From assembly GCA_016931225.1 (NCBI GenBank), contig JAFGFE010000018.1, forward strand, positions 1-64,000: a stretch of DNA of 64,000 bases. The letters are read 5' to 3'. Shown here piece by piece: positions 1 through 64,000 of the stretch. The stretch is from Candidatus Zymogenaceae bacterium. GTDB taxonomy: Bacteria > Desulfobacterota > Zymogenia > Zymogenales > Zymogenaceae. A program made the position numbers and the translations under genes. Below the pieces are notes generated by a model that saw nothing but the letters and a program-made list of their open reading frames with translations, ran no database searches and was not told where the DNA came from. Position 1 is the first letter of the stretch. Each line of letters begins with the position of its first letter.

Positions 1-303
1 CGGTTTTTCGCACAGGATAGGAAGACCTTTTTCGGCGCTGTCTTCAACATGACGCGCGTGAAGCCATGGGGGCGACGATATGACAACGGCATCGAGATCT
101 TCATGTTCAAGCATGGCGCGGTGATCCTCATAAACTCCGCTTACCCTATACTTTTTTGCGAAGATATCTCTGTTGTGCGGGTCTGGATCACTGATTGCGG
201 CGATATAGGCCCTCCCGTCCGCCGTGATGGCTGGACCATGGCCCACTCGACAGATATTTCCCGCACCAATAAGACCGAGCTTTGTTTTATTGCTTTGTTT
301 CAT
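1..303 (-). CDS. Gfo/Idh/MocA-family oxidoreductase, N-terminal part (cut by window edge)
   Basis: This is the first 101 codons of a NAD(P)-dependent sugar dehydrogenase whose 3' end lies outside the window. Translated from the ATG at 303, it has a Rossmann nucleotide-binding motif GLIGAGNICR near residues 10-19, then ISDPD at the end of beta-strand 2, and it reaches the family motif EKP, whose Lys is catalytic in this superfamily, at the window edge. GGGGAAG precedes the ATG as a ribosome site. The family oxidises or reduces sugars, inositols and sugar acids; the substrate cannot be told from this part. It is separate from the full Gfo/Idh gene at 16355-17362. Confidence 0.85.
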   Translation of the reverse strand, partial: MKQSNKTKLGLIGAGNICRVGHGPAITADGRAYIAAISDPDPHNRDIFAKKYRVSGVYEDHRAMLEHEDLDAVVISSPPWLHARHVEDSAEKGLPILCEKP

Positions 304-381
304 AGCGCTTCCCCAAGGACTTATAATATCATTTTATGACTATGCCTGCCTCTTTCCATAAAAAAATGGGATTCTGTTGCA

Positions 382-430
382 TTATATCTGACAATCCGCA
401 TTCGCCGTTAGTTTGGCTTTTATATCTGAC
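382..430 (-). repeat. Two direct copies of TTATATCTGAC upstream of the Gfo/Idh gene
   Basis: The 11-mer TTATATCTGAC occurs at 382-392 and again at 420-430, 38 bp apart. Read on the minus strand, each copy gives GTCAGATATAA, and the proximal one contains a TATAAT-like -10 element 80 bp before the Gfo/Idh start. The spacing of close to four helical turns would suit a regulator bound at both copies, but this is inference from the repeat alone. Confidence 0.3.
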
Positions 431-522
431 TCTCTTTTAGTTCGATATACTACAAAACTATTTCATAACGATCAACAATTAAATCTCCAAATTGGCCGTG
501 CTTCATTCCGTCTGGAATTTTT

Positions 523-840
523 TTACCACCGAAACGCCTCGAGATACTCCTTCCTCATATCATCAACGATATACTTTTGACACTGCTCCGTACCCTCTAT
601 GGTTGAGTCTCCCGGAAGCTGTTTCAGATTCGCTCGGTTGCCGGTGCTATTTTAGGAAATGGATCGCAAACAAATGTCTGAGGGTGCGGGGATGGATATC
701 CATATCCAGTGCGCCGTTTCCGATGATCTTCACGATATCCCTGGATACCGTATTGAGGTTTGAGCGGACGGCCCTCCCTCTTCCCTCTTTCGTTTGATAA
801 GGGAGGTGAGCCTCTCCTATGGATCATCAAAACGGGCTAA
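523..840 (-). pseudogene. Decayed tyrosine recombinase/integrase, C-terminal part
   Basis: The minus strand carries the conserved end of a XerC/XerD-like recombinase in two frames. One frame has VSRDIVKIIGN, then HPRTLRHLFAIHFLK, matching the family box HPHxLRHxFATHLL with its catalytic H-x-x-R, and stops at a TAG. The next frame resumes with ANLKQLPGDSTIE and ends YIVDDMRKEYLEAF, as in the alpha-helical end that follows the active Tyr. A frameshift and the absence of an N-terminal half mark it as a pseudogene. It lies just downstream of the tRNA-Ala 3' end, the usual integration spot for such enzymes. Confidence 0.6.
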
Positions 841-885
841 CATACTTGACATATTAAAACCACATGACTATATATAACACCCCAT

Positions 886-917
886 AAAAAAAGGGCCGCG
901 AAAAAATCGCAACCCTT
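886..917 (-). terminator. Rho-independent terminator of tRNA-Ala
   Basis: On the minus strand AAGGGTTGCGA pairs over 11 positions (two G-U) with TCGCGGCCCTT around a T5 loop and is followed by a run of T. It begins 9 bases after the tRNA 3' end. Confidence 0.8.
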
Positions 918-925
918 GAAAAATT

Positions 926-1001
926 TGGTGGAGCTGAACGGGATCGAACCGTCGACCTCATGACTGCCAGTCATGCGCTCTCCCAGCTGAGCTACAGCCC
1001 C
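926..1001 (-). tRNA. tRNA-Ala (anticodon GGC)
   Basis: The 76-nt cloverleaf includes an encoded CCA (926-928). The acceptor stem GGGGCUG/CAGCUCC has the G3:U70 pair that identifies alanine tRNAs. The anticodon loop CUGGCAG gives anticodon GGC, reading GCC/GCU codons. The T-arm holds GGUUCGAUCCC. It is transcribed away from the divergent tRNA-Leu gene. Confidence 0.97.
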
Positions 1002-1037
1002 GTGTTCTTTTGATTGTTATTATGAAAATAATTAATT

Positions 1038-1066
1038 TTTATATCACACCTTTTTTTCTATGTCAA
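1038..1066 (-). promoter_or_regulatory. Sigma-70 promoter of tRNA-Ala
   Basis: On the minus strand TTGACA (1061-1066) and TATAAA (1038-1043) are 17 bp apart, about 37 bp ahead of the mature tRNA. This is a near-consensus strong promoter. Confidence 0.8.
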
Positions 1067-1105
1067 TAAATTTGTCCGAATTATCGGGTTTCTTTTTCAA
1101 ATATC

Positions 1106-1135
1106 TTGACATCCCGAGACATTTCCACCTATAAT
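1106..1135 (+). promoter_or_regulatory. Sigma-70 promoter of tRNA-Leu
   Basis: Consensus TTGACA (1106-1111) and TATAAT (1130-1135) with an 18-bp spacer lie 9 bp before the tRNA 5' end, so transcription should begin almost at the mature end. Confidence 0.88.
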
Positions 1136-1144
1136 AACCTTCGT

Positions 1145-1232
1145 GCCGGAGTGGTGAAATTGGTAGACGCAGGGGACTCAAAATCCCCCGGACCTCGCGT
1201 CCGTGTGGGTTCGATTCCCACCTCCGGCACCA
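1145..1232 (+). tRNA. tRNA-Leu (anticodon CAA)
   Basis: An 88-nt class II tRNA with a long variable arm (CGGACCUCGCGUCCG). The acceptor stem GCCGGAG pairs with CUCCGGC, CCA is encoded, and the anticodon loop CUCAAAA gives CAA, reading UUG. It stands alone between its own promoter and terminator. Confidence 0.97.
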
Positions 1233-1248
1233 ATTTGCTATTGATTTT

Positions 1249-1279
1249 GGGGTTTTACGAGACAGTAAAACCCTTTTTT
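1249..1279 (+). terminator. Rho-independent terminator of tRNA-Leu
   Basis: GGGTTTTAC pairs perfectly with GTAAAACCC around GAGACA, followed directly by six T. It begins 16 bases after the tRNA end. Confidence 0.85.
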
Positions 1280-1310
1280 CGGGGTGCATCGGATAAATCA
1301 AGGCGATTCA

Positions 1311-1344
1311 AACAGCCCGACCCGGAATTCCGGGTCGGGCTGTT
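1311..1344. repeat. Perfect 34-bp palindrome
   Basis: AACAGCCCGACCCGGAA is followed at once by its exact reverse complement. There is no loop and no T-run on either side. It lies between the end of the tRNA-Leu unit and the end of the oppositely oriented Cache gene, so it could be a two-way transcription barrier, but it could also be a protein site. Confidence 0.6.
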
Positions 1345-1448
1345 ACCGTGGTGCTTTATTCGTATGTGAGGAGGAGGTACAGAAACGCAATCAGCTCGAT
1401 ATCAAAGCATAATAGAGGCGGACGGATGAAATTTTCAACCTCCCTTTA

Positions 1449-2030
1449 CTATTTTTCGGTTGTTGACTCCGGGGTCTCTGGAGTTTCCGGAGCCTCCGGG
1501 GTTTCCGTAGTTCCCGATGTTCCGGTACGGTCGAGCATAGATTCGAGTTCGGAGAGGGAGAGGTCCGGCTCATAAATACCGGCTCCCACCTGGTACGGCT
1601 GCCCCGGGACCTGGTAGATGTATGATATCTTTCGACTCGGTTCCGCTTCTCCCAATTTCTCCCACCAGTATTCGGTAAAACCACCCTTCTCCCGCTTGGC
1701 GGCGTTACACAGGTCAAGTCCCAGGTATGTTCCATGCACGTCGATCAACGTATTCAGCTTTACGCCGATCAGTTGATTATTCGGATGGGCTGCGATAATC
1801 CCCTCGTCACAGTCGTAGACGAAAATGTAGGTATCCGCCCAGACCCATGGTCCCGCCGGATTATTAAATTCACTTAGACCGGCAGGTCCCTTTTCCTCCA
1901 ATACCCGTGCCGCCAAACGTACTTTTGTGATGATGACATCGAAAGTTGTGCCTTCCTGGGGATATGCGTTGGCGGCGAAAACCAGGACCAACACAAACAA
2001 CAAGAGCGGTATCCATTTCATCGATTTCAT
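1449..2030 (-). CDS. Secreted Cache-domain protein
   Basis: A 193-residue exported protein. Residues 1-24 form a signal peptide with a long hydrophobic core, cleaved near NAYPQ. Residues 30-150 match a single Cache fold of the kind found in the periplasmic part of chemoreceptors and histidine kinases, with the blocks WADTYIFVYD, AAHPNNQLIG and KISYIYQVPG. There is no transmembrane or signalling domain, so it should act as a free periplasmic ligand-binding protein. The tail (about 172-193) is a low-complexity stretch rich in Thr, Pro and Glu. GGAGG lies 6 bases before the ATG. The ligand and partner are unknown. Confidence 0.8.
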   Translation of the reverse strand: MKSMKWIPLLLFVLVLVFAANAYPQEGTTFDVIITKVRLAARVLEEKGPAGLSEFNNPAGPWVWADTYIFVYDCDEGIIAAHPNNQLIGVKLNTLIDVHGTYLGLDLCNAAKREKGGFTEYWWEKLGEAEPSRKISYIYQVPGQPYQVGAGIYEPDLSLSELESMLDRTGTSGTTETPEAPETPETPESTTEK

Positions 2031-2434
2031 TTCATTCCTCCATGGATATGATCTAAATTAGTATTTTTGAGTGACTCAGGATTGTGTACTACCCGTTTAT
2101 TATAGCATTTTTGTTTAAATTTGTGAGTTCATTATTCATGTGAAATAAAAAAGAAAAATCTGTGCCGATAATGGTATTCAGCTTCGGTCGGGCTGAATGC
2201 CGGGTGATTTTATATACACAATGCGGATTCGTCTCCTGGGGGGCCGATTGAAACCGAGAGCGGTCTCGACGCCGGGAGTATCGTCTTCTTGTCCGCCGCA
2301 GTTCTGTGCCGAAGAAAATCGGGAAGGGCTCTCTGGAATGGATATGGAACGGGATTGATCACGTGAACGAGGCGAATGCCGCAGAAGACATTCGCCTCGT
2401 GTTTGTTTGGATTTTCCGTCTTTTTAACGAGGGG
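2031..2434. other. Intergenic region with two stem-loops, no gene seen
   Basis: No supported reading frame is present. A stem-loop at 2173-2201 pairs GGTATTCAGC with GCTGAATGCC. A second, stronger one is listed separately at 2368-2399. The AT-rich stretch at 2070-2160 probably carries the promoter of the Cache gene, but no clear -35/-10 pair stands out. Confidence 0.5.
2368..2399 (-). terminator. Stem-loop after the FecR-like gene
   Basis: CGAGGCGAATG and CATTCGCCTCG form a perfect 11-bp stem with a 10-base loop, 36 bases after the stop codon of the minus-strand FecR-like gene. The T-run of a classical terminator is missing, so it may instead protect the mRNA end. Confidence 0.5.
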
Positions 2435-4192
2435 TTAGGGGAAAATTCCGATTTCCTGATCAAAGAAGTAACCGTAGTCGGAGTAGGTGACGTTGATCCA
2501 GTTATCTGGAGACAGTCTATATCGAAAGCTGCCCGCGCAGAACGGCACGGCGAGACAACTGGTGACCTCCTCGACAACGAACTCACCGCCGAATCCGTAC
2601 TCCTCCCCGGTCTTCGCTTGATAGTAGCTGCGGGTCAGAGTGCGGGGAAAGGTATCACAATCCGTGCTGATGGTGACGGTGATGGAATTGATCGAAGGCG
2701 GTATGTCCGGAACTGTCATCAGAACGACCACTACTTTGTTGCAGGGTGGAGCTGCGGGAATTGTATCCACATACATCTCAAGGTCCGGCTCGATCTCGGC
2801 ATAACCGGTGTCGAACCAGTCTCCCTCGGTGTGAATAAGGCGGTACTCGTCGGTTTTGGAAAGCCACCATTTGGTTGTGCCTGTGTTGGTCGTCCCCGCC
2901 TCGTTCGTCGTCCAATGAGCGGTGAAAATGATGTCGTCGCCCAGGGAGTCCACCTGTTTTATGGAGTAGGTGACCGAGAGCAGCGTGTTCCTTCCGGTGT
3001 CGATGTATGAGTCAATGGAGTCTCGAACAAGCTCTTCCCGAGAGTAATACCCCCCGGCGGAGCCGTCGTAGTCCCGGGAGATGAGGTCCTGTGCGTCGTA
3101 CGTGTTTCCGTTCTTGACGGAGCGAAACAGGGTTTCCAGAAAACGCTCCGCCACTTCCCGATAATTGAGCGGTGTATAGGTGATCATCCAGGGGCCGGTG
3201 TCCCGATAGTCCGAGACAACCCCCGCCGTGTTTGTGGCCCGAACGGTGAGCTCGTAATCAATATATTCCCTCGGCTGGAATTCATATGACCAGCTTTCCG
3301 TGCCGACGGTGTCTTCCCAGGTCATGCCTCCGTCGAGGGACACCTCAACGCCGGATATGGGGGATGCTTCGTCGTTCGTTGTTCCGGTAATGAGAACGGT
3401 GCCTGATCGGGTCATGTCGTCGTCCGTGAGGGTGAGGGTGCGTTCGATATCATCCAGGTTTATGATACGGTTTATAAAAACGGACGTCACGACGGGCGGC
3501 TCGGCGTCTCCTCCCGCGCCCGCCCCGTCGTCGAACTGCATGTCTTTGAGAAAATCCTCGGCGACGCCTTTTTCGGTATCCTCGGGACCCGACGGGACCA
3601 CACCCGAGCGCAGAAAGATGGAACGTCCGGTGCATACTTTATACGGCGCCATCCCAACAAGCTCACGATGCGATACCTCAACGCATCCGCTGACGGTCAT
3701 GATAAAGGTTCGACTCAGGTCGGGATCGTAGGACTCGCCGAAATCGGTTCCCCGGACGCCGCATGAAGCGTTTTCCGTCTCGATGATGAGTTCGGCCTTC
3801 CCTTCCGAAGGCGGATTGACGAAGGTGCGAATTTTCCCGCGGATCAGCTCGAAGGTGCTGAGGTGTACCTTCGTGACCTCAACGGTCCCGAGGGACTTAA
3901 TGGCGACGAGGCTGTCCGGACCGATCTTCAGGATACTATCTTCGGCGAACAAGATTTGAACGTATCCCTCGGCGTCCGTTTCGATTTGATCTCCGGCGTG
4001 TAACACATCGCCCGTTTTCAACGGTATCCAGTCCGAGCTTCCGTGATAGAGTACGTCGACGAATCCCTCGACGGACGTTACAACGGCGGTATCATCACGT
4101 GCCTTCTGGGCCATGACCCGGGGAATCCCCGTTGTTGCAATGAGCGCCAGTATCAGGACACACCCGATAGCGTATGAGAGTCGATGTGTCAT
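2435..4192 (-). CDS. FecR-domain exported protein with Ig-like and NTF2-like regions
   Basis: A 585-residue exported protein. Residues 1-28 are a signal peptide (core IGCVLILALIATTG). Residues about 38-160 form a FecR domain: VEGFVDVLYHGSSDWIPLKTG, GDQIETDAEGYVQILF and the Cys-containing ETENASCGVRGTDF. A disordered linker leads to a beta-sandwich at about 240-330 with ISGVEVSLDGGMTW, as in bacterial Ig-like folds. Residues about 345-460 resemble an NTF2/SnoaL-type domain (YREVAERFLETLFRSV). Stand-alone FecR domains of this kind are periplasmic and not tied to iron sigma factors. GGGAGAG precedes the ATG. The function is unknown; the neighbours suggest an envelope role. Confidence 0.75.
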   Translation of the reverse strand: MTHRLSYAIGCVLILALIATTGIPRVMAQKARDDTAVVTSVEGFVDVLYHGSSDWIPLKTGDVLHAGDQIETDAEGYVQILFAEDSILKIGPDSLVAIKSLGTVEVTKVHLSTFELIRGKIRTFVNPPSEGKAELIIETENASCGVRGTDFGESYDPDLSRTFIMTVSGCVEVSHRELVGMAPYKVCTGRSIFLRSGVVPSGPEDTEKGVAEDFLKDMQFDDGAGAGGDAEPPVVTSVFINRIINLDDIERTLTLTDDDMTRSGTVLITGTTNDEASPISGVEVSLDGGMTWEDTVGTESWSYEFQPREYIDYELTVRATNTAGVVSDYRDTGPWMITYTPLNYREVAERFLETLFRSVKNGNTYDAQDLISRDYDGSAGGYYSREELVRDSIDSYIDTGRNTLLSVTYSIKQVDSLGDDIIFTAHWTTNEAGTTNTGTTKWWLSKTDEYRLIHTEGDWFDTGYAEIEPDLEMYVDTIPAAPPCNKVVVVLMTVPDIPPSINSITVTISTDCDTFPRTLTRSYYQAKTGEEYGFGGEFVVEEVTSCLAVPFCAGSFRYRLSPDNWINVTYSDYGYFFDQEIGIFP

Positions 4193-4356
4193 AATGTCTC
4201 TCCCTGGGAAATCAATAAGAAAGGATTATCGTAAACGGTATACAGAACATTTTGTGTAAAGGGCATACGATACTACTTTTTCTATTGTACGAAAAGATCG
4301 GTGATTTGAAAAGAGGATATATGATAATTCTCTTCTGGCGAATCGCACAGAATCAA

Positions 4357-6324
4357 TCAGAAATGGACGGAAAATTCCATGAGATAGACATTTTCGCCGT
4401 ATCGCTCTGAGGGATCGCGGCTCCAGAAATCGTTGTTTCTATACGTGAGACCCATGCTGGAGGAGAAAAAATTCCATTCATAGATCATCTGGGTGAGGGT
4501 TACCTCGGTGGTGTTTCGCCGTGTTTCAAAGAGGGTCTGTCCACGGTTGTCATACCGTGTACCGAAGCTGCCGTAGTATGATGCGGAAAGGTCCGTTCCC
4601 CAGGGCTCGTACGCCACGGAAATTCCCGCGGACGGTCCCCAGGTAACCTGAGTTTCGGATCCGTCCGGGTTCGTCTCGTATATGCGCTCGTGTGTGAAGC
4701 GATATGCAAGCCACATGTCCCAACTGACATCCCCGGTTTCAAAGAAATATCCCCAGGTGGCCCTCAGGTTGCTTGTCAGGGAATCGGCGCTGTCATGGGT
4801 CCGGTCGTCATCAAGGATCAAACCGTAATCCACCGAATATCGCATATGATAATGGGAATTGGATATCCCGATGAGAAAGCTGTGTTCGTCTTCGTTGACG
4901 CTTTTCGGGAGATCGTCGGAGTAAGCGGTGGCGTAGTCGTATCCAAGCTTCAGGCGAAGACGCTGGAAATATCCTCCCGAATCGATGAACGGGCGAACCG
5001 ACACCTCGTTTTCCCAGTAGTGATCGAAGGTGCGGTAGGTGTCGGGTGAGTCGCTGTTGAGCTTGTCGTGGATGACTTTATATGCGGTATAGAGATCCCA
5101 CGAACTGCTCGGCCGATACGAAACGCTCCCCTTGAATGACTGTCGATCCTCGGAGGCGCTTCCCATGATGGTTTCGAATGTCGGCTCGACGCGCTCGTAA
5201 TCAAATGACAGTTTCAGCTCCCGTATGGGCCTGTAGTCCAGTTCCAGCCGGGACGCCAGGCCTTCCCGCCGGTATTCTTCCGTCAGGAAGCGGTTTCCCT
5301 CTCCGGGATCTCGTCTGTCCGGATAGAAAACGGAGTATGCCTGCTCGCCCGTGATAATCAGGGAGTTGTCCAGGAATTTCATCCGGGTATCGAAGGAGTA
5401 GACCTGGTTTTCGTAGTCGCCGTAGGTCGAGGATGTGTAGAGGTCGGTGACTTCGGTATGGACGAACGTACCTCCGAAGAGGATGGTTGAAAGGGGTGAG
5501 AACTCCACCCGCCCGCCGCCGAACCAGTGCTCGTAGGTATCGTCGAAGGGAACGCGGTTTCTCCCCGCGAGGGCCATGAATGCGAGGGAATCGATCGGCT
5601 CCACCCACGCCTTGCCGCCCAGGAATATGTTGTTGAACGTATACTTTGTGAAGTATTCGCTGATGTCTCCACCGGCCATCTCATAGTGGTCACCGTACAG
5701 CGTCAGGTTCCAATCGATGATGTTCCATTGCGTGTCGTCCGTTATGATTGAGTCGTCGGTATGCTGTCCAAATCCATAGGCCTCAAGGATCATATTCTCC
5801 ATCAGTCTCCGGGTGAAATATGCCTCCAGAGACTCGTAGTAGTGCAGTTCCTCCTGGGTCCCGGGATCGACGTCCAGAGACGAATAGTCCGTGTTTCCAT
5901 ACACATGTTCGTAATAGGACCTGACGGTATAATCAACATCCAGGGATTCCTCCAACACGTCGGAGACGGTTTCCCCACCCGAGCCGATTCCTCCCGCATT
6001 ATCCTGAAGGAGGTAATCATTTTCATTGATTTCAGGTTTCTTCGTCGGCGGCTCGGATGTCTCAGGGGTGTCGAGCTCCCTCGTGCTGTTCCATCCCAGG
6101 TCTTTGGTGCTGTTCCACTCGGTGTTATCCGCCTGAGCCGTCAAGAGGGGAGTAGGAATGCCGGGGTGATACGATGATTTGAAAGAAAAACCGGAAGATG
6201 AAAAAGGGGAATCAGCTGAAACGGCGAACGTCGGATACACACAGAGACACGCACCGAGCAGAAACAACAGGGTGGGATTTCCCCGAATGCGGGGGAGATA
6301 CCTTTTCTTGGGGAAGAGAGGCAT
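4357..6324 (-). CDS. Outer-membrane beta-barrel protein
   Basis: A 655-residue protein from the ATG at 6324; an upstream in-frame ATG at 6459 would add 45 residues but hide the signal peptide and cross the promoter. Residues 1-37 are a signal peptide with basic start KKRYLPRIR and core TLLFLLGACLCV. Residues 60-130 are a Thr/Pro/Asn-rich linker with the repeated motif WNST. From about residue 140 on, the chain alternates polar and aromatic residues in many short strands (for example LKLGYDYATAY, HYHMRYSVDYGLI) and ends in EFSVHF, the C-terminal Phe recognised by the BAM machine. It resembles no named porin that I can place; cargo unknown. Confidence 0.8.
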   Translation of the reverse strand: MPLFPKKRYLPRIRGNPTLLFLLGACLCVYPTFAVSADSPFSSSGFSFKSSYHPGIPTPLLTAQADNTEWNSTKDLGWNSTRELDTPETSEPPTKKPEINENDYLLQDNAGGIGSGGETVSDVLEESLDVDYTVRSYYEHVYGNTDYSSLDVDPGTQEELHYYESLEAYFTRRLMENMILEAYGFGQHTDDSIITDDTQWNIIDWNLTLYGDHYEMAGGDISEYFTKYTFNNIFLGGKAWVEPIDSLAFMALAGRNRVPFDDTYEHWFGGGRVEFSPLSTILFGGTFVHTEVTDLYTSSTYGDYENQVYSFDTRMKFLDNSLIITGEQAYSVFYPDRRDPGEGNRFLTEEYRREGLASRLELDYRPIRELKLSFDYERVEPTFETIMGSASEDRQSFKGSVSYRPSSSWDLYTAYKVIHDKLNSDSPDTYRTFDHYWENEVSVRPFIDSGGYFQRLRLKLGYDYATAYSDDLPKSVNEDEHSFLIGISNSHYHMRYSVDYGLILDDDRTHDSADSLTSNLRATWGYFFETGDVSWDMWLAYRFTHERIYETNPDGSETQVTWGPSAGISVAYEPWGTDLSASYYGSFGTRYDNRGQTLFETRRNTTEVTLTQMIYEWNFFSSSMGLTYRNNDFWSRDPSERYGENVYLMEFSVHF

Positions 6325-6351
6325 CGATCGAAGAAAACAATAGTATATAAT

Positions 6352-6389
6352 TATGCTAAAATTTAGCATACTAATATATAATTTGTCAA
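6352..6389 (-). promoter_or_regulatory. Promoter with palindromic operator ahead of the beta-barrel gene
   Basis: On the minus strand TTGACA (6384-6389) is followed 18 bp later by TAAATT (6360-6365). A 19-bp palindrome, TATGCTAAA-A-TTTAGCATA (6352-6370), covers the -10 element and the likely start site, the usual place for a repressor. The start codon chosen for the gene (6324) lies 28 bp downstream. Confidence 0.5.
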
Positions 6390-6519
6390 CAAAATAGGCG
6401 CGCGGGCATGTTTTTACCACACCGAGTGTGCGTGGAGCGACATAATGACGGAGTGACACATAAGGGGGTGGATCGGGAGTGTAGAACAGAGGTTTTTACT
6501 AAAAGTATAGTGTGTCCGA

Positions 6520-6969
6520 TCAATCCCGGATAACCGTTACGACGCCGTCCATTGTGACGGTGAGTGACGCTCCGTCCGTGACGTAATCCAGGAATTCTTC
6601 GCCGAGGCGATCGACCGTGACGATTCGATGTCCGCTCCAGATATCGGACAGTATCACCCCGGCCGCCGCAAGAGAATCGATCTCCTGGGAAAAAAGCATG
6701 GCCCGGGGGGCCAGGCCGAGGTCCACGGCGGTCATGAGCACCAGGCCGCCGGTGGTGGAACCGATGGTCTTCGGAAGACAGATGATTTTATCGGTGAGGT
6801 CTTTTTTGAAGAGGTCCGGGTTGTCCTGATCGGAGCAGATCGCCTGTTTCGACTTTCTCAGGGCGCTCTTTATATAGGACGCGAGGCTGTTGAACCCCTG
6901 TCTCGATACCACGGCGTGGCCCGAAATATCTCCAGGCAGGAGCGCTCTTCCGGTAAATTCCTTTTTCAT
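6520..6969 (-). CDS. Aconitase X small (swivel) subunit
   Basis: A 149-residue protein matching the DUF126 swivel domain of aconitase X. The blocks GRALLPGDISGHAVVS, LPKTIGSTTGG (substrate-binding loop of the swivel), AVDLGLAPRAMLF and GVILSDIWSGHRIVTVD are all present at the usual spacing. With the catalytic subunit it forms a two-chain dehydratase. Known members act on cis-3-hydroxy-L-proline in bacteria and on 5-phosphomevalonate in archaea. It begins 16 bp after the large-subunit gene with GAGAGG as ribosome site and is the last gene of the sugar-catabolic run. No clear terminator follows. Confidence 0.88.
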   Translation of the reverse strand: MKKEFTGRALLPGDISGHAVVSRQGFNSLASYIKSALRKSKQAICSDQDNPDLFKKDLTDKIICLPKTIGSTTGGLVLMTAVDLGLAPRAMLFSQEIDSLAAAGVILSDIWSGHRIVTVDRLGEEFLDYVTDGASLTVTMDGVVTVIRD

Positions 6970-6985
6970 TGGTACCTCTCTCGTA

Positions 6986-8266
6986 TTATCCGCATATCAT
7001 CGCAAGGGTTTCGTCGTCGGGATAAAATCGTGCGGTCGTGTAGGTCCTGAGTTTGTTTGAGTTGGTTATCACAGGGATCTTCGACGAAATGGGATTGCTC
7101 ATGAACGCCACGGGGCAGACGGACGACAGGTACACACCGGCCCGTTCGAGGCGTGACGCCGTCTCGTTTTTTTCTCGAAAGATCCGCATGATCTCCGGTG
7201 CCGCCGTGAGCACCACCGGCATGGAAACCCGGGTCTTCCCGATGGAGTCGAGGCGTTGAGTGATTGCGGCGGCCCAGTCCGCCACCTGCTCCAGGGACAG
7301 ATGCGGGCATCCGATGAAACAGCGTTTCGGCTTGAGATCAGGTCGTTTCCACAAGATCTTATATCCGTTCCTGATGCGTGAAAGCTCCTCGTCCGTGATC
7401 ACATACGTGTGGTGGTTGAGCCTCAGAAGGGAATCGCCGTGCGTTTTCGCTTCGGGGGTGATGTGTTCAATGTGAAAGAGCCCCACCGCCCCGTTTGATG
7501 CCGTCGCGGCGCCGAAGTCCTTCAGGTAATCCCGTATGAAGGCGTCGCTCTTCCCTTTGAGGAGCGCTTCCAAACCGCCGATATACGGCACATCCTCCAT
7601 CACCTTCATGCCCACGGCGGAGCCGAGAAGCTGGGGATTCGGAAGCGTGTCGGTTTTGATCTCGACCAGCCAGTCCGCCCGGCGGCCATCGTCGTTCAGA
7701 AGGCCGAACAGGGGGGCGCGGTTGATGATGTTCATGAGGATGTCTATGCCCGTGGAGTTTCTGTTTGTTCGGGCGCCGATTACCGAATTGACAAAGACCA
7801 CCGCCGAGGATTCCGACCACGCCAGAATATCGCCAAAGGAGGGGGTGTTGCCTACTTCAGGGAGGTAAGAGGTGCACGAATACGAGCGGGAATCGATCAG
7901 CCCCAGGCTGTCAAGCTGGCGCTCGAGGTTTTTCTGTGCGCCGTAGATGTATCGAAACAGGAGGTTTTCAAAAAAAGACGACGGCGTTGTGTGAGGGTCG
8001 TAGGTTCTGGGATTGGTGGTGAAGGGACGGAGTGTTTCCAGACTCTCGTCGATCAGCGCATCGAGCAGGCCGTAGTATGATTTCAGTATTGAGGCGCCGA
8101 AGGACATGGCGAGATGCGGCCGCCCGGAAATGGGAATCAGGCGCGTCGCGTCGAAGGCCTCGCCGTACAGGACGACCGATCGAAGCACCTTCTGCACTAC
8201 CGGTCCGCTCGATCCGGCGAGGATATCCCGCTCTTCCCGAGTCAACTCCATGCGATAGTCTTCCAT
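6986..8266 (-). CDS. Aconitase X catalytic (large) subunit
   Basis: A 426-residue DUF521 protein. The start at 8266 follows AAAGGACG and restores the family N-terminus MELTREERDILAG; an in-frame extension upstream is not family-like. Key blocks are SYSCTSYLPEVGNTPSFGD, AWSESSAVVFVNSVIGARTN, FIGCPHLSLEQ and SSVCPV; their three cysteines are the expected Fe-S ligands. The enzyme removes water from a hydroxy acid. The gene is two-chain rather than fused. Its neighbours are sugar kinases and an aldolase, not proline genes, so the substrate here may differ from the known ones. Confidence 0.88.
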   Translation of the reverse strand: MEDYRMELTREERDILAGSSGPVVQKVLRSVVLYGEAFDATRLIPISGRPHLAMSFGASILKSYYGLLDALIDESLETLRPFTTNPRTYDPHTTPSSFFENLLFRYIYGAQKNLERQLDSLGLIDSRSYSCTSYLPEVGNTPSFGDILAWSESSAVVFVNSVIGARTNRNSTGIDILMNIINRAPLFGLLNDDGRRADWLVEIKTDTLPNPQLLGSAVGMKVMEDVPYIGGLEALLKGKSDAFIRDYLKDFGAATASNGAVGLFHIEHITPEAKTHGDSLLRLNHHTYVITDEELSRIRNGYKILWKRPDLKPKRCFIGCPHLSLEQVADWAAAITQRLDSIGKTRVSMPVVLTAAPEIMRIFREKNETASRLERAGVYLSSVCPVAFMSNPISSKIPVITNSNKLRTYTTARFYPDDETLAMICG

Positions 8267-8385
8267 ATATCGTCCTTTTTTGAGGGGTTGAACGATGAGT
8301 CGTCGTGGATCTGATATCGAGAAGTCGTAGGAAGTTTCAAGCTGGACAAATGAGCATGTGTATCGTGAGAATACAACAGGAACAC

Positions 8386-8414
8386 AGTATAGCCCGGGAG
8401 ACGTAAAAAAACAA
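8386..8414 (-). promoter_or_regulatory. Likely internal promoter ahead of aconitase X genes
   Basis: The 249-bp gap between fucK and the aconitase X large subunit is the longest in the gene run. On the minus strand it holds TTGTTT-17 bp-TATACT (8414 to 8386). A second pair, TTGTAT-17 bp-TATACT, has its -10 at 8427-8432. The two aconitase X genes may therefore be expressed partly on their own. Confidence 0.45.
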
Positions 8415-8515
8415 CAAATATGATAGAGTATAACACGGGTGTTTCGACGATACAAAATACGAGCAGACGAGTGCGAATATCCGGCATATGGCCGAAGGGT
8501 CGGGAGGCATAAGAT

Positions 8516-10027
8516 TCAGCGGCGGTAGAAATCCGAAAGGTCGGGCCCGATTGTCAAAAACCGATCGAAGAGTTCGTCGTAAATAGTTCTTTCCTGTGAC
8601 GGCTCTATGATGTCCGTGAAGAAATCGATTGCATTATGAGCCTCATCGAAGTTTTTATATATCCCGGCGCCGATGAATCCGAATACGGCCGCCCCCACGA
8701 CGGTATTCTCCCGCTGCCTGGTCAGACGGATCGGCATGTTCAGGACGTCGGCCCTGATACGGTTCCAGAGGTCGTTTTTAGCCCCTCCCCCCACCAGCGT
8801 CAGCATGCCCGGGAATACATCCGTGTGCTTCGACAGGAGATTCATGGCCATCCGCAGGTGGAACGAGAGTCCCTCCAGGAAGGCCCGGTAGATCTGTCCC
8901 CTCTCGGTATGGAGGGTAAGGCCGAGGATGGTCCCCGCGGTGTTGTGATGTCCGGTCACGCCGGTGCCCTGGAGGAACGACGGCTCAACGAAGACGCCCC
9001 CGGAGCCGGGAGGATGGTTCCTCGCCTCGTCGATCATCTTTGCGTATCTCTCCGGGTCCGATATACAATCCCGAAAGAAGAGGCGTGAGGTCCATTCCAA
9101 AGCGCCGGAGGCGATCCACTGCTGTCCCACGTTGAAGAGGCCGCAGATCGCGTCACACTCGTTTTTCAGCCCCGCTTCCCGGGCGGCGTCCGTGGTGATT
9201 GGTCGGTGGTGCCTCAGAAAGAGTATCTCCCAGGTACCGGAGCTGAGCACCGCATCATTGGGACGGCACCCCGAGCCGCATACGGCGAACTGCGTGTCGT
9301 GCCCCGCGGCGACCACCGGCACATTGGGCGCCAACCCCAAAAGGGAGGCGGCATCCTTCGTTAGCGGGCCGATGATCTCTCCCGGCTCCACCATCTCACC
9401 GAAAAACGAGGGCACAAATCCCAGGCGGCCCAGGAGATCCGTTGAAAATATTCTTTTCCTGATATCGATGAGCATGGTGCAGTCCGCCGTGGTTGGATCG
9501 TTCACCATGCGTCCGGTGAGTTTATGGTTTATCAGACCCGGCGTCATTAGGTAGGCATGGGCGTTTTCAATGATGTCGGGATTATTCTCCCAAAACCAGA
9601 GAAGGCGCATGATCGTGTGCTGGCGCATCACCTGTTCGCCGCTGATCGAAAAGAGGTCGATAAAGGGTATGTAGTCGTCGATGCGTTCGGCGACGGGTAC
9701 GGTGCGGGGGCACTGCCAGGAGATGATCGGGTAGAGAAGATTGCCGTCCACGTCCACCGGCGCCCCGTCGTCCCCAAAGGTGGTGACGACGACCGCCGCG
9801 ACGCTCTTTTTCCCCACTCGGGCGATTACCTCCCTGGCGCATTGGACGAGCTTTTCCCAGATCGCTTCGAAATCCCAGATCAACCAAGCTCTGTCCGGAA
9901 ACTGGCGCACCGACCGGTTGTCTTTATATGAGGAGTGGAGGATGTTTCCCCGGGCGTCGACGGTGATGGCCCGGACATTGGTCGCCCCGCAATCGAGAAC
10001 CAGTACGACATGTGTCGGTGCATTCAT
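8516..10027 (-). CDS. fucK: L-fuculokinase (FGGY family)
   Basis: A 503-residue FGGY kinase that follows E. coli-type FucK closely: LVLDCGATNVRAI at the phosphate-binding start, VVTTFGDDGAPVD, LLYPIISWQCPRT, AGHDTQFAVCGSG, VLSSGTWEIL and the LVGGGAKNDLWNRI signature near residue 410. It should phosphorylate L-fuculose or a similar ketose at C1, giving the substrate of the class II aldolase encoded two genes upstream. AGGACAGG lies at the ATG, 13 bp after the PfkB gene. No fucose isomerase (fucI) or mutarotase gene is in the window, so the ketose must come by another route. Confidence 0.85.
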   Translation of the reverse strand: MNAPTHVVLVLDCGATNVRAITVDARGNILHSSYKDNRSVRQFPDRAWLIWDFEAIWEKLVQCAREVIARVGKKSVAAVVVTTFGDDGAPVDVDGNLLYPIISWQCPRTVPVAERIDDYIPFIDLFSISGEQVMRQHTIMRLLWFWENNPDIIENAHAYLMTPGLINHKLTGRMVNDPTTADCTMLIDIRKRIFSTDLLGRLGFVPSFFGEMVEPGEIIGPLTKDAASLLGLAPNVPVVAAGHDTQFAVCGSGCRPNDAVLSSGTWEILFLRHHRPITTDAAREAGLKNECDAICGLFNVGQQWIASGALEWTSRLFFRDCISDPERYAKMIDEARNHPPGSGGVFVEPSFLQGTGVTGHHNTAGTILGLTLHTERGQIYRAFLEGLSFHLRMAMNLLSKHTDVFPGMLTLVGGGAKNDLWNRIRADVLNMPIRLTRQRENTVVGAAVFGFIGAGIYKNFDEAHNAIDFFTDIIEPSQERTIYDELFDRFLTIGPDLSDFYRR

Positions 10028-10040
10028 CCTGTCCTCTTTT

Positions 10041-10967
10041 TTATTGTTCCGTTATGATTGCATGTTCGATGATATCTTCAAGGTTAGTATCGTCCCAGAG
10101 GATCTCTCGCGAGCTGGCGCACAAGGTTCCCGCGGCAACGGCCCGGACGAACGTGGTGCGGTCCCACCTCTTTGTGACATCGAAGGATGCGGCGAGACCC
10201 GCCACGAAGGCGTCCCCGGCGCCCACCGGGTTGACGGCGGGTCCTGAAGGAGGCGTGATGGAGACGATTTTGGTCCGGGTGATGAAGGTCGCTCCGTCGC
10301 TCCCGAGGCTCAGGGCGACGACCGACACCATATCCGTGATTTTTTTCAACTTACGGATAATGTACTTATCCGTCGTTTCCCCCGTCAGGGCGGCCGCCTC
10401 GTCCCGGTTCGGCTTGATGACCTCTGGATGAAATTTCAACGATGCGACAAGGGCCGCGCCGCTGGTGTCCAGGATGACCGGGATGTTCTCTTCGTGGGCG
10501 CTGTCGATGAGGCGACCGTAATAGTCATCCGGCGCGTCGCTCGGGAGGGAGCCGGAGAGGACCACCAGGGAAGGCCTCTTGATCGTGAGGAGCTCCGCGA
10601 AGAACGATCCGAACTCATTCAGGGTGTTTCTGTCGATTGCGGGCCCCGATGGGACGATCTTCGTCTCTCTTCCCGTCTTCTCTTCAATATACGCCACGGT
10701 GATGCGGGTAAGCATGTCTACGGGATAAAAGGCGCACTCGATGCCGGAATCGATCAATCGCTCCCGGATAAAATCACCGGTAAAACCGCCCAAGAAACCG
10801 GTGGCGAGCACATCGGCCCCTAGAAAACGTGCGACTCGGGCGACGTTGTTTCCCTTGCCGCCTGGATCGGGAGGCTGATCTACCCCCCGGTTGGTGGTGT
10901 GATGCGCAAACGGCCCGCCGAAGACGGTGAAGTCCACGGCGGGATTGAGGGTGACGGTGAGGATCAT
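10041..10967 (-). CDS. PfkB-family sugar-phosphate kinase (1-phosphofructokinase/tagatose-6-phosphate kinase type)
   Basis: A 308-residue ribokinase-fold kinase. It opens with MILTVTLNPAVDFT, carries the substrate motif GGKGNNVARVARFLGA near residue 38 and the anion-hole motif PVGAGDAFVAGL near residue 250. The length and the TLNPAVD start fit the FruK/LacC branch, which adds a second phosphate to fructose 1-phosphate or tagatose 6-phosphate. In this operon it could process a ketose phosphate made by one of the two FGGY kinases. It starts 7 bp after the aldolase gene with AGGCGAG ahead of ATG. Confidence 0.82.
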   Translation of the reverse strand: MILTVTLNPAVDFTVFGGPFAHHTTNRGVDQPPDPGGKGNNVARVARFLGADVLATGFLGGFTGDFIRERLIDSGIECAFYPVDMLTRITVAYIEEKTGRETKIVPSGPAIDRNTLNEFGSFFAELLTIKRPSLVVLSGSLPSDAPDDYYGRLIDSAHEENIPVILDTSGAALVASLKFHPEVIKPNRDEAAALTGETTDKYIIRKLKKITDMVSVVALSLGSDGATFITRTKIVSITPPSGPAVNPVGAGDAFVAGLAASFDVTKRWDRTTFVRAVAAGTLCASSREILWDDTNLEDIIEHAIITEQ

Positions 10968-10974
10968 TTCTCGC

Positions 10975-11571
10975 CTACATATCCAGGAGCTTCCCGAGAA
11001 TCTGGCAGCGGCATTCCGACTCCACCCGGTCCACGATATCGAAGCATGCGTTCATGTCCCTTCCCATCGCCACGATGCCGTGGCGAGGGAGGATGACTTC
11101 GAGGGCGGTCTTTTCCCACTGATTCCGTTTCGAGATGAAGTGGGAGATGACATTCACGGCGAGCTCCGGGCTGTAGCCGGGGGTCTCCGGGATGCAGTCG
11201 ATGGTCCCAAACTTCTCGGTCGCCTGGAGCGTCGGGATGATGGGTCGGGATTTCGCCACGAATACGTTCGTCCAGTAGGGATGGGCGTGAATGATCGCGC
11301 CGGCATCATTGAACTCCCGATAAAGCCCCAGGTGCATGGCCCCTTCCCGGGTGATGTCCTCGGGGCCCTCCAGGACGGTGCCGTTGAGGTCCACGATGGA
11401 AAGGTCGTCCTTTGTGGTCTGCCAGCGCAGGCGGTATCCCATAAGACGGGGGGTGATGCAGACGATATTTTCCCGCCGGACGCTGATGTTGCCGCCGGCG
11501 ATGTCGGAGAGCCGTTTATCCCATATCAGTCGGGCGATCTCAATAACAAGGTTTTTCATATCTTCTTTCAT
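10975..11571 (-). CDS. Class II aldolase, L-fuculose/L-rhamnulose-1-phosphate aldolase type
   Basis: A 198-residue class II aldolase/adducin protein. It has the phosphate-loop sequence AGGNISVR, the acidic residue in TREGAMHLGLY, the zinc pair in IIHAHPYW and a third His in LPRHGIVAMG; these match the Glu plus three His of FucA. It would split a ketose 1-phosphate into dihydroxyacetone phosphate and an aldehyde such as lactaldehyde. The pairing with fucK supports a fuculose-like substrate. The start could also be the ATG four codons later, which has AAAGAAG ahead. Confidence 0.85.
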   Translation of the reverse strand: MKEDMKNLVIEIARLIWDKRLSDIAGGNISVRRENIVCITPRLMGYRLRWQTTKDDLSIVDLNGTVLEGPEDITREGAMHLGLYREFNDAGAIIHAHPYWTNVFVAKSRPIIPTLQATEKFGTIDCIPETPGYSPELAVNVISHFISKRNQWEKTALEVILPRHGIVAMGRDMNACFDIVDRVESECRCQILGKLLDM

Positions 11572-11635
11572 GCTGGTCTGTCCTGTGCGGTGCCGTCATC
11601 CGCCGTTGAAAATGAATAGGAGTGGGGACATCGGA

Positions 11636-12652
11636 TCAGGTGGATGCCCGGATGATGAAATCATCTTCCAGGACAATATTTTCCGGCGGTCCCGTTTTTG
11701 CACCCTCCATACGCTCCATCAGGAGGGTTGCGGCGCTCTCCCCCATCCGGTGGGTGTTCTCGGACACCACTGTCAGTGGAGGAAAAAGCAGGGCCGACCA
11801 GGGGGTGTCGTCGAAGCCGATCACCGACACGTCATCCGGTATCGAAATGCCCCGCTCCTTCAGGATATCGAGGGCCACGGAGGTTTTCCCCTGGGTCGAG
11901 CAGATGAGCCCGTCCATGGGAAAGTTTGAGTCCAGAAATTCGCGAAACGCCCGGGCGATGTCCGCCCTGTCGTGATCTTTAACCGGGATGATGGCGGCGT
12001 CCGTAAGGCCCGCGTCGGAGAGGGCCGCCTCGAAGCCCGATTTTTTCTGGTTCGCCGAGAGCGTTCGGCGGTCGAACCCCAAAAGCACGAGATGCCGCCG
12101 CCCCTTTTCGATCAGGTGCTTGGTGGCGGTGTGGGCCGCGTTGAAGTTGTCAGAAATAATGGAGTCGGTATCCAAGCCTGTGATTTTTCTGTTTATCTGC
12201 ACGATGGGTGTGCCCCGGGACGTGATGGAACGGAGAAAATCGAGGTTGTCCAACGAACAGGGCACAAGGAGAATGCCGCTGATGCGCTTTGCCTGAAAGA
12301 TATCCAGCACCTCCCGCTCCCGGGCCGGGTCTTCTTCGCTGGAGCAGAGAAGAAAGCCGTATTGATTCTGATGGGCGATCTCGTTGACCGCCTGCATGAT
12401 CGGCGTATAGAATCGACTCATGACCGGGATGACAAGACCGATGGTCTTGGCGTCCTTCATCTTGAGGGCCCGGGCCAGGGGATCGGGGGTGTAGTTCAGC
12501 TCCGTGATGGCCCGCTCGATTTTCTGCCCCAGCTCGGGAGATACGTAGCGTGTGCCGTTGATATAGGCGGATACGGTGGCCCGGGATACGCCCGCAAGAC
12601 GCGCCACATCCACGCTTGAGGGACGTTTTGCCTGTGCCGATTTCCTGTCCAT
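11636..12652 (-). CDS. LacI-family transcriptional regulator
   Basis: A 338-residue LacI-type repressor. The helix-turn-helix is SSVDVARLAGVSRATVSAYI (about 11-30), followed by the hinge helix region PDPLARALKMKD and the periplasmic-binding-like sensor domain (TIGLVIPVMSRFYTP onward), with the dimer-side motif VSVIGFDDTPWSALLFPPLT. It lies inside the catabolic run, with 64-66 bp gaps on both sides. The likely targets are the twin near-palindromes at 20547 and 20735; the effector is probably an intermediate of the pathway. Confidence 0.92.
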   Translation of the reverse strand: MDRKSAQAKRPSSVDVARLAGVSRATVSAYINGTRYVSPELGQKIERAITELNYTPDPLARALKMKDAKTIGLVIPVMSRFYTPIMQAVNEIAHQNQYGFLLCSSEEDPAREREVLDIFQAKRISGILLVPCSLDNLDFLRSITSRGTPIVQINRKITGLDTDSIISDNFNAAHTATKHLIEKGRRHLVLLGFDRRTLSANQKKSGFEAALSDAGLTDAAIIPVKDHDRADIARAFREFLDSNFPMDGLICSTQGKTSVALDILKERGISIPDDVSVIGFDDTPWSALLFPPLTVVSENTHRMGESAATLLMERMEGAKTGPPENIVLEDDFIIRAST

Positions 12653-12718
12653 GAATCATATCTCTCTATATAAGAAAAAAGTGCGATACACGGCCTTCAA
12701 CCGTTTTGCCGCATTGTA

Positions 12719-13735
12719 TCACAAATCAACGATGACTTTCAGTGTTTCGTCCGTATGCCGCATGAGAAGTCGATATCCCTCGATCCAGTTATCGAAAGGG
12801 ACGTGGTGGGTGATCAGCGGCTCGAGGGACACCCTCCTTTTTTCCATCAGATCGACAGCCCCGTAAAAATCGTCCCAGGTATACATGAGGGAGCCGGTGA
12901 GGGTCAGCTCCTTGTCCTGGACCAGGACCATCTCCGTTGTCGGATCGTCCCCGTATACCCCCAGCACCACCACGTCTCCGCCGCGGCGGGTCGCCCGGAT
13001 GCACGCGTTGAGGGCCGACGCGGTCCCGGCGCACTCGAAGGAGACGTCCGGGCACCTCTCGAAGAGGCCTTTTACCTGCTCCTCGATGGGGGACGACGAT
13101 CGCGGCTCGATGACGTCGATGGAGAGATCCTCAAGGATTTTCCTTCGAAACGCCACGCGCTCGGCGACGACGAGGCGCCGCGGCCCGAACAGGCGCGCCG
13201 CCTGGGCGATGAGGTTGCCGATGGTGCCGCCGCCCACGATCAGCACGTCTTGATCTGTCAGGGAGGGGGGGTGGCCTACGCCGTGGACCGCGACGGCCAG
13301 CGGCTCCGTCATGGCCGCCTGGTCGGGACTGATACCCTCCGGCATCCTGACGACATGCCGTGCGGGAACCGACAGGTACTCGCTCCCCGCGCCGGGGAGC
13401 GCTCCTCCGATGAACAGCAGATCGTCGCACCGGGCGATGAATCCCTCCCGGCAGCGGTCGCACACCCCGCACCCAACCGCGGGCTGTACCGTGACCAGGT
13501 CGTTCGGTGCGAGGCCCGAGACGTCTTTGCCGACCTCTTCGACGAAGCCGGAAAACTCGTGCCCCTGCACCAGGGGAAACTCCACCAGGGGATGCTTTCC
13601 CTTGAACACGTGGAGGTCCGAGCCGCAGATGCCGATCCGGGACACCCTGATAAGGACCTCATCCGCACCGGGCGTCGGCGTCTCGACGTCGCGGTACAAA
13701 ATCGTATCCGGTTTCGGAAGGTATGCCTGCTTCAT
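12719..13735 (-). CDS. Zinc-dependent alcohol/polyol dehydrogenase
   Basis: A 338-residue medium-chain dehydrogenase of the sorbitol/threonine dehydrogenase branch. Catalytic-zinc motifs are GICGSDLH and GHEFSGFV; the structural zinc loop is CGVCDRCREGFIARC. The NAD site is VLIVGGGTIGNLIAQAA. The start at 13735 gives the usual N-terminus MKQAYLPKPDT; longer in-frame starts overlap the upstream gene. It begins 7 bp after the CCG protein gene. A polyol-to-ketose oxidation would supply the kinases in this operon, which has no sugar isomerase. Confidence 0.88.
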   Translation of the reverse strand: MKQAYLPKPDTILYRDVETPTPGADEVLIRVSRIGICGSDLHVFKGKHPLVEFPLVQGHEFSGFVEEVGKDVSGLAPNDLVTVQPAVGCGVCDRCREGFIARCDDLLFIGGALPGAGSEYLSVPARHVVRMPEGISPDQAAMTEPLAVAVHGVGHPPSLTDQDVLIVGGGTIGNLIAQAARLFGPRRLVVAERVAFRRKILEDLSIDVIEPRSSSPIEEQVKGLFERCPDVSFECAGTASALNACIRATRRGGDVVVLGVYGDDPTTEMVLVQDKELTLTGSLMYTWDDFYGAVDLMEKRRVSLEPLITHHVPFDNWIEGYRLLMRHTDETLKVIVDL

Positions 13736-13742
13736 GAGACGT

Positions 13743-14864
13743 CTATATCCTTTCCGCAAGAAATGCCCCGATATCCGTGACGGTGATCGTAAGATCCTTC
13801 GCCTTCGCCGCCCGGCGGAAGGATACCGTGCAGTTGGGACATGCGGTGATGAGCGTTTCGACGCCGTCGGATATGGCGCCGGACAAACGATGCGCCGCGA
13901 CCAGTTCCGCAATGTCCGGGTCCGTCAGAAACATCCCGGCGCCCGCACCGCAGCATTCGGCCATCTTTTTGCTGTGAAAGAGCTCGATGGGAGGAGCACC
14001 CGTCGCCGCCTCGATAACCCTTCTGGGGGCGTCCAGGATGCCGGCATTTCTCCCCAGGTGGCAGGGATCATGATACCCGACCAAAGATGTATCGTCGACC
14101 TTTTTTACATTCAAATCCCCGGCGGTGATCGCGCGATCCAGATACTCGGTGAAGTGACGTATTTCGATCTTTTCCGGCATCGAGACTCCCATCCGGGGGA
14201 GGTAGTCTGTCATCGCCCGGTACTGGTGGGCGCAGCCAATGACGATTCTCTTCGGTGCGACCGTCGTGACCGCATCGATGAGGCGTTTCGCCTCTGCCCG
14301 CGCCTGCTCCACGTAGCCCAGCTCGAAGAGCCCCGCGATCGCCGACGGCTCCCGCTCGAGGATTCCCCAGTCGCTTCCCGCGGCCGTCATCAGGACGGCC
14401 GCCGACTCCAGCACCTCCGTGGTCTCTATCCTGGCGGCTGCGCCTGTGAGAAAGAGGATATCGGGGTGCTTCTTCCCGACGACGTCCTTTTGTATCGAAA
14501 GGTTCTTTATGTTTTCTGCGCCGGCCTCGTCACGGGAGATGAGCTCATCGGCCGCTTCTTTCACCCGGTCGGGCACGGCGTTTGCTTGTATTATTTCCTC
14601 CCTCGCCTGGCGGACCAGCTCGTCCTCCCGCCAGTGATAGGCGCAATCCTCCCGGCACAGGCCGCACTGGCTGCACTGGTAGAAGCGGTCGACGATCGCC
14701 TTCGTCCAGGAGAGCTTCTTCGCGTCGATCTCCGCCCGGAGGAGGGCGTACCCCCTCGGGGTGTGGGAGTCGAGCTTCGTGGCCAGGAAGGTGGGGCACG
14801 CGTGCCGGCACATGAAACAGTGTTTGCAGCTCTGTATGGTCTCTTTTATCTGTTCGGTATCCAT
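13743..14864 (-). CDS. CCG-type heterodisulfide-reductase-like iron-sulfur protein (GlcF/LutA-like)
   Basis: A 373-residue electron-transfer protein. Two ferredoxin-type [4Fe-4S] motifs (CKHCFMCRHACP at about 10, CSQCGLCREDC at about 58) are followed by two CCG units: DPCHLGR with AECCGAGAGMF, and ITACPNC. The start at 14864 lies 2 bp after the stop of the flavoprotein gene, so the pair is translated together. Such proteins take electrons from a GlcD-type flavoprotein and pass them to quinone or another carrier. Alternative upstream starts run through the flavoprotein gene in another frame and are not credible. Confidence 0.87.
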   Translation of the reverse strand: MDTEQIKETIQSCKHCFMCRHACPTFLATKLDSHTPRGYALLRAEIDAKKLSWTKAIVDRFYQCSQCGLCREDCAYHWREDELVRQAREEIIQANAVPDRVKEAADELISRDEAGAENIKNLSIQKDVVGKKHPDILFLTGAAARIETTEVLESAAVLMTAAGSDWGILEREPSAIAGLFELGYVEQARAEAKRLIDAVTTVAPKRIVIGCAHQYRAMTDYLPRMGVSMPEKIEIRHFTEYLDRAITAGDLNVKKVDDTSLVGYHDPCHLGRNAGILDAPRRVIEAATGAPPIELFHSKKMAECCGAGAGMFLTDPDIAELVAAHRLSGAISDGVETLITACPNCTVSFRRAAKAKDLTITVTDIGAFLAERI

Positions 14865-14866
14865 CT

Positions 14867-16309
14867 CTATTCTCCCAGGCCGAGTTTTCCGGGGTTCATG
14901 ATGTTGTTCGGGTCCAGCGCCCGCTTGACGGCGCGGGCGATCTCGTAGCCGTCGCCGTAGATGTCGCGCATCATCCTGCCGCAGCGAAGGCCGATGCCGT
15001 GATGCTCGTTGACCACGCCGTTGTTCTCCACCGACGCCCTCACCGCCGCGTCCATGATCCTGTTGTAGAGCCTCATGGCGTCTTTGGGATCGTCGGGGAA
15101 CTCCTTGATGAGAAACGTGGGGTAGAAGCTCGTTCCCCAGTCGTACCAGTGGGAGAAGTGCGCGTGAAATTCCGCGTTCCACTCGGCGAAATCATTCTCG
15201 ACGCTCCGTTTCATCTCATCATAGATGGTCTCGATATCCTCATAGGGGGCCACGGTATCGGTGACCGCGGTCATCCAGGGATAGGCGATGTAGTCGTTTG
15301 GGGGATAGTAGGACTTGTAGCGTCCCTCCCACCAGTTCTTCCCCGGCTCCTCCCCCAGGTCCCGGGCGCCCGACGTGAGCAGGATGCCGGTCGCCTCGGT
15401 CATCTGGGCGTCCACGATGGACGTCATCCCGTCGAAGCCGATGAGCATCACGCAGCCCTCCTCCTCCACACCGAACTGCTTTTTCATGATGTGCCGGGTG
15501 TCTTTCTCGTCGTACAGGCGCATCAGACAGGGATCAACGCCGTTGACCATGATCTTTCTGCCCGCCTCGATGCCGTCCTTTAGGTTCGGCAGGAGAAATC
15601 CCCAGAAGATACGCTTCTGGGGGAGGGGGTGAATTTTGCAGACCGCCTCTGTGACGATCCCGAAGGTCCCCTCGGCCCCGAGGAAGAGCCGCGAGTAGTC
15701 GGGGCCGGTGGAGTGAAGACGAACGGGGAGGCTCTTGAAGATCCGTCCAGTGGGGAGGACCACCTCGAGACGATGGGTCATGTCGGAGAGCTTCCCGTAC
15801 TTGGAAGAGAGTACCCCCGTGCCGTTGGTGCTGATGAATCCCCCCAGTGTCGAGGTGGTGAACGACGCCGGGAAGTGGTTCATGGTGTAACCCCGGCGGT
15901 TCAAGCGCTCTTCCAGATGCTTCTGAAGGATGCCCGGCTGGACGGTGACGGTGAGGGATCGCTCGTTTATGGAGATGATGTTATCCATCCGCTTTGTATC
16001 CACAACGATCCCGCCGGTCAAGGCCGAGGCCCCGCCGCCGTCGCCGGCGCCGCCGCCCCGGGGGATGACCGGGATCTTGTAATCGTTACAGAGCCTGACG
16101 ACGGCCGCCACCTCCTCGGTCGTCTCGGGAAAGACGATGGCGAAGGGCTTCGGGAATTCGAACTCGGTGAATTTCCAGAACCTGGTCACCCACCAGACGT
16201 CCAGGGACTGGGCCTCGATCTCGGCCTCGTCTGTGATGACGCGTTCTTCTGCCAGAAGCCGCTCAAGCTCATATTTAATCATTTCGTGATAAAAGGTTGT
16301 GCCGCTCAT
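14867..16309 (-). CDS. FAD-binding oxidase, VAO/GlcD family
   Basis: A 480-residue flavoprotein of the vanillyl-alcohol oxidase fold. The FAD domain has PFAIVFPETTEEVAAVV, the PP-loop RGGGAGDGGGAS and FLGAEGTFGIVTEA; the C-terminus closes with DPNNIMNPGKLG, as in D-lactate, glycolate and alkyl-DHAP enzymes. HHGIGLRCGR near the end supplies the usual active-site histidines. Coupled to the next gene, it forms a GlcD/GlcF-like module that oxidises a 2-hydroxy acid or similar alcohol. Lactate from lactaldehyde is a possible substrate, but this is inference. Confidence 0.87.
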   Translation of the reverse strand: MSGTTFYHEMIKYELERLLAEERVITDEAEIEAQSLDVWWVTRFWKFTEFEFPKPFAIVFPETTEEVAAVVRLCNDYKIPVIPRGGGAGDGGGASALTGGIVVDTKRMDNIISINERSLTVTVQPGILQKHLEERLNRRGYTMNHFPASFTTSTLGGFISTNGTGVLSSKYGKLSDMTHRLEVVLPTGRIFKSLPVRLHSTGPDYSRLFLGAEGTFGIVTEAVCKIHPLPQKRIFWGFLLPNLKDGIEAGRKIMVNGVDPCLMRLYDEKDTRHIMKKQFGVEEEGCVMLIGFDGMTSIVDAQMTEATGILLTSGARDLGEEPGKNWWEGRYKSYYPPNDYIAYPWMTAVTDTVAPYEDIETIYDEMKRSVENDFAEWNAEFHAHFSHWYDWGTSFYPTFLIKEFPDDPKDAMRLYNRIMDAAVRASVENNGVVNEHHGIGLRCGRMMRDIYGDGYEIARAVKRALDPNNIMNPGKLGLGE

Positions 16310-16354
16310 GGTGCACGTGACTCCTCGTGATGTGTGAAGTGTGTTGATAAAGCA

Positions 16355-17362
16355 TTACAGCATGCTTGAAACCGGTCCCCATTCGATGGGGATGCCCCCC
16401 TTTTCGGCTATCTGTGCGAGCACGCTCATGGTCCGCGCCTCATCACGGATGGAGGGTGTGGGTTCCCTGTTTTCTCTTGCGCAGTCGATGAAGTGGCGGT
16501 ATTCCCCCACGTAGCCGTTGAAGACGTGGCTCTGGTTGGGGCTGATCGGGTTCCAGTCGCTGGTCCAGATCTCCCCCGCCTCAGGGGTGTAATAGGTCAC
16601 CTCCCGGGCGTTGGTGATGATCACGCCCTTTCCGGTGTCGGAGAGAACCTCGATGCGCTCGGCGAAGGGGCCGGGGCCCCCGTAGGTGCCCCATGCCAGC
16701 GTGCCCACAGCATTGCTTGTGAACTTCAGCATGGCCACCAGCGCCCCCGTGTTCGGCCCGGTGAGGTGGGCGGCGGCGTCCACCTCGGCAATGTCGCCCC
16801 CGAAGGAGATCACCGCATCCAGGTTGTGGCACTGCCACTCCAGCATACAGGTATAGAAGGTCGGAAAGACGTCGAAGCCGTGCATCTTGCTCTCTATCTG
16901 TATGATGTTTCCGAAGGTTTTTTTGTCTCCGATGATCTCCCGGACCCGGTTGTATGCCAGGCCGTGGCGCTTCTGGTGCCCCACCTGGACGATTTTTCCG
17001 GCCCGCTTCGACGCCTCCAGGATTCGCTCGGTATCGGCGGGGTAGATGGACGAGGGCTTTTCGAGGAAGACCGGGAGCCCCCGCTCCAGCACCCGGCAGG
17101 CCACGTCCGGGTGGTGTTTTCCCCCGAGGCAAATGATCACCCCGTCCAGGTTCTCCGAGTCGACCATTTGCTCAAAGTTGGTGTATGTCCTTTTCCATCC
17201 GTATTTATCCGCCATCCGCTCGGCCCGGGTGATGTCCAGGTCGCAGACGGCGGCGCGATCGACGTCATCGAAGAAGTGGAGTGAAAGGCTGGGATACAGG
17301 TTGGCCTCCGCGAAGACGCCCGCCCCGATGGTTCCCAGCCGAAAGGGTTTGTGTGAGGTCAT
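16355..17362 (-). CDS. Gfo/Idh/MocA-family dehydrogenase
   Basis: A 335-residue NAD(P)-dependent sugar dehydrogenase. The Rossmann start is LGTIGAGVFAEANL; EKPSSIYP contains the catalytic-site EKP, and GHQKRHGLAYNRV begins the alpha/beta domain. The ATG at 17362 directly follows GGAGGAGGAC; the codon four earlier in frame is TTG and lies inside that ribosome site. In this operon it probably oxidises or reduces a free sugar, inositol or sugar acid. Confidence 0.88.
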   Translation of the reverse strand: MTSHKPFRLGTIGAGVFAEANLYPSLSLHFFDDVDRAAVCDLDITRAERMADKYGWKRTYTNFEQMVDSENLDGVIICLGGKHHPDVACRVLERGLPVFLEKPSSIYPADTERILEASKRAGKIVQVGHQKRHGLAYNRVREIIGDKKTFGNIIQIESKMHGFDVFPTFYTCMLEWQCHNLDAVISFGGDIAEVDAAAHLTGPNTGALVAMLKFTSNAVGTLAWGTYGGPGPFAERIEVLSDTGKGVIITNAREVTYYTPEAGEIWTSDWNPISPNQSHVFNGYVGEYRHFIDCARENREPTPSIRDEARTMSVLAQIAEKGGIPIEWGPVSSML

Positions 17363-17385
17363 GTCCTCCTCCAATATTCTCGTGT

Positions 17386-18894
17386 TTATCGTCGGTTCGA
17401 TGCCGACCCATAGGCACAGTCGAGTGCCTCTTTTATCTCTCTGTATCGACCGAAGAGATCGGCGTACCGTGCGTGGATTTCTCTATCGTAAGAAATCGTC
17501 TCCCCCCCCGTGACACATCGTCGGGCGGCGTCCCGGGCGCTCGAATAGACACCTATACCGACGCCGGCCAGGAGGGCCGCACCCAGAGCCGCCGAGGCGT
17601 TGGGGATAATGACCCCATCCACCCCCATGACGTCCAGGATGATGCCGGTCCAGACCCTGTTTTTCATCCCGCCGCCGATGAGATGATAGGACGTGAATGA
17701 ATCACCGATCGCCCCCAGGGCGCCTTTCGCATCGGCGAGGGCGAAGGCGGTGCCCTCGTACACCGCCCGGACGAGGTGAGACCGGGTGTGGGAGACGTTC
17801 AGGCCGAAGAAGCTGGCGGTGAGGCGGTGGTCCCAGTAGGGGGCGTCCTCTCCCATCAGGTAGGGATGAAAAAAGAGGCCGTCCGCCCCCACCGGCACGG
17901 TTTCGGCCATCTTCGCCATCTCACCGAACGCGATCGTTGAGTCGCAGGCGTCATCGAAGAGGATATCTTTCAGCCAGACGGTGGACTGGGCGCACGAGCG
18001 GGTGTTGATGTCCAGCATCCACGTCCCCTCCTCGACGAACGACCAGAGATAGGCGGGCGAATCCTCGGGGATGTCGGAAAGGTCCGAGACAATCGTCGAG
18101 ACGGCCCCGGAGGTGCCCAGGCGGAGCTTTGCAGAGGACAGGTCCACCACCCCCGAGGCGAGCATCTCCGTCACCGCGTCGCTCCCGCCGACGATGACGG
18201 GCGTTCCCGGAATGAGCCCCGTCTCCCTCCCGATATCTGCCGTGACGTGTCCGGTCACATCGGTGGAGACGAGAATGCGCGGGAGCTTCGATTTCGGTAT
18301 GGAAAAAAGCTCCAGCAATTCTTCCGACCAACTCCCCGTCAAATGGTCGAAGAGCGAGCTTCCCGACGCGTCGCTGGCGTCCGTCGCCACAGAATCGGTC
18401 AGGCGGAGGGCAATGTAGTCCTTCGGGTAGATGAAGGTCTCTGCCCTCTCCCATGCCCCGGGCTCGTGTTTTATGAGCCACAGGAGCTTCGGCAGGGTGC
18501 ACATGGTGTTGAGGGGATTCCCGGTGACCCGCCGCACCAACTCTCCGTGCCGGGCGGTAATCTCCTCCACCTCTTTGTGGCACCGGGAGTCGTTCCACAG
18601 GACGGCGGGGCGGACCGGGAGTTTATTTCTTCCGATGAGGGTGACGCCCCGCATCTGGCCGGTCAGCCCGACGGCGTCGACGGGTGCCCCTGAGGAGGGA
18701 AAATCCGATGTCAGCTCGCGGATGACGTCCATCGCCGCAACAAACCAATCCTCCGGGTCCTGCTGGCTCCACCCGGGTGCGGGAGTGTCGGGGGCGTATT
18801 CACGAGCCGCCTCTTTGATCGCCCTCCCGTCATGGTCCACCAGGAGCCCCTTACAGCCGCTGGTGCCGATATCTATGCCGAGGAGATATCCCAT
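17386..18894 (-). CDS. FGGY-family carbohydrate kinase, xylulokinase-like
   Basis: A 502-residue kinase with both FGGY domains. It has LLGIDIGTSGCKGLLVD at the start, GLTGQMRGVTLI, VLWNDSRCHKE, VIVGGSDAVTEML, and the C-terminal signature YHLIGGGMKNRVWTGII. The GQMRG and WNDSR blocks point to the xylulokinase branch, clearly apart from the FucK at 8516. Two different FGGY kinases in one operon suggest two ketoses or a branched route. It sits 13 bp after the CrtI-like gene. Confidence 0.87.
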   Translation of the reverse strand: MGYLLGIDIGTSGCKGLLVDHDGRAIKEAAREYAPDTPAPGWSQQDPEDWFVAAMDVIRELTSDFPSSGAPVDAVGLTGQMRGVTLIGRNKLPVRPAVLWNDSRCHKEVEEITARHGELVRRVTGNPLNTMCTLPKLLWLIKHEPGAWERAETFIYPKDYIALRLTDSVATDASDASGSSLFDHLTGSWSEELLELFSIPKSKLPRILVSTDVTGHVTADIGRETGLIPGTPVIVGGSDAVTEMLASGVVDLSSAKLRLGTSGAVSTIVSDLSDIPEDSPAYLWSFVEEGTWMLDINTRSCAQSTVWLKDILFDDACDSTIAFGEMAKMAETVPVGADGLFFHPYLMGEDAPYWDHRLTASFFGLNVSHTRSHLVRAVYEGTAFALADAKGALGAIGDSFTSYHLIGGGMKNRVWTGIILDVMGVDGVIIPNASAALGAALLAGVGIGVYSSARDAARRCVTGGETISYDREIHARYADLFGRYREIKEALDCAYGSASNRR

Positions 18895-18907
18895 AAAAGA
18901 CCTGTTC

Positions 18908-20443
18908 TTATATATCCTTTTTCGCCCGCCGTACGACGTTCCGGGCGCTGATGATCTGGGTCCAGACGCCCGGCCCGGTCTCGCTCTGGCTTCCGATGAA
19001 ACGGAGCCCCCGGATGGGTGTCTCCGACGGCGCGCCGCTTCTGTTGAGCATGGGGCAGTAGCCGCCGAAGGAGTGGTGATCGACCAGATGCACCAGCTTT
19101 CCGAAGTCCTTCGGGGTGATGGTCACCGAGGTTTTTATCATCCCGGAAAGATTCGGGATGATCGATTCCGCCTCGGCCACCAGTTTTCGTGTCATCTCGT
19201 CTTTGACCTCGTCCCAGTCTTCCTTCATGCGGTACGGGGCGATGGTATAGACGGTGACGGCGTGGGCGCCGTCCGGCGCCATCTCCGGGGAGTGGAGCGA
19301 GGGGATGTAGATAATATATCCGTCTTTTCCCTCATGATAGACGCCGTCCCGCACCTTGATAACGCCGTCGGTGACGTTGTGGGTGCCGTAATAGTAATTG
19401 AGGGGCACATCCTGATGTGCGGTGATGTCCCCTTCAACGCCCAGGTGCACCATAAAGACCGATTCCATCAGCGGGATGTCGTCTATTTTCCGTGAATAGT
19501 CCTCGGGCAGGCGGTCTCTCCCGAGAAGCGTAAAAAAACACTCCCGGGCGCCGCCGCTGGCGAGGACCATCTCCGCCGGGTGCTCGGTGCCGTCGGACAG
19601 GACGACCCCGGTGACGCGGTCCTTTTTCGTGAGTATCCTCGTGACGACCGCGTTCGTCCGGATGACGCCCCCATGCTCGAGGATGACCCGCTCCAGCGCC
19701 TCGATAATCCCGCCGCACCCTCCCCGGACGAACTGGTAGGTGATGTTCCTCGGGCCGATACCCAGCGCCCGCTTCGGGGGAATACGCCGGTCGTAGGCGG
19801 TCTCCTGGTTGGAAAAGGGGATGCCCAGGGCGGGATACTCCTCGGGAAGGATGGTCATGTCGGCGAGGATCATCATGAAGAAGGATTTCAGCACCTCGTC
19901 GGTGAAGAATTCAGCCATAAGCTCTTGAGCATTCCATGTCTCATACTTCTTGATCCGCCGCCAGAGAAGGAGCATCCCGAGAAGCAGCGGGATCTTTCGG
20001 ATGGGTCCTGCCACGGCCGAGTGGCGCTCGCACGTGATCAGGTCGATGGAGGTCTCGAGAAACGCATAGAATCGATCGAGGTTAGCCGCCTCGTGGGGGA
20101 AGAGCTCTTTCAGACGCTCCTTTCTCCAGTCCCTCCCCCGGTACTCGTCGGGCCGGAAGACGCGGAAGTCCGGGAACGCAAGCCCCCGATCCCCCCTGAC
20201 AAGATCGTACCGACGGTTACAGCCCAGCTCCGCCATCACCAGGTCCGCCGGCTCTCCGGGCCCGATGCCCTCCAAAGCCATCGGTCCCAGGTCCCACCTG
20301 AAGCCGTCCCGGCGGAGTGTGGCGGTGACCCCTCCCGTGTGGTCGGCCTGCTCGAAGAGTGTCACGTCCGCGCCGTCCTTCGCCAGAAAGGCCGCGGCGG
20401 TCATGCCGGCCATGCCGGAGCCGATGATGATGACCCGTGTCAT
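18908..20443 (-). CDS. CrtI/phytoene-desaturase-like FAD-dependent oxidoreductase
   Basis: A 511-residue flavoprotein of the NAD(P)/FAD oxidoreductase and amine-oxidase clan. The N-terminal dinucleotide fold is IIIGSGMAGMTAAAFLAKDGADV, with FEQADHTGGVTATL typical of the phytoene desaturase/retinol saturase group. The C-terminal FAD loop is GLRFIGSQSETGPGV. Homologous enzymes act on polyenes, retinoids or similar chains; no carotenoid gene is near, and it is the first gene of a sugar-catabolic run. AACGGGAGGG precedes the ATG. The substrate is unknown, and its presence here is odd. Confidence 0.8.
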   Translation of the reverse strand: MTRVIIIGSGMAGMTAAAFLAKDGADVTLFEQADHTGGVTATLRRDGFRWDLGPMALEGIGPGEPADLVMAELGCNRRYDLVRGDRGLAFPDFRVFRPDEYRGRDWRKERLKELFPHEAANLDRFYAFLETSIDLITCERHSAVAGPIRKIPLLLGMLLLWRRIKKYETWNAQELMAEFFTDEVLKSFFMMILADMTILPEEYPALGIPFSNQETAYDRRIPPKRALGIGPRNITYQFVRGGCGGIIEALERVILEHGGVIRTNAVVTRILTKKDRVTGVVLSDGTEHPAEMVLASGGARECFFTLLGRDRLPEDYSRKIDDIPLMESVFMVHLGVEGDITAHQDVPLNYYYGTHNVTDGVIKVRDGVYHEGKDGYIIYIPSLHSPEMAPDGAHAVTVYTIAPYRMKEDWDEVKDEMTRKLVAEAESIIPNLSGMIKTSVTITPKDFGKLVHLVDHHSFGGYCPMLNRSGAPSETPIRGLRFIGSQSETGPGVWTQIISARNVVRRAKKDI

Positions 20444-20546
20444 GTGATCCCTCCCGTTTTCCGGCCTGCGCCCGTATCGATGCCGAAGCTTGTTTCGGGC
20501 AAAGCAGACAGGCCGGAAAACGGACAGTTACAAATAAGATTGAGCG

Positions 20547-20566
20547 ACACGTGTAGCTGCACGTGT
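20547..20566. promoter_or_regulatory. Operator copy 1 (20-bp near-palindrome)
   Basis: ACACGTGTAGCTGCACGTGT reads nearly the same on both strands (two mismatched positions). It starts about 10 bp downstream of the -10 element of the leftward promoter, where a repressor would block transcription. An identical copy lies at 20735-20754, 188 bp away or close to 18 helical turns. Confidence 0.75.
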
Positions 20567-20575
20567 CACATCTAA

Positions 20576-20603
20576 AGTCTACAACATACGTGTTGAATGT
20601 CAA
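20576..20603 (-). promoter_or_regulatory. Promoter of the leftward catabolic run
   Basis: On the minus strand TTGACA (20598-20603), a 16-bp spacer and TAGACT (20576-20581) precede operator copy 1. The first gene of the run begins at 20443. Confidence 0.6.
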
Positions 20604-20692
20604 GAGAGAAACGCAGTTTTTGTGAAAAAATAGTCATCGGCCGGGTAACAGGTGCTTTCCGGTGGATATGCTTTTTAGGGAACTGTTTTTTG

Positions 20693-20721
20693 TTGCGATT
20701 TCTGGAAATTAAGGGTACAGT
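20693..20721 (+). promoter_or_regulatory. Promoter of the transporter gene
   Basis: TTGCGA (20693-20698), a 17-bp spacer and TACAGT (20716-20721) lie just ahead of operator copy 2. The layout mirrors that of the leftward promoter. Confidence 0.5.
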
Positions 20722-20734
20722 GTAAATAGAGTTT

Positions 20735-20754
20735 ACACGTGTAGCTGCACGTGT
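20735..20754. promoter_or_regulatory. Operator copy 2 (20-bp near-palindrome)
   Basis: An exact copy of the sequence at 20547-20566, in the same orientation, 14 bp after the rightward -10 element and 92 bp before the transporter start. The LacI-family protein of the operon is the natural candidate to bind it. Confidence 0.75.
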
Positions 20755-20846
20755 AGTCCATGAGCAATTTCAATCTGCTTTGAGAAAAACGTAGAGCAGA
20801 TGCCGTTCGAACGAATCCGAAATGATGTAAAGCGGAGGATAGAAAT

Positions 20847-22250
20847 ATGGCTATGATGGATATGAACGGAAAAGCGGGTGTCCATGGAGACGAACGGATT
20901 CCCCTCTCCACCAAGCTTGGATACGGCATTGGTGATTTCGGCGCGAACCTGGCGTTTCTCACAACGCTGTTTTACCTGTTGTATTTTTTTACCGACGTGT
21001 TCGGAATCGAGGCGAAGGTGGCGGGGATCATCGTTCTCGCGTCCAAGTCCTGGGACGCGGTGAGCGATCCCCTCATGGGAACAATCTCGGACAGGACAAA
21101 AAGCCGCTGGGGGAAAAAAAGGCCCTATCTTCTTTTCGGAGCGTTGCCCGTGGGTATCGCTTTCATGCTCCTGTTTTACTCACCACAGTTCGGGGGGAGT
21201 GAGGAGGTGATAGCCAGATATCGGATCATCTGGGGAGTTCTTACCTATATTTTATTCTGCACTACGATAACGGTTGTCAACGTTCCCTATGCAGCCCTCA
21301 CCGCGGCGATGACGAGGGATTCCCACGAGCGATCGGTGATTACCGGATATCGCATGTCCTTTGGCATCGTTGGGACACTGGTGGCGGCCGGGGCCACACT
21401 GCCGCTGGTCGGTCTTTTCGGCGGTGATGATCCGATCGCCGGATTTCGCACCCTGGGAATGTGTTACGGCGCCGTACTGACGGTGGTCACATTGATCGCA
21501 TTCGGAGCAACCCGGGAAACGGTGACGGATGTCACGATCGATGTCGGGACACAGATGCGGCCTTACGAATACGTCCTGACGGTGGTGAAGAATCGGCCGT
21601 TTATGATCCTGCTTGTGGGAACGCTCATGTACATGCTGGCGATGAACACCCTGGCCGCTGTGGTTGCATACTATTTCAAATACAACCTCAAGGCGGAAAA
21701 CCTCATCGCCTTTGCGAACATGGGGATATTCATCCCCGCTCTTTTTTCCATTCCGCTGTTTGTATCTATCGGGAAAAAGGCCAGCAAGAAACTCGCCTAT
21801 AACCTGGGCATGGGAACGGTGGGGGCGATGCTGGTGGTCCTCTTCTTTTTCGCGGAAAAGAGCCTCGTCCTCACGTTTATCTGCCTTGCCGTGGCGGGCA
21901 TGGGGCTTTCCACCAACTGGCTGTCGCCCTGGGCCATCATCCCCGATACCGTGGAATACTCGGAGTGGAAGCTGGGGATACGAAACGAGGGGATCCTCTA
22001 TGGGGTGTTCTTTTTCGTCTTCAAGCTGGGAGCCGCTCTGGCCGGATTTTTGGTCGGGAGGGTCCTGGATTTTGTGGGATACATGGCAAACCAGCCCCAG
22101 ACGGATCAATCACTCCTGGGCATCAGGCTCCTGTTTACGCTGTTTCCGGTCTGCTTCATCATCCTGGGAATCACGATCATGTCGTTTTTCCCGATTGACG
22201 CGAAGAGACATCGGGAGATGATAGACGAGATAGAAAAACAGAGGGTATAG
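20847..22250 (+). CDS. GPH-family sugar:cation symporter (MFS)
   Basis: A 467-residue inner-membrane transporter with about 12 hydrophobic segments. It shows the glycoside-pentoside-hexuronide signature: LGYGIGDFGANLAF at the start, AKVAGIIVLASKSWDAVSDPLMGTISDRT in helix 2-loop, and RWGKKRPYLLFGALP. Members carry melibiose, glucuronides, xylosides and similar solutes with Na+ or H+. GGAGGATAG precedes the ATG. It diverges from the catabolic run and shares its operator, so it most likely imports that pathway's substrate. Confidence 0.9.
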   Translation: MAMMDMNGKAGVHGDERIPLSTKLGYGIGDFGANLAFLTTLFYLLYFFTDVFGIEAKVAGIIVLASKSWDAVSDPLMGTISDRTKSRWGKKRPYLLFGALPVGIAFMLLFYSPQFGGSEEVIARYRIIWGVLTYILFCTTITVVNVPYAALTAAMTRDSHERSVITGYRMSFGIVGTLVAAGATLPLVGLFGGDDPIAGFRTLGMCYGAVLTVVTLIAFGATRETVTDVTIDVGTQMRPYEYVLTVVKNRPFMILLVGTLMYMLAMNTLAAVVAYYFKYNLKAENLIAFANMGIFIPALFSIPLFVSIGKKASKKLAYNLGMGTVGAMLVVLFFFAEKSLVLTFICLAVAGMGLSTNWLSPWAIIPDTVEYSEWKLGIRNEGILYGVFFFVFKLGAALAGFLVGRVLDFVGYMANQPQTDQSLLGIRLLFTLFPVCFIILGITIMSFFPIDAKRHREMIDEIEKQRV

Positions 22251-22645
22251 AGCGGGTGGTTCGGAACGTGGAGATCGCCGCTGGATCCGGTATCGTCAAT
22301 GGGGTGCGGATGGTTTGCCGTCCGAAGAAATCACATCCCGGAAACGGCCGAGGTCGGTAGGGAGTCGCGTCGTATCAAGGATACGGAATAATTTATCCTC
22401 GTGGTGCATCATCACCGGTTTTTGATTGCCCATGCCTCCCGGATGGTGGAGACGGCGTTTATGGAGAACCGGTTGTTTTCCCCGGTTGAATATTAATGAA
22501 GCGCCGCCCGGTCACATCGCGGCAAAAAAAGAGGGCGGCGCCGCTCGCCTGGCGATGCTCCCGGGCAGGGAAGAGCGATAAAAAGACAGCCCGCCCCCAG
22601 GATGCTCCCTACAGAGGCGATGATCAGGGCGTATTTGAGAAGCAT
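22251..22645. other. Intergenic region, no gene supported
   Basis: This stretch after the transporter gene holds only short frames without family features. GC-rich segments at 22500-22600 could fold, but no hairpin followed by a T-run is evident. Confidence 0.5.
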
Positions 22646-22979
22646 GTCCCGTACTTAGTTGAAAGTGGGTGACGGTTTGTGTTTCCATATTATGCTACAC
22701 CTTCCTTTTTGCAAAAGATGAAATCTTCATCGAGTCTTACTTCTAGCATCCAAAGGTCCCTATAACCACTAATCCGTTTAAAGCTCTTCTCGGCAGAAGC
22801 AAAAGCCGTTGCAGCCCAACGAAGCGCCATCTTACCATTTCTCCACCTGCACACCCTGTTTGTTTTTCTCCTGCTATGACCTGGGAAGAAAGCATGAGTA
22901 CCGCTTCGATGCTGGCCCTCCCCACAACAGCAATCAGCTCGTATATCACCACTCTGGAACCCTTGAAAAGCTCCACCAT
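22646..22979 (-). mobile_element. Internally deleted IS256-type element (transposase start joined to transposase end)
   Basis: On the minus strand the frame from the ATG at 22979 reads VELFKGSRVVIYELIAVVGR, then AVLMLSSQVIAGEK, the start of a transposase of one IS256/mutator branch. At about 22860-22875 it changes frame and continues with KTNRVCRWRNGKMALRWAAT, then SFKRISGYRDLWMLEV, the conserved C-terminus, ending at the TAA at 22690. All of the catalytic core is missing. TGTCCCGTACTTAGTTGAAAG at 22645-22665 looks like one terminal repeat of the element; the other end is not clear. Confidence 0.65.
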
Positions 22980-23082
22980 CGGTAATAAATACCGGGGTTT
23001 TTTAGTAAATACTCCTTAATCTTTTGCTTGTCCTTTTGTCAACAAAATGATAAGATTCCTTCACTGAGGTTCCTCCATCTAA

Positions 23083-24174
23083 ATGGTTTTTTTGAATAAC
23101 CCGATTCTATCGAGTCGGTTCAGGAACCGCCGCCCTTTTTTCAACTTCCAACTATCTTTGGGAAAAATTATATTGCGTACTACCAAAAAGAATGTTGCCA
23201 TATTGTGGGATATTGAAAATGTCACCCCATCAAAAGACTCCTTATTTGTGGATGGGTTGTTGGATTATGCGAAGCAGATCGGCAATATCTCATCAGCACT
23301 CGCGATCGGAAATTGGACAGCCACCTTGACAAACAATCTTGCTGTCAATATTTCAGAGAAGGGTTTTGAACTGATCCACATGCCACAACCTGATGAGAAA
23401 ACAAAACGGAAAAAGAACAGCGCAGATTTCGCCTTAATTGCGAAGACTATGGAAATGATTTTCCAATACCCCCATCTTCAGACGTACATACTCTTAACGG
23501 GAGATATTGACTTCAGGCCACTCCTTCAAACTTTGAAAAGACATGGAAAACGCATTATTGTCATTTGCGATTCCAATACGGCCTCTGAGGACCTGCTAGA
23601 ATTTGCAGATGAATATGCCGATTACCGGGCGTTAATTCCCGATGATACCTCGACAGACGCAAGTGAGCAGCCCGAGACGACGAAAGGACTCAAAAAAGAG
23701 GAAGCCTTCCCTCTCTTAACAGAAGCTATTCAGGAAATGACAAAAAAGAAAAAGATTCCTACGCCTGGTTCCGTTAAAGTTCGTATGCAGCTGCTTAATG
23801 AGAACTTCTCCGGGACGATTAACGGCTGTGCCACGTGGCAGGAATTTATCAATGCCGCAGTAAAACAGGACATCATTGCGGTCACAGAGACTGACCATGG
23901 TATAACCCTTTCTATTCCAAGCAACAACAAACATCGAAAATCCCAGAGCGATATGCCGTATATTATTAACGCCTTACTTGATGCTATTCAAGGGGTATCG
24001 CCATCCAAAAAGTGGGTCCGCTTTTCTCAAGCGGGCGAAGCCCTCATGGAAAAAGGTGTGAACATTAAAGCGCATAATTACACGAAGTTTAAGCAATTGA
24101 TATTAGATGCGGAAAAACGAAACCTTGTTGAAACCAGGCAAGACAAGATGGTGTGGTATGTGCGGAGAAAATGA
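23083..24174 (+). CDS. NYN-domain nuclease with LOTUS/OST-HTH domains
   Basis: A 363-residue cytoplasmic protein. Residues 37-190 form a NYN (PIN-like) domain with the acidic metal-binding residues in AILWDIENV, NSADFALIAKTME and LLTGDIDFRPLL. Residues about 205-280 (AFPLLTEAIQEMTKKK, VKVRMQLLNENFSGTI) and about 292-360 (INALLDAIQG, HNYTKFKQLILDAEKRNLVE) are two OST-HTH/LOTUS modules that bind RNA or G-quadruplexes. The first 30 residues are not family-like; a TTG at 23173 with GGGAAA ahead may be the true start. The gene is far more AT-rich than its surroundings and lies between two transposase relics, which points to transfer. RNA processing or silencing is a plausible role. Confidence 0.8.
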   Translation: MVFLNNPILSSRFRNRRPFFNFQLSLGKIILRTTKKNVAILWDIENVTPSKDSLFVDGLLDYAKQIGNISSALAIGNWTATLTNNLAVNISEKGFELIHMPQPDEKTKRKKNSADFALIAKTMEMIFQYPHLQTYILLTGDIDFRPLLQTLKRHGKRIIVICDSNTASEDLLEFADEYADYRALIPDDTSTDASEQPETTKGLKKEEAFPLLTEAIQEMTKKKKIPTPGSVKVRMQLLNENFSGTINGCATWQEFINAAVKQDIIAVTETDHGITLSIPSNNKHRKSQSDMPYIINALLDAIQGVSPSKKWVRFSQAGEALMEKGVNIKAHNYTKFKQLILDAEKRNLVETRQDKMVWYVRRK

Positions 24175-24199
24175 TAGTGGAAAGAGGGGGATTTCCCCG

Positions 24200-24665
24200 A
24201 AACACAGGCTTGGTAGGGGGCAAGTTAAAAAAGTGCTGTAAATTCCCGTATCACCCGTTCCCGTCCTCGAAGTTCCAGATGTACCCGGCTCAAGCATATT
24301 TGTTGTTCAAAGACGCACCCGGCACCTTTCGGGCAGTGAAAGAACTGTAAGATCGTAATCAAGCCCGTTCTTAAGAACATCAAGAGCCCGGTCAGCCCTT
24401 CCGGACAGATCACCGAACACGGCCTCATATATCTTCCAGGCGTCGTCCCGATTATCCGACCCGAATATCCGCCTCAGGCCCGCAACCATCCGATCCTGTA
24501 TATACCGAGGAGTTACCCCAAGAACATTGCGCATCAGGTGCACCTGACACCGCTGCCACGACGCACCCTGAAAATGACGCAGTATCGCCTTCACCAATCC
24601 CGGTGATCGTCCAAAATCACCACCTCAACACCGGGCAGGCTCGTTCCTTCAACCATGCCAGGGTC
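24200..24665 (-). pseudogene. Broken IS256-family transposase
   Basis: The minus strand has ETLAWLKER, then after a frame change a piece with VVILDDH, and then at 24597-24307 QGASWQRCQVHLMRNVLG, DAWKIYEAVFGDLSGRADRAL and VLSLPERCRVRL, the middle of an IS256/mutator transposase. Further frameshifts lead to TTNMLE and ELRGRERVIREF before it decays. Both the N-terminal half and the C-terminal end are gone. Its 5' edge touches the stop codon of the hydrogenase protease gene. It belongs to a different IS256 branch from the relic at 22646. Confidence 0.8.
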
Positions 24666-25139
24666 TCATTCCAGCTCGATGCGGGCCGTGGGATTCGCCG
24701 CCCATGCGGTGAGCTTTTGGGTGATAAATGAAAACGCCGCCTCGAAATTTTCCAGAGCCCCGGGCGTGAGACCCTCTTCGAGCTCGAAGGAGTATCCCCG
24801 GATACCCACAAGCCATGCCTGAGGTGTGTGTTTCATGTGTTCCTCGCATATGGCAAGAATCGTTTCGGGGGATACCGAATGGCTGGTGAAGGTTATCTCC
24901 TGAGACGGAGAGATCTGAGAGACCGAGAAGGGCTCCGGGCCGTTGATGCTGGCGTCAATGAATAAGGCGATGTCGTGCTCGGAGATGGTGGCGGCGTCCT
25001 CTATTTGGAGCTGCAGGTCCGCCTCCGAGGTGACACAGGGAAGGCCGAGGGCCTCTATGCCCTCGGCCATTAAAAATCCCATTGCGTCATCCTGGCGTCC
25101 GGGGTTGCCGTACCCGATTATGACGACCGTGTGTGTCAC
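24666..25139 (-). CDS. hoxW: [NiFe]-hydrogenase maturation protease
   Basis: A 157-residue peptidase of the HyaD/HybD/HoxW group, which clips the C-terminal tail of the large subunit after nickel insertion. It has VIIGYGNPGRQDDAMGF with the nickel-binding Asp/Glu, ALFIDASIN with the second acidic residue, and the HSVSPETIL His. The GTG at 25139 follows GGAG and lies 7 bp after the large-subunit stop; an ATG at 25166 would overlap that gene. The last residues (about TARIELE) run into the IS256 relic, so the original C-terminus may have been altered. Confidence 0.85.
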   Translation of the reverse strand: MTHTVVIIGYGNPGRQDDAMGFLMAEGIEALGLPCVTSEADLQLQIEDAATISEHDIALFIDASINGPEPFSVSQISPSQEITFTSHSVSPETILAICEEHMKHTPQAWLVGIRGYSFELEEGLTPGALENFEAAFSFITQKLTAWAANPTARIELE

Positions 25140-25146
25140 AGCGCTC

Positions 25147-26595
25147 CTATCCCTTGACCTTCTCATCGATGACGGCGCCGTCTCGATCGAGGAGCTGAAC
25201 CAGAAGCTTCATCTGCCCGATGGCGTGGGTGGCGCAGGAGAGACACGGGTCGTACGCACGGATGCCCACCTCGATGTGGTTGAGGAGCCCCTCGGTGATC
25301 TCTTTCCCCTCCAGATACTGCTTCGCGACCATCTGCGTTACCCGGTTCATGGGCTCGTTGTTGTTCGTCGTGGAGACGATCAGGTTGGCGAGCACGATCT
25401 GGTCGTTGTCGTCGATCTCATAGTGGTGGAAGAGGGTGCCTCTCGGCGCCTCGAGGTACGCCACGCCGCGGTTTCTCCGCGTGCCTGTAACCGTCAGGTC
25501 GCCGCTCAAAAGGTCCGGATCGTCCAGAAGCTCCCGGATCTTTTCGGCGGCGTGAATCGTCTCGATCAGCCGGGCCCAGTGATAGGCCAGGGAAGAATGG
25601 ACGGGCCGCCCGCCACCCAGGGCCATGAATTCCTGGCGCTCCTTTTCGGCGATGGGGGTGTCGATGTAGTTACAGGCGTTGACCCGGGCCAGGGGACCCA
25701 CGCGATACCAGCCCTTCTCCTTGCCCAGCGGCTTGATGAAGGGGAACTTCATGTAGCTCCAGGGGCGGACTTCCTCGGCGATGTAGTCAAGGTAATCGGC
25801 GGGCTTGACCTGATCGAAGATGATCTTACCGTCGGCGTCGATGGCCCTCAGATTCCCGTCGTACAGGTCCATACAGCCGTCTTCCTTGACGATGCTGACG
25901 AAGTTGGAGTCGAAGGTGCCGAACTTCAACAGCTCGTCCTTGTTTTTGCTGATCACGTCCTTGCAGATCGAAAGGCCTAATTCTGCCCATTCAACCATGG
26001 TATCGGCGTCCTTTTTGAGGAAATCCCGATCCTCGACGGTCAAATGCTTGTTGATGCCGCCGGGGATGGCGCCGGTGCCGTGGACTTTCTTGCCGGCGGT
26101 CGCCTTGATGACTTCCTGGCCGTACTTGCGCATCAGGACCGCCTTGGTGGCGAGTTCCGGGTCGGCTTCGATGATCGCGATGACGTTTCTCTTCTCGGGC
26201 GGCGCGTCGAACCCGAACAAAAGATCCGGGGCGGAGAGATGGAAGAAGTGGAGGGCATGGGACTGATAGGTCTGCCCGTAATGCATCAGGCGGCGCATTT
26301 TTTCGCCGGTGGGGGTAAGCTTGTCCGCACCGACGATCACGTCGGTCGCCTTTGCGGCGGCCAGGTGATGGCTCACCGGGCAGATCCCGCACAGACGTTC
26401 CACGATGTTCGGGGCTTCCCAATAGAGCCTTCCCTGAACGAATCGCTCGAATCCGCGGAATTCATTGATGTGAAAGCGCGCCTGTTCAATATTGCCGTTT
26501 TCGTCAACATGGAGGGTCACTTTGCCGTGCCCCTCGACCCGGGTAACCGGATTGATGACTATTTTTCTTTTTCCCTTTTTAGCTGCAGCAGCCAT
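25147..26595 (-). CDS. hoxH: NAD-reducing [NiFe]-hydrogenase large subunit
   Basis: A 482-residue group 3 hydrogenase catalytic subunit. The nickel site is made by RLCGICPVSHH (about 67-77) and DPCLSCATHA near the end; both CxxC pairs are intact. The tail after the last His (AIGQMKLLVQLLDRDGAVID) is the extension removed by the protease encoded next. It splits or forms H2 in the cytoplasm, passing electrons to HoxY. GGAGG lies 9 bases before the ATG. With HoxFUY it should be a group 3d enzyme. Confidence 0.93.
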   Translation of the reverse strand: MAAAAKKGKRKIVINPVTRVEGHGKVTLHVDENGNIEQARFHINEFRGFERFVQGRLYWEAPNIVERLCGICPVSHHLAAAKATDVIVGADKLTPTGEKMRRLMHYGQTYQSHALHFFHLSAPDLLFGFDAPPEKRNVIAIIEADPELATKAVLMRKYGQEVIKATAGKKVHGTGAIPGGINKHLTVEDRDFLKKDADTMVEWAELGLSICKDVISKNKDELLKFGTFDSNFVSIVKEDGCMDLYDGNLRAIDADGKIIFDQVKPADYLDYIAEEVRPWSYMKFPFIKPLGKEKGWYRVGPLARVNACNYIDTPIAEKERQEFMALGGGRPVHSSLAYHWARLIETIHAAEKIRELLDDPDLLSGDLTVTGTRRNRGVAYLEAPRGTLFHHYEIDDNDQIVLANLIVSTTNNNEPMNRVTQMVAKQYLEGKEITEGLLNHIEVGIRAYDPCLSCATHAIGQMKLLVQLLDRDGAVIDEKVKG

Positions 26596-26615
26596 AGGTC
26601 GGTTCCTCCAGCGAT

Positions 26616-27155
26616 TTAATCGTATTTAATGAGCTCATAGGGGAGTTCGGGTTCCTTCCCGGAAAGAAGCGCCACCAGGGCGTTCCAGATGGTGTCCGCC
26701 GAGGGCGGACAGCCGGGGAGGAAGTAATCTACCTTGATAACCTCGTGAAGCGGATACACCTTGTCCAGGAGGAGCGAGATGTCCGGGTCGTTGGGGATGA
26801 TCCCGTCGACGACCGTCGGGCCGTTCAGGTACGCCTCCTCCATACACTCCTTGAGGGTTACGGTATTTCGCATGGAAGGGACCGAGTTGGCCACGGCACA
26901 GGAGCCGAGGCCGATGATGATCTTGCAGTTTTCCCTGAACTTGCGCGCCACTTCCACGTGTTCTTCATTGCTGACGCCGCCCTCTATAATGCCGATATCC
27001 ACAGGCTTCGTGAATTCCTTGATATCGTCGATGGGCGACTTGTTAAACTCCACAAGCTCCACCAGCTTGAGGATTCTATCGTCTATGTCCAGAATGGACA
27101 TGTGACAGCCGAAACAGCTTGTCAAATGCTGCGTTGCGACCACAGGTTTTGCCAT
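26616..27155 (-). CDS. hoxY: NAD-reducing hydrogenase small subunit
   Basis: A 179-residue small subunit without a Tat signal or membrane anchor, as in soluble group 3 enzymes. The proximal [4Fe-4S] ligands are visible in LTSCFGCHMSILD, LGSCAVANS and PGCPPSAD. It passes electrons from the NiFe site to HoxU. GAGGAGAACG precedes the ATG, 15 bp after hoxU. Confidence 0.92.
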   Translation of the reverse strand: MAKPVVATQHLTSCFGCHMSILDIDDRILKLVELVEFNKSPIDDIKEFTKPVDIGIIEGGVSNEEHVEVARKFRENCKIIIGLGSCAVANSVPSMRNTVTLKECMEEAYLNGPTVVDGIIPNDPDISLLLDKVYPLHEVIKVDYFLPGCPPSADTIWNALVALLSGKEPELPYELIKYD

Positions 27156-27170
27156 GACGTTCTCCTCTGC

Positions 27171-27875
27171 TTACTTCTGTTCTATATCAGAGCCGATGGG
27201 CTTCTTGTCGTACTTTCTCTGGCCGTAGGGGATGCGGTATCCTTGCCTCTTGATGACGATCGCCCCGGTGGGGCAGACTTCCGCCGCCTTGTCGGCCTTG
27301 GTCATGTCGGTTTCCCCGAGATTATGCTCCGCGTTGACGGCGATCTTCTTTTTTGCACCCCTGCCGACGAAGCCGAAGACGCTCTTGCCGTCGACTTCCT
27401 GAGACGCCCGGATACATCGGCCGCACAAGATGCACCGATCCCGGTCGATGTAGACATCCGGATGGGATGCGTCAACGGTATGCTTCGGACGCATGTAGGG
27501 AAGCGTCGGGGTGATCATACCGAGTCGGTATGCCGTCGCCTGAAGCTCGCACTCGCCGCTGACCTCACAGGAGGGGCAGTAGTGGTTCCCCTCGACAAAA
27601 TGCATCTCTACGAGCCTGCAGCGGAAATCCTTCAGGTCGGGGGTATCGTTATCGATGATCTGCCCTTCTTCCGCGGGGAATACGCAGGAAGCCTGGGGGC
27701 GTCCGTTTACCTTGACGGTACAGACCCGGCAGTTGCCGCCGGCGGGGAGGTCCTTGTGCCAGCAGAGTCGGGGGATATAGACGCCGGCGGCGTCGGCCGC
27801 TTGCATAATCGTCTGTCCCGGCGTTGCCGGTATCTTCTTGCCGTCTATGGTGATAGTGAGAGTGTCTTTGCTCAT
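27171..27875 (-). CDS. hoxU: NAD-reducing hydrogenase diaphorase small subunit
   Basis: A 234-residue homologue of the N-terminal part of NuoG. It has an N-terminal [2Fe-2S] ferredoxin fold (RLCWHKDLPAGGNCRVCTVK), the His/Cys-ligated cluster (HYCPSCEVSGEC) and 4Fe-4S motifs CILCGRCIRAS and EVCPTGAI. It links HoxF and HoxY. Its ATG overlaps the stop of hoxF by 4 bp (ATGA). Confidence 0.92.
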   Translation of the reverse strand: MSKDTLTITIDGKKIPATPGQTIMQAADAAGVYIPRLCWHKDLPAGGNCRVCTVKVNGRPQASCVFPAEEGQIIDNDTPDLKDFRCRLVEMHFVEGNHYCPSCEVSGECELQATAYRLGMITPTLPYMRPKHTVDASHPDVYIDRDRCILCGRCIRASQEVDGKSVFGFVGRGAKKKIAVNAEHNLGETDMTKADKAAEVCPTGAIVIKRQGYRIPYGQRKYDKKPIGSDIEQK

Positions 27876-29647
27876 GAGTGTGCCTCCTCAAGTTCGGATT
27901 TTCTTCCCGCCATCTCCTCGCCGGCCTTGACGGCCTTGTCGAATTCAAAGCGGCCGATGTATTCATCGGGCCTGAGGATGGCTTTATACAGCTCCGGGAA
28001 GCTTTCCATGCTCGTCAGAATCGGATTGGCGGCCGTTTGCCCCAGTCCGCAGCGGCTCATGGTCTTGACGAGCTCTCCCAGATGTTTCAGATTGTCGAGA
28101 TCCGCCTGTGTGCCCCTGCCGTCCAGGATCTTTTCAAATTCCACCAGGAGCAGGCTGGTACCGATCCGGCACGGTGCGCACCATCCACAGGACTCTTCGG
28201 TGAAGAACTCCATGAATTGATGCATGTACTTGAGGACGTCTCTCGACTCGTCGAAGACGATGAAAGAGCCGCCGGTGGGGTACTCTTCGAATGAAATCCT
28301 GGCGCCGAAGTCCTTGGGGGCCAAAAGACGTCCCGACGGGCCGCCGATCTGGACCGCCTTGGTCTTTTTGGCGCCGCACAGTTTGAGAAAATCTGCAATG
28401 GTGGTTCCGTAATCGATTTCGTAGACGCCCGGCTCTTTACAGTCGCCGGAGACACTGATGAGCTTGGTGCCGGTGGAGTCCTTGGTGCCGATGGCGGAAA
28501 ACCAGTCCGCGCCCTTTTCCATGACCCGGGCGGCGGCGCACAGGGTTTCCACGTTATTCACCGAGGTGGGTTTATCCATGTAGCCCTTTTCAACCGGGAA
28601 GGGCGGACGCTCTCTGGGGGCTCCCCGCTTCCCCTCGGCGGATTCCAACAACGCTGATTCCTCGCCACAGACATAGGCCCCGGCGCCCAGCTGGATGCGG
28701 ATATCGAAATTGAAGCCTTTTTTGCCTTTGATGTCGGCGCCCAGGAGGTTGTTTTTTCTGCGCTCTTCCAAGGCCTTTTCCAAAGCGGGCTTCATATAGG
28801 CGTACTCACCCCGGAGGTAGAGAATGCCCTCCGCTGCGCCAAGGGCGTAACCGGCTACGGTCATACCCTCGAAAAGCAGATCCGGCTTTTCTCTCAGGAT
28901 AACGCGATCCTTGAATGTGCCCGGTTCTCCCTCGTCGGCGTTACAGACGACATAGCGGGTATCGGACTTGTTCATGCGGCAGAATATCCATTTCCGTCCC
29001 GTGGGGAAACCCGCACCGCCCCGTCCACGAAGACCGGATTTGTCGATTGTCTTGATCACTTCATCGGGCGACATCTTAAGTGTCGCGTCCAGGGCCGCTC
29101 CGTTTTCCATGGGTGCGAAGATGACCGGCCCCTCCTTCTTCAGGTTGGCCGCAACCTTTGCGCCGGGAAGGTCGGAAACGGCGTCTTTTTTCGCGGCGTC
29201 GATGACCTTTTTTACGTCTTTGGGCGTAAGATTTCCCACCGGGACGCCGTCGACGATGGCCGAGGGGGCCTGATCGCTCATGCCGATACACTCGGCATAA
29301 CCCAGGCTGAAAAGGCGGTCGGATGTGGTTTCGCCGCACGAGACGCCCAGCTCCTTCTCGAAGGCCTTGACAACGTCCGCGCCTCCGTTCATCCACTCGA
29401 CGACGCTTTTGCTGACAAGCACTTCATGTTTCCCCGTTTTTTTCCGGGGGAAGAATGCGTAGAAGCTGAGGGTATCGCGTACCTTGACCCGGGGCATGTT
29501 CATAGCCTCGGCGATTACGCCGATCGTCTCCTCGGAAAAGTATCCCAGCTCTTCTTTGATATCCAGCAGGACATCCATGAGCCGAGCAGGATCCTTGTCA
29601 TACTTCTCCGCAATACTGCGGATGGTTTTCACCTGATCTCCTGCCAT
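27872..29647 (-). CDS. hoxF: NAD-reducing hydrogenase diaphorase large subunit (NuoE-NuoF type)
   Basis: A 591-residue diaphorase. Residues 1-150 are a NuoE-like domain and residues about 170-575 a NuoF-like domain with the FMN loop GRGGAGFPTGRKW, the NADH site ESALLESAEGKRG and the cluster motif SCGWCAPCRIGT plus SRCGLGQTA. It reduces NAD+ with electrons from H2, or the reverse. In the NuoE-like part the usual Cys-rich loop is replaced by VLVSKSVVEWMNGGA, and of the later pair only C120 remains, so its [2Fe-2S] cluster is probably lost. AGGAGAGGAC precedes the ATG. First gene of the hox operon. Confidence 0.92.
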   Translation of the reverse strand: MAGDQVKTIRSIAEKYDKDPARLMDVLLDIKEELGYFSEETIGVIAEAMNMPRVKVRDTLSFYAFFPRKKTGKHEVLVSKSVVEWMNGGADVVKAFEKELGVSCGETTSDRLFSLGYAECIGMSDQAPSAIVDGVPVGNLTPKDVKKVIDAAKKDAVSDLPGAKVAANLKKEGPVIFAPMENGAALDATLKMSPDEVIKTIDKSGLRGRGGAGFPTGRKWIFCRMNKSDTRYVVCNADEGEPGTFKDRVILREKPDLLFEGMTVAGYALGAAEGILYLRGEYAYMKPALEKALEERRKNNLLGADIKGKKGFNFDIRIQLGAGAYVCGEESALLESAEGKRGAPRERPPFPVEKGYMDKPTSVNNVETLCAAARVMEKGADWFSAIGTKDSTGTKLISVSGDCKEPGVYEIDYGTTIADFLKLCGAKKTKAVQIGGPSGRLLAPKDFGARISFEEYPTGGSFIVFDESRDVLKYMHQFMEFFTEESCGWCAPCRIGTSLLLVEFEKILDGRGTQADLDNLKHLGELVKTMSRCGLGQTAANPILTSMESFPELYKAILRPDEYIGRFEFDKAVKAGEEMAGRKSELEEAHS

Positions 29648-30023
29648 GTCCTCTCCTCTAACAAGTTTATATTGAATAGTGTTTTTCTAACCGGATTTGT
29701 TCGCAATCTCAGAACGACCGCTTGTGACACATATTTGTCACCCGTCGTATGAATGCAAGATTATATTATAATAGAAAAAGGTCGAAAGAAGGAAATTTTC
29801 TGAATTTATCTCTACCGTTTTTTGATTAACAATGAAAAGTGGGGTAGAATCGTAACTAAATCATGATATGTTGTCAAGTCTTTTATAGAAATGTATTATT
29901 TCCGATAAAAAAAAGCGGGAAGGGATGAGCTTGTGTTCTGCTGTGGAGGGATGTAGAGACATGGAAGAGATGCTCTCTTTCGAAAGCATCTGCCTGTTTT
30001 ACACAAATCGAGACGTGTCTTCA
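29648..30023. other. Upstream region of the hox operon
   Basis: No coding frame is supported. The AT-rich segment at 29750-29900 holds the likely hox promoter, with TATAAT-like -10 elements on the minus strand at 29760-29770 but no strong -35. A palindrome at 29724-29741 lies just downstream of it. Confidence 0.5.
29724..29741. promoter_or_regulatory. Palindrome GTGACA-N6-TGTCAC in the hox leader
   Basis: An 18-bp inverted repeat with a 6-bp centre lies about 20 bp after the probable -10 elements and 77 bp ahead of hoxF. The half-site resembles those of Crp/Fnr-type proteins, but the spacing differs from the Crp consensus. It could repress or switch hydrogenase expression. Confidence 0.5.
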
Positions 30024-30049
30024 GAAAAAACCGGCCGTTCTCGGCCGGT
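30024..30049 (-). terminator. Rho-independent terminator after the PLDc_N gene
   Basis: On the minus strand ACCGGCCG, loop AGAA and CGGCCGGT are followed by six T. It ends the small minus-strand gene at 30112 and shields the hox operon from read-through. Confidence 0.88.
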
Positions 30050-30111
30050 CGTTTCGTTATACGGATTCCCGCCTTTTTCAATGTCCGGATCGTCCGGGGC
30101 TGTGTGCATTT

Positions 30112-30291
30112 CTACTTCTTCGGCCCCATGAGGAGCCAGAACATCAAGCCGATAATAGGCAGAACGATGATCACGACGATCCAGAACACCTTTTTACCCG
30201 TGGACGCCCTGCTCTGAACCGTCTTCACGATGGCCCAGACATCCGCTATTAAAAGAATAAGGCCAAGAATGCCGCCGACTTCGATTCCCAT
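30112..30291 (-). CDS. Small PLDc_N-domain membrane protein
   Basis: A 59-residue protein from the ATG at 30291, which follows GGAGGAC. The first hydrophobic segment (GGILGLILLIADVWAIV) leads to a basic linker with TGKKVFWIVV and a second segment (IIVLPIIGLMFWLLMG), ending PKK. This matches the phospholipase D N-terminal (PLDc_N) domain, the two-helix anchor of cardiolipin synthases that also occurs alone. The function of stand-alone members is not known. Confidence 0.82.
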   Translation of the reverse strand: MGIEVGGILGLILLIADVWAIVKTVQSRASTGKKVFWIVVIIVLPIIGLMFWLLMGPKK

Positions 30292-30750
30292 ATGTCCTCC
30301 TGTGTATATAAATGTTTTAAAAATACCGAGTGGGAAAACAGAACGGCTTTTAAGTGGATTCGTTCTGTTTTCTTTTATTGATATATATTATAATTTTTCG
30401 CACGTGTATTCAAGGATAAACCGAAAAAGCGTAGTGTAACGCCGAAGATCGGTGCTGTTGGTGTTCGATGGTGAGGTGAGGAGCTTTTTGCCGCTCTGCG
30501 CTTTTATGTGTGAGGCATCAAGGTTTTTTTCAGGGTACCGGGAAGAAAACGTGACCGGTATGTTGTGATACATTCCTTTTTGGAAACTGTGATATAGGAC
30601 ACAAAAATAAATGTAAGTTGTATTGTATCATAATACTACATACCGAGAAAAACGACGCAAAGAAAGAAATCTGTTTGTAATGGGGTGTGCCGACGGAGAA
30701 AGAGAAACTTCTCGGCACTCGGGAGGGTGTGGTCTCTTCAAATAAACTGT
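30292..30750. other. Intergenic region with an inverted repeat and leader of the PLDc_N gene
   Basis: A perfect 12-bp inverted repeat, GAAAACAGAACG at 30334-30345 and CGTTCTGTTTTC at 30361-30372, lies between the PLDc_N gene and a probable minus-strand promoter (TTGAAT at 30408-30413, TATAAT at 30387-30392). It could form an mRNA hairpin or an operator. No gene is supported in the rest. Confidence 0.5.
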
Positions 30751-30778
30751 TTGCCACAGTCGGAATGAACGGTATAAT
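30751..30778 (+). promoter_or_regulatory. Promoter of the split-barrel/epimerase genes
   Basis: TTGCCA (30751-30756), a 16-bp spacer and a consensus TATAAT (30773-30778) lie 61 bp before the GTG start at 30839. Confidence 0.65.
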
Positions 30779-30838
30779 GGAAAGTAAAAAAACGAAGAGC
30801 AAAACGCAAACCCTGACTCGATCGGGAGCAAGGCGCCC

Positions 30839-31228
30839 GTGAACCTGAAACAGTATTTTGACGATACCGACGGATTCGGCGTACTGGTAACATCGGATGA
30901 CGAGGGACTGGTCAACGGCGCCGTATACGGACGGCCGCACGTATTGGATGACGGCACCCTGGCGTTTATCATGAGGCACCGGAGATCGTATCGGAACCTT
31001 CGGTCGAATCCTCATGCAGCGTATGTTTTCATAGAAAAGGGTGAGGGGTATTCGGGAAAACGGTTCTATTTGACGAGTATCAAAGAGAGCGGCGATGCGG
31101 CGGTCATCGAGGCTCTCAGGCGAAGGAAGCGACCGGAAAAAGCCGAAGGGACCGAGACCGAGGGCGTGTCGGTCGTCTATTTCTCCGTCGACGCGATCCG
31201 TCCCCTGGTGGGCGACGGTGATCCATAA
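30839..31228 (+). CDS. Pyridoxamine 5'-phosphate oxidase-like (FMN split-barrel) protein
   Basis: A 129-residue protein starting with GTG, preceded by GGGAGCAAGG. The order DGFGVLVTSDDEG, AVYGRPHVLDDGTLAFIM, YRNLRSNPHAAYVFIEKG and GKRFYLTSI fits the FMN-binding split-barrel fold of the PNPOx group. Such short members reduce or bind flavins, F420 or heme derivatives; which applies here is open. The SDR gene follows 32 bp downstream, so they are probably co-transcribed. Confidence 0.75.
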   Translation: MNLKQYFDDTDGFGVLVTSDDEGLVNGAVYGRPHVLDDGTLAFIMRHRRSYRNLRSNPHAAYVFIEKGEGYSGKRFYLTSIKESGDAAVIEALRRRKRPEKAEGTETEGVSVVYFSVDAIRPLVGDGDP

Positions 31229-31260
31229 AACGCATTCCGCGTTGCGTGAGGAGATGTGTC

Positions 31261-32169
31261 GTGACCGTTTTTATGACAGGCGGGACCGGATTTGTGGGAA
31301 CCGCCCTGGCACGGACGCTCGTTGATGCGGGGATGCAGGTGACGGTGCTGTGCCGTTACGGCGAAAATCCTCCCGGTCTGCCAGAGGGTGCGGCGCCTTT
31401 CGAGGGAGACCCGACCCGCCCCGGCCCCTGGCAGGATGAGGCCGCCCGGCACGACACATTCATCAATCTGGCCGGGGCGTCCATCTTCAGCCGCTGGACG
31501 AAACGGCAAAAGGCGCTCATCCGAGAAAGCCGCATGGCCACGACCGAGAATCTCGTGGCCGCCGTCGGGAAGAGAGGAAAAAAATCCACGACGCTCTTCA
31601 GTACCTCGGCGGTGGGGTATTATGGTTTTACCGGGGACGATGAGTTGACGGAACACGCTCCGGCGGGGGATGATTTTCTTGCCCGAATCGCCGCCGATTG
31701 GGAGCGGGCCGCACGCAAGGCCGAAGAATACGGCGCTCGGGTGGTCATCACCCGGTTCGGCATCGTTATAGGGCCGGGCGGCGGCGCTCTGAGCCGGATG
31801 ATACCGCTGTTTCGATGGGGATTGGGAAGTCCCCTGGGGAGCGGGCGCCAGTGGTTTTCATGGATACATCTCGACGACCTGTGCCGCGCGTTTTTGTTTT
31901 TAATGGAACATCCCGAGATTACGGGACCGGTCAACTGTACGTCGCCCGCGGCCGTTACAAATCGGGATTTGACAAAGAGTCTGGCGGCTCAGCTCTCCCG
32001 TCCCGTGTTTCTGCCGCCGATTCCGGCCCCGGTGCTTCGGATCGTTCTGGGTGAGTTCTCGCACGTTCTGGTCCGAGGACAGCGGGTGGTGCCGAAGCGA
32101 CTGACGGATGCGGGATTTGAATTTGAATATCCCAAAATAGATGGAGCGATCAGGAGTTCTCTCGATTGA
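31261..32169 (+). CDS. TIGR01777-family NAD(P)-binding epimerase-like protein
   Basis: A 302-residue extended short-chain dehydrogenase. It has the Rossmann start FMTGGTGFVGTALARTL, NLAGASIFSRWT, the family block KSTTLFSTSAVGYYG and WEREA-like DWERAARKAE, and a C-terminal DUF1731-like tail ending in TDAGFEFEYPKIDGAI. This matches YfcH/SULA-type proteins. The GTG at 31261 has GAGGAG 6 bases ahead; an earlier GTG at 31246 overlaps that site. The substrate is unknown. Confidence 0.82.
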   Translation: MTVFMTGGTGFVGTALARTLVDAGMQVTVLCRYGENPPGLPEGAAPFEGDPTRPGPWQDEAARHDTFINLAGASIFSRWTKRQKALIRESRMATTENLVAAVGKRGKKSTTLFSTSAVGYYGFTGDDELTEHAPAGDDFLARIAADWERAARKAEEYGARVVITRFGIVIGPGGGALSRMIPLFRWGLGSPLGSGRQWFSWIHLDDLCRAFLFLMEHPEITGPVNCTSPAAVTNRDLTKSLAAQLSRPVFLPPIPAPVLRIVLGEFSHVLVRGQRVVPKRLTDAGFEFEYPKIDGAIRSSLD

Positions 32170-32239
32170 TGTGGTGATGCTCGCGAACAATTTGTTTATA
32201 TATATACATTCGGTCATTGTGTCTTGGGAGGAATAAGGT

Positions 32240-33079
32240 ATGAAGATCAGGGTCTGGGGTGCCCGGGGATCCATCCCGGTATCCGGCAGGGATTATATCA
32301 AATACGGCGGAGACACCACCTGCCTCGAGGTTCGTACAAAGAATGACGACATCATTATCATAGACGCCGGTACCGGTCTGAGACGGTTGGGAAACCTGCT
32401 GGTGAAAGAGGGACGCACCGACTATCATATGCTGTTTACCCATGTGCATTGGGACCACCTGCTGGGATTTCCCTTTTTCAAGCCGCTGTATAAGGACGAC
32501 ACCAGTATCTGGATGTACGGCGGCCAAATGGCCCAGGATTCCATTAAAGGTCTCGTCTCCCCGGTCATGAACCCGCCCAATTTCCCGGTTAATTACGACA
32601 ATCTGAACGCACACATTGAATATCAAGGCGAGTGTGAACTGGAGTTTGCCATCGGATCGGTTGAGATTCAGGCGATTCCGATCAGTCATCCCAACGAGGG
32701 GATGGGCTACAGGCTTACGGAGGACGGGAAAAGTTTCGTATTTTTGACCGATAACGAGTTGACCTATGTCCACCCGGGCGGCAGAGAATTTGACGATTAT
32801 CTCGAATTTTCCAAGGGCACAGACCTTTTGATACACGATACGGAGTTCACCGCCGAGGAATACAAGAAAACGAAGACCTGGGGCCACTCGGTGTATAACG
32901 ATGTGGTGGATATGGCGATACGGGCCGGGGTCAAGAGTTTGTGCCTCTGGCACCACAACCAGGACAGGAAAGATGACCAGGTGGACTGGATGCTCCAGGA
33001 CTGCCGGAGGCTGGTGAAGGAGCGGGGTGCAGAACTTGAGTGTATCGCTGCATACCAGGATATGGAGATCATCCTGTAA
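32240..33079 (+). CDS. MBL-fold metallo-hydrolase, tandem copy 1
   Basis: A 279-residue metallo-beta-lactamase-fold hydrolase. The start MKIRVWGARGSIPVSG and GGDTTCLEV are typical of a phosphodiesterase-like branch. Metal ligands are visible in FTHVHWDHLLG (HxHxDH), AIPISHP, FLTDNEL and LCLWHHN. The length and blocks are the same as those of the next gene, so the two arose by tandem duplication. GGGAGGAAT lies 8 bases ahead of the ATG. The substrate may be a cyclic nucleotide or phosphodiester. Confidence 0.85.
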   Translation: MKIRVWGARGSIPVSGRDYIKYGGDTTCLEVRTKNDDIIIIDAGTGLRRLGNLLVKEGRTDYHMLFTHVHWDHLLGFPFFKPLYKDDTSIWMYGGQMAQDSIKGLVSPVMNPPNFPVNYDNLNAHIEYQGECELEFAIGSVEIQAIPISHPNEGMGYRLTEDGKSFVFLTDNELTYVHPGGREFDDYLEFSKGTDLLIHDTEFTAEEYKKTKTWGHSVYNDVVDMAIRAGVKSLCLWHHNQDRKDDQVDWMLQDCRRLVKERGAELECIAAYQDMEIIL

Positions 33080-33316
33080 TATAAAAAAACCTGATGTGAC
33101 GATGTGCGATGTGCCTGATCGGTAATACGGCCGTGCTGCAGGCATGTCCCTGTCGATTTTTTGCGGCCTGTTTTATATTCCGCACAGAGTTCGTGTATAC
33201 GGGTAAACCAGAAGCCTTCCCATGTGCGGAGGGGAAAGGGGATCCGTCGTCCGTATCGTGCGCGGCTGATTTTGTTACACAATTCAAAAGGTACTGAATC
33301 TCATTCGGGGAAGTTC

Positions 33317-34156
33317 ATGCTGATAAGGATCTGGGGCGCCCGGGGTTCCACCCCCGTATCGGGCGCCGAATACGTGGAGTTCGGCGGCGACACGACATGT
33401 CTGGAGGTCGTCGCGAACAGCGGCGATACCATCATTCTCGATGCGGGCACCGGCATCCGGAGGCTGGGAGCCGAGGCGTATCAAAAGGGTAAGACCGATT
33501 TTCATATCCTCTTCACCCACGGCCACTGGGATCACTTGTTCGGACTTCCCTATTTCAAACCGCTTCATAATTCCTCCACGCGGTTGTGGCTCTACGGATA
33601 CCGGGGGAAGGAGGGCGCCGTCAGGGATCTTATTTCGTCGTTACTGTCGCCTCCCCATTTCCCGGTCGACTATGAGAACATCACGGCCCGGAGGGAATAC
33701 CGCAATGGAGACGGCTCCGAATATCGTATCGGCACGATTACCATCCGCTCCATACCGATCAGCCATCCAGGCGGCGGGCTCGGCTATCGGCTGACCGAAG
33801 GGGATACGACGATGGTGTTTCTCACCGATAATGAGCTGGGGTACGAACATCCGGGGCGCGCGACGTATGATGAATACCTGGAGTTCTGTCGGGACGCGGA
33901 CCTCTTGATACACGACGCGGAATTTACGCCGATGGAATACGGGCGTGTGCGGTCCTGGGGGCATTCATCATATGCGGATGCGGTGGACCTGGCCGCGGAC
34001 GCCGGCGTGAAGAGACTGTGCCTGTGGCATCACAACCATGAGCGGTCTGATGAAGGGCTGGCGCGTATCGAGCGGGAGAGTCGACAGATCGCACTGAAAA
34101 GGGAGAGCGGGCTTTTATGCTTCGCCGCACGGCAGGATATGGAGCTCTCCCTGTAA
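33317..34156 (+). CDS. MBL-fold metallo-hydrolase, tandem copy 2
   Basis: A 279-residue paralogue of the preceding gene, aligned from MLIRIWGARGSTPVSG to LCFAARQDMELSL without length change. Metal ligands are again complete (FTHGHWDHLFG, SIPISHP, HDAEF, LCLWHHN). The ATG at 33317 has GGGGAAG ahead; an in-frame upstream ATG would add 52 unrelated residues. The spacer of 237 bp between the copies suggests separate regulation. Divergence is spread across the chain, so the duplication is not recent. Confidence 0.85.
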   Translation: MLIRIWGARGSTPVSGAEYVEFGGDTTCLEVVANSGDTIILDAGTGIRRLGAEAYQKGKTDFHILFTHGHWDHLFGLPYFKPLHNSSTRLWLYGYRGKEGAVRDLISSLLSPPHFPVDYENITARREYRNGDGSEYRIGTITIRSIPISHPGGGLGYRLTEGDTTMVFLTDNELGYEHPGRATYDEYLEFCRDADLLIHDAEFTPMEYGRVRSWGHSSYADAVDLAADAGVKRLCLWHHNHERSDEGLARIERESRQIALKRESGLLCFAARQDMELSL

Positions 34157-34196
34157 TGTGCGCGAAACGGCCGCAGGTAATAATTTCCGGCGGGGG

Positions 34197-35213
34197 TTAT
34201 TTCGTCTTTTTCGGGAGGCCGGTTCGGGATGTATCGGGCGGCGCTGCTGTCCCGGCCGGATCGGCACCTTTTTCCCCCTCGAGGTAATTGGCATAGAAGC
34301 GCTGGGTCGGGTAGGCGAAATCGATATCGTCATGGTCGGCGAATGCCCTGAGAATATCCTCCCAGATATCCTGCTCGCTCGTCCGCCGGTCTCTCGGTGC
34401 GCACAGATACCGGATCGTGAGGAGCACTCCGCTTTCTTTGACGCTGGTATATACGGCGGGTGTCAGGTTTGTGTAGAAAATGAGGAATCTCCTGGCCGCC
34501 TGGCGGACCTTTCTCTCCGCCCGTTCCGTCAGATGCAGTGCGTTGGCGTCGACGATTTCCTTCAGTATCTCCTTTGCCTTCTGCCAGTCGCTCTCGAAGG
34601 TGAGCAGGACGGGTATCTCGTTCCAGATATATTCAAAGCCCTTTGAATAGTTGGCCTGCATCTCCGTAAATATCTTGCCGTTGGGTATATGAATGATACG
34701 CCCGGTGCTCTGGTCGGCGTCCACCCAGTTGCCGATTTCAAGAAGCGTGAACTGAAAGATGCGGATATCGATGACGTCTCCTTTGTGTTCTCCCATCTGG
34801 ATGCGATCGCCCACTTCCAGGGGGCGCCGCCACAGGATGAACGCCCATCCGGCCAGGTTGACCAGGGGGTCCTTAAGAGCGATGGCGAGGCCGGCGGAAA
34901 GGAGCCCCAGAAAGGTCACCACGGATTGGAACGCCTCAAACCAGGTGCGGCCGATAATGAGGATGCCCAAAAAGACACTGATATATGTTGAAATCTTACG
35001 CCACTGGTAGCGATCTTTGATATTTTTGACCCACTGGAAGGCGATTCTGAGAACGACGGTCCTGACAAACCAGATGAGAAGGATCACCATCAGGGTGACG
35101 AAAACTTTTTTAACGACATCGGGGTTGACGTCGGTAAATTCCTGAAGCCAGTGGGAAAAATCCACAAACCGGTCGACGGCGGTTTTGAAAAGAGACGAAG
35201 CTGTTTTTTTCAT
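34197..35213 (-). CDS. Small-conductance mechanosensitive channel (MscS family)
   Basis: A 338-residue inner-membrane channel. Transmembrane segments lie at about 37-60 and 78-98; the pore helix TM3 reads FLGLLSAGLAIALKDPLVNLAGW, with the Gly/Ala packing and Lys-Asp-Pro of MscS. The beta-domain follows with RRPLEVGDRIQMGEHKGDVIDI and IIHIPNGKIF. The C-terminal 30 residues are Gly/Pro/Lys-rich. It would release solutes on osmotic downshift. It faces away from ileS and has its own unit. Confidence 0.9.
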   Translation of the reverse strand: MKKTASSLFKTAVDRFVDFSHWLQEFTDVNPDVVKKVFVTLMVILLIWFVRTVVLRIAFQWVKNIKDRYQWRKISTYISVFLGILIIGRTWFEAFQSVVTFLGLLSAGLAIALKDPLVNLAGWAFILWRRPLEVGDRIQMGEHKGDVIDIRIFQFTLLEIGNWVDADQSTGRIIHIPNGKIFTEMQANYSKGFEYIWNEIPVLLTFESDWQKAKEILKEIVDANALHLTERAERKVRQAARRFLIFYTNLTPAVYTSVKESGVLLTIRYLCAPRDRRTSEQDIWEDILRAFADHDDIDFAYPTQRFYANYLEGEKGADPAGTAAPPDTSRTGLPKKTK

Positions 35214-35646
35214 AAATAGAGAAACCTCCGCCGGCGCCGGGTGACGCGAGACCCAATGATGGATCCGGGTATATATATCAAACGGGAGTGTGCGCTAAAA
35301 AAATAAAATTTTACCACGAAACCGATCACCCCGCAAGGGGGCGGATATGACCGCGGTCGACAGGGGGAGTTGTCCCCGTTGTCGGGGGACGCGCATCCCC
35401 CGCAGGCCTGTTTTCGGTATGGTGTCGGGGGCACTGTCTGAATTCCCCGTACGGCGGACGAAACATCCCCAGTTCCCCCTCTGGCACCCTCCCTCTTTAA
35501 AAAAAGGGAATCCATATATTTCCCTTTAACGGGAGGTGTCCAATCGTGCTTGTTTGCGGTGTTATACACGGCCGCCATCGAATCACCTCCCTGAAGGGGC
35601 GGAGACCGGCCGGGGTACGGGCGTGCAACCGTCGGGGAGTTTCTCC
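35214..35646. other. Intergenic region between MscS and ileS, stem-loops only
   Basis: No coding frame is supported. It has several GC-rich inverted repeats around 35330-35400 (for example GTCCCCGTTGTCGGGGGAC) and a hairpin near 35507-35530 (AAAGGGAA with TTTCCCTTT). Confidence 0.5.
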
Positions 35647-35674
35647 TTGACAAAAAATGAAATCGCGTGATAAT
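35647..35674 (+). promoter_or_regulatory. Promoter of the ileS-lspA-lgt operon
   Basis: TTGACA (35647-35652), a 16-bp spacer and GATAAT (35669-35674) lie about 107 bp before the ileS start. The short leader leaves no room for a T-box. Confidence 0.7.
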
Positions 35675-35780
35675 CTTTCTAAGTTTATCTGTATATATTG
35701 GTTTCCCGTCGGGACGAGTGGGCGGGTAAAAAAGGCAATAGATCGCCCGTTCCCGGCATACACAGCGATCGGAGCAGGAG

Positions 35781-38579
35781 ATGGACTACAAGGATACGCT
35801 CAACCTTCCGAAAACCGAATTCCCCATGAAGGCGAATTTGTCCAAGCGAGAGCCCCAGACCCTTTCCCGATGGGAGGAGATGCGGATATACGAGAGAATC
35901 ATGGACATCTCCAAGGGCCGGGAAAAGTGGATCCTTCACGACGGGCCCCCCTACGCCAATGGGCACATTCACCTGGGCACGGTCCTCAATAAGGTTCTCA
36001 AGGACCTGATCGTCAAATCCCGCTTCATGATGGGATACGACAGCTACTACGTTCCCGGGTGGGACTGCCACGGGCTTCCCATCGAGCACCAGGTGGACAA
36101 GGAGCTGGGCGAGAAAAAGCTCGAGCTTTCCAAGAGCGAAATTCGAAAACGCTGTCGGACGTTCGCGGAAAAATTCATCGATATCCAGAGAAACGAGTTC
36201 ATCCGGCTGGGAGTCTTCGGCGACTGGTTCGATCCCTACCTGACAATGACCTACGACTACGAGGCCACCATCATCCGGGAGTTCGCAAAGTTCGCCGAGT
36301 CCGGGTCGGTTTACCGGGGCAAAAAGCCGGTGTACTGGTGCGCCTCATGCGTGACGGCGCTGGCCGAGGCGGAGGTGGAATACCACGACCACGAATCCCC
36401 GTCGATCTACGTGAAGTTCCCGATGATCGACGACCTGTCGGACCTCTTTCCGGAACTTTCGGGCAAAAACGTCTCCGTGATCATCTGGACCACCACACCC
36501 TGGACGATCCCGGCGAACCTCGCCATTGCAGTGCATCCGGAGTTTGAATACATCGCCGCCGAGGTGAAGCCCGGCGAGGTGCTGATCCTGGCGCAGGATC
36601 TGGCGGACCTCGTGTTACCGTCCTTCGGTATGGGCGAGTATACGACCCTCGCGACATTCAAGGGCAAAGAACTGGAGTACAAGAAGGCGAAGCACCCGCT
36701 CTATGATCGGGAGTCGGTCATCATCCTGGCAGACTACGTGACCCTCGATGCGGGTACGGGCTGCGTCCACACCGCTCCCGGCCACGGCCAGGAGGACTAC
36801 GAATCGGGCCTCAAGTACGGTCTTGCCATCTACGCGCCGGTGGACGATTACGGCAATTTCACCGACGATGTGGAGCTCTTCGCGGGCCGGAACGTCTTCG
36901 ATGCGAACGAGAGCGTCAACGAAAAACTCGAAGAGACGGGCACCCTTCTCCGCACGGAGATATACGGCCATCAATACCCGCACTGCTGGCGGTGCAAACA
37001 GCCCATCGTCTTTCGATCCACCCCCCAGTGGTTTATCTCCATGGATGAAAAAAGCTTGAGGGAAAAGGCTTTATCGGAGATCGAGCGGGTCACCTGGATA
37101 CCGAAGTGGGGGAAAGACCGCATCTTTGGGATGATAGAGAACCGTCCGGACTGGTGCATCTCCCGTCAGCGATCCTGGGGCGTGCCCATCACGGTCGTCT
37201 ACTGCGATTCGTGCAACGCCGATATCATCAATCCCGAGAGCCTCGAAAAGGTCGCCGCCGCCATGGAAAAAGATGGGGCGGACGTCTGGTTCGACCGGGA
37301 CGTCAAGGAATTTTTACCCGAAGGATTCTCTTGTCCGAACTGTCAGGGAACGAGCTTCACCAAGTGTGAGGACATTTTGGATGTCTGGTTCGACTCCGGC
37401 TCCAGCTACGCCGCCGTGTGCGAAAAGCGGCCCGGGCTGAAGCCGGTGCCGGATATGTATCTCGAGGGGAGCGACCAGCATCGGGGCTGGTTCCATTCAT
37501 CGCTTCTCATCTCCGTCGGCAACCGGGGCCGCGCCCCTTACCGGGAGGTGCTGACCCACGGATTCCTGGTCGACGGCGAGGGCCGAAAGATGAGCAAGTC
37601 CCTGGGGAACTTCATCGCCCCGAACGAGGTCATCGAAAAATACGGCGCGGAAATTCTCAGACTCTGGGTGAGCGCCGTGGACTATCGGGAGGATATCCGA
37701 GTCTCCCAGGAAATCCTTCAGCGAACCAGCGAGGCGTACCGCCGCATCAGGAACACCTCCCGGTTTATCCTGGGCAACCTTTTCGATTTCGACCCGAAAA
37801 CCGATTTCTCCCCGATGAGTGATCTCACCGATCTCGATCGCTATACCCTTTCGGCCTTTACAAAGATGGTTTCCCGGGTGCTGAAGGCGTATAACGACTA
37901 CGAATTTCACGTGATCTATCACGCCATACACAACTTCTGCGCCGTGGACCTGAGCGCCCAGTACCTTGACATCATCAAGGACAGGCTCTATACCACGGGT
38001 GCGTCGTCCAAAGAGCGGCGGGCCGCCCAGACGACCATGTACATAATCCTCAAGGATATGGTCAAGCTCATGGCGCCCATCCTCTCGTTCACCGCCGAGG
38101 AAATCTGGCAGGAGATGCCGGGAGACGATAAAGAAGAGAGCGTGCATTTTGTCGGTTTCCCGGAGGCCGACGAGGCGTTCCGTGATACTGACCTGGAGGA
38201 AACCTGGGAGGTTATCTACGAAACGAGGAGTGCCGTGACTAAGGTCCTCGAAGAGGCGCGTCGGGAGAAGGTCATCGGCCATTCCCTGGACGCCCGGGTG
38301 ACGCTTTCCGCCGCCGGCAGGAGAAAGGATATCCTCGCCAGTTATGAGTCGATATTGGCGGATATATTCATCGTCTCGGACGTCGTGCTGGCCGATGACG
38401 CCCCGAAAAACGCCACAGAAAACGAGGATATCCCGAACCTGTTTGTCGCGGTGGAAAAGGCCCCCGGGGAGAAATGTCCCCGCTGCTGGCACTATACCGA
38501 GGACATCGGAAGTGATGCCGCGTATCCCGATATCTGTGGGCGATGCGTCGGTAACCTGAAGGGAGGGAAAGACGCATAA
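35781..38579 (+). CDS. ileS: Isoleucyl-tRNA synthetase
   Basis: A 932-residue class I aminoacyl-tRNA synthetase. The ATP-site motifs are PPYANGHIHLG (HIGH type, about 58) and KMSKSLGN (about 602). The editing (CP1) domain includes WTTTPWTIPANLAIAVHPE and the conserved Asp in HTAPGHGQEDY. The C-terminal zinc finger has CPRCWHY and CGRCVGNL. The length is standard for bacterial IleRS. GGAGCAGGAG precedes the ATG. The TAA overlaps the lspA ATG by one base. Confidence 0.97.
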   Translation: MDYKDTLNLPKTEFPMKANLSKREPQTLSRWEEMRIYERIMDISKGREKWILHDGPPYANGHIHLGTVLNKVLKDLIVKSRFMMGYDSYYVPGWDCHGLPIEHQVDKELGEKKLELSKSEIRKRCRTFAEKFIDIQRNEFIRLGVFGDWFDPYLTMTYDYEATIIREFAKFAESGSVYRGKKPVYWCASCVTALAEAEVEYHDHESPSIYVKFPMIDDLSDLFPELSGKNVSVIIWTTTPWTIPANLAIAVHPEFEYIAAEVKPGEVLILAQDLADLVLPSFGMGEYTTLATFKGKELEYKKAKHPLYDRESVIILADYVTLDAGTGCVHTAPGHGQEDYESGLKYGLAIYAPVDDYGNFTDDVELFAGRNVFDANESVNEKLEETGTLLRTEIYGHQYPHCWRCKQPIVFRSTPQWFISMDEKSLREKALSEIERVTWIPKWGKDRIFGMIENRPDWCISRQRSWGVPITVVYCDSCNADIINPESLEKVAAAMEKDGADVWFDRDVKEFLPEGFSCPNCQGTSFTKCEDILDVWFDSGSSYAAVCEKRPGLKPVPDMYLEGSDQHRGWFHSSLLISVGNRGRAPYREVLTHGFLVDGEGRKMSKSLGNFIAPNEVIEKYGAEILRLWVSAVDYREDIRVSQEILQRTSEAYRRIRNTSRFILGNLFDFDPKTDFSPMSDLTDLDRYTLSAFTKMVSRVLKAYNDYEFHVIYHAIHNFCAVDLSAQYLDIIKDRLYTTGASSKERRAAQTTMYIILKDMVKLMAPILSFTAEEIWQEMPGDDKEESVHFVGFPEADEAFRDTDLEETWEVIYETRSAVTKVLEEARREKVIGHSLDARVTLSAAGRRKDILASYESILADIFIVSDVVLADDAPKNATENEDIPNLFVAVEKAPGEKCPRCWHYTEDIGSDAAYPDICGRCVGNLKGGKDA

Positions 38580-39124
38580 TGACCAAAACGGACGCGCACA
38601 AAATTCCGGAGAAGAATGAAAACCGGCGAAAGATTATCATGTTTTCCATCATCGCGGTTTTCGTGATTGTCTTTGATCAGATTACCAAGCACCTCATCGA
38701 CACCACCATGCGCCTGGGCGAGCGTATCGAGATCATTCCGAATTTTCTCGATATCCGCTACATCAGCAATACCGGCGCGGCATTCGGCATCATGGCGAAG
38801 CTGCCGGACGGCGCCCGGCTCCCGTTTCTGATAGGGGTCTCGATTCTGGCGATGCTGCTTGTGTTCTATCTCTTCGTGAAAGCCGAGGGGAACAGAGTCG
38901 CCTACCAGGTTTCCCTGGCGCTGGTATTTTCCGGGGCCGTGGGCAACCTCATCGATCGGGTCTGGTTGGGATTCGTTCGCGATTTCGTCGACGCCCATAT
39001 ATACGATCTGCACTGGCCGGTATTCAACGTGGCGGATTCGGCCATCACCGTCGGAATCGTCATTCTGGCATATGAACTCCTGATACGGGAGCCCCGCCTC
39101 GAACGGGAGGCCGAACGCGGCTGA
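38579..39124 (+). CDS. lspA: Lipoprotein signal peptidase (signal peptidase II)
   Basis: A 181-residue inner-membrane aspartic protease with four transmembrane segments. Catalytic motifs are ISNTGAAFG, GNLIDRVWLGFVRDFVD and FNVADSAI, giving the two active-site Asp residues. It removes the signal peptide of diacylglyceryl-modified prolipoproteins, the step after Lgt. It is translationally coupled to ileS and to lgt by one-base overlaps. Confidence 0.96.
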   Translation: MTKTDAHKIPEKNENRRKIIMFSIIAVFVIVFDQITKHLIDTTMRLGERIEIIPNFLDIRYISNTGAAFGIMAKLPDGARLPFLIGVSILAMLLVFYLFVKAEGNRVAYQVSLALVFSGAVGNLIDRVWLGFVRDFVDAHIYDLHWPVFNVADSAITVGIVILAYELLIREPRLEREAERG

Positions 39125-39924
39125 TGCATCCGGTTCTTTTTTCCATAGACGGACTGACGATCTACACCTACGGATTGTGCATGTCCGTTGCGTTTCTGGT
39201 CTCCTTCGGCTGGGGATTGCTGGAGGTGAAGCGACGGGGGCTTTCGGTGGAAACCGGCATCGACCTGACCTTCTGGGCGCTGATTTCCGGCCTGTTTTTC
39301 TCCCGGCTCGCCTATGTGCTGGTCAACCTCTCCTTCTTCATCGCCAATCCCCTGAGGACCGTCATGATATGGGAGGGGGGGCTTGTATGGTACGGGGCCT
39401 TTTTCGGCGCGATTGCCGCGGGGGCGATCTTCTTTCGGGCGCACAAACTCAACGGATGGCTGTGGGCGGATATCGCCGCCCCGTTTTTCGCCCTGGGCCA
39501 GGGCATCGGCCGTATCGGCTGTTTCATGGCGGGGTGCTGCTACGGCCGTCCCACCGATTTATGCTGGGGAGTCGTGTTCACCAAATCAGAAATTGCGCCG
39601 CTGGGGGTGCCGCTTCACCCCGCCCAGCTCTACGCCGTCGTCGCCAATCTGCTCCTGTTTCTGTTTCTCTTTCAGCGGCGGAGAAGATCGAATTTCGACG
39701 GGGAGCAGATACTCGCATACGTGATTCTGTACGCTGTCTTGCGGAGCATCCTGGAGGTTTTTCGGGGTGATCCGAGGGGGTTTTGGTTGGGAGGTACGGT
39801 CTCCACATCCCAGATGATCGCCGTCGTGGCCGTAATGGGTGCGGCCGGGCTCTATTATTACCTGAAGAGCCGGGGGAAAACGTCCCGGACGGAAAGAGAA
39901 GCCGGGACCGAATCGGGCTCGTAA
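39124..39924 (+). CDS. lgt: Prolipoprotein diacylglyceryl transferase
   Basis: A 266-residue membrane enzyme with about seven transmembrane segments. The Lgt signature is FALGQGIGRIGCFMAGCCYGRPT, preceded by GGLVWYGAFFGA and followed by HPAQLYAVVANL. It transfers diacylglycerol from phosphatidylglycerol to the lipobox Cys. The ATG overlaps the lspA stop. The C-terminal 20 residues are polar and Glu/Arg-rich. Confidence 0.96.
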   Translation: MHPVLFSIDGLTIYTYGLCMSVAFLVSFGWGLLEVKRRGLSVETGIDLTFWALISGLFFSRLAYVLVNLSFFIANPLRTVMIWEGGLVWYGAFFGAIAAGAIFFRAHKLNGWLWADIAAPFFALGQGIGRIGCFMAGCCYGRPTDLCWGVVFTKSEIAPLGVPLHPAQLYAVVANLLLFLFLFQRRRRSNFDGEQILAYVILYAVLRSILEVFRGDPRGFWLGGTVSTSQMIAVVAVMGAAGLYYYLKSRGKTSRTEREAGTESGS

Positions 39925-39965
39925 CGCCGAGTTGCACAGCGGACCGGAGGAAGGAAATAACACAC

Positions 39966-40487
39966 ATGGATGAGAAAAAAAGAAAGCTGTCCGATCGATT
40001 ATTTCCCGATTATCGCCTCTATGACGAGGTGCCCTTCGGTTTTTGGTATGTCGGTTTTTTCGGTATTGTGCTGGCGTTTTTCAACCTGGCCATCAATTTT
40101 TTCTCCCACCTGTCTTTGCTGCTCGGATTTCTGACCGATACGCTCTTTGACGTCCCGAAAGATCCCGGGGCCTTTGACCTGTTTCTCTCCGGCCTGTTCG
40201 CCCTCTACTACCTCTTTTCCGGCGTTCTTTTCCTCCGTTTCAGCGTTCAGTACTGGAATTTCAAACACAGGGCGGCCATACGGTTCCGACGGCTCCTCAT
40301 GATCGATATGGGAGTATTCGTCGTCTATAACCTCCTCTATTTCGCCGGGCTCTACCTCTACAAGAACCACTACCTTGTCCCCAAGCTGCCCATCTATATC
40401 GTCCTCTCGGTGGTGGCCCTCTACTACCTGTTTCAGAACGTGGGAAAGACGGCCGAGAAGGCGGTCGTTCGAATCGACGGGAAATAA
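39966..40487 (+). CDS. Uncharacterised membrane protein
   Basis: A 173-residue protein that I do not recognise. It has four hydrophobic segments (about 24-48, 66-90, 108-130 and 138-158), a basic start MDEKKRKLSDRLFPDYRLYDE and a cytoplasmic-like tail GKTAEKAVVRIDGK. The ATG at 39966 follows GGAGGAAGGAAA. It trails lgt by 41 bp and ends the operon before a long hairpin. Confidence 0.7.
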   Translation: MDEKKRKLSDRLFPDYRLYDEVPFGFWYVGFFGIVLAFFNLAINFFSHLSLLLGFLTDTLFDVPKDPGAFDLFLSGLFALYYLFSGVLFLRFSVQYWNFKHRAAIRFRRLLMIDMGVFVVYNLLYFAGLYLYKNHYLVPKLPIYIVLSVVALYYLFQNVGKTAEKAVVRIDGK

Positions 40488-40539
40488 CGGGCGGCGAAAT
40501 ACCCGGAGGCATATTTTCAGTAAACAGTGTGATCACGAA

Positions 40540-40576
40540 GAACGCCCTGATATCAACATGTGATGTCGGGGCGTTC
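40540..40576 (+). terminator. Long hairpin ending the ileS operon
   Basis: GAACGCCCTGATATCA pairs with TGATGTCGGGGCGTTC around ACATG with only G-U wobbles. It is followed by CGTGTTATAT, a weak T-tract, 52 bases after the last stop codon. Confidence 0.6.
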
Positions 40577-40656
40577 GTGTTATATCCGAGTCTGTCGACG
40601 TATGGGTGAAATGGCACCCGAAAGATCCGGACGCCGGCGGGGAGGTTCTTTCGAAT

Positions 40657-40690
40657 TTAAAAAAAGGCCGACGCGAAAAACGCGTCGGTC
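40657..40690 (-). terminator. Rho-independent terminator of the ferredoxin-like gene
   Basis: On the minus strand GACCGACGCG, loop T5 and CGCGTCGGCC are followed by seven T. It lies 46 bases after the stop of the minus-strand Fe-S gene and faces the ileS operon. Confidence 0.88.
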
Positions 40691-40735
40691 GTTTGGAAAC
40701 AAAAACATCTTTTGTGAGTGTTCGCCGAATTCCCG

Positions 40736-41731
40736 TCAGGCGGGGATGGTATCCACATCCCGTGTTTCTATCAGGATAATCGCCTCAACCGGACATGCGG
40801 GAACACACACGCCGCACCCCATGCACCTGTCCGGATCCACGAGGGCCGTGTCGTCTTCCTCCATGGAAATGGCGCCGAAAAAACACCGCTCGATACACGA
40901 TTCACATCCGGTACACTCGATTTCGTTCACCTGGGCGGTGAACCTGCTGGGAGCCAGGATATTGACTCCCTCCTTGATGAAGACCGGCATGGTCTGACAG
41001 CAATCCCGACAGCAGTTGCAGATAAAATTCTGTTTGGACGCGCTGTTCATGATGACGTGCACCAGTCCCTCCTCGTCGCATTTTTCGATGATTTCTCTGG
41101 CCTCGTCCCGGGTCAGTTCCCTCCCGGTTCCCCGCTCGATGGCGTAATCGGCGGATCTATCCACCTGGACGCACACCTCCAGGGGGGCGCCGCACTTGCC
41201 GTCTATGGTTCGACACGTGCAGTTCGTCACCGCGAACCTCCGGGCGTTGTCGAGAATCTTCATCACGTCATCGATGGTCTGGACCTGGGAATCCGCCTCA
41301 ATGGACTGCCCCACCGGCACAACTCTGGTGAAGGGGTCCTTGACCACCTTTTCAATCACCTTGGCGTATGAAGACCATTCGGTGTCCATATATTTCTTCC
41401 AGAGGTTATGGTACTCCTTCGGAGCCTCCGGCCACAGTATCGTCGCGTCGTGAAACTGGACGATATCCCTACACATGCGGTATTTCGTTATGTCGTCCTT
41501 GGTGGACTTGAACATCAATCCCTTATGAAAGAGTTCATCGAGCATCTCCTGAGTGGTTTTTTTATCCTTTCCCGTTTTTTCGCTCAATTCGTCGACGGTT
41601 CCCGGAGTCGCCAGCATCAACCGGGCCTCGTCGTCGCTGGCGATAAATGCGAACAGCTCCGGTATAATTTTTGAGCCGGATGTCATGATCCTATCGGAGA
41701 GCTGCTCGTACAGGCTCTTCTCTTCGGTCAT
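40736..41731 (-). CDS. Winged-helix and 4Fe-4S ferredoxin-domain protein
   Basis: A 331-residue cytoplasmic protein. Residues about 25-90 look like a winged helix (LMLATPGTVDELSEKTGK, TTQEMLDELFHKGLM). A middle Cys-rich region has NCTCRTIDGKC and ICNCCRDCCQTM, and residues 270-325 hold two classical [4Fe-4S] motifs (CTGCESCIERCF and CMGCGVCVPACP). Proteins with this layout are common in anaerobes, and their function is not established. It could be a redox-sensing regulator or an electron carrier. It diverges from the glycan regulator gene. Confidence 0.75.
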   Translation of the reverse strand: MTEEKSLYEQLSDRIMTSGSKIIPELFAFIASDDEARLMLATPGTVDELSEKTGKDKKTTQEMLDELFHKGLMFKSTKDDITKYRMCRDIVQFHDATILWPEAPKEYHNLWKKYMDTEWSSYAKVIEKVVKDPFTRVVPVGQSIEADSQVQTIDDVMKILDNARRFAVTNCTCRTIDGKCGAPLEVCVQVDRSADYAIERGTGRELTRDEAREIIEKCDEEGLVHVIMNSASKQNFICNCCRDCCQTMPVFIKEGVNILAPSRFTAQVNEIECTGCESCIERCFFGAISMEEDDTALVDPDRCMGCGVCVPACPVEAIILIETRDVDTIPA

Positions 41732-41871
41732 TTTGCGCGTCCTCCTTGTGGCTTTGTGTGCAGGGTGTCGATATTCTTCTTACTGAGAGACATTAACCCA
41801 CGCAGATGGTAACATCGGCGTGACGGCTTGTCAAGTGGCGCATCGGGGCCGTGTCCCCGGTCCGTTTTTTC

Positions 41872-41900
41872 TTGACAGGTCCTCTCTAAAACAATAAAAT
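41872..41900 (+). promoter_or_regulatory. Promoter of the glycan regulator gene
   Basis: TTGACA (41872-41877), 17 bp and TAAAAT (41895-41900). The same three elements, with the same bases after them, recur at 54742-54770. Confidence 0.72.
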
Positions 41901-41912
41901 TCAATAATTGAA
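41900..41912. promoter_or_regulatory. Palindromic operator TTCAATAATTGAA, copy 1
   Basis: A perfect 6+1+6 palindrome begins at the last base of the -10 element and covers the start site, 26 bp before the regulator's ATG. The flanks AAAA and CATC are also shared with copy 2 at 54770-54782. The position implies self-repression by the regulator encoded next. Confidence 0.65.
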
Positions 41913-41937
41913 CATCGTATTATTGTTATATAATGTT

Positions 41938-42516
41938 ATGGACAAAGAAGATCTGCGAATCCTCCGCATTATGGAGGAGGTGGAGAATAAAGATAATATA
42001 ACCCAGCGGGAATTGGCGGGGAAGCTGGGGATCTCCATCGGCATGACAAATATTTTCATAAAGCGCATCATCAAAAAGGGCTACATGAAGATCACCACCA
42101 TTCCGCCCAGGCGTCTCGCATACATTATCACCCCCAAGGGATTCATGGAAAAATCGAGGCTGACCATGGAATACCTCAAGTATTCCCTGGATTTCTATCG
42201 GTCGATCAAAACCCAGATCGAAGAACGCCTTGTCGAGATAGAGAGCGCCGGATCTGAGACGCTTGTGTTCTACGGCACCGGCGACATCTGTGAGCTGGCG
42301 TGTCTCTTTCTGGGCGAAACGGGGATGACCCTGACGGCAATCGCCGACGACACCGGCACCGGTTCGGTGTTCCACATGTCGATCATCCCGCCGGAGAAAC
42401 TGCCGTCGGTGCACTGGGATGCTCTCTTGATTACCTCTCTCGAAGATGTGGATGTGAAACGACAAAGGCTTTCGGAATTGGGCATAGAGCACGAAAAAAT
42501 ATATACGCTTCAGTAA
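41938..42516 (+). CDS. MarR-EPS-type winged-helix regulator with C-terminal nucleotide-binding-like domain
   Basis: A 192-residue protein. Residues 1-75 are a winged helix like that of EPS-associated MarR regulators: NITQRELAGKLGISIGMTNI, FIKRIIKKGYMKI and AYIITPKGFMEKSRL. Residues 77-102 form a helix (LKYSLDFYRSIKTQIEERL). Residues about 108-190 resemble the Rossmann-like domain found at the start of CapD-type and sugar acetyltransferase proteins (ETLVFYGTGDICELA, AIADDTGTGSVF, WDALLITS), a likely sensor of a nucleotide sugar or CoA. The ATG lies very near the promoter, with no ribosome site visible. It heads the surface-glycan locus and probably controls it. Confidence 0.78.
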   Translation: MDKEDLRILRIMEEVENKDNITQRELAGKLGISIGMTNIFIKRIIKKGYMKITTIPPRRLAYIITPKGFMEKSRLTMEYLKYSLDFYRSIKTQIEERLVEIESAGSETLVFYGTGDICELACLFLGETGMTLTAIADDTGTGSVFHMSIIPPEKLPSVHWDALLITSLEDVDVKRQRLSELGIEHEKIYTLQ

Positions 42517-42663
42517 AACGAGCGATAAAACAGGAATTCTGTGATATACAAAAACAGGTAAAGACCCCGAGGAGTCATACGTGATCGACATAAACGGATA
42601 TCCGTATGCATCGCACGCGCGATTTCATGAACCCTGGTGCACGAACGCAGGAGAGACAGAGTT

Positions 42664-43941
42664 ATGACAAAAATCGACACGGGACCCAAGAGGGTCCACG
42701 GTGGGCTGGAAGCGCCCATCAATCGCATTATAACCGAAGAGAGGGCGCGGGAGGTCCAAGCCCGTGCCGGTGAGCTGCCGAAGCTAATGTTGTCTCCGGC
42801 GGACCTTTCGACGATACGACGCATCGGCGACGGCTCCCTCAGCCCCCTGACAGGTCCTATGAACAGTGATGTGTTTTATGAGGTGCTGGCGGACGAGCGC
42901 ATCCTCTCCGGCGGAGAATCCTACGCCTGGACCATCCCCATCGCCTTCCCCGTCACCGATGACGAAAAGAGCGGTCTTTCCGGGAAAAAGGAAGCCGTCG
43001 TCACCGATCCTGAGGGGAATCCCGTGGGCCTCCTTGAAGTTGAGGATGTGTTCGAATTTGACAAGATGATGTACCTGGAATCGGTATACGGCACGAACCG
43101 GACCGACCATCCCGGGGCCCGCATCATTCTGAACGATGAGCGGGAAACGCTGGTCGGCGGGAGTGTGTGGGTATTCCCCGAGATGTACCGGGGGATGTCC
43201 TCATCGCACCAGCTCCATCCTAATGATTCCAGAAAGCTGTTTATGGAGCGGGGCTGGGAGCGCATTATCGCGTTTCAGACGAGGAATCCCCTTCATCGCG
43301 CCCATGAATATGCAATGGTCGTGGCGGTGGAGCGTCTCACCGCCGAGGGAAGGTTTGCGGGCATCGTCCTGAATCCCCTTCTGGGGGAGCTCAAGTCCGA
43401 CGACGTGCCCGCGACCGTGCGCATGAAGACCTATCAGGCCCTGCTGGACAACAGGGCCCTGGGCCGGGGCGATAAGGATGAGGCGATCTGGGAGAAGGCC
43501 GGATACGACATCAACGACCAGTTCATGTTGCTCGGTCTTGACATGAAGATGTTTTACGCCGGCCCGAAAGAGGCGATCATGCACGCGATCTATCGCCAGA
43601 ATTACGGGTTTACCGACATCATCATCGGCAGAAAACATGCCGACGCCCCCTTCGACGACGGCAGCCCCATCTGGGGGGATTTCGACGCCCAGGAGAAGTT
43701 CGGCAACCTCAACGGGAACCTTGCCGTCAACAACCTGAACGTCGGCTTTGCGGCGTTTTACGAGGAGCTGGGCCGGGTGGCGCTGATGGAGGATGAGCGG
43801 GTGAAGGGGCTGAAGCCCACGACCATGTCGGGGACGAAGCTTCGAGAAATCCTGTCCCGGGGCGAGGTACCGGAGGAGAAATTCATGCGGCCCGAGACAT
43901 CGAGCGTTCTTATTGAGTATTATAAAACACTGAAAGATTGA
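42664..43941 (+). CDS. sat: Sulfate adenylyltransferase (ATP sulfurylase)
   Basis: A 425-residue single-chain ATP sulfurylase. It has the PUA-like N-terminal domain and the catalytic QTRNPLHRAHEYAM motif (about 198), GRKHADAPFDDGSP and the closing MSGTKLREIL. It makes APS from sulfate and ATP. The ATG at 42664 has GGAGAGA 10 bases ahead; a GTG 27 bp earlier is unlikely. With cysC it supplies PAPS. In sulfate reducers sat also serves respiration, but no apr or dsr genes are here and the glycan context favours sulfation or assimilation. Confidence 0.95.
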   Translation: MTKIDTGPKRVHGGLEAPINRIITEERAREVQARAGELPKLMLSPADLSTIRRIGDGSLSPLTGPMNSDVFYEVLADERILSGGESYAWTIPIAFPVTDDEKSGLSGKKEAVVTDPEGNPVGLLEVEDVFEFDKMMYLESVYGTNRTDHPGARIILNDERETLVGGSVWVFPEMYRGMSSSHQLHPNDSRKLFMERGWERIIAFQTRNPLHRAHEYAMVVAVERLTAEGRFAGIVLNPLLGELKSDDVPATVRMKTYQALLDNRALGRGDKDEAIWEKAGYDINDQFMLLGLDMKMFYAGPKEAIMHAIYRQNYGFTDIIIGRKHADAPFDDGSPIWGDFDAQEKFGNLNGNLAVNNLNVGFAAFYEELGRVALMEDERVKGLKPTTMSGTKLREILSRGEVPEEKFMRPETSSVLIEYYKTLKD

Positions 43942-44006
43942 GGCGAGCGAAGGGAGATATCCCGTTTCGCATTTTCAAACAGATCAGGTGATTCAGGAGG
44001 TAACTC

Positions 44007-44582
44007 GTGGGAGATTTTATGCACCCCGGTGCGACGCTCTGGTTTACCGGGCTTTCCGGAAGCGGCAAGACCACCGTCAGTAAAATACTGGAAGAGACGC
44101 TGAAAAAATCAGGATATAAGGTTGAAGTGTTGGACGGAGACGTGGTTCGGACGAACCTCAGCAAGGGTCTGGGATTTTCCAAAGAGGATCGCGACATTAA
44201 TATCAAGCGTATCGGCTTTGTCTGCAACCTCTTGACCAGAAACGACGTGATCGCCATCGGCGCGGCTATCTCGCCGTACAGAGAGGTGAGAAATTCCGTC
44301 AGGGAGCAGGTCGGAGACAAATTTATAGAAATATACTGCGAGTGCCCCCTCGACGTGCTCGTGGAGCGGGACGTGAAGGGATTGTACAAAAAGGCCCTGG
44401 CGGGGGAGATAAAGAATTTTACCGGCGTATCCGACCCCTACGAGGAGCCGGAGAACCCGGAAATCACGGTCTATTCAGGTACGGAGACCCCCGAAGAAAG
44501 CGCCGAGAAGATCGTCCAGTATCTTATTGCACATGGATATGTCGATGCCGATCGATTGAATCGGTCATACAAGGTTGCGTGA
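44007..44582 (+). CDS. cysC: Adenylylsulfate kinase (APS kinase)
   Basis: A 191-residue P-loop kinase that converts APS to PAPS. Walker A is GLSGSGKTTVS (about 15), followed by VLDGDVVRTNLSKGLGFSKEDRD, IAIGAAISPYREVR and the lid KGLYKKALAGEIKNFTG. The GTG start has AGGAGGT 5 bases ahead, better placed than the ATG five codons later. It lies 65 bp after sat. PAPS is the donor for sulfotransferases, which would fit a sulfated surface glycan; no sulfotransferase is in the window. Confidence 0.94.
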   Translation: MGDFMHPGATLWFTGLSGSGKTTVSKILEETLKKSGYKVEVLDGDVVRTNLSKGLGFSKEDRDINIKRIGFVCNLLTRNDVIAIGAAISPYREVRNSVREQVGDKFIEIYCECPLDVLVERDVKGLYKKALAGEIKNFTGVSDPYEEPENPEITVYSGTETPEESAEKIVQYLIAHGYVDADRLNRSYKVA

Positions 44583-44788
44583 CGATTCCGGCGGCTTCAA
44601 ACATGAGAGGAGCCGTTGAAAAGAAGGTGTACTGACATTGCGGCCCATATCTGAGGGCGGTATGGAGTAGAGCTGCCGGTGGGTGCGGGAAGGCGGGTTT
44701 TGTACAGAGTGGGAGAGATGTCCCGGCATACCGTTCATCGTCGGGGATCGGTCGTACTGTGTATTCATTAAAAAAGGTAACAGGGCGT

Positions 44789-45703
44789 ATGAAGGTATTG
44801 GTTACAGGGGGCTCGGGCTTTATAGGCAGTCATATTGCCGATAGTCTCTCGGATAAGGGCCATGACGTGAGAATTGTCGATATTCGCAGATCGGAATATC
44901 AGAAAAAAAATCAGGAAATGATGGTGGTTGATATTCTGGACCAGGATGCGTTGGACAAAAGTGTTGAGGGGTGCGAAGCGGTATACCACTTGGCGGGGAT
45001 TGCCGATCTCGATAATGCGTCCACTCGTCCGGCGGAGACGGTGAGACAAAACGTCCTGGGCACCATCCTTCTGCTTGAATCATGCCGTAAGGCCGACATA
45101 CGGCGGTTTATCTATGCCAGTACCATTTATGTATACAGTGAAAAGGGCGGATTTTACCGGTGCAGCAAGCAGGCTGCGGAGACCTATATCCACGAATATC
45201 ACAGAAGGTACGGCCTTGAATATACGATCCTTCGCTTTGGGACGCTGTATGGCCCCAGGGCTGACAACAGGAACAGCGTGTGGCGTTATCTGTATCAGGC
45301 GCTCAAGGATGGGAAGATAATGGGGTCGGGAACCGGAGAGGAGATCCGTGAATACATCCATGTCAGAGACGCCGCACGGCTTTCTTCGCAGGTGCTGGAT
45401 GAGGAGTTCGCCAACCAGCAGGTAACGATCACCGGTCATCATCCGATCAAATATCGTCAATTGCTTGAGACGATCAAGGAAATGCTCGGCGGGCGGATTG
45501 ATATCTCCTTCAATAATGAGGACAGCAACGATCACTATCGCATGACGCCCTACTCATATACTCCAAAGATCGGACACAAGCTGGTCAGCAATTACTACGT
45601 TGATATGGGGCAGGGACTCTTGGAATGTGTCCAGGAGATGGAATCTTCAATCTTCAACGATTCTCAAGAGAAACACATCGTAATCGATGACGAGAATCGG
45701 TAG
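44789..45703 (+). CDS. NAD-dependent nucleotide-sugar epimerase/dehydratase
   Basis: A 304-residue extended SDR. The NAD motif is VLVTGGSGFIGSHIADSL, the active site is YASTIYVYSEKGGFYRCSKQ (S/T, with Tyr shifted in an unusual GGFYRCSK form in place of YxxxK), and TLYGPRADNRN is the substrate loop. It resembles UDP-glucose 4-epimerase or dTDP-glucose dehydratase relatives. The ATG at 44789 restores the family start. The exact sugar is not clear. Confidence 0.8.
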   Translation: MKVLVTGGSGFIGSHIADSLSDKGHDVRIVDIRRSEYQKKNQEMMVVDILDQDALDKSVEGCEAVYHLAGIADLDNASTRPAETVRQNVLGTILLLESCRKADIRRFIYASTIYVYSEKGGFYRCSKQAAETYIHEYHRRYGLEYTILRFGTLYGPRADNRNSVWRYLYQALKDGKIMGSGTGEEIREYIHVRDAARLSSQVLDEEFANQQVTITGHHPIKYRQLLETIKEMLGGRIDISFNNEDSNDHYRMTPYSYTPKIGHKLVSNYYVDMGQGLLECVQEMESSIFNDSQEKHIVIDDENR

Positions 45704-45734
45704 TCTTCTGGAAATATTCTCAAGCAGGTGACAG

Positions 45735-47720
45735 GTGGGCTTTCTGTGGATAATGGATGTGTGGGATCCGGCGGTTCTCGATGTTTCTTCCGAGGCTTCA
45801 CCGAACGTACAGTTTCTCTGGCTCGGCGATACTCTCTTTCCCGTTGAGTGGGATCTCGAGCTTGAAAAGAGAGGGATAACACGGGTCGGTCTTTCGCGGG
45901 AAGAATCATGGGCGCTTCAGGAAGCGTTCAAAAAAGACTACATAGAATTTATCGCACACTGGCCGATACAGACGCATGTGAAAGCACATCGTTTTCTGGA
46001 CCGCTTTAGTTGTGATGGATTTCCCCTTTGGTGGTTATCCGATCCGTCCGAGAAAAACACCCTGGTAAGCCCCGCCATACAGTACAGCCTTCAACTTCTG
46101 ATGACCCGGGAAATACTCTCGAGACATGCGCCGTCCAGGGTGATGCTTCATATCAAAGAGGAGGGTTTCTTCCTCGCATTGAAATCTCTTGCGGCCGGTC
46201 TTGGGATCGAAGTCGACGCATCGCACAGCACGTATACTCATCGTGATAAGGGCATCGTGTGGTTTCTGAAAAAGCGGTTCAGGCATATGCTCAGAACCAT
46301 GTTTACGTTTTTCTTCTGCCTCTGTATCTATTGGAGGTATACCGACGGGGCGATTCTAAAAAAAGGGTCCCGCTCGGTCGGTTTTTATTCCCTCTTCCCC
46401 GAGACATGGTTCCTCGACGGCGATAACAGCCGTGAGAGGATGTACGGATGTCTCCCGGATGAGCTGGAAACAAAAGGGGGATATCGAACCTTCTTCCTTT
46501 CGTTCACCAATGGAATCAGGCCGTATTTCGAACAGATACAAAGGTGCGGGAAGAAAACGAGAACGGATCTTCACAAAATAATTCCGCTGCATGCATTTTT
46601 AAAGGCGACTGATATTATTAGATCCTTTTTAGACCCACGCCCCGTTCTCCGTTTCTTGCAATTCGAGAGGACGCTTTCGTACAAAAAGGCCTTTCAGTTT
46701 TGCGGCATCGACCTGTATCATGTCTTTCGAAATGAATTTCGCAGGAGTTTTATCGGACCGTATATGCCGAGGGAGCTGATACATTATTTTGGCGTGAAGA
46801 ATTTTTTGCGACGGCATGGGGATAGGGTGTCGGTGTTTTTCTATTTTCTGGAATTTCATAAGTGGGAGCGATCTCTGGCCATGTCCTTCAAGCGGACGGG
46901 GCATCACGATAAGCTTGTGGGGTGCCAGCACTCCACGATTTCACCGATGAGCATTAATTATTTTTTCTCTCCGGAAGAGATTCCCGTGCTTGATGATGAG
47001 AAGAAACACTTCGATTCACATCTTCCCATACCGCCCGGGATCGTTCTTTCCGGTGAGAAGAACCGTCACTATTTTTTGGAATCGGGTTTCAATCCGGATA
47101 CGCTGAAGGTATTGGGAAGCCTCAGGTATGAGCGGGAGAAGTTTCTCACACCGTCTCGGGCCGCCGGAAAAACAAAGAAGGTGTTTCTGCCCGCGTCCAT
47201 TCACCCGAGGGATGCCGTCACGTCGGTCGAAATGACCATCTATGCGTGCAAGAAGAACGGGTTTTCCCTGGTGGTGAAATCCCACCCGGTGTGTGATATC
47301 AGCCGGGAAGTATTCTCGATTGCACGGAGGGCGGGGTTTCGTGATATCGAGGTGTCCCAAGAGGCGACCTTCGATATTTTCCCTCAGGTCGAAACGGTCG
47401 TAACGTCCTGGACCACCGTATCTCTGGAAGCCCTGGTCTTCGGTCTGCCGGTCGTTATCCTTTCACATACAAACGGGCTCGACATCTCCATTTTCATGGG
47501 TGAAAGGGACATTGACGGGTTATGGTTCGCATCGGACCAGCATGAGCTTTCCGATGTGCTGATGGAGATTCACCGGGAGTATTCGACGACTCCCTTTGAG
47601 GTGAGGGAGCGTCTTTGGACCCGGTACCTCGGCGGAGAGAGTGCGTCGATCATGCGAAATTATATGGATCTTTTGTATGAACTCGAGAGCGAACAAAAAA
47701 GGCGCGCCCGCTCTCTATAA
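45735..47720 (+). CDS. Large surface-carbohydrate biosynthesis protein, GT-B-like
   Basis: A 661-residue protein resembling the poorly known TIGR04326-type surface carbohydrate proteins. The start is LWIMDVWDPAVLDVS. A hydrophobic stretch near 185-210 (MLRTMFTFFFCLCIYWRY) may sit in the membrane. The C-terminal half has a GT-B or glycerophosphotransferase-like pattern: GCQHSTISPM, VFLPASIHPRDAVTSVEM, LVVKSHPVCDIS, TVVTSWTTVSLEALVFGLPVVI. It probably transfers a sugar or sugar phosphate during glycan assembly. The GTG start is uncertain; an ATG lies six codons on. Confidence 0.6.
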   Translation: MGFLWIMDVWDPAVLDVSSEASPNVQFLWLGDTLFPVEWDLELEKRGITRVGLSREESWALQEAFKKDYIEFIAHWPIQTHVKAHRFLDRFSCDGFPLWWLSDPSEKNTLVSPAIQYSLQLLMTREILSRHAPSRVMLHIKEEGFFLALKSLAAGLGIEVDASHSTYTHRDKGIVWFLKKRFRHMLRTMFTFFFCLCIYWRYTDGAILKKGSRSVGFYSLFPETWFLDGDNSRERMYGCLPDELETKGGYRTFFLSFTNGIRPYFEQIQRCGKKTRTDLHKIIPLHAFLKATDIIRSFLDPRPVLRFLQFERTLSYKKAFQFCGIDLYHVFRNEFRRSFIGPYMPRELIHYFGVKNFLRRHGDRVSVFFYFLEFHKWERSLAMSFKRTGHHDKLVGCQHSTISPMSINYFFSPEEIPVLDDEKKHFDSHLPIPPGIVLSGEKNRHYFLESGFNPDTLKVLGSLRYEREKFLTPSRAAGKTKKVFLPASIHPRDAVTSVEMTIYACKKNGFSLVVKSHPVCDISREVFSIARRAGFRDIEVSQEATFDIFPQVETVVTSWTTVSLEALVFGLPVVILSHTNGLDISIFMGERDIDGLWFASDQHELSDVLMEIHREYSTTPFEVRERLWTRYLGGESASIMRNYMDLLYELESEQKRRARSL

Positions 47721-47993
47721 TGAGACGCTTTTTTGTATATAGGAGATATTCACTGTGTACACTCGGGTCGTTATGGAGCAATCAGGCCCGGTACAATCCG
47801 ATGAGTATCGACTCCCTCGGTGAAATCCATAAACTGTTTGACTCAAGAGGGAATGCAGTGTTACATTATATCTTTTTTGTTTGAAAAGGTTCCGAGTTGA
47901 TTCTCAGCTCCGGGCCGTGACTTCAAGACAGGTGTGATCGGGACTCCGGCGGGATATCGCGAAACGTATAAAAAAGAAAAAGAGAGTGAAACG

Positions 47994-48884
47994 ATGAGGA
48001 TATTCATTACGGGCGGTACGGGACTTCTCGGAAGAAACTTAATAACGTACCTTGAAGAGAAACATACTCTTTTCTGCAGTCACTTTCCCGCCGTTCCCGT
48101 CGACCGTGATCATATTCCCCATTATCTCCTTGATATCACAGAGCGGGAGCGTGTTTTCGATATCCTTGGCGAGGTGAAACCGGATGTAATCGTTCATACC
48201 GCCTCGTGCGGGAATGTGGACTGGGTGGAGAAGAACCGGGAACAGGGGCGGAAGGTAAATGTTGAGGGGACGAAAAACATCGTTGATGCGGCGCGAAAGA
48301 TAGACGCCAGGGTGATTTTCACGTCCACCAATGCCGTTTTCGACGGGGAAAACGCCCCCTACCGGGAGGAAGACCCGACTCATCCCATAAATATGTACGG
48401 CAAGACGAAGGTCGAGGGCGAGAGAATCGTCTCTCAGGCGGGGACGAATCATACCATTGTCCGGCCGATTCTCATGTACGGCTGGAATCACCCACAGGAG
48501 CGTCAGAATCCCGTTACCTGGCTGTTGGTGCAGTTGAGAGAGGGAATACAGATCAAGCTTGTCGATGATATATATGCCAATCCCCTCCTCGTGGATGACT
48601 GTTCGATGGCGATCAAAAAGATTATCGAGGAAGAGAAATCCGGACTCTATCACATCGCCGGGGGCGAGCGGCTCAACCGCTACGAAATGGGTGTGATGAC
48701 GGCGGAGGTTTTCGATCTCGATGTCGATTTGCTGAGTCCGGTGAAGAATTCTTTTTTCCAGGCGATCGCTCCCCGGCCCGTCGATACGTCATATGATGTC
48801 TCCAAGATGATTTCCGATCTGGGGGTTCGCCCCCGCGGGATGCGGGAGGGATTGGTATTCATGCGAGAGAGTGATCATGGCTAA
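47994..48884 (+). CDS. RmlD-like NAD(P)-dependent sugar reductase (SDR)
   Basis: A 296-residue SDR of the dTDP-4-dehydrorhamnose reductase type. It shows IFITGGTGLLGRNLITYLEE, DVIVHTASCGNVDWVEKN, the catalytic FTSTNAVFDGENAPYREED with YGKTKVEGE, and the RmlD-like PILMYGW. The ATG at 47994 follows a purine-rich GAGAGTG. It overlaps the glycosyltransferase gene by 8 bp. It probably reduces a 4-keto sugar nucleotide. Confidence 0.8.
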   Translation: MRIFITGGTGLLGRNLITYLEEKHTLFCSHFPAVPVDRDHIPHYLLDITERERVFDILGEVKPDVIVHTASCGNVDWVEKNREQGRKVNVEGTKNIVDAARKIDARVIFTSTNAVFDGENAPYREEDPTHPINMYGKTKVEGERIVSQAGTNHTIVRPILMYGWNHPQERQNPVTWLLVQLREGIQIKLVDDIYANPLLVDDCSMAIKKIIEEEKSGLYHIAGGERLNRYEMGVMTAEVFDLDVDLLSPVKNSFFQAIAPRPVDTSYDVSKMISDLGVRPRGMREGLVFMRESDHG

Positions 48885-49854
48885 GAATACCGTGAGTATC
48901 GTCGTCCCGGTGTATAATGCACAGCAGTATATCGGGGCCGCCATACAAAGCGCCGTCGACCAGACCTATCCTGATAAGGAGATCATTGTGGTGAACGATG
49001 GGTCAAAGGATGACAGCGAGAGAGAGATACTCCTTTTCAAGGAACACATTCATTATATCAGCCAGGACAATGCGGGCGCTTCCGCGGCCCGTAATCGGGG
49101 CATTCAGGCCGCCTCCGGAACGCATATCGCCTTTCTGGACCACGATGATGTCTGGTTACCGCACAAGCTCGAAGAGCAAATGGCGCTTTTCGATCGTGAT
49201 CCCTCACCGGGCCTTGTATTTTCCGATTTTTATTATCTGAAGGGGTCTTCCGTATATAAAGAGACACAGGAGAATCGCTTTCACCGGGGAGACGCCCTGG
49301 TGGATCTCTTGAGGGGAAATTTCATCTCGCTTTCTTCAATAGTGGTCCGTCGAGACGTCTTTGACGAAGTCGGTTATTTTGATAAAAAGTACAAGATCCC
49401 CCAGGATTATGATTTATCCCTCAGGATCGCCGCAAAATACCCTATTGATTATGTCGACAAACCGTTGTTCTACTACCGCATATATGATGACAGCACATCG
49501 CTGGGCAATGTAAGCGTCCTCATCAATGAGACCCTTGATATTCTTGACACATGGGAAAAAAAGGCGGGTGATCCACGGGTTTCCGCCGCTATTGCCGAGC
49601 ACAAATCTCAACAGTATCTCGGTCTGTCGCGGTATTATGTCTCGGCGGGCGATAAAAAGAGCGCCGCACAGGCCCTTGTGATCGCCGCGGGCTATAGTGA
49701 AAACCGGATGATACGGACGAAAAAAAGACTCCTGACCCTTTTTGGCCTGAGGGGGTATAGGGTAGTCAACACAATATGGGACATGATGCAAAGAAAAAAG
49801 CGGCGGGGGTACATCGGATCGCTGGAAGGGTGTATGCATGATTCCCACGTGTAG
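48877..49854 (+). CDS. Glycosyltransferase family 2
   Basis: A 325-residue GT-A-fold transferase. It has VSIVVPVYNAQQYIGAAIQSA, VVNDGSKDD, NAGASAARNRGI, the DxD-region LDHDDVWLPHKL and the acceptor-side IPQDYDLSLRIA with the catalytic Asp. No membrane segment is evident; the C-terminus is basic (MMQRKKRRGYIG). The ATG overlaps the SDR gene end; a GTG two codons earlier is possible. It adds one sugar to the growing surface glycan. Confidence 0.9.
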   Translation: MAKNTVSIVVPVYNAQQYIGAAIQSAVDQTYPDKEIIVVNDGSKDDSEREILLFKEHIHYISQDNAGASAARNRGIQAASGTHIAFLDHDDVWLPHKLEEQMALFDRDPSPGLVFSDFYYLKGSSVYKETQENRFHRGDALVDLLRGNFISLSSIVVRRDVFDEVGYFDKKYKIPQDYDLSLRIAAKYPIDYVDKPLFYYRIYDDSTSLGNVSVLINETLDILDTWEKKAGDPRVSAAIAEHKSQQYLGLSRYYVSAGDKKSAAQALVIAAGYSENRMIRTKKRLLTLFGLRGYRVVNTIWDMMQRKKRRGYIGSLEGCMHDSHV

Positions 49855-50033
49855 TCGAATTGTCGGGCCGTCTTGAATTGATGAAAGTCTTTTATGTCAA
49901 TCGTGTGTCGTGGGGGGAGAGGGGAGTGGGTGCTTTTCTTATGATTGTCGGAAAGGTACGCGGGCGGGGATCATCGGTTGATGTCTCATTGAGATGATGA
50001 TTGCGTCGTAATTATACATCGTGGATGGTGATT

Positions 50034-51026
50034 ATGGGGAATCTTACCGGGAAGCGTGTTTTGGTGACCGGCGCCGGCGGTTTTATCGGAAGCCATGTGA
50101 CCGAAGCCCTGGTGCGTGAAGGCGCGTCCGTAATCGGATTCGTCCACTACAACAGCAGGAACGACTGGGGTAATCTTGAACTGCTGGAAGAAGAGATCCG
50201 AAAGGAGGTGAATGTCTTTGCAGGAGACGTCACCGATCCTTTCAGCGTTCGCACCGCTGCCCTCGATAGTGAGATAATCTTTCATCTTGCCGCGCTCATC
50301 GGGATCCCATATTCGTACACGGCGCCGGCGTCGTACGTCGCCGTGAACGTCACGGGCACCCTGAACGTCATGGAGGCGGCCAGGGAAACCGGCGCCCGGG
50401 TCGTTCACACGTCGACGTCCGAGACATACGGTTCGGCGCAGTATGTTCCGATAGACGAGAAACATCCCCTTGTCGGGCAATCGCCGTATTCCGCCTCAAA
50501 AATCGCCGCCGATAAGATTGTCGAGAGTTATTACCGATCCTTCGATATGCCGGTCGTGACCGTTCGTCCGTTCAATAATTACGGCCCCAGGCAAAGCGCC
50601 CGGGCGGTCATTCCGACGATCATCTCCCAGGTCGTTTCGGGATTTCCTGAGATTAAACTGGGGCTGACAACGCCGATACGTGATCTGCTGTACGTGTCCG
50701 ATACCGCCCGGGGATACATGCTCGCGGCGTCCTCACAGGAGGCCGAGGGCGAAACGATAAATCTGGGATACGGCAAGGGCATCACCATCGGCGATTTGGC
50801 GCGGATGATTATCGAGATTTCGGGAAAAGACGTGTCCGTGGTATCCGATGAAAGTCGTGTGAGGCCCGAGAAGAGCGAAGTAACACAGTTGATAGCGGAC
50901 AACACCAAAGCCAAGGCGCTTCTCGGATGGGAGCCCCGTGTCGAACTGAGGGAGGGATTGGAGAGGTGTTATGCGTATATCCGGGACAATCTCTCTCTCT
51001 TCAAACCGGAAATATATAATGTGTAG
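50034..51026 (+). CDS. legB: LegB-like NAD-dependent nucleotide-sugar 4,6-dehydratase
   Basis: A 330-residue SDR that follows the LegB / LLPSF_EDH_00030 family closely: GKRVLVTGAGGFIGSHVTEAL, VHYNSRNDWGNLELL, HLAALIGIPYSYTAP, HTSTSETYGSAQYVPIDEKH, PYSASKIAADK, RPFNNYGPRQSARAVIPTII and the ending LFKPEIYNV. In legionaminic acid synthesis this enzyme acts on a nucleotide-linked GlcNAc. The partner legC, legG and legI genes are not in the window, so it may serve another 6-deoxy amino sugar. The start ATG is chosen from three in-frame ATGs by family length. Confidence 0.78.
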   Translation: MGNLTGKRVLVTGAGGFIGSHVTEALVREGASVIGFVHYNSRNDWGNLELLEEEIRKEVNVFAGDVTDPFSVRTAALDSEIIFHLAALIGIPYSYTAPASYVAVNVTGTLNVMEAARETGARVVHTSTSETYGSAQYVPIDEKHPLVGQSPYSASKIAADKIVESYYRSFDMPVVTVRPFNNYGPRQSARAVIPTIISQVVSGFPEIKLGLTTPIRDLLYVSDTARGYMLAASSQEAEGETINLGYGKGITIGDLARMIIEISGKDVSVVSDESRVRPEKSEVTQLIADNTKAKALLGWEPRVELREGLERCYAYIRDNLSLFKPEIYNV

Positions 51027-51044
51027 GAGCAAAAGGAGCTTCTC

Positions 51045-51746
51045 GTGAGAGCGGTAATTCTTGCCGGAGGTAAAGGGAAGAGGCTCATGCCGTATACCGC
51101 GATTTTGCCCAAACCGCTGATGCCGGTCGGCGATCGCCCGATCCTGGAAATAATCATCCTCCAGCTCAAGCGATGCGGTTTTACCCATATAACGATGGCC
51201 GTCGGTCATCTTGCGTCCCTGATACAGACGTTCTTTGGTGATGGATCACGATGGGGCGTGAAGATCGATTATTCGATAGAGGACAGCCCCCTTGGAACAG
51301 CGGGTCCGATAGGCCTGATCGACGACCTGTCGGACGATTTCCTTGTGATAAATGGGGATATCCTCACGGATCTGAATTTTGCGCTGTTGATGGAACAGCA
51401 CAAGCAATCCGGCGCAATGGCCACTGTCTCTTCATATGAAAAGAAGGTTGAGATAACCCTCGGGATTTTGGAAACGGAACAAAATCGTGTGACGAAATAT
51501 ATCGAGAAACCCACACTGACGTATCGTGTCTCAATGGGCGTCTATGCCATGAATGTCTCCGTTCTCACATATATCACAAAGGGGGCGCCGTTGGATTTCC
51601 CGGACCTCTTCACGTCATTGGTCGCCGCCGATGAAAGGGTCATGTCGTATGATTTCGACGGCGTCTGGTTTGATATCGGCAGGGTTGAAGATTACGAGGA
51701 GGCCGTTGTCTCTTTTCAGGCGCACACGAATATCTTCCTTACGTAG
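51045..51746 (+). CDS. Sugar-1-phosphate nucleotidyltransferase
   Basis: A 233-residue NTP transferase. The signature is AVILAGGKGKRLMPYTAILPKPLMPVGDRPILE; other blocks are EDSPLGTAGPIGLID, FLVINGDILTDLNF and IEKPTLTYRVSMGVYAMN. It lacks the C-terminal left-handed beta-helix of longer homologues. The short form resembles mannose-1-phosphate guanylyltransferases and the glucosamine-1-phosphate guanylyltransferase PtmE used with LegB. The GTG start has AAGGAG 6 bases ahead, 18 bp after legB, with which it is probably paired. Confidence 0.82.
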   Translation: MRAVILAGGKGKRLMPYTAILPKPLMPVGDRPILEIIILQLKRCGFTHITMAVGHLASLIQTFFGDGSRWGVKIDYSIEDSPLGTAGPIGLIDDLSDDFLVINGDILTDLNFALLMEQHKQSGAMATVSSYEKKVEITLGILETEQNRVTKYIEKPTLTYRVSMGVYAMNVSVLTYITKGAPLDFPDLFTSLVAADERVMSYDFDGVWFDIGRVEDYEEAVVSFQAHTNIFLT

Positions 51747-51758
51747 GGCCGCATCAGG

Positions 51759-52715
51759 ATGAAACGAGCGCTCATCACCGGGGCACTGGGACTGGCCGGA
51801 GTATATCTGGCTCGACACCTCATTGAGAAGGGATATCGTGTATTTGGAATGGACGTCAGGGACGGCCGTGACGACGACCTTGTCCCTGAGGGGCTCAAGA
51901 TCATTACCGGAGACATTACCAATCCGAGTGATGTGATCGAATCTTTTAAGATATCGTCTCCTCATCTGGTCTTTCATCTCGGGGCGATGATCTCGGGCGG
52001 CGGGGCTGCGGGCGGCAGCGCCGATTTTTTGGATTGCAATGTGAAGGGAACGCTGCATGTTCTCGAGACGGCGCTGGCTCAAAACAAGAAATCCCGGATT
52101 CTCTTTTCCTCCTCTTCCGCGGTGTATGACGCGGGTATTCGAAAGACGGTTGCCGAAGACTCCCCCCTGGGGCCCGTGACGTTTTACGGAGTCACGAAGC
52201 TGTTGTCCGAGCAGCTGTGCACCTATTTCGCCGGGAAATACGATCAGGAAATCGTTATCGCACGGACCTTCAACAATACCGCCCCGGGAGAGCATACCAG
52301 GATGGTGTCGTCCAGCCTGGCCGTCCAGGTGGCGCGGATGGAGGGTGGTGAGGCGCCTCCCCTTTTGAAGGTCGGGCGGACGGACATCGTGAGGGATTTT
52401 ACGGACACGCGGGATGTTGTGCGCGCATATTTCGGACTCATCGAAAAGGGCGAGCGAGGCGGGATATATAATGTCTGCAGCGGCACCGGCAGGCCGATAG
52501 CATGTATTATCGATGTGCTCAGGGAAGCGTCTTCGATCTCCTTTGACGTGGAGACGGAATCCGGGCGGGAGAGAAATGCAAAAGAGGACATCTCGTCCCA
52601 GATCGGCGATCCGTCGAAGCTTACGGCCCGAACGGGATGGAAGACGAACATCCCCTTTGAGCAGACGATACGGGAGCTTCTGGACTATTGGAGGAGGAAC
52701 GTGTCGCGTTCCTGA
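51759..52715 (+). CDS. NAD(P)-dependent sugar epimerase/reductase, GDP-6-deoxy-4-keto-mannose reductase-like
   Basis: A 318-residue extended SDR. It has ALITGALGLAGVYLARHLIE, VFHLGAMISGGGAAGG, the catalytic FSSSSAVYDAG with FYGVTKLLSE, ARTFNNTAPGEH and REDW-like VRDFTDTRDVVRAY. The block pattern lies near Rmd and GDP-mannose dehydratases. It starts 12 bp after the nucleotidyltransferase gene. A GDP-linked sugar would fit the neighbour, but this is inference. Confidence 0.75.
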   Translation: MKRALITGALGLAGVYLARHLIEKGYRVFGMDVRDGRDDDLVPEGLKIITGDITNPSDVIESFKISSPHLVFHLGAMISGGGAAGGSADFLDCNVKGTLHVLETALAQNKKSRILFSSSSAVYDAGIRKTVAEDSPLGPVTFYGVTKLLSEQLCTYFAGKYDQEIVIARTFNNTAPGEHTRMVSSSLAVQVARMEGGEAPPLLKVGRTDIVRDFTDTRDVVRAYFGLIEKGERGGIYNVCSGTGRPIACIIDVLREASSISFDVETESGRERNAKEDISSQIGDPSKLTARTGWKTNIPFEQTIRELLDYWRRNVSRS

Positions 52716-52861
52716 GCGTCGATGTCATCCGTATCTTGAATAATGGATCGCACAGACTGCCGCGGCATGAAGGAGATATCCCGACAATTCCGGGGAATCT
52801 TCCTGATATCATCTCGAAACGAAAATGAAGAGTGTCTACAGTAACCATCGTGTGGTAGGGT

Positions 52862-53782
52862 ATGAAAAAGATTACCGTTTCAACATCAACATTCGGTGCG
52901 TATGACAGAGCCCCCCTCGAATCTCTTGAGGCCAGGGGGTATACGGTCGTGTTGAATCCGTTTGGAAGAACCCTTTCCGAACAGGAGGTGATCGACCTTG
53001 CCGGGGGGTCGGTCGGCCTTATTGCGGGCACGGAGTCGCTCAGCCTCGGGGTGCTGAATTCCCTTTCCGATCTCAAGGTGATCGTGAGGCTCGGGACCGG
53101 AATGGATAATGTGGATATGGAGGCGGCAGAAAAAGCGGGAATCGCCGTTACCAACACACCCGACGGTCCCGTTCTTGCTGTGGCGGAACTGACAATCGCC
53201 CTGGCGCTCTCGCTGTTGAGAAATATCGCCCTGATGAACGGTCACATGAAGGGCGGGACGTGGGAAAAGAGGATGGGAAACCTCCTTTTTGGGAAACGGG
53301 TCGGAATCATCGGGTACGGTAAGATCGGCATGAAGGTGGGGGAGCTGTTTCAGAAACTCGGCTGCGATATTTCTTTTTTCGATCCCGTCGTGGAAGCGTC
53401 TTTTCCCGGTGCGACGAAACTTTCGCTTGTGGAGCTGCTCAAAACATCGGATATCGTCACCATACATGCTTCCGGCGGGGACGCTCCCATCATCGGGAAA
53501 GAGGAAACGGCCGTGGTGAAAGAGGGCGCATGGCTGATAAATTGTTCCCGGGGCACGCTTATTGATGAGACGGCGCTCATCGACGCGCTTCAAAGCGGCC
53601 GTATTCGCGGGGCTGCGCTGGATGTCTTCAGCCGGGAGCCGTACAGCGGCCCGCTGACGGCCCTGGATAACGTGATCCTGACCCCACATATCGGGTCGTA
53701 TGCACTGGAGGCGCGGGTGAAGATGGAGCACGACGCAGTGCAGTTGCTCCTTGCGGGGTTGGATGGGCTGAACGGGAAATGA
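52862..53782 (+). CDS. D-3-phosphoglycerate dehydrogenase-like 2-hydroxyacid dehydrogenase
   Basis: A 306-residue D-2-hydroxyacid dehydrogenase. The NAD motif is GKRVGIIGYGKIGMKVGELF, followed by INCSRGTLIDETALIDAL and the catalytic region ending LTPHIGSYALEARVKME with the active-site His. The Arg and Glu sites are in IVRLGTGMDNVDM and the 240-265 region. It has no ACT or ASB domain, so it is shorter than housekeeping SerA. Inside a glycan locus it may make or break a hydroxy-acid building block. Its actual substrate is unknown. Confidence 0.8.
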   Translation: MKKITVSTSTFGAYDRAPLESLEARGYTVVLNPFGRTLSEQEVIDLAGGSVGLIAGTESLSLGVLNSLSDLKVIVRLGTGMDNVDMEAAEKAGIAVTNTPDGPVLAVAELTIALALSLLRNIALMNGHMKGGTWEKRMGNLLFGKRVGIIGYGKIGMKVGELFQKLGCDISFFDPVVEASFPGATKLSLVELLKTSDIVTIHASGGDAPIIGKEETAVVKEGAWLINCSRGTLIDETALIDALQSGRIRGAALDVFSREPYSGPLTALDNVILTPHIGSYALEARVKMEHDAVQLLLAGLDGLNGK

Positions 53783-53910
53783 GTGAATAGATCGCCGAAG
53801 GGACGGGGCGATAAAAGGGGGAGGGAAACGTGCGCGGGTCGATGTGTATTGAGAGATGACGGATATGCACGGGTTTCATTCTTTTAGTGTAAAAGTATCC
53901 GGTGAGCGGT

Positions 53911-54585
53911 ATGGATGAATGGATTTTTCTTTCGTATCTGTTGGACGGGCGGACGCCCGCATACGGCGGCGGTGAATCCATACAGATAGAGTCCGTTCGA
54001 TCGATGGAGAATGGAGATACCTGCAACACATCGCAATGGGCCCTCTCAAATCACCTGGGAACGCACATCGACGCCCCCAGGCATTTTGCACACAACGGAA
54101 AAACCGTCGATGACTATCCGGCTTCTTTCTGGATATTCACCTCGGTCTGTGTTGTGTGCGTTGAAACAACGAAGGGTGAGATGACGATCGGGCGCGGTGA
54201 ATTGGAAAAGGCGGGGGTGCCCGATCAAACCGACCTTTTGATATTTAAAACAGGTTTTTCCGACCTCAGAGATAAGGACTCCTATATCTATGAGGGGCCG
54301 GTGTTTCTGCCGGAAACCGCGGATTATATCCGATCGGAGCTTCGGTCCGTCAGAGTCATCGGATTCGACTCAATATCGGTCTCATCATGGAGGGACCGCC
54401 CCCTTGGGAGGGAGACGCATAAGCGGTTTCTGGACCATGAAAACCCCATCCTCCTTTTGGAGGATCTCGATCTCTCTTCGATAGATCGTCACAGCACCAT
54501 TGTGTGCTGTATCATCAGCCCGCTTCGTGTGACCGGCGCCGACGCCTCACCATGTACGGTTCTGGCGCGGATACACCATACATGA
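53911..54585 (+). CDS. Cyclase-family metal-dependent hydrolase (kynurenine formamidase-like)
   Basis: A 224-residue protein of the PF04199 cyclase fold. The metal motif NHLGTHIDAPRHF (HxGTHxDxPxH) lies at about 49-61, with FLSYLLDGRTPAYGG at the start and VIGFDSISVS later. Members open amide or lactam rings with Mn or Zn. The role here is unknown; it follows the dehydrogenase gene by 128 bp. The ATG at 53911 has GGTGAG ahead; a GTG 9 bp earlier is an alternative. It is the last gene before a new promoter. Confidence 0.8.
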   Translation: MDEWIFLSYLLDGRTPAYGGGESIQIESVRSMENGDTCNTSQWALSNHLGTHIDAPRHFAHNGKTVDDYPASFWIFTSVCVVCVETTKGEMTIGRGELEKAGVPDQTDLLIFKTGFSDLRDKDSYIYEGPVFLPETADYIRSELRSVRVIGFDSISVSSWRDRPLGRETHKRFLDHENPILLLEDLDLSSIDRHSTIVCCIISPLRVTGADASPCTVLARIHHT

Positions 54586-54741
54586 GTATTATCGCCGATG
54601 GAAGCGTTGCCGACATGGATGAAAAAACGGCCGTATAGCGCCGTTTCGCGTTGCCACGCGGGATCTCACGGTAATCATGAAGGAGACATGAGGATTTCCC
54701 GGTACTTGGCTTTTTTGATCGTGTGCGGCAACTTTTTTTGT
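54586..54741. other. Gap after the cyclase gene
   Basis: An inverted pair around 54623-54645 (ACGGCCGTATAGCGCCGT) may fold, but no T-run follows. No coding frame is supported. Confidence 0.4.
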
Positions 54742-54770
54742 TTGACACGATACAAGAGAGCGGTTAAAAT
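54742..54770 (+). promoter_or_regulatory. Promoter upstream of pseB, twin of the regulator promoter
   Basis: TTGACA (54742-54747), 17 bp and TAAAAT (54765-54770), exactly as at 41872-41900. Transcription would start about 500 nt before pseB. Confidence 0.7.
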
Positions 54771-54782
54771 TCAATAAGTGAA
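54770..54782. promoter_or_regulatory. Palindromic operator TTCAATAAGTGAA, copy 2
   Basis: It differs from the copy at 41900 by a single base (G for T) and sits at the same place relative to its promoter; AAAA before and CATC after are also shared. The likeness of two sites 12.9 kb apart in the same locus suggests one regulator for both. Confidence 0.68.
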
Positions 54783-55273
54783 CATCAAAAGTGCTGGGAT
54801 ATTAGCGAAATAGCAAAGAATCGCTTTTATTCTATCGGGTTCTCTCGTCCCGACGTCTCTGTTCGCGAGAGAGTACCATGAGTGGATGGTCGAGAGCGAT
54901 CTGTTCGTCGATGTGATGGATCGGCGACTGCTTCGACCGCGGGACCCGATCCTCTCGGAATGACATGCGCCGTATGTATTGAGAGGTGCGTTGATCGGGA
55001 TATGTGGGAAATATTCGATTGATAGCATTGAAAGAAGAGAAGATGACGTTTCTCTTGTTCCGGTGAAAAATGGGGGGGCTTTCGCTCTCTCAATTGTGGA
55101 ACAGGAGATGTTAAACGTGTCATATTTATGGTAGTATCGGTATATGGGATGAAGATGGGCGTTATGTTTCATACCAGGATGAACTCGCAGTGGTTTCCTG
55201 GTAAAGTTTTTTGTATTGTGCATGAAAAACCGATGTTCATTCCACTTACCATGTACCGGAATGGAGAAAAACA
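54783..55273 (+). other. Long untranslated leader before pseB
   Basis: About 490 nt separate the promoter from the pseB start. No gene is supported; one frame at 54811-54960 is open for about 49 codons and contains EWMVESDLFVDVMD but has no credible start or known match. The leader has stem-forming segments such as CTCTCG/CGAGAG near 54840-54875. Its length suggests control after initiation, or the remains of a lost gene. Confidence 0.45.
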
Positions 55274-56299
55274 TTGTTAAACGGTAAAACGATACTTATC
55301 ACCGGTGGGACCGGATCGTTCGGGAAAAAATGCGTTCAAACCATTCTTTCCCGATATGAACCGAGAAGACTTATCATTTTCAGCAGGGACGAGCTGAAAC
55401 AGTTTGAGATGTCACAGGTGTTCAGCGTGGAGAAATATCCTTGTCTTCGATATTTTATCGGCGATGTGCGGGATAAAGAGCGGCTGCACAGGGCGTTTCA
55501 CAATGTTGATTATGTCATTCACGCCGCCGCCCTCAAGCAGGTTCCATCCTGCGAGTACAACCCATTTGAGGCGATCAAGACGAACATCATCGGCGCGGAG
55601 AATATCATTAATGTCGCCATCGACCAGGGGATAAAGAAAATCATCGCCCTTTCGACGGACAAGGCTGCGAATCCAATCAACCTGTACGGCGCCACCAAGC
55701 TCTGCGCCGACAAGCTGTTCATCGCGGCCAATACATATGCGAGCAGCGGAAATACGCGTTTCGCCAACGTCAGGTACGGCAATGTGTTCGGCTCTCGGGG
55801 AAGCGTTATCCCGTTTTTCCTCGAGGAGCGAAAGAACGGGGTGCTTCCGATTACGGATGAGCGCATGACGCGGTTCTGGATCACCCTCCAGCGGGGTGTT
55901 GATTTCGTTCTTGCAAGCCTGGAGAGAATGAAGGGCGGTGAGCTTTTTATCCCCAAAATCCCGAGCATGAAAATTGTTGACCTGGCCCGTGCCATCGGCC
56001 CCGAGTGCGAATTGAAGGTTGTGGGCATTCGGCCCGGAGAAAAAATACACGAGGTGCTCCTTCCCCGGGAGGAGTCGAGAAACGCCGTTGAATTTGATGA
56101 ATTTTACGTTGTCCAGCCCGATATGAAATTTTTTCATTACGAGTCATGGAGTAACGGTGCGGAAGTCCCGGAAGGATTTGAATACAACAGCGGGAACAAC
56201 ACTCAATGGCTGACGGCTGAACAGATGAGAAGCATGATCGAGGAGCTGTATCCCGAAGAACCGGTTGGTATTGATACCACCTATATGAAAATAAAATGA
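55274..56299 (+). CDS. pseB: UDP-N-acetylglucosamine 4,6-dehydratase (inverting)
   Basis: A 341-residue SDR, first enzyme of pseudaminic acid synthesis. It starts from TTG with GGAG 7 bases ahead, giving the family N-terminus LNGKTILITGGTGSFGKK. Further marks are FSRDELKQFEM, HAAALKQVPSCEYNPFEAI, the catalytic LSTDKAANPINLYGATK (Thr-Asp-Lys triad typical of PseB/FlaA1) and VRYGNVFGSRGSVIPFF. It makes the 4-keto-6-deoxy-L-arabino sugar used by PseC. pseC follows 1 bp after the stop. Confidence 0.93.
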   Translation: MLNGKTILITGGTGSFGKKCVQTILSRYEPRRLIIFSRDELKQFEMSQVFSVEKYPCLRYFIGDVRDKERLHRAFHNVDYVIHAAALKQVPSCEYNPFEAIKTNIIGAENIINVAIDQGIKKIIALSTDKAANPINLYGATKLCADKLFIAANTYASSGNTRFANVRYGNVFGSRGSVIPFFLEERKNGVLPITDERMTRFWITLQRGVDFVLASLERMKGGELFIPKIPSMKIVDLARAIGPECELKVVGIRPGEKIHEVLLPREESRNAVEFDEFYVVQPDMKFFHYESWSNGAEVPEGFEYNSGNNTQWLTAEQMRSMIEELYPEEPVGIDTTYMKIK

Positions 56300-56300
56300 G

Positions 56301-57515
56301 ATGAACGATCCCGAAATAATTCCATATGGCTGCCAAACGATAGAAGAAGACGATATTGAGTCCGTTGTAGAGATTCTTCGCTCAACCCTCATTACCACCG
56401 GCCCGGCAGTCGAACAGTTTGAAGATAAACTGCGGAATTACCTGGGAGTGAAATACGCCGTTGTGTGTTCATCCGGGACGGCGGCGCTGCATCTCGCATG
56501 TTTGGCCGCCGGAATCGGCCCCGGAGATGACGTCATCACCTCTCCCCTTACCTTTTCGGCGTCGGCGAACTGTTCCATATTCGTCAATGCCCGCCCACGC
56601 TTTGTGGATATCGAGATTGACACGGGATGCATGAACGCCGATGCCCTGGAGGAATACCTCTCAGAGAGAAAAAACAACGGGAGCGCACGCGCGGTTATCC
56701 CCGTTCATTATTCCGGGCTCACCTGTGATATCCCCGGGATATACGATATCGCCCGGGAAAACGACCTTGTTGTCATTGAGGACAGCTGTCACGCCCTTGG
56801 TGCACAGTACCGGCATGATGGAACATGGTACATGGTTGGGGCGTGTGCCCACTCGGACATGTCGGTTTTCAGCTTTCATCCGGTGAAACACATCACCACC
56901 GGTGAAGGAGGGGCGATAACGACGAACGATGAAAATATATATAAAAAGTTGATCAAGCTTCGGTCTCACGGTATGGAAAAAGACCATGAACACTTCAAGT
57001 ATCCGGAGCTGGCTCAAGATAATACGGGGAACGTCAATCCGTGGTACTACGAAATCGAAGAGGTCGGGTATAACTTTAGAATCACCGACTTTCAATGCGC
57101 ATTGGGTATGCACCAGCTGCAAAAACTGGAGACGTTTCTTGAAAAACGGAGAAAGATTGCATCAGTATATACCGAAGCGTTTTCTGATTTGGATCACCTG
57201 GCTCTCCAGGCGACTTTTGAAGATCGAAACCATGCCTACCATCTGTTTCCGGTATTAATTGATTATGATGCGATCGGTTTGACGCGTGGAGAGTTGATGC
57301 TATTGTTGAGAGATAAGGGAATCGGGAGTCAGGTACATTACATCCCGGTCCATTATTTGGGATATTACCGTAAAAAATTCGGATATTCGCCGGGCGATTA
57401 TCCGAACGCGGAGCGATTCTATGAAAAAGAGCTGTCGCTGCCGATTTTTCCGAAATTGACCCGCGAACAGCAAGAACATATCATAGAAGAGATTCAGCGG
57501 GTTTTCAGTTCCTGA
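56301..57515 (+). CDS. pseC: UDP-4-amino-4,6-dideoxy-N-acetyl-beta-L-altrosamine transaminase
   Basis: A 404-residue PLP enzyme of the DegT/DnrJ/EryC1/StrS family. It opens with IIPYGCQTIEEDDIESVVE; VCSSGTAALHLACLA binds the phosphate, VIEDSCHALGAQ carries the PLP-ring residues, and FSFHPVKHITTGEGGA has the Schiff-base Lys. NFRITDFQCALGMHQLQKL is typical of PseC. It adds the 4-amino group from glutamate. It is translationally coupled to pseB. Confidence 0.93.
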   Translation: MNDPEIIPYGCQTIEEDDIESVVEILRSTLITTGPAVEQFEDKLRNYLGVKYAVVCSSGTAALHLACLAAGIGPGDDVITSPLTFSASANCSIFVNARPRFVDIEIDTGCMNADALEEYLSERKNNGSARAVIPVHYSGLTCDIPGIYDIARENDLVVIEDSCHALGAQYRHDGTWYMVGACAHSDMSVFSFHPVKHITTGEGGAITTNDENIYKKLIKLRSHGMEKDHEHFKYPELAQDNTGNVNPWYYEIEEVGYNFRITDFQCALGMHQLQKLETFLEKRRKIASVYTEAFSDLDHLALQATFEDRNHAYHLFPVLIDYDAIGLTRGELMLLLRDKGIGSQVHYIPVHYLGYYRKKFGYSPGDYPNAERFYEKELSLPIFPKLTREQQEHIIEEIQRVFSS

Positions 57516-57567
57516 CATACTCGTTTATTGTAATCGGTCGAAAAGAAAAAAGAACACAGCATATAGA

Positions 57568-58335
57568 ATGGACGATTATAAAATCGGTTTGAAAATATGG
57601 TCGATCAATAAAGAGTATTTTCAACCGGCACAGATTCTTATCTCAGAGGGATATTGTGATTTTCTGGAAATCTATTATGTTCCGGGTTCCAGCGCGGATT
57701 ATGTATCACTCTGGAAGAAAATTGACGCCCCGATTTTTGTGCACGCCCCTCATTATTCCCACCGAGTGAATCTATCCCTTCGGGAGTTTGAAGAGGGTAA
57801 TCGGAAGTCGCTGGATGAGGCAATAACCTTTGCGAAGCGCCTCGACGCCCGGGGAGCAATTATACACGGAGGAACGGGGGGAACAATCGACGAATTGATC
57901 CGCCAGATCAGTCGGTTTGACAGGAACACCTTGATCATCGAAAACAAGCCGGTATGTGGCTTGAATGATGCTTTCTGTGTTGGTGTTACCCCGGAAGATA
58001 TCAAAACGATTCTCGATGAGCTCGGTATGAGGTTCTGCCTGGATATTTCGCACGCGATTATCGCCGCGAATACACTCGGGATCGATGCGCTCGAGTTGAT
58101 CGATAGCTTTATTTCTCTCGGGCCGACACTATATCATCTGTGCGATAGTTATACCGACGGTAATGTCGATCATCATTTGAATATCGGGGATGGTGATTAT
58201 GATTTCCCGGCTTTGTTGTCTCACATCCCAAAAGACGCATGGATAACGCTCGAAACTCCGAAAAACAAGAAACCAGGCCTTTTAGATGTTATAGATGATG
58301 TTCAATTGCTGCGACACTTGTGCGGCCATGAATAA
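57568..58335 (+). CDS. Sugar isomerase/epimerase-like TIM-barrel protein
   Basis: A 255-residue xylose-isomerase-like (AP endonuclease 2 fold) protein. Metal and substrate residues are suggested by VHAPHYSHRVNLS, AIIHGGTGG, LIIENKPV, FCLDISHAIIAA, HLCDSYTDGNVDHHLNIGDG and ITLETPK. Members isomerise sugars or act on inositols and hydroxypyruvate. The role in this locus is not known. The gene is AT-richer than the legB region. No strong ribosome site is seen. Confidence 0.75.
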   Translation: MDDYKIGLKIWSINKEYFQPAQILISEGYCDFLEIYYVPGSSADYVSLWKKIDAPIFVHAPHYSHRVNLSLREFEEGNRKSLDEAITFAKRLDARGAIIHGGTGGTIDELIRQISRFDRNTLIIENKPVCGLNDAFCVGVTPEDIKTILDELGMRFCLDISHAIIAANTLGIDALELIDSFISLGPTLYHLCDSYTDGNVDHHLNIGDGDYDFPALLSHIPKDAWITLETPKNKKPGLLDVIDDVQLLRHLCGHE

Positions 58336-58613
58336 GTGGAGCAATTGTTCCTCGTATTTGAGAAAGAGATATGTCGTTTTAAGACATGGACATGTGCATG
58401 CGATAGAGTAATAATTTGATTTGGTGGAGAAAGAGTTGATATGTGAGAGTACAAGACTCCTTCAAAATTTTGATATGAAGTGTTTTTTTAAATTATCAAA
58501 AGTTTTTAATGTGCGCCCGGTAGTGTGAGAAACGAAGGATTTGTCACGTCACTCGATGGAGAGAAAAGTCAGGCTGAGTTTTTTAGTGTTGTCCGGGCAG
58601 AGGAGAGCCTTTC

Positions 58614-59522
58614 ATGAAGGTAGCGGAATATAAGGTAATTACCGACCCAAAGTATGGTTTTAAACGGATTGATCCTGTACCCACGGACGAAGAACTAAGA
58701 AAACATTATTATGATACATACTATTCCTTGGTTTCAGATAACCGGGGAGTTTCTATGAAAAGACTGCTTGAGCGGGATACGGAAACACAGCTTGAGATCA
58801 ATTGGCTGGAGCAGACGGTATATACTGATATTGAGCACATATTACGGACCAATTTGGCTGAGGAGAGTAGATCACTGCTTGAGGTTGGTTGCGGCACCGG
58901 GGATTTCCTGGCCTACCTTTCCGACCGCGGGTGGGATTGTGAAGGCGTTGAACCGTCGCAGGAGGCAACTGAGTATATTGTCAAGGAGAAGGGAATCCGA
59001 ATTCAGCATTGTTTTTTTGAGGATTTTGTTGCCGATTGTCCCGAAGCGCACAAAAAATACGACGTGATCTTGCTCATGAATGTTCTTGAGCATGTACCCC
59101 GTCCCGACGAGTTTCTCAACATGACAAAGAAGGTATTGAAGCCGTCATCTGGAATTGTATGTATCAAGATTCCGAATGATTTTTCACGTTTCCAGGAGTT
59201 GGCGGAACAGGTCATTGACGAAAAAAAATGGTGGGTACAGGTTCCCGACCATATAAATTATTTTGATTTTTCTTCCATTGAATTATTTTTAAACAAAATG
59301 GGATTCCATATTATTGAAAAGGTGGCGGATTTCCCCATGGAATTCTTCTTGCTGTCTGGAGACAACTATATCAATAAACCGGATGTTGGGAGCGCATGTC
59401 ATAAGAAAAGAAGAAGATTTGAAATGTCCATTCCGGGAGATCTCAGAAGAAGTCTTTATGTTTCTCTCGCACAGATTGGAGTCGGGAGGGAATGTACGGT
59501 CTTCGCTTCATACCGGGAATGA
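58614..59522 (+). CDS. Class I SAM-dependent methyltransferase
   Basis: A 302-residue methyltransferase of the Methyltransf_23 type. Motif I is LLEVGCGTGDFLAYLSDRG (about 88), motif II GVEPSQEATEY, then YDVILLMNVLEHVPRPDEFLN and GIVCIKIPN. The N-terminus (KYGFKRIDPVPTDEELRKHY) resembles that of sugar-modifying methyltransferases. GAGGAG lies 7 bases before the ATG. It probably methylates a sugar or an attached group of the glycan. Confidence 0.85.
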   Translation: MKVAEYKVITDPKYGFKRIDPVPTDEELRKHYYDTYYSLVSDNRGVSMKRLLERDTETQLEINWLEQTVYTDIEHILRTNLAEESRSLLEVGCGTGDFLAYLSDRGWDCEGVEPSQEATEYIVKEKGIRIQHCFFEDFVADCPEAHKKYDVILLMNVLEHVPRPDEFLNMTKKVLKPSSGIVCIKIPNDFSRFQELAEQVIDEKKWWVQVPDHINYFDFSSIELFLNKMGFHIIEKVADFPMEFFLLSGDNYINKPDVGSACHKKRRRFEMSIPGDLRRSLYVSLAQIGVGRECTVFASYRE

Positions 59523-59570
59523 TATTGATTGATGAAGAATCTGGATACTTTTTAAAAGGCACAATTGTCG

Positions 59571-60452
59571 ATGATAGATACAGTAATAGTTACGGGGGCG
59601 TCCGGTTTTCTCGGTTCCGAGTTGTTGATATGTTTGAAAAAGACATACCCGAAAGCAACCATTATTCCGATTGTATCTCCAAGACAGGAAAAAGGAATTG
59701 ATTTATGTGATGATAATGTCGTCTCTCAACTCAATCAGACATACGACATACCTCATCCCGATAATACCCTCTTGATACATGCCGCTGCGTATATGGATTG
59801 GCACTCAAGGGAGGGTATATTCAAAAATGTGGAGATGGCGACCAATATTGCCGAATGGGCGAAATCTCAAGGAATTGGTTTTAACATCTTCGTGAGCAGT
59901 GTCAGTGTCTATAAACAAAGCGAATATGCAGATCACACGACAGGGTGTTTCCCGGAAACATATTATGGGATAGGGAAATTAACCTCCGAACATGTTTGGA
60001 GGATGTTATTGCCGGAAAAAAACAGATCGATCATCAGATTTTCGGGTATCTGGGGTTGGCAGAGGAAACCGACTCTTTTTTGGAACAAATTGCTGATCTC
60101 CGCCGCGACGGATTCTCACAATGATTCTGATCTCGTTATTACACGAGCAGGCAGTAAAAGGAATTATATATCATATAGGGAAGCATCCAATTGCCTGATA
60201 CATATAGCGAAGAACCGTTTACATGGGACGTTTCTTGCGGCGGGCAAGGATATGATAGACACGAAAACTTTTATCGACTATCTGAATAAACAAAAAGACT
60301 CGAAATTGTCGGTTGTCTGGAATGATGACGGTCATCAGGATGAGATTTTTTTTAAACCGAGCGATGAAATACTGGATTGCTTACACCCGTTCGAAGATGA
60401 AATGGAATATATGTGGTCCCAAAAACCGGCATGGGTTGATGAAACCGCATGA
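59571..60452 (+). CDS. NAD-dependent epimerase/dehydratase
   Basis: A 293-residue extended SDR. It has VIVTGASGFLGSELLICLKK, LLIHAAAYMDWHSREG, the catalytic FVSSVSVYKQSE with YGIGKLTSEHVW, and IRFSGIWGWQRKPTLF. The C-terminal part (IDTKTFIDYLNKQKD) is shorter than in epimerases such as GalE. The ATG is preceded in frame by TTG at 59565, which has AAGG at better distance. Its stop overlaps the next gene by 4 bp (ATGA). Confidence 0.75.
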   Translation: MIDTVIVTGASGFLGSELLICLKKTYPKATIIPIVSPRQEKGIDLCDDNVVSQLNQTYDIPHPDNTLLIHAAAYMDWHSREGIFKNVEMATNIAEWAKSQGIGFNIFVSSVSVYKQSEYADHTTGCFPETYYGIGKLTSEHVWRMLLPEKNRSIIRFSGIWGWQRKPTLFWNKLLISAATDSHNDSDLVITRAGSKRNYISYREASNCLIHIAKNRLHGTFLAAGKDMIDTKTFIDYLNKQKDSKLSVVWNDDGHQDEIFFKPSDEILDCLHPFEDEMEYMWSQKPAWVDETA

Positions 60453-61147
60453 TACTCTCTATCATTTCGGATATCCATGGAAACTTCCCGGCCTTCAGGG
60501 CGGTGATGGATGTGATTTCTTCCCGGGTTGAAAAGATGCTCTTTCTCGGCGATCTCTGCGGTTATTATCCTTTTGTTGAGGAATGTATAGGAATTTGGGA
60601 CGAAAAACAGATCATCGGCGTAAGAGGGAACCACGATCAGATATTCATCGATTGCATGGAGTCGGGGCGGGAACCCGATGCGGAGTATGAGAAGAAATAC
60701 GGCTCCGCCCTGAAACGCTCCCTGGATGATGCGTCGGAGCGAGCCCGACATATCATCATGTCGATGCCCCAATATAGGAAAATAGTTTTTGGAGACGTGA
60801 CGATCGGAATGTATCACGGTGCGCCATGGGACCCGCTTGAGGGGAGGGTATATCCTGATTTCAAAGACTTGGAGCGCTTCGGTGATGTGGATGTTGATAT
60901 CGTTTTACTGGGTCATACCCATTATCCAATGAAACTTACGTATAAGGACAAACTGATCGTCAATCCCGGATCCATCGGGCAGCCGCGGGACCGAATCCTG
61001 AGTGCATCATATGCGCTCCTGAACACGCATTCCGGGGAGGTTGAACATCAAAGAATCGAGTATGATCCTCATGTGATAATTGAAGATGCAAAGAAAAACG
61101 ATCCAGATAATCGGTATCTTGTGGAGGTCTTGAAGTCTTATGAGTGA
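60449..61147 (+). CDS. Metallophosphoesterase (YfcE-like)
   Basis: A 232-residue calcineurin-like phosphoesterase with a complete set of metal motifs: SDIHGNFPAF, FLGDLCGYYP, VRGNHDQIF and LLGHTHYPMKL with VNPGSIGQPRD. Related proteins cleave phosphomonoesters or cyclic phosphodiesters. The overlap with both neighbours suggests that it acts on a product of the same pathway, for example a sugar phosphate. Confidence 0.85.
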   Translation: MILSIISDIHGNFPAFRAVMDVISSRVEKMLFLGDLCGYYPFVEECIGIWDEKQIIGVRGNHDQIFIDCMESGREPDAEYEKKYGSALKRSLDDASERARHIIMSMPQYRKIVFGDVTIGMYHGAPWDPLEGRVYPDFKDLERFGDVDVDIVLLGHTHYPMKLTYKDKLIVNPGSIGQPRDRILSASYALLNTHSGEVEHQRIEYDPHVIIEDAKKNDPDNRYLVEVLKSYE

Positions 61148-62150
61148 ATCGTTACGTGTACTGGTTACCGCCGTCGGCGGTGATCTCGGCCAAGCTCTTG
61201 TAAAGGCGCTTCGCCTTTCTCGGCGTACCATTGAATGTTATGGTACCGATTGCGATGATACGGGAATAGGCTCGCTCATCGTCGATACATTTCATGTCGT
61301 TCCTCGAGCCGATAACCCGGACTATGTGGATTCGTTGATAAAAATATGCCGGGAATATGGGATTCAGGCGGTTGTGCCGGGCAGTGAGCCTGAAATACAC
61401 GTCCTGAGCCGTCTGGGTGATCCCCCGCAGCTGGATGAAAATATCCCGATAATTTGCCAGCCTTCCAAATGGTTTGACATCCATCGTGATAAACTGCAAT
61501 CCATGCAACAGCTTTCGGAAAGCGTAGACCTGGTTTCTTTTGCCGATGTCAACGATCCCGAAGCCCTCGCCGGATTCATCAAGGAATCCGGTTTCCCCGC
61601 GATAGTCAAGCCGAAAACGAGCAGCGGTTCCCGGTCCATTCAGATTGTACAGAATGAAGGACAGCTGAAAACGGCCCTCGAGCGTAACGACTCGTCCATC
61701 ATACAGGAATATATTGATGATGCGGGTGGTGAGTTTTCCGTCGGTGTTTTCGTTTGCGACGAATTTTCGTCTGCAATCGCATTCAAGCGAGATCTTGGAC
61801 CTGTCGGGTGTTCCTGGTATGCGGAGACGTCATATGACAAAGACGTACTGGATTATGCCATGAATGTCGCGAGGGCCTCACACCTTCGTGGGAGCGCCAA
61901 CGTCCAGCTGCGTAACAGCTCGAAGGGACCGCGGCTTTTAGAGATCAACCCCCGTTTTTCCAGTCTGGTGGCGGCGAGGGCGATCTGTGGTTTTTTGGAT
62001 TTGGAATGGTCAATCGATATTGAGTTCGGATGGAAACCGGAGATAACGAGTCAGCCATATAAAAAGATACGGTTTCGCCGTTATTTTCAGGAGGCCGTTG
62101 ATTTTTGTGATGGTTTTATGTCTGTGCCCGAGTGGTCGGTCAATAGATAA
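61140..62150 (+). CDS. ATP-grasp ligase (carbamoyl-phosphate-synthase-large-chain-like)
   Basis: A 336-residue ATP-grasp enzyme. A pre-ATP-grasp Rossmann part opens with VLVTAVGGDLGQALVKAL. The ATP-binding region includes FPAIVKPKTSSGSRSIQIV, IIQEYIDDAGGEFSVGVFV and the metal-binding LLEINPRFSS. Such enzymes join a carboxylate to an amine or other nucleophile. Set between pseC and pseI, it could add an amino acid or acyl group to an amino sugar, by inference. It overlaps the phosphoesterase gene by 8 bp. Confidence 0.83.
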   Translation: MSESLRVLVTAVGGDLGQALVKALRLSRRTIECYGTDCDDTGIGSLIVDTFHVVPRADNPDYVDSLIKICREYGIQAVVPGSEPEIHVLSRLGDPPQLDENIPIICQPSKWFDIHRDKLQSMQQLSESVDLVSFADVNDPEALAGFIKESGFPAIVKPKTSSGSRSIQIVQNEGQLKTALERNDSSIIQEYIDDAGGEFSVGVFVCDEFSSAIAFKRDLGPVGCSWYAETSYDKDVLDYAMNVARASHLRGSANVQLRNSSKGPRLLEINPRFSSLVAARAICGFLDLEWSIDIEFGWKPEITSQPYKKIRFRRYFQEAVDFCDGFMSVPEWSVNR

Positions 62151-62169
62151 ATAATTCAGGCAATACGAT

Positions 62170-63237
62170 ATGAAGGATTATATTCAGATCGGGAAGAGAA
62201 AAGTCGGGAAAGGCTTTCCGGTATATATTATTGCGGAGATGTCGGCAAACCATATTCAGAATTATGACCTGGCTGTTGAGATAATACATGCCGCGCATTC
62301 ATCGGGAGCGGATGCCGTAAAACTTCAGACATATACTCCCGATACATTAACGATGGATTGCAATAACGAATACTTCCAGATAAAAGGAACCCTCTGGGAC
62401 GGGATGACCCTGTATGGATTGTATCGGCAAACCTACACCCCCTGGGAGTGGCAGCCGAAGCTAAAGAAAATCGCCAATGATCTGGGCATGGATCTTTTTT
62501 CAAGCCCGTTTGATGAAACCGCCGTCGATTTTTTGGAGAAGATGAATGTCCCCGCATATAAGATCGCTTCATTGGAAATCGTTGATTTTTTTCTCCTCAA
62601 AAGGATCGCACGTACGAAAAAACCGGTTATTATGTCTACCGGTACAGCCGGCCTGGGTGAAATTGATGAAGCCGTAAGGACATTACGCAGAGCGGGATGT
62701 AAGGAGCTTGCCCTGCTGAAGTGTACCAGCGCGTATCCATCACTTCCCGAAGAGATGAATATCAGGACCATTCCTCATCTTGCAGATTCATTTTCAGTCC
62801 CCACCGGGCTTTCCGATCACACGTTAGGAATAGAGATACCCATCGCCGCCGTGGCGCTTGGAGCGTGCATTATCGAGAAACACTTTATTATTTCTCGAGA
62901 CAGCTCAAGCTTCGACAGGGCCTTTTCCCTCGAGCCGGATGAATTCAAGGCAATGGTTGATGGAGTCAGAATAGTAGAAAAGGCGCTGGGATCGATTCGC
63001 TATGAGGTGATGGAGAATGAGGAAAAAATTTCAACGTACAGGCGCTCGTTGTTTGTCACACAAGACATGAAAAAGGGCGAGCAATTTTCGAAACGCACCG
63101 TCCGCTCAATACGTCCGGGTCACGGGCTCCATCCAAAATTTCTGGACATGGTATTGAACAAGAGAGCGGCAATGGATATCAAGAAAGGCACGCCGTTGAA
63201 CTGGGGCCTTCTTGATGATATACCCGGTGATTCATGA
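62170..63237 (+). CDS. pseI: Pseudaminic acid synthase
   Basis: A 355-residue NeuB-family enzyme that condenses 2,4-diacetamido-2,4,6-trideoxy-altrose with phosphoenolpyruvate. The TIM barrel has YIIAEMSANHIQNYDLA, DAVKLQTYTPDTLTMD, LFSSPFDETAVDFLE, KPVIMSTGTAGLGEID, LLKCTSAYPS and TGLSDHTLGIEIP; the C-terminal SAF/antifreeze-like domain is at about 290-350 (RRSLFVTQDMKKGEQF, IRPGHGLHPKFLD). KGTLWDGMTLYGLY is typical of PseI rather than NeuB. pseH, pseG and pseF are absent from the window. Confidence 0.93.
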   Translation: MKDYIQIGKRKVGKGFPVYIIAEMSANHIQNYDLAVEIIHAAHSSGADAVKLQTYTPDTLTMDCNNEYFQIKGTLWDGMTLYGLYRQTYTPWEWQPKLKKIANDLGMDLFSSPFDETAVDFLEKMNVPAYKIASLEIVDFFLLKRIARTKKPVIMSTGTAGLGEIDEAVRTLRRAGCKELALLKCTSAYPSLPEEMNIRTIPHLADSFSVPTGLSDHTLGIEIPIAAVALGACIIEKHFIISRDSSSFDRAFSLEPDEFKAMVDGVRIVEKALGSIRYEVMENEEKISTYRRSLFVTQDMKKGEQFSKRTVRSIRPGHGLHPKFLDMVLNKRAAMDIKKGTPLNWGLLDDIPGDS

Positions 63238-63423
63238 ATTGTATTATTGCAATTTTCCCCGGCAGAGCGGCCGATAAGAGGAGTTGATTCTTAGTTATAA
63301 AGAGCCGCTTCCATGCATGGACGTGATGGTGGTGTTCAGCCGTCCGATCATGGTTGCAGGTGTAAAAACCAAAACCAACCGTATACCACAAGGAGAATAC
63401 CAAGACCGCACGGAAGAAGCTGA
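63238..63423. other. Gap between pseI and an IS relic
   Basis: No coding frame or signal is supported. It probably belongs to the flank of the decayed insertion sequence that follows. Confidence 0.4.
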
Positions 63424-63715
63424 CATAAAACAGCCTTATATTTCTACAGTGAGTCGAAAACATGCAGTAAGCACGCTGTATCCCGCATCCGGTTCTACGG
63501 GTGCAAGAAAGCGTTTCTGAAATACGGTTTGGAAAGGCTGATCAATAAGCTCCTTATCCCAGGTTCCCATCCCAATGAGCTGCCCGGTGAAATAAAGACC
63601 AGAATCATCGAGTTTGCCCTTCAATGCCCGACTGACAGTCAGCAGGGATTGGGGACCGGTTAACGTCTCAGGGCATGGTGGTGTACGCCGCGTCTGGCCG
63701 AAACGTCAGGATGAG
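63424..63715 (+). pseudogene. IS481-like transposase remnant (N-terminal part)
   Basis: An open frame to the TAA at 63661 reads CSKHAVSRIRFYGCKKAFLK, then IPGSHPNELPGEIKTRIIEF and ALQCPTDSQQGLG, like the helix-turn-helix start of IS481-type transposases (SRxxFYxYKKRF, then SHPNxxPxE). After the stop another frame shows GHGGVRRVWPKRQ, like the following GVRxVWLRH block. The DDE core is missing. It separates pseI from the aminotransferase gene. Confidence 0.5.
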
Positions 63716-63765
63716 GGGGGATATTTAAATTTAGCGTTGCAACAAAATGTAACAGGGTAATGCCC

Positions 63766-64000
63766 ATGATTGACAATTACAAGATGTCTCTTTTATATCA
63801 GGAGAGGGCCAAAAAGAGAATTCCCGGTCTTTCTCAACTCCTGTCCAAGAGGCCGGACCAATTTTCTCTGGGAGTATGGCCCGGGTACTTCAAGAAGGCT
63901 CGGGGGGCGGAGGTATGGGACCTCGATGATAATCGGTATATCGATATGAGCATATCCGGGATCGGCGCCAATGTGCTCGGGTATGCCGATCCGGACGTGG
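63766..64000 (+). CDS. Class III aminotransferase (glutamate-1-semialdehyde aminomutase-like), cut by window edge
   Basis: Only the first 78 codons are present. RIPGLSQLLSKRPDQFSLGV, then FKKARGAEVWDLDDNRYIDM and GIGANVLGYADPDV match the start of PLP enzymes of the GSA aminomutase type often found in nonulosonate and other glycan loci. AGGG precedes the ATG by 8 bases; another in-frame ATG lies two codons earlier. It would transfer an amino group within or to a sugar or keto acid. Confidence 0.82.
   Translation, partial: MIDNYKMSLLYQERAKKRIPGLSQLLSKRPDQFSLGVWPGYFKKARGAEVWDLDDNRYIDMSISGIGANVLGYADPDV

Follow-up and report, generated by a model that had tools for sequence, protein, structure and literature searches.

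Genes at the AcnX Locus

The window is the whole stretch of DNA that was analysed, 64,000 nucleotides of contig JAFGFE010000018.1 from Candidatus Zymogenaceae bacterium. Two adjacent, intact genes on its minus strand encode the subunits of an aconitase X (AcnX) and are followed, at higher coordinates, by a cluster of sugar genes:

6520..6969, minus strand: acnX small subunit (acnXS), 149 aa, swivel domain 4 (PF01989; matches the TkAcnX small subunit, 7cnr_B)
6986..8266, minus strand: acnX large subunit (acnXL), 426 aa, domains 1-3 (PF04412 and residue mapping to the At and Tk AcnX)
8267..8515, minus strand: intergenic stretch of 249 bp (44% G+C) between the FGGY kinase and acnX, a possible transcription-unit boundary
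8516..10027, minus strand: FGGY kinase, L-fuculokinase-like (TIGR02628, 483.8 bits, cut-off 470.9), judged to lie outside the AcnX system
10041..10967, minus strand: PfkB kinase, 1-PFK subfamily (TIGR03168, 258 bits, cut-off 216.4)
10975..11571, minus strand: class II aldolase (PF00596)
11636..12652, minus strand: LacI-family regulator of the sugar cluster (PF00356, PF13377)

Both AcnX subunits scored above the curated Pfam cut-offs: the large subunit matched the AcnX family PF04412 at 267 bits (cut-off 31.5; E = 2.6e-79) and the small subunit matched the AcnX swivel domain PF01989 at 45 bits (cut-off 27; E = 7.4e-12). The two-subunit AcnX that had been predicted from the letters alone is therefore present, with matches far beyond chance. 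The two genes are 16 bp apart, and a purine-rich stretch precedes the ATG of each. This was the sole AcnX detected in the 3.7-Mb genome, and a search of viral contigs returned no relative. The large subunit was modelled with AlphaFold (mean pLDDT 92.4). The best PDB match of this model was TkAcnX (7cnr_A; TM 0.86 by target length), followed by AtAcnX.

Catalytic Residues

The sites of both solved AcnX enzymes, AtAcnX and TkAcnX, have been assigned (PMC8184944), and ApPMDh has been shown to carry a [4Fe-4S] cluster (PMC10040528). Site assignments from these two papers were mapped onto alignments with the window proteins. C131, C320 and C384 of the large subunit reproduced the three-cysteine cluster pattern of the archaeal type IIb enzymes (Cys110/Cys283/Cys342 of the Tk large subunit). 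Catalytic E152 and the carboxylate ligands S153, K405 and Y409 were also kept; in the solved enzymes the equivalents of these four residues bind the C1-C2-C3 portion that the substrates have in common. The small subunit kept the catalytic-base Ser and the Thr after it (GST), the presumed base being Ser71 within IGSTTGG. Together, the pair retained every residue of the common beta-hydroxy-carboxylate site (Ser, Glu, Ser, Lys and Tyr), and the Fe-S cysteines and swivel loop were as intact as had been expected. Since nothing is missing from the residues for the Fe-S cluster, the catalytic base, the carboxylate and the 3-hydroxyl, the enzyme should, on its sequence, be active.

Phylogenetic Placement

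A maximum likelihood tree was built from 54 AcnX large subunits, in which type IIa and type IIb were represented by one sequence each. The IIa label of the Phaeobacter sequence is our own; it was given because the enzyme has two subunits, because of where the sequence falls in the tree and because an ornithine cyclodeaminase gene is its neighbor. The window AcnX fell in a clade of 26 sequences (support 100/100, stem 1.92) outside types I/IIa and IIb, with IIa and IIb each standing on one sequence. Clustering with the cis-3-hydroxyproline dehydratases, the outcome that would have contradicted the original prediction, was looked for in this tree and did not occur.

Types IIc-IIf have been described as AcnX types of unknown function from which both sets of landmark residues are absent (PMC8184944; Watanabe 2021). 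By that description they resemble the window enzyme in being bacterial, in having two subunits and in lacking the landmarks of the two known activities. The window clade fits this description of types IIc-IIf taken as a group. The window pair is classed by sequence as a heterodimeric AcnX, and no characterised enzyme was found in the bacterial subfamily to which it belongs.

A Recurrent Flavoprotein Partner

For LhpI, the first AcnX, the substrate class reportedly came from gene context, since it lies in hydroxyproline clusters. Context was compared at 28 clade loci outside the window: 25 from the genome collection, together with L046, L047 and L058. An Old Yellow Enzyme (OYE)-family gene lay no more than 3 kb from acnX at 17 of these 28 loci, whereas the 15 loci of other AcnX types had no such gene (Fisher p ~6e-5, only an indicative value, since related loci and flanks of unequal length went into it). 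Three of the 11 clade loci without a nearby OYE were cut off by contig ends. The control type I loci had a hydroxyproline epimerase and a proline racemase alongside, or an Ldh-family gene, and the control IIa-like locus had an ornithine cyclodeaminase, in line with expectation.

The linked OYE had an Oxidored_FMN plus Pyr_redox_2 architecture and was 683-761 aa long. It was upstream of acnX in most Firmicutes, with a gap to acnXL of 12-61 bp in 12 of 13 measured upstream cases, and downstream in L030 and in L047, the latter from the window's own phylum. Loci L032 and L033 had a more distant OYE about 1 kb past acnXS. The arrangement is exemplified by Faecalicatena orotica NLAE-zl-C242 (L024), where OYE, acnXL and acnXS are three adjacent genes. 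The linked OYE resembled BaiCD, bilirubin reductase, 2,4-dienoyl-CoA reductase and NCR. At most clade loci the partner of acnX shares its domain pair with the family of BaiCD, bilirubin reductase, NCR and the clostridial 2-enoate reductase, but it scored under the curated cut-off of each named NCBIfam family that it matched, and the window has no linked copy.

Most OYE-linked loci came from related Lachnospiraceae and other Clostridia, as would be expected if the pairing reflected common descent of the gut MAG loci and not a common pathway. We regard this as unlikely: a genome of the window's own phylum has the pairing too, either gene may come first, some of the AcnX-linked OYEs are only ~30% identical to each other, and the short gaps are kept. 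No description of an AcnX-OYE pair was found in the literature searched, and nothing relevant turned up there on AcnX and sugars, on AcnX together with Old Yellow Enzyme or enoate reductase, or on DUF521.

Three further observations were made at these loci. An unverified 7-kb human faecal scaffold labelled as phage (L082; MT837347.1, 'Bacteriophage sp.') carries an OYE-acnXL-acnXS set at 411-4194; it is probably a misassigned bacterial contig. Amino-acid-type ABC transporter ORFs were seen by eye near acnX at L025 and L038, a lead too weak to build on. In L031 (a Spirochaetales MAG), a Cas9-like ORF of 1336 aa, also recognised by eye, lies on the opposite strand ~4.8 kb upstream of acnXL.

Features Specific to the Window and Sister Enzymes

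The sister gene of the window AcnX (58% identity) is in G013, a genome of the same family. Neither the window acnX nor its sister has a linked OYE. Both enzymes also depart from the clade in two loops of the large subunit: HLAMSF (window, residues 51-56) or HFAMSF (sister) against HLVTSF in most other clade members, and TTNPRT (residues 83-88 in the window) against T.DPRP. The solved enzymes grip the distal end of the substrate with these two loops, which are presumed to be pocket loops here. Since there is no linked OYE and two presumed pocket loops are changed, the window and sister enzymes probably differ from their relatives in the substrate or in what becomes of the product. They may have switched to a different substrate, or the unsaturated acid may be put to another use.

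The idea that the window genome carries an orthologous OYE partner at another site was considered and rejected, as the three homologues compared, all on other contigs, were only ~30% identical to the AcnX-linked OYEs. A dehydrate-reduce module therefore does not explain the window's own copy.

In the sister genome, the cluster is marR - Amidohydro_2 - acnXL - acnXS with gaps of 12-33 bp (L046, 8882-11982). The nearest solved relative of the Amidohydro_2 protein is the uncharacterised BB4693 (3irs). The amidohydrolase was considered as a partner common to both enzymes: five distant homologues of it (31-39%) occur in the window genome, none of them on the window's contig. The sister's Amidohydro_2 and MarR regulator could hint at what kind of substrate the window enzyme really takes.

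The Sugar-Gene Neighborhood

The sugar kinases and aldolase that had been named as neighbors of acnX were confirmed as a fuculokinase-like FGGY kinase, a 1-PFK-type PfkB kinase and a class II aldolase, with a LacI regulator. Together, the aldolase-pfkB pair and the fuculokinase-like kinase may form a ketose 1-phosphate aldolase route. The gaps among the sugar genes themselves were -26 to 66 bp, compared with 249 bp between them and acnX. A promoter-like match was found in this 249-bp gap at 8447-8420, from a weak scan (3 found against 1.5 +/- 1.3 in shuffles). The acnX genes may nevertheless be co-transcribed with the sugar genes, because they are on the same strand and next downstream.

Beyond the LacI gene, at 12719-16309, a Zn-dehydrogenase gene overlaps that of a GlcF-like Fe-S protein and is next to a GlcD-like FAD oxidase gene. 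Beside sugar kinases, this set could serve hydroxy-acid or glycolate oxidation. Farther along the window, at 25147-29647, are ORFs that by eye resemble a [NiFe]-hydrogenase large subunit and NuoF/NuoG-like diaphorase subunits.

The original prediction took these neighbors as a clue to a sugar-derived hydroxy acid as substrate, with AcnX as a sugar-acid dehydratase working with the neighboring kinases and aldolase. Several features agree with this: acnX shares its strand with the adjoining genes for the fuculokinase-like kinase, the PfkB kinase and the class II aldolase; GlcD/GlcF-like and Zn-dehydrogenase genes are in the same run; and the loops of the window and sister enzymes differ from those of the OYE-linked relatives. 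The comparison of loci argues against it. When the window neighbor proteins were compared with the 25 genome-collection loci (tblastn, E <= 1e-8), sugar kinases, aldolase and LacI were found at none, and the sole match was a GPH-type transporter homologue 5-9 kb away at L034 and L045. Sugar kinases, aldolase and LacI were likewise absent from L046 (by eye; ORF clustering joined no ORF to the window sugar genes), L047 (by its gene list) and L058, an annotated locus on a Rhodococcus opacus plasmid. Linkage of AcnX to sugar kinases and an aldolase was thus seen at 0 of the 28 clade loci outside the window genome. The sister enzyme shares the loop changes, yet it has other partners and no sugar genes nearby, and no homologue of the window aldolase was found in its genome at E <= 1e-20.

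The sugar genes also occur apart from acnX. The aldolase-pfkB pair (window 10041-11571) recurs, at 70% and 50% identity, in G347, a distant genome of the same phylum (L080, 13387-14912). There it is beside other ORFs that appear sugar-related by eye, and no FGGY kinase, LacI or acnX was found in the 36 kb fetched around it. With acnX found elsewhere without the sugar genes, the aldolase-pfkB pair found without acnX, and a 249-bp gap between them in the window, neither set depends on the presence of the other. Most likely, the sugar cluster next to acnX is unrelated to it. Sugar-acid dehydration, dropped as the leading reading once the 28 clade loci and the genome of the sister gene had been compared, is now held to be improbable. 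Of the original prediction, the two-subunit AcnX, its intact residues and its separateness from both known activities stand; a sugar-derived substrate read from the context does not.

The Two Known AcnX Activities

Landmark residues and the tree agree in ruling out both cis-3-hydroxyproline dehydratase and phosphomevalonate dehydratase, as had been anticipated. The window enzyme resembles type I and the two-subunit type IIa enzymes in its AcnX fold, its catalytic Ser/Glu/Lys/Tyr and, as with type IIa, its two subunits. However, only one of the landmarks of cis-3-hydroxyproline dehydratase, Thr72, has a kept equivalent. Those of Trp35, Asp203, Ile206 and Cys510 are Leu, Ala, Ser and Ala, and that of Asn294 is also not kept. 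The tree parts the window enzyme from type I/IIa, and no hydroxyproline genes are near the window acnX. The absence of a proline racemase, first remarked for the neighborhood, held for the whole window genome, where no Ldh_2 reductase was found either; one ornithine-cyclodeaminase-family gene was present on another contig. It is accordingly very improbable that the window AcnX is a cis-3-hydroxy-L-proline dehydratase.

Least probable of all is a mevalonate 5-phosphate dehydratase like those of archaeal type IIb (TkAcnX, 7CNR/7CNS; ApPMDh): two subunits, the nearest solved structure, the identical three-cysteine pattern and equivalents of Glu129, Ser130, Lys361, Asn79 and the small-subunit Ser62/Thr63 are shared, but the phosphate-binding Gly48-Val49-Ser50 loop is shortened (M/-/S), Asn53 is replaced by Ala, identity over the fold alignment is 27%, and TkAcnX joins other sequences in the tree.

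Proposed Mechanism and Significance

AcnX chemistry converts a beta-hydroxy carboxylate to an alpha,beta-unsaturated acid, and OYE-family enoate reductases reduce such compounds. From the genes, residues, clade and linkage observed, we infer an activity, a cluster type and an order of steps. AcnX would carry a [4Fe-4S] cluster that acts as a Lewis acid on the C3 hydroxyl of a beta-hydroxy carboxylate. The small-subunit Ser would take the C2 proton, water would leave and a 2-enoate would form. In most relatives, the adjacent OYE-family flavoprotein would probably reduce the double bond of the 2-enoate, giving a dehydrate-then-reduce module. In the simplest view, a free acid would lose its beta-hydroxyl in these two steps. 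A clostridial 2-enoate reductase has been described (PMC5882074).

On balance we favor, as the probable reading, that AcnX of this subfamily removes water from a beta-hydroxy carboxylate, that the OYE reduces the resulting 2-enoate in most relatives, and that the sugar cluster is an unrelated neighbor. More tentatively, the AcnX subfamily and an OYE-family reductase might together strip a free hydroxy acid of its beta-hydroxyl, with no CoA activation involved. Such a route would be widespread among gut anaerobes, and the window and sister enzymes would be a branch that keeps the dehydratase, with changed loops and without a linked reductase. The sugar neighborhood of the window is then a misleading clue to AcnX function. 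Dehydration and ene reduction usually run on CoA thioesters in anaerobes, whereas the context of this clade points to a coupled dehydratase and ene-reductase that act on free hydroxy acids.
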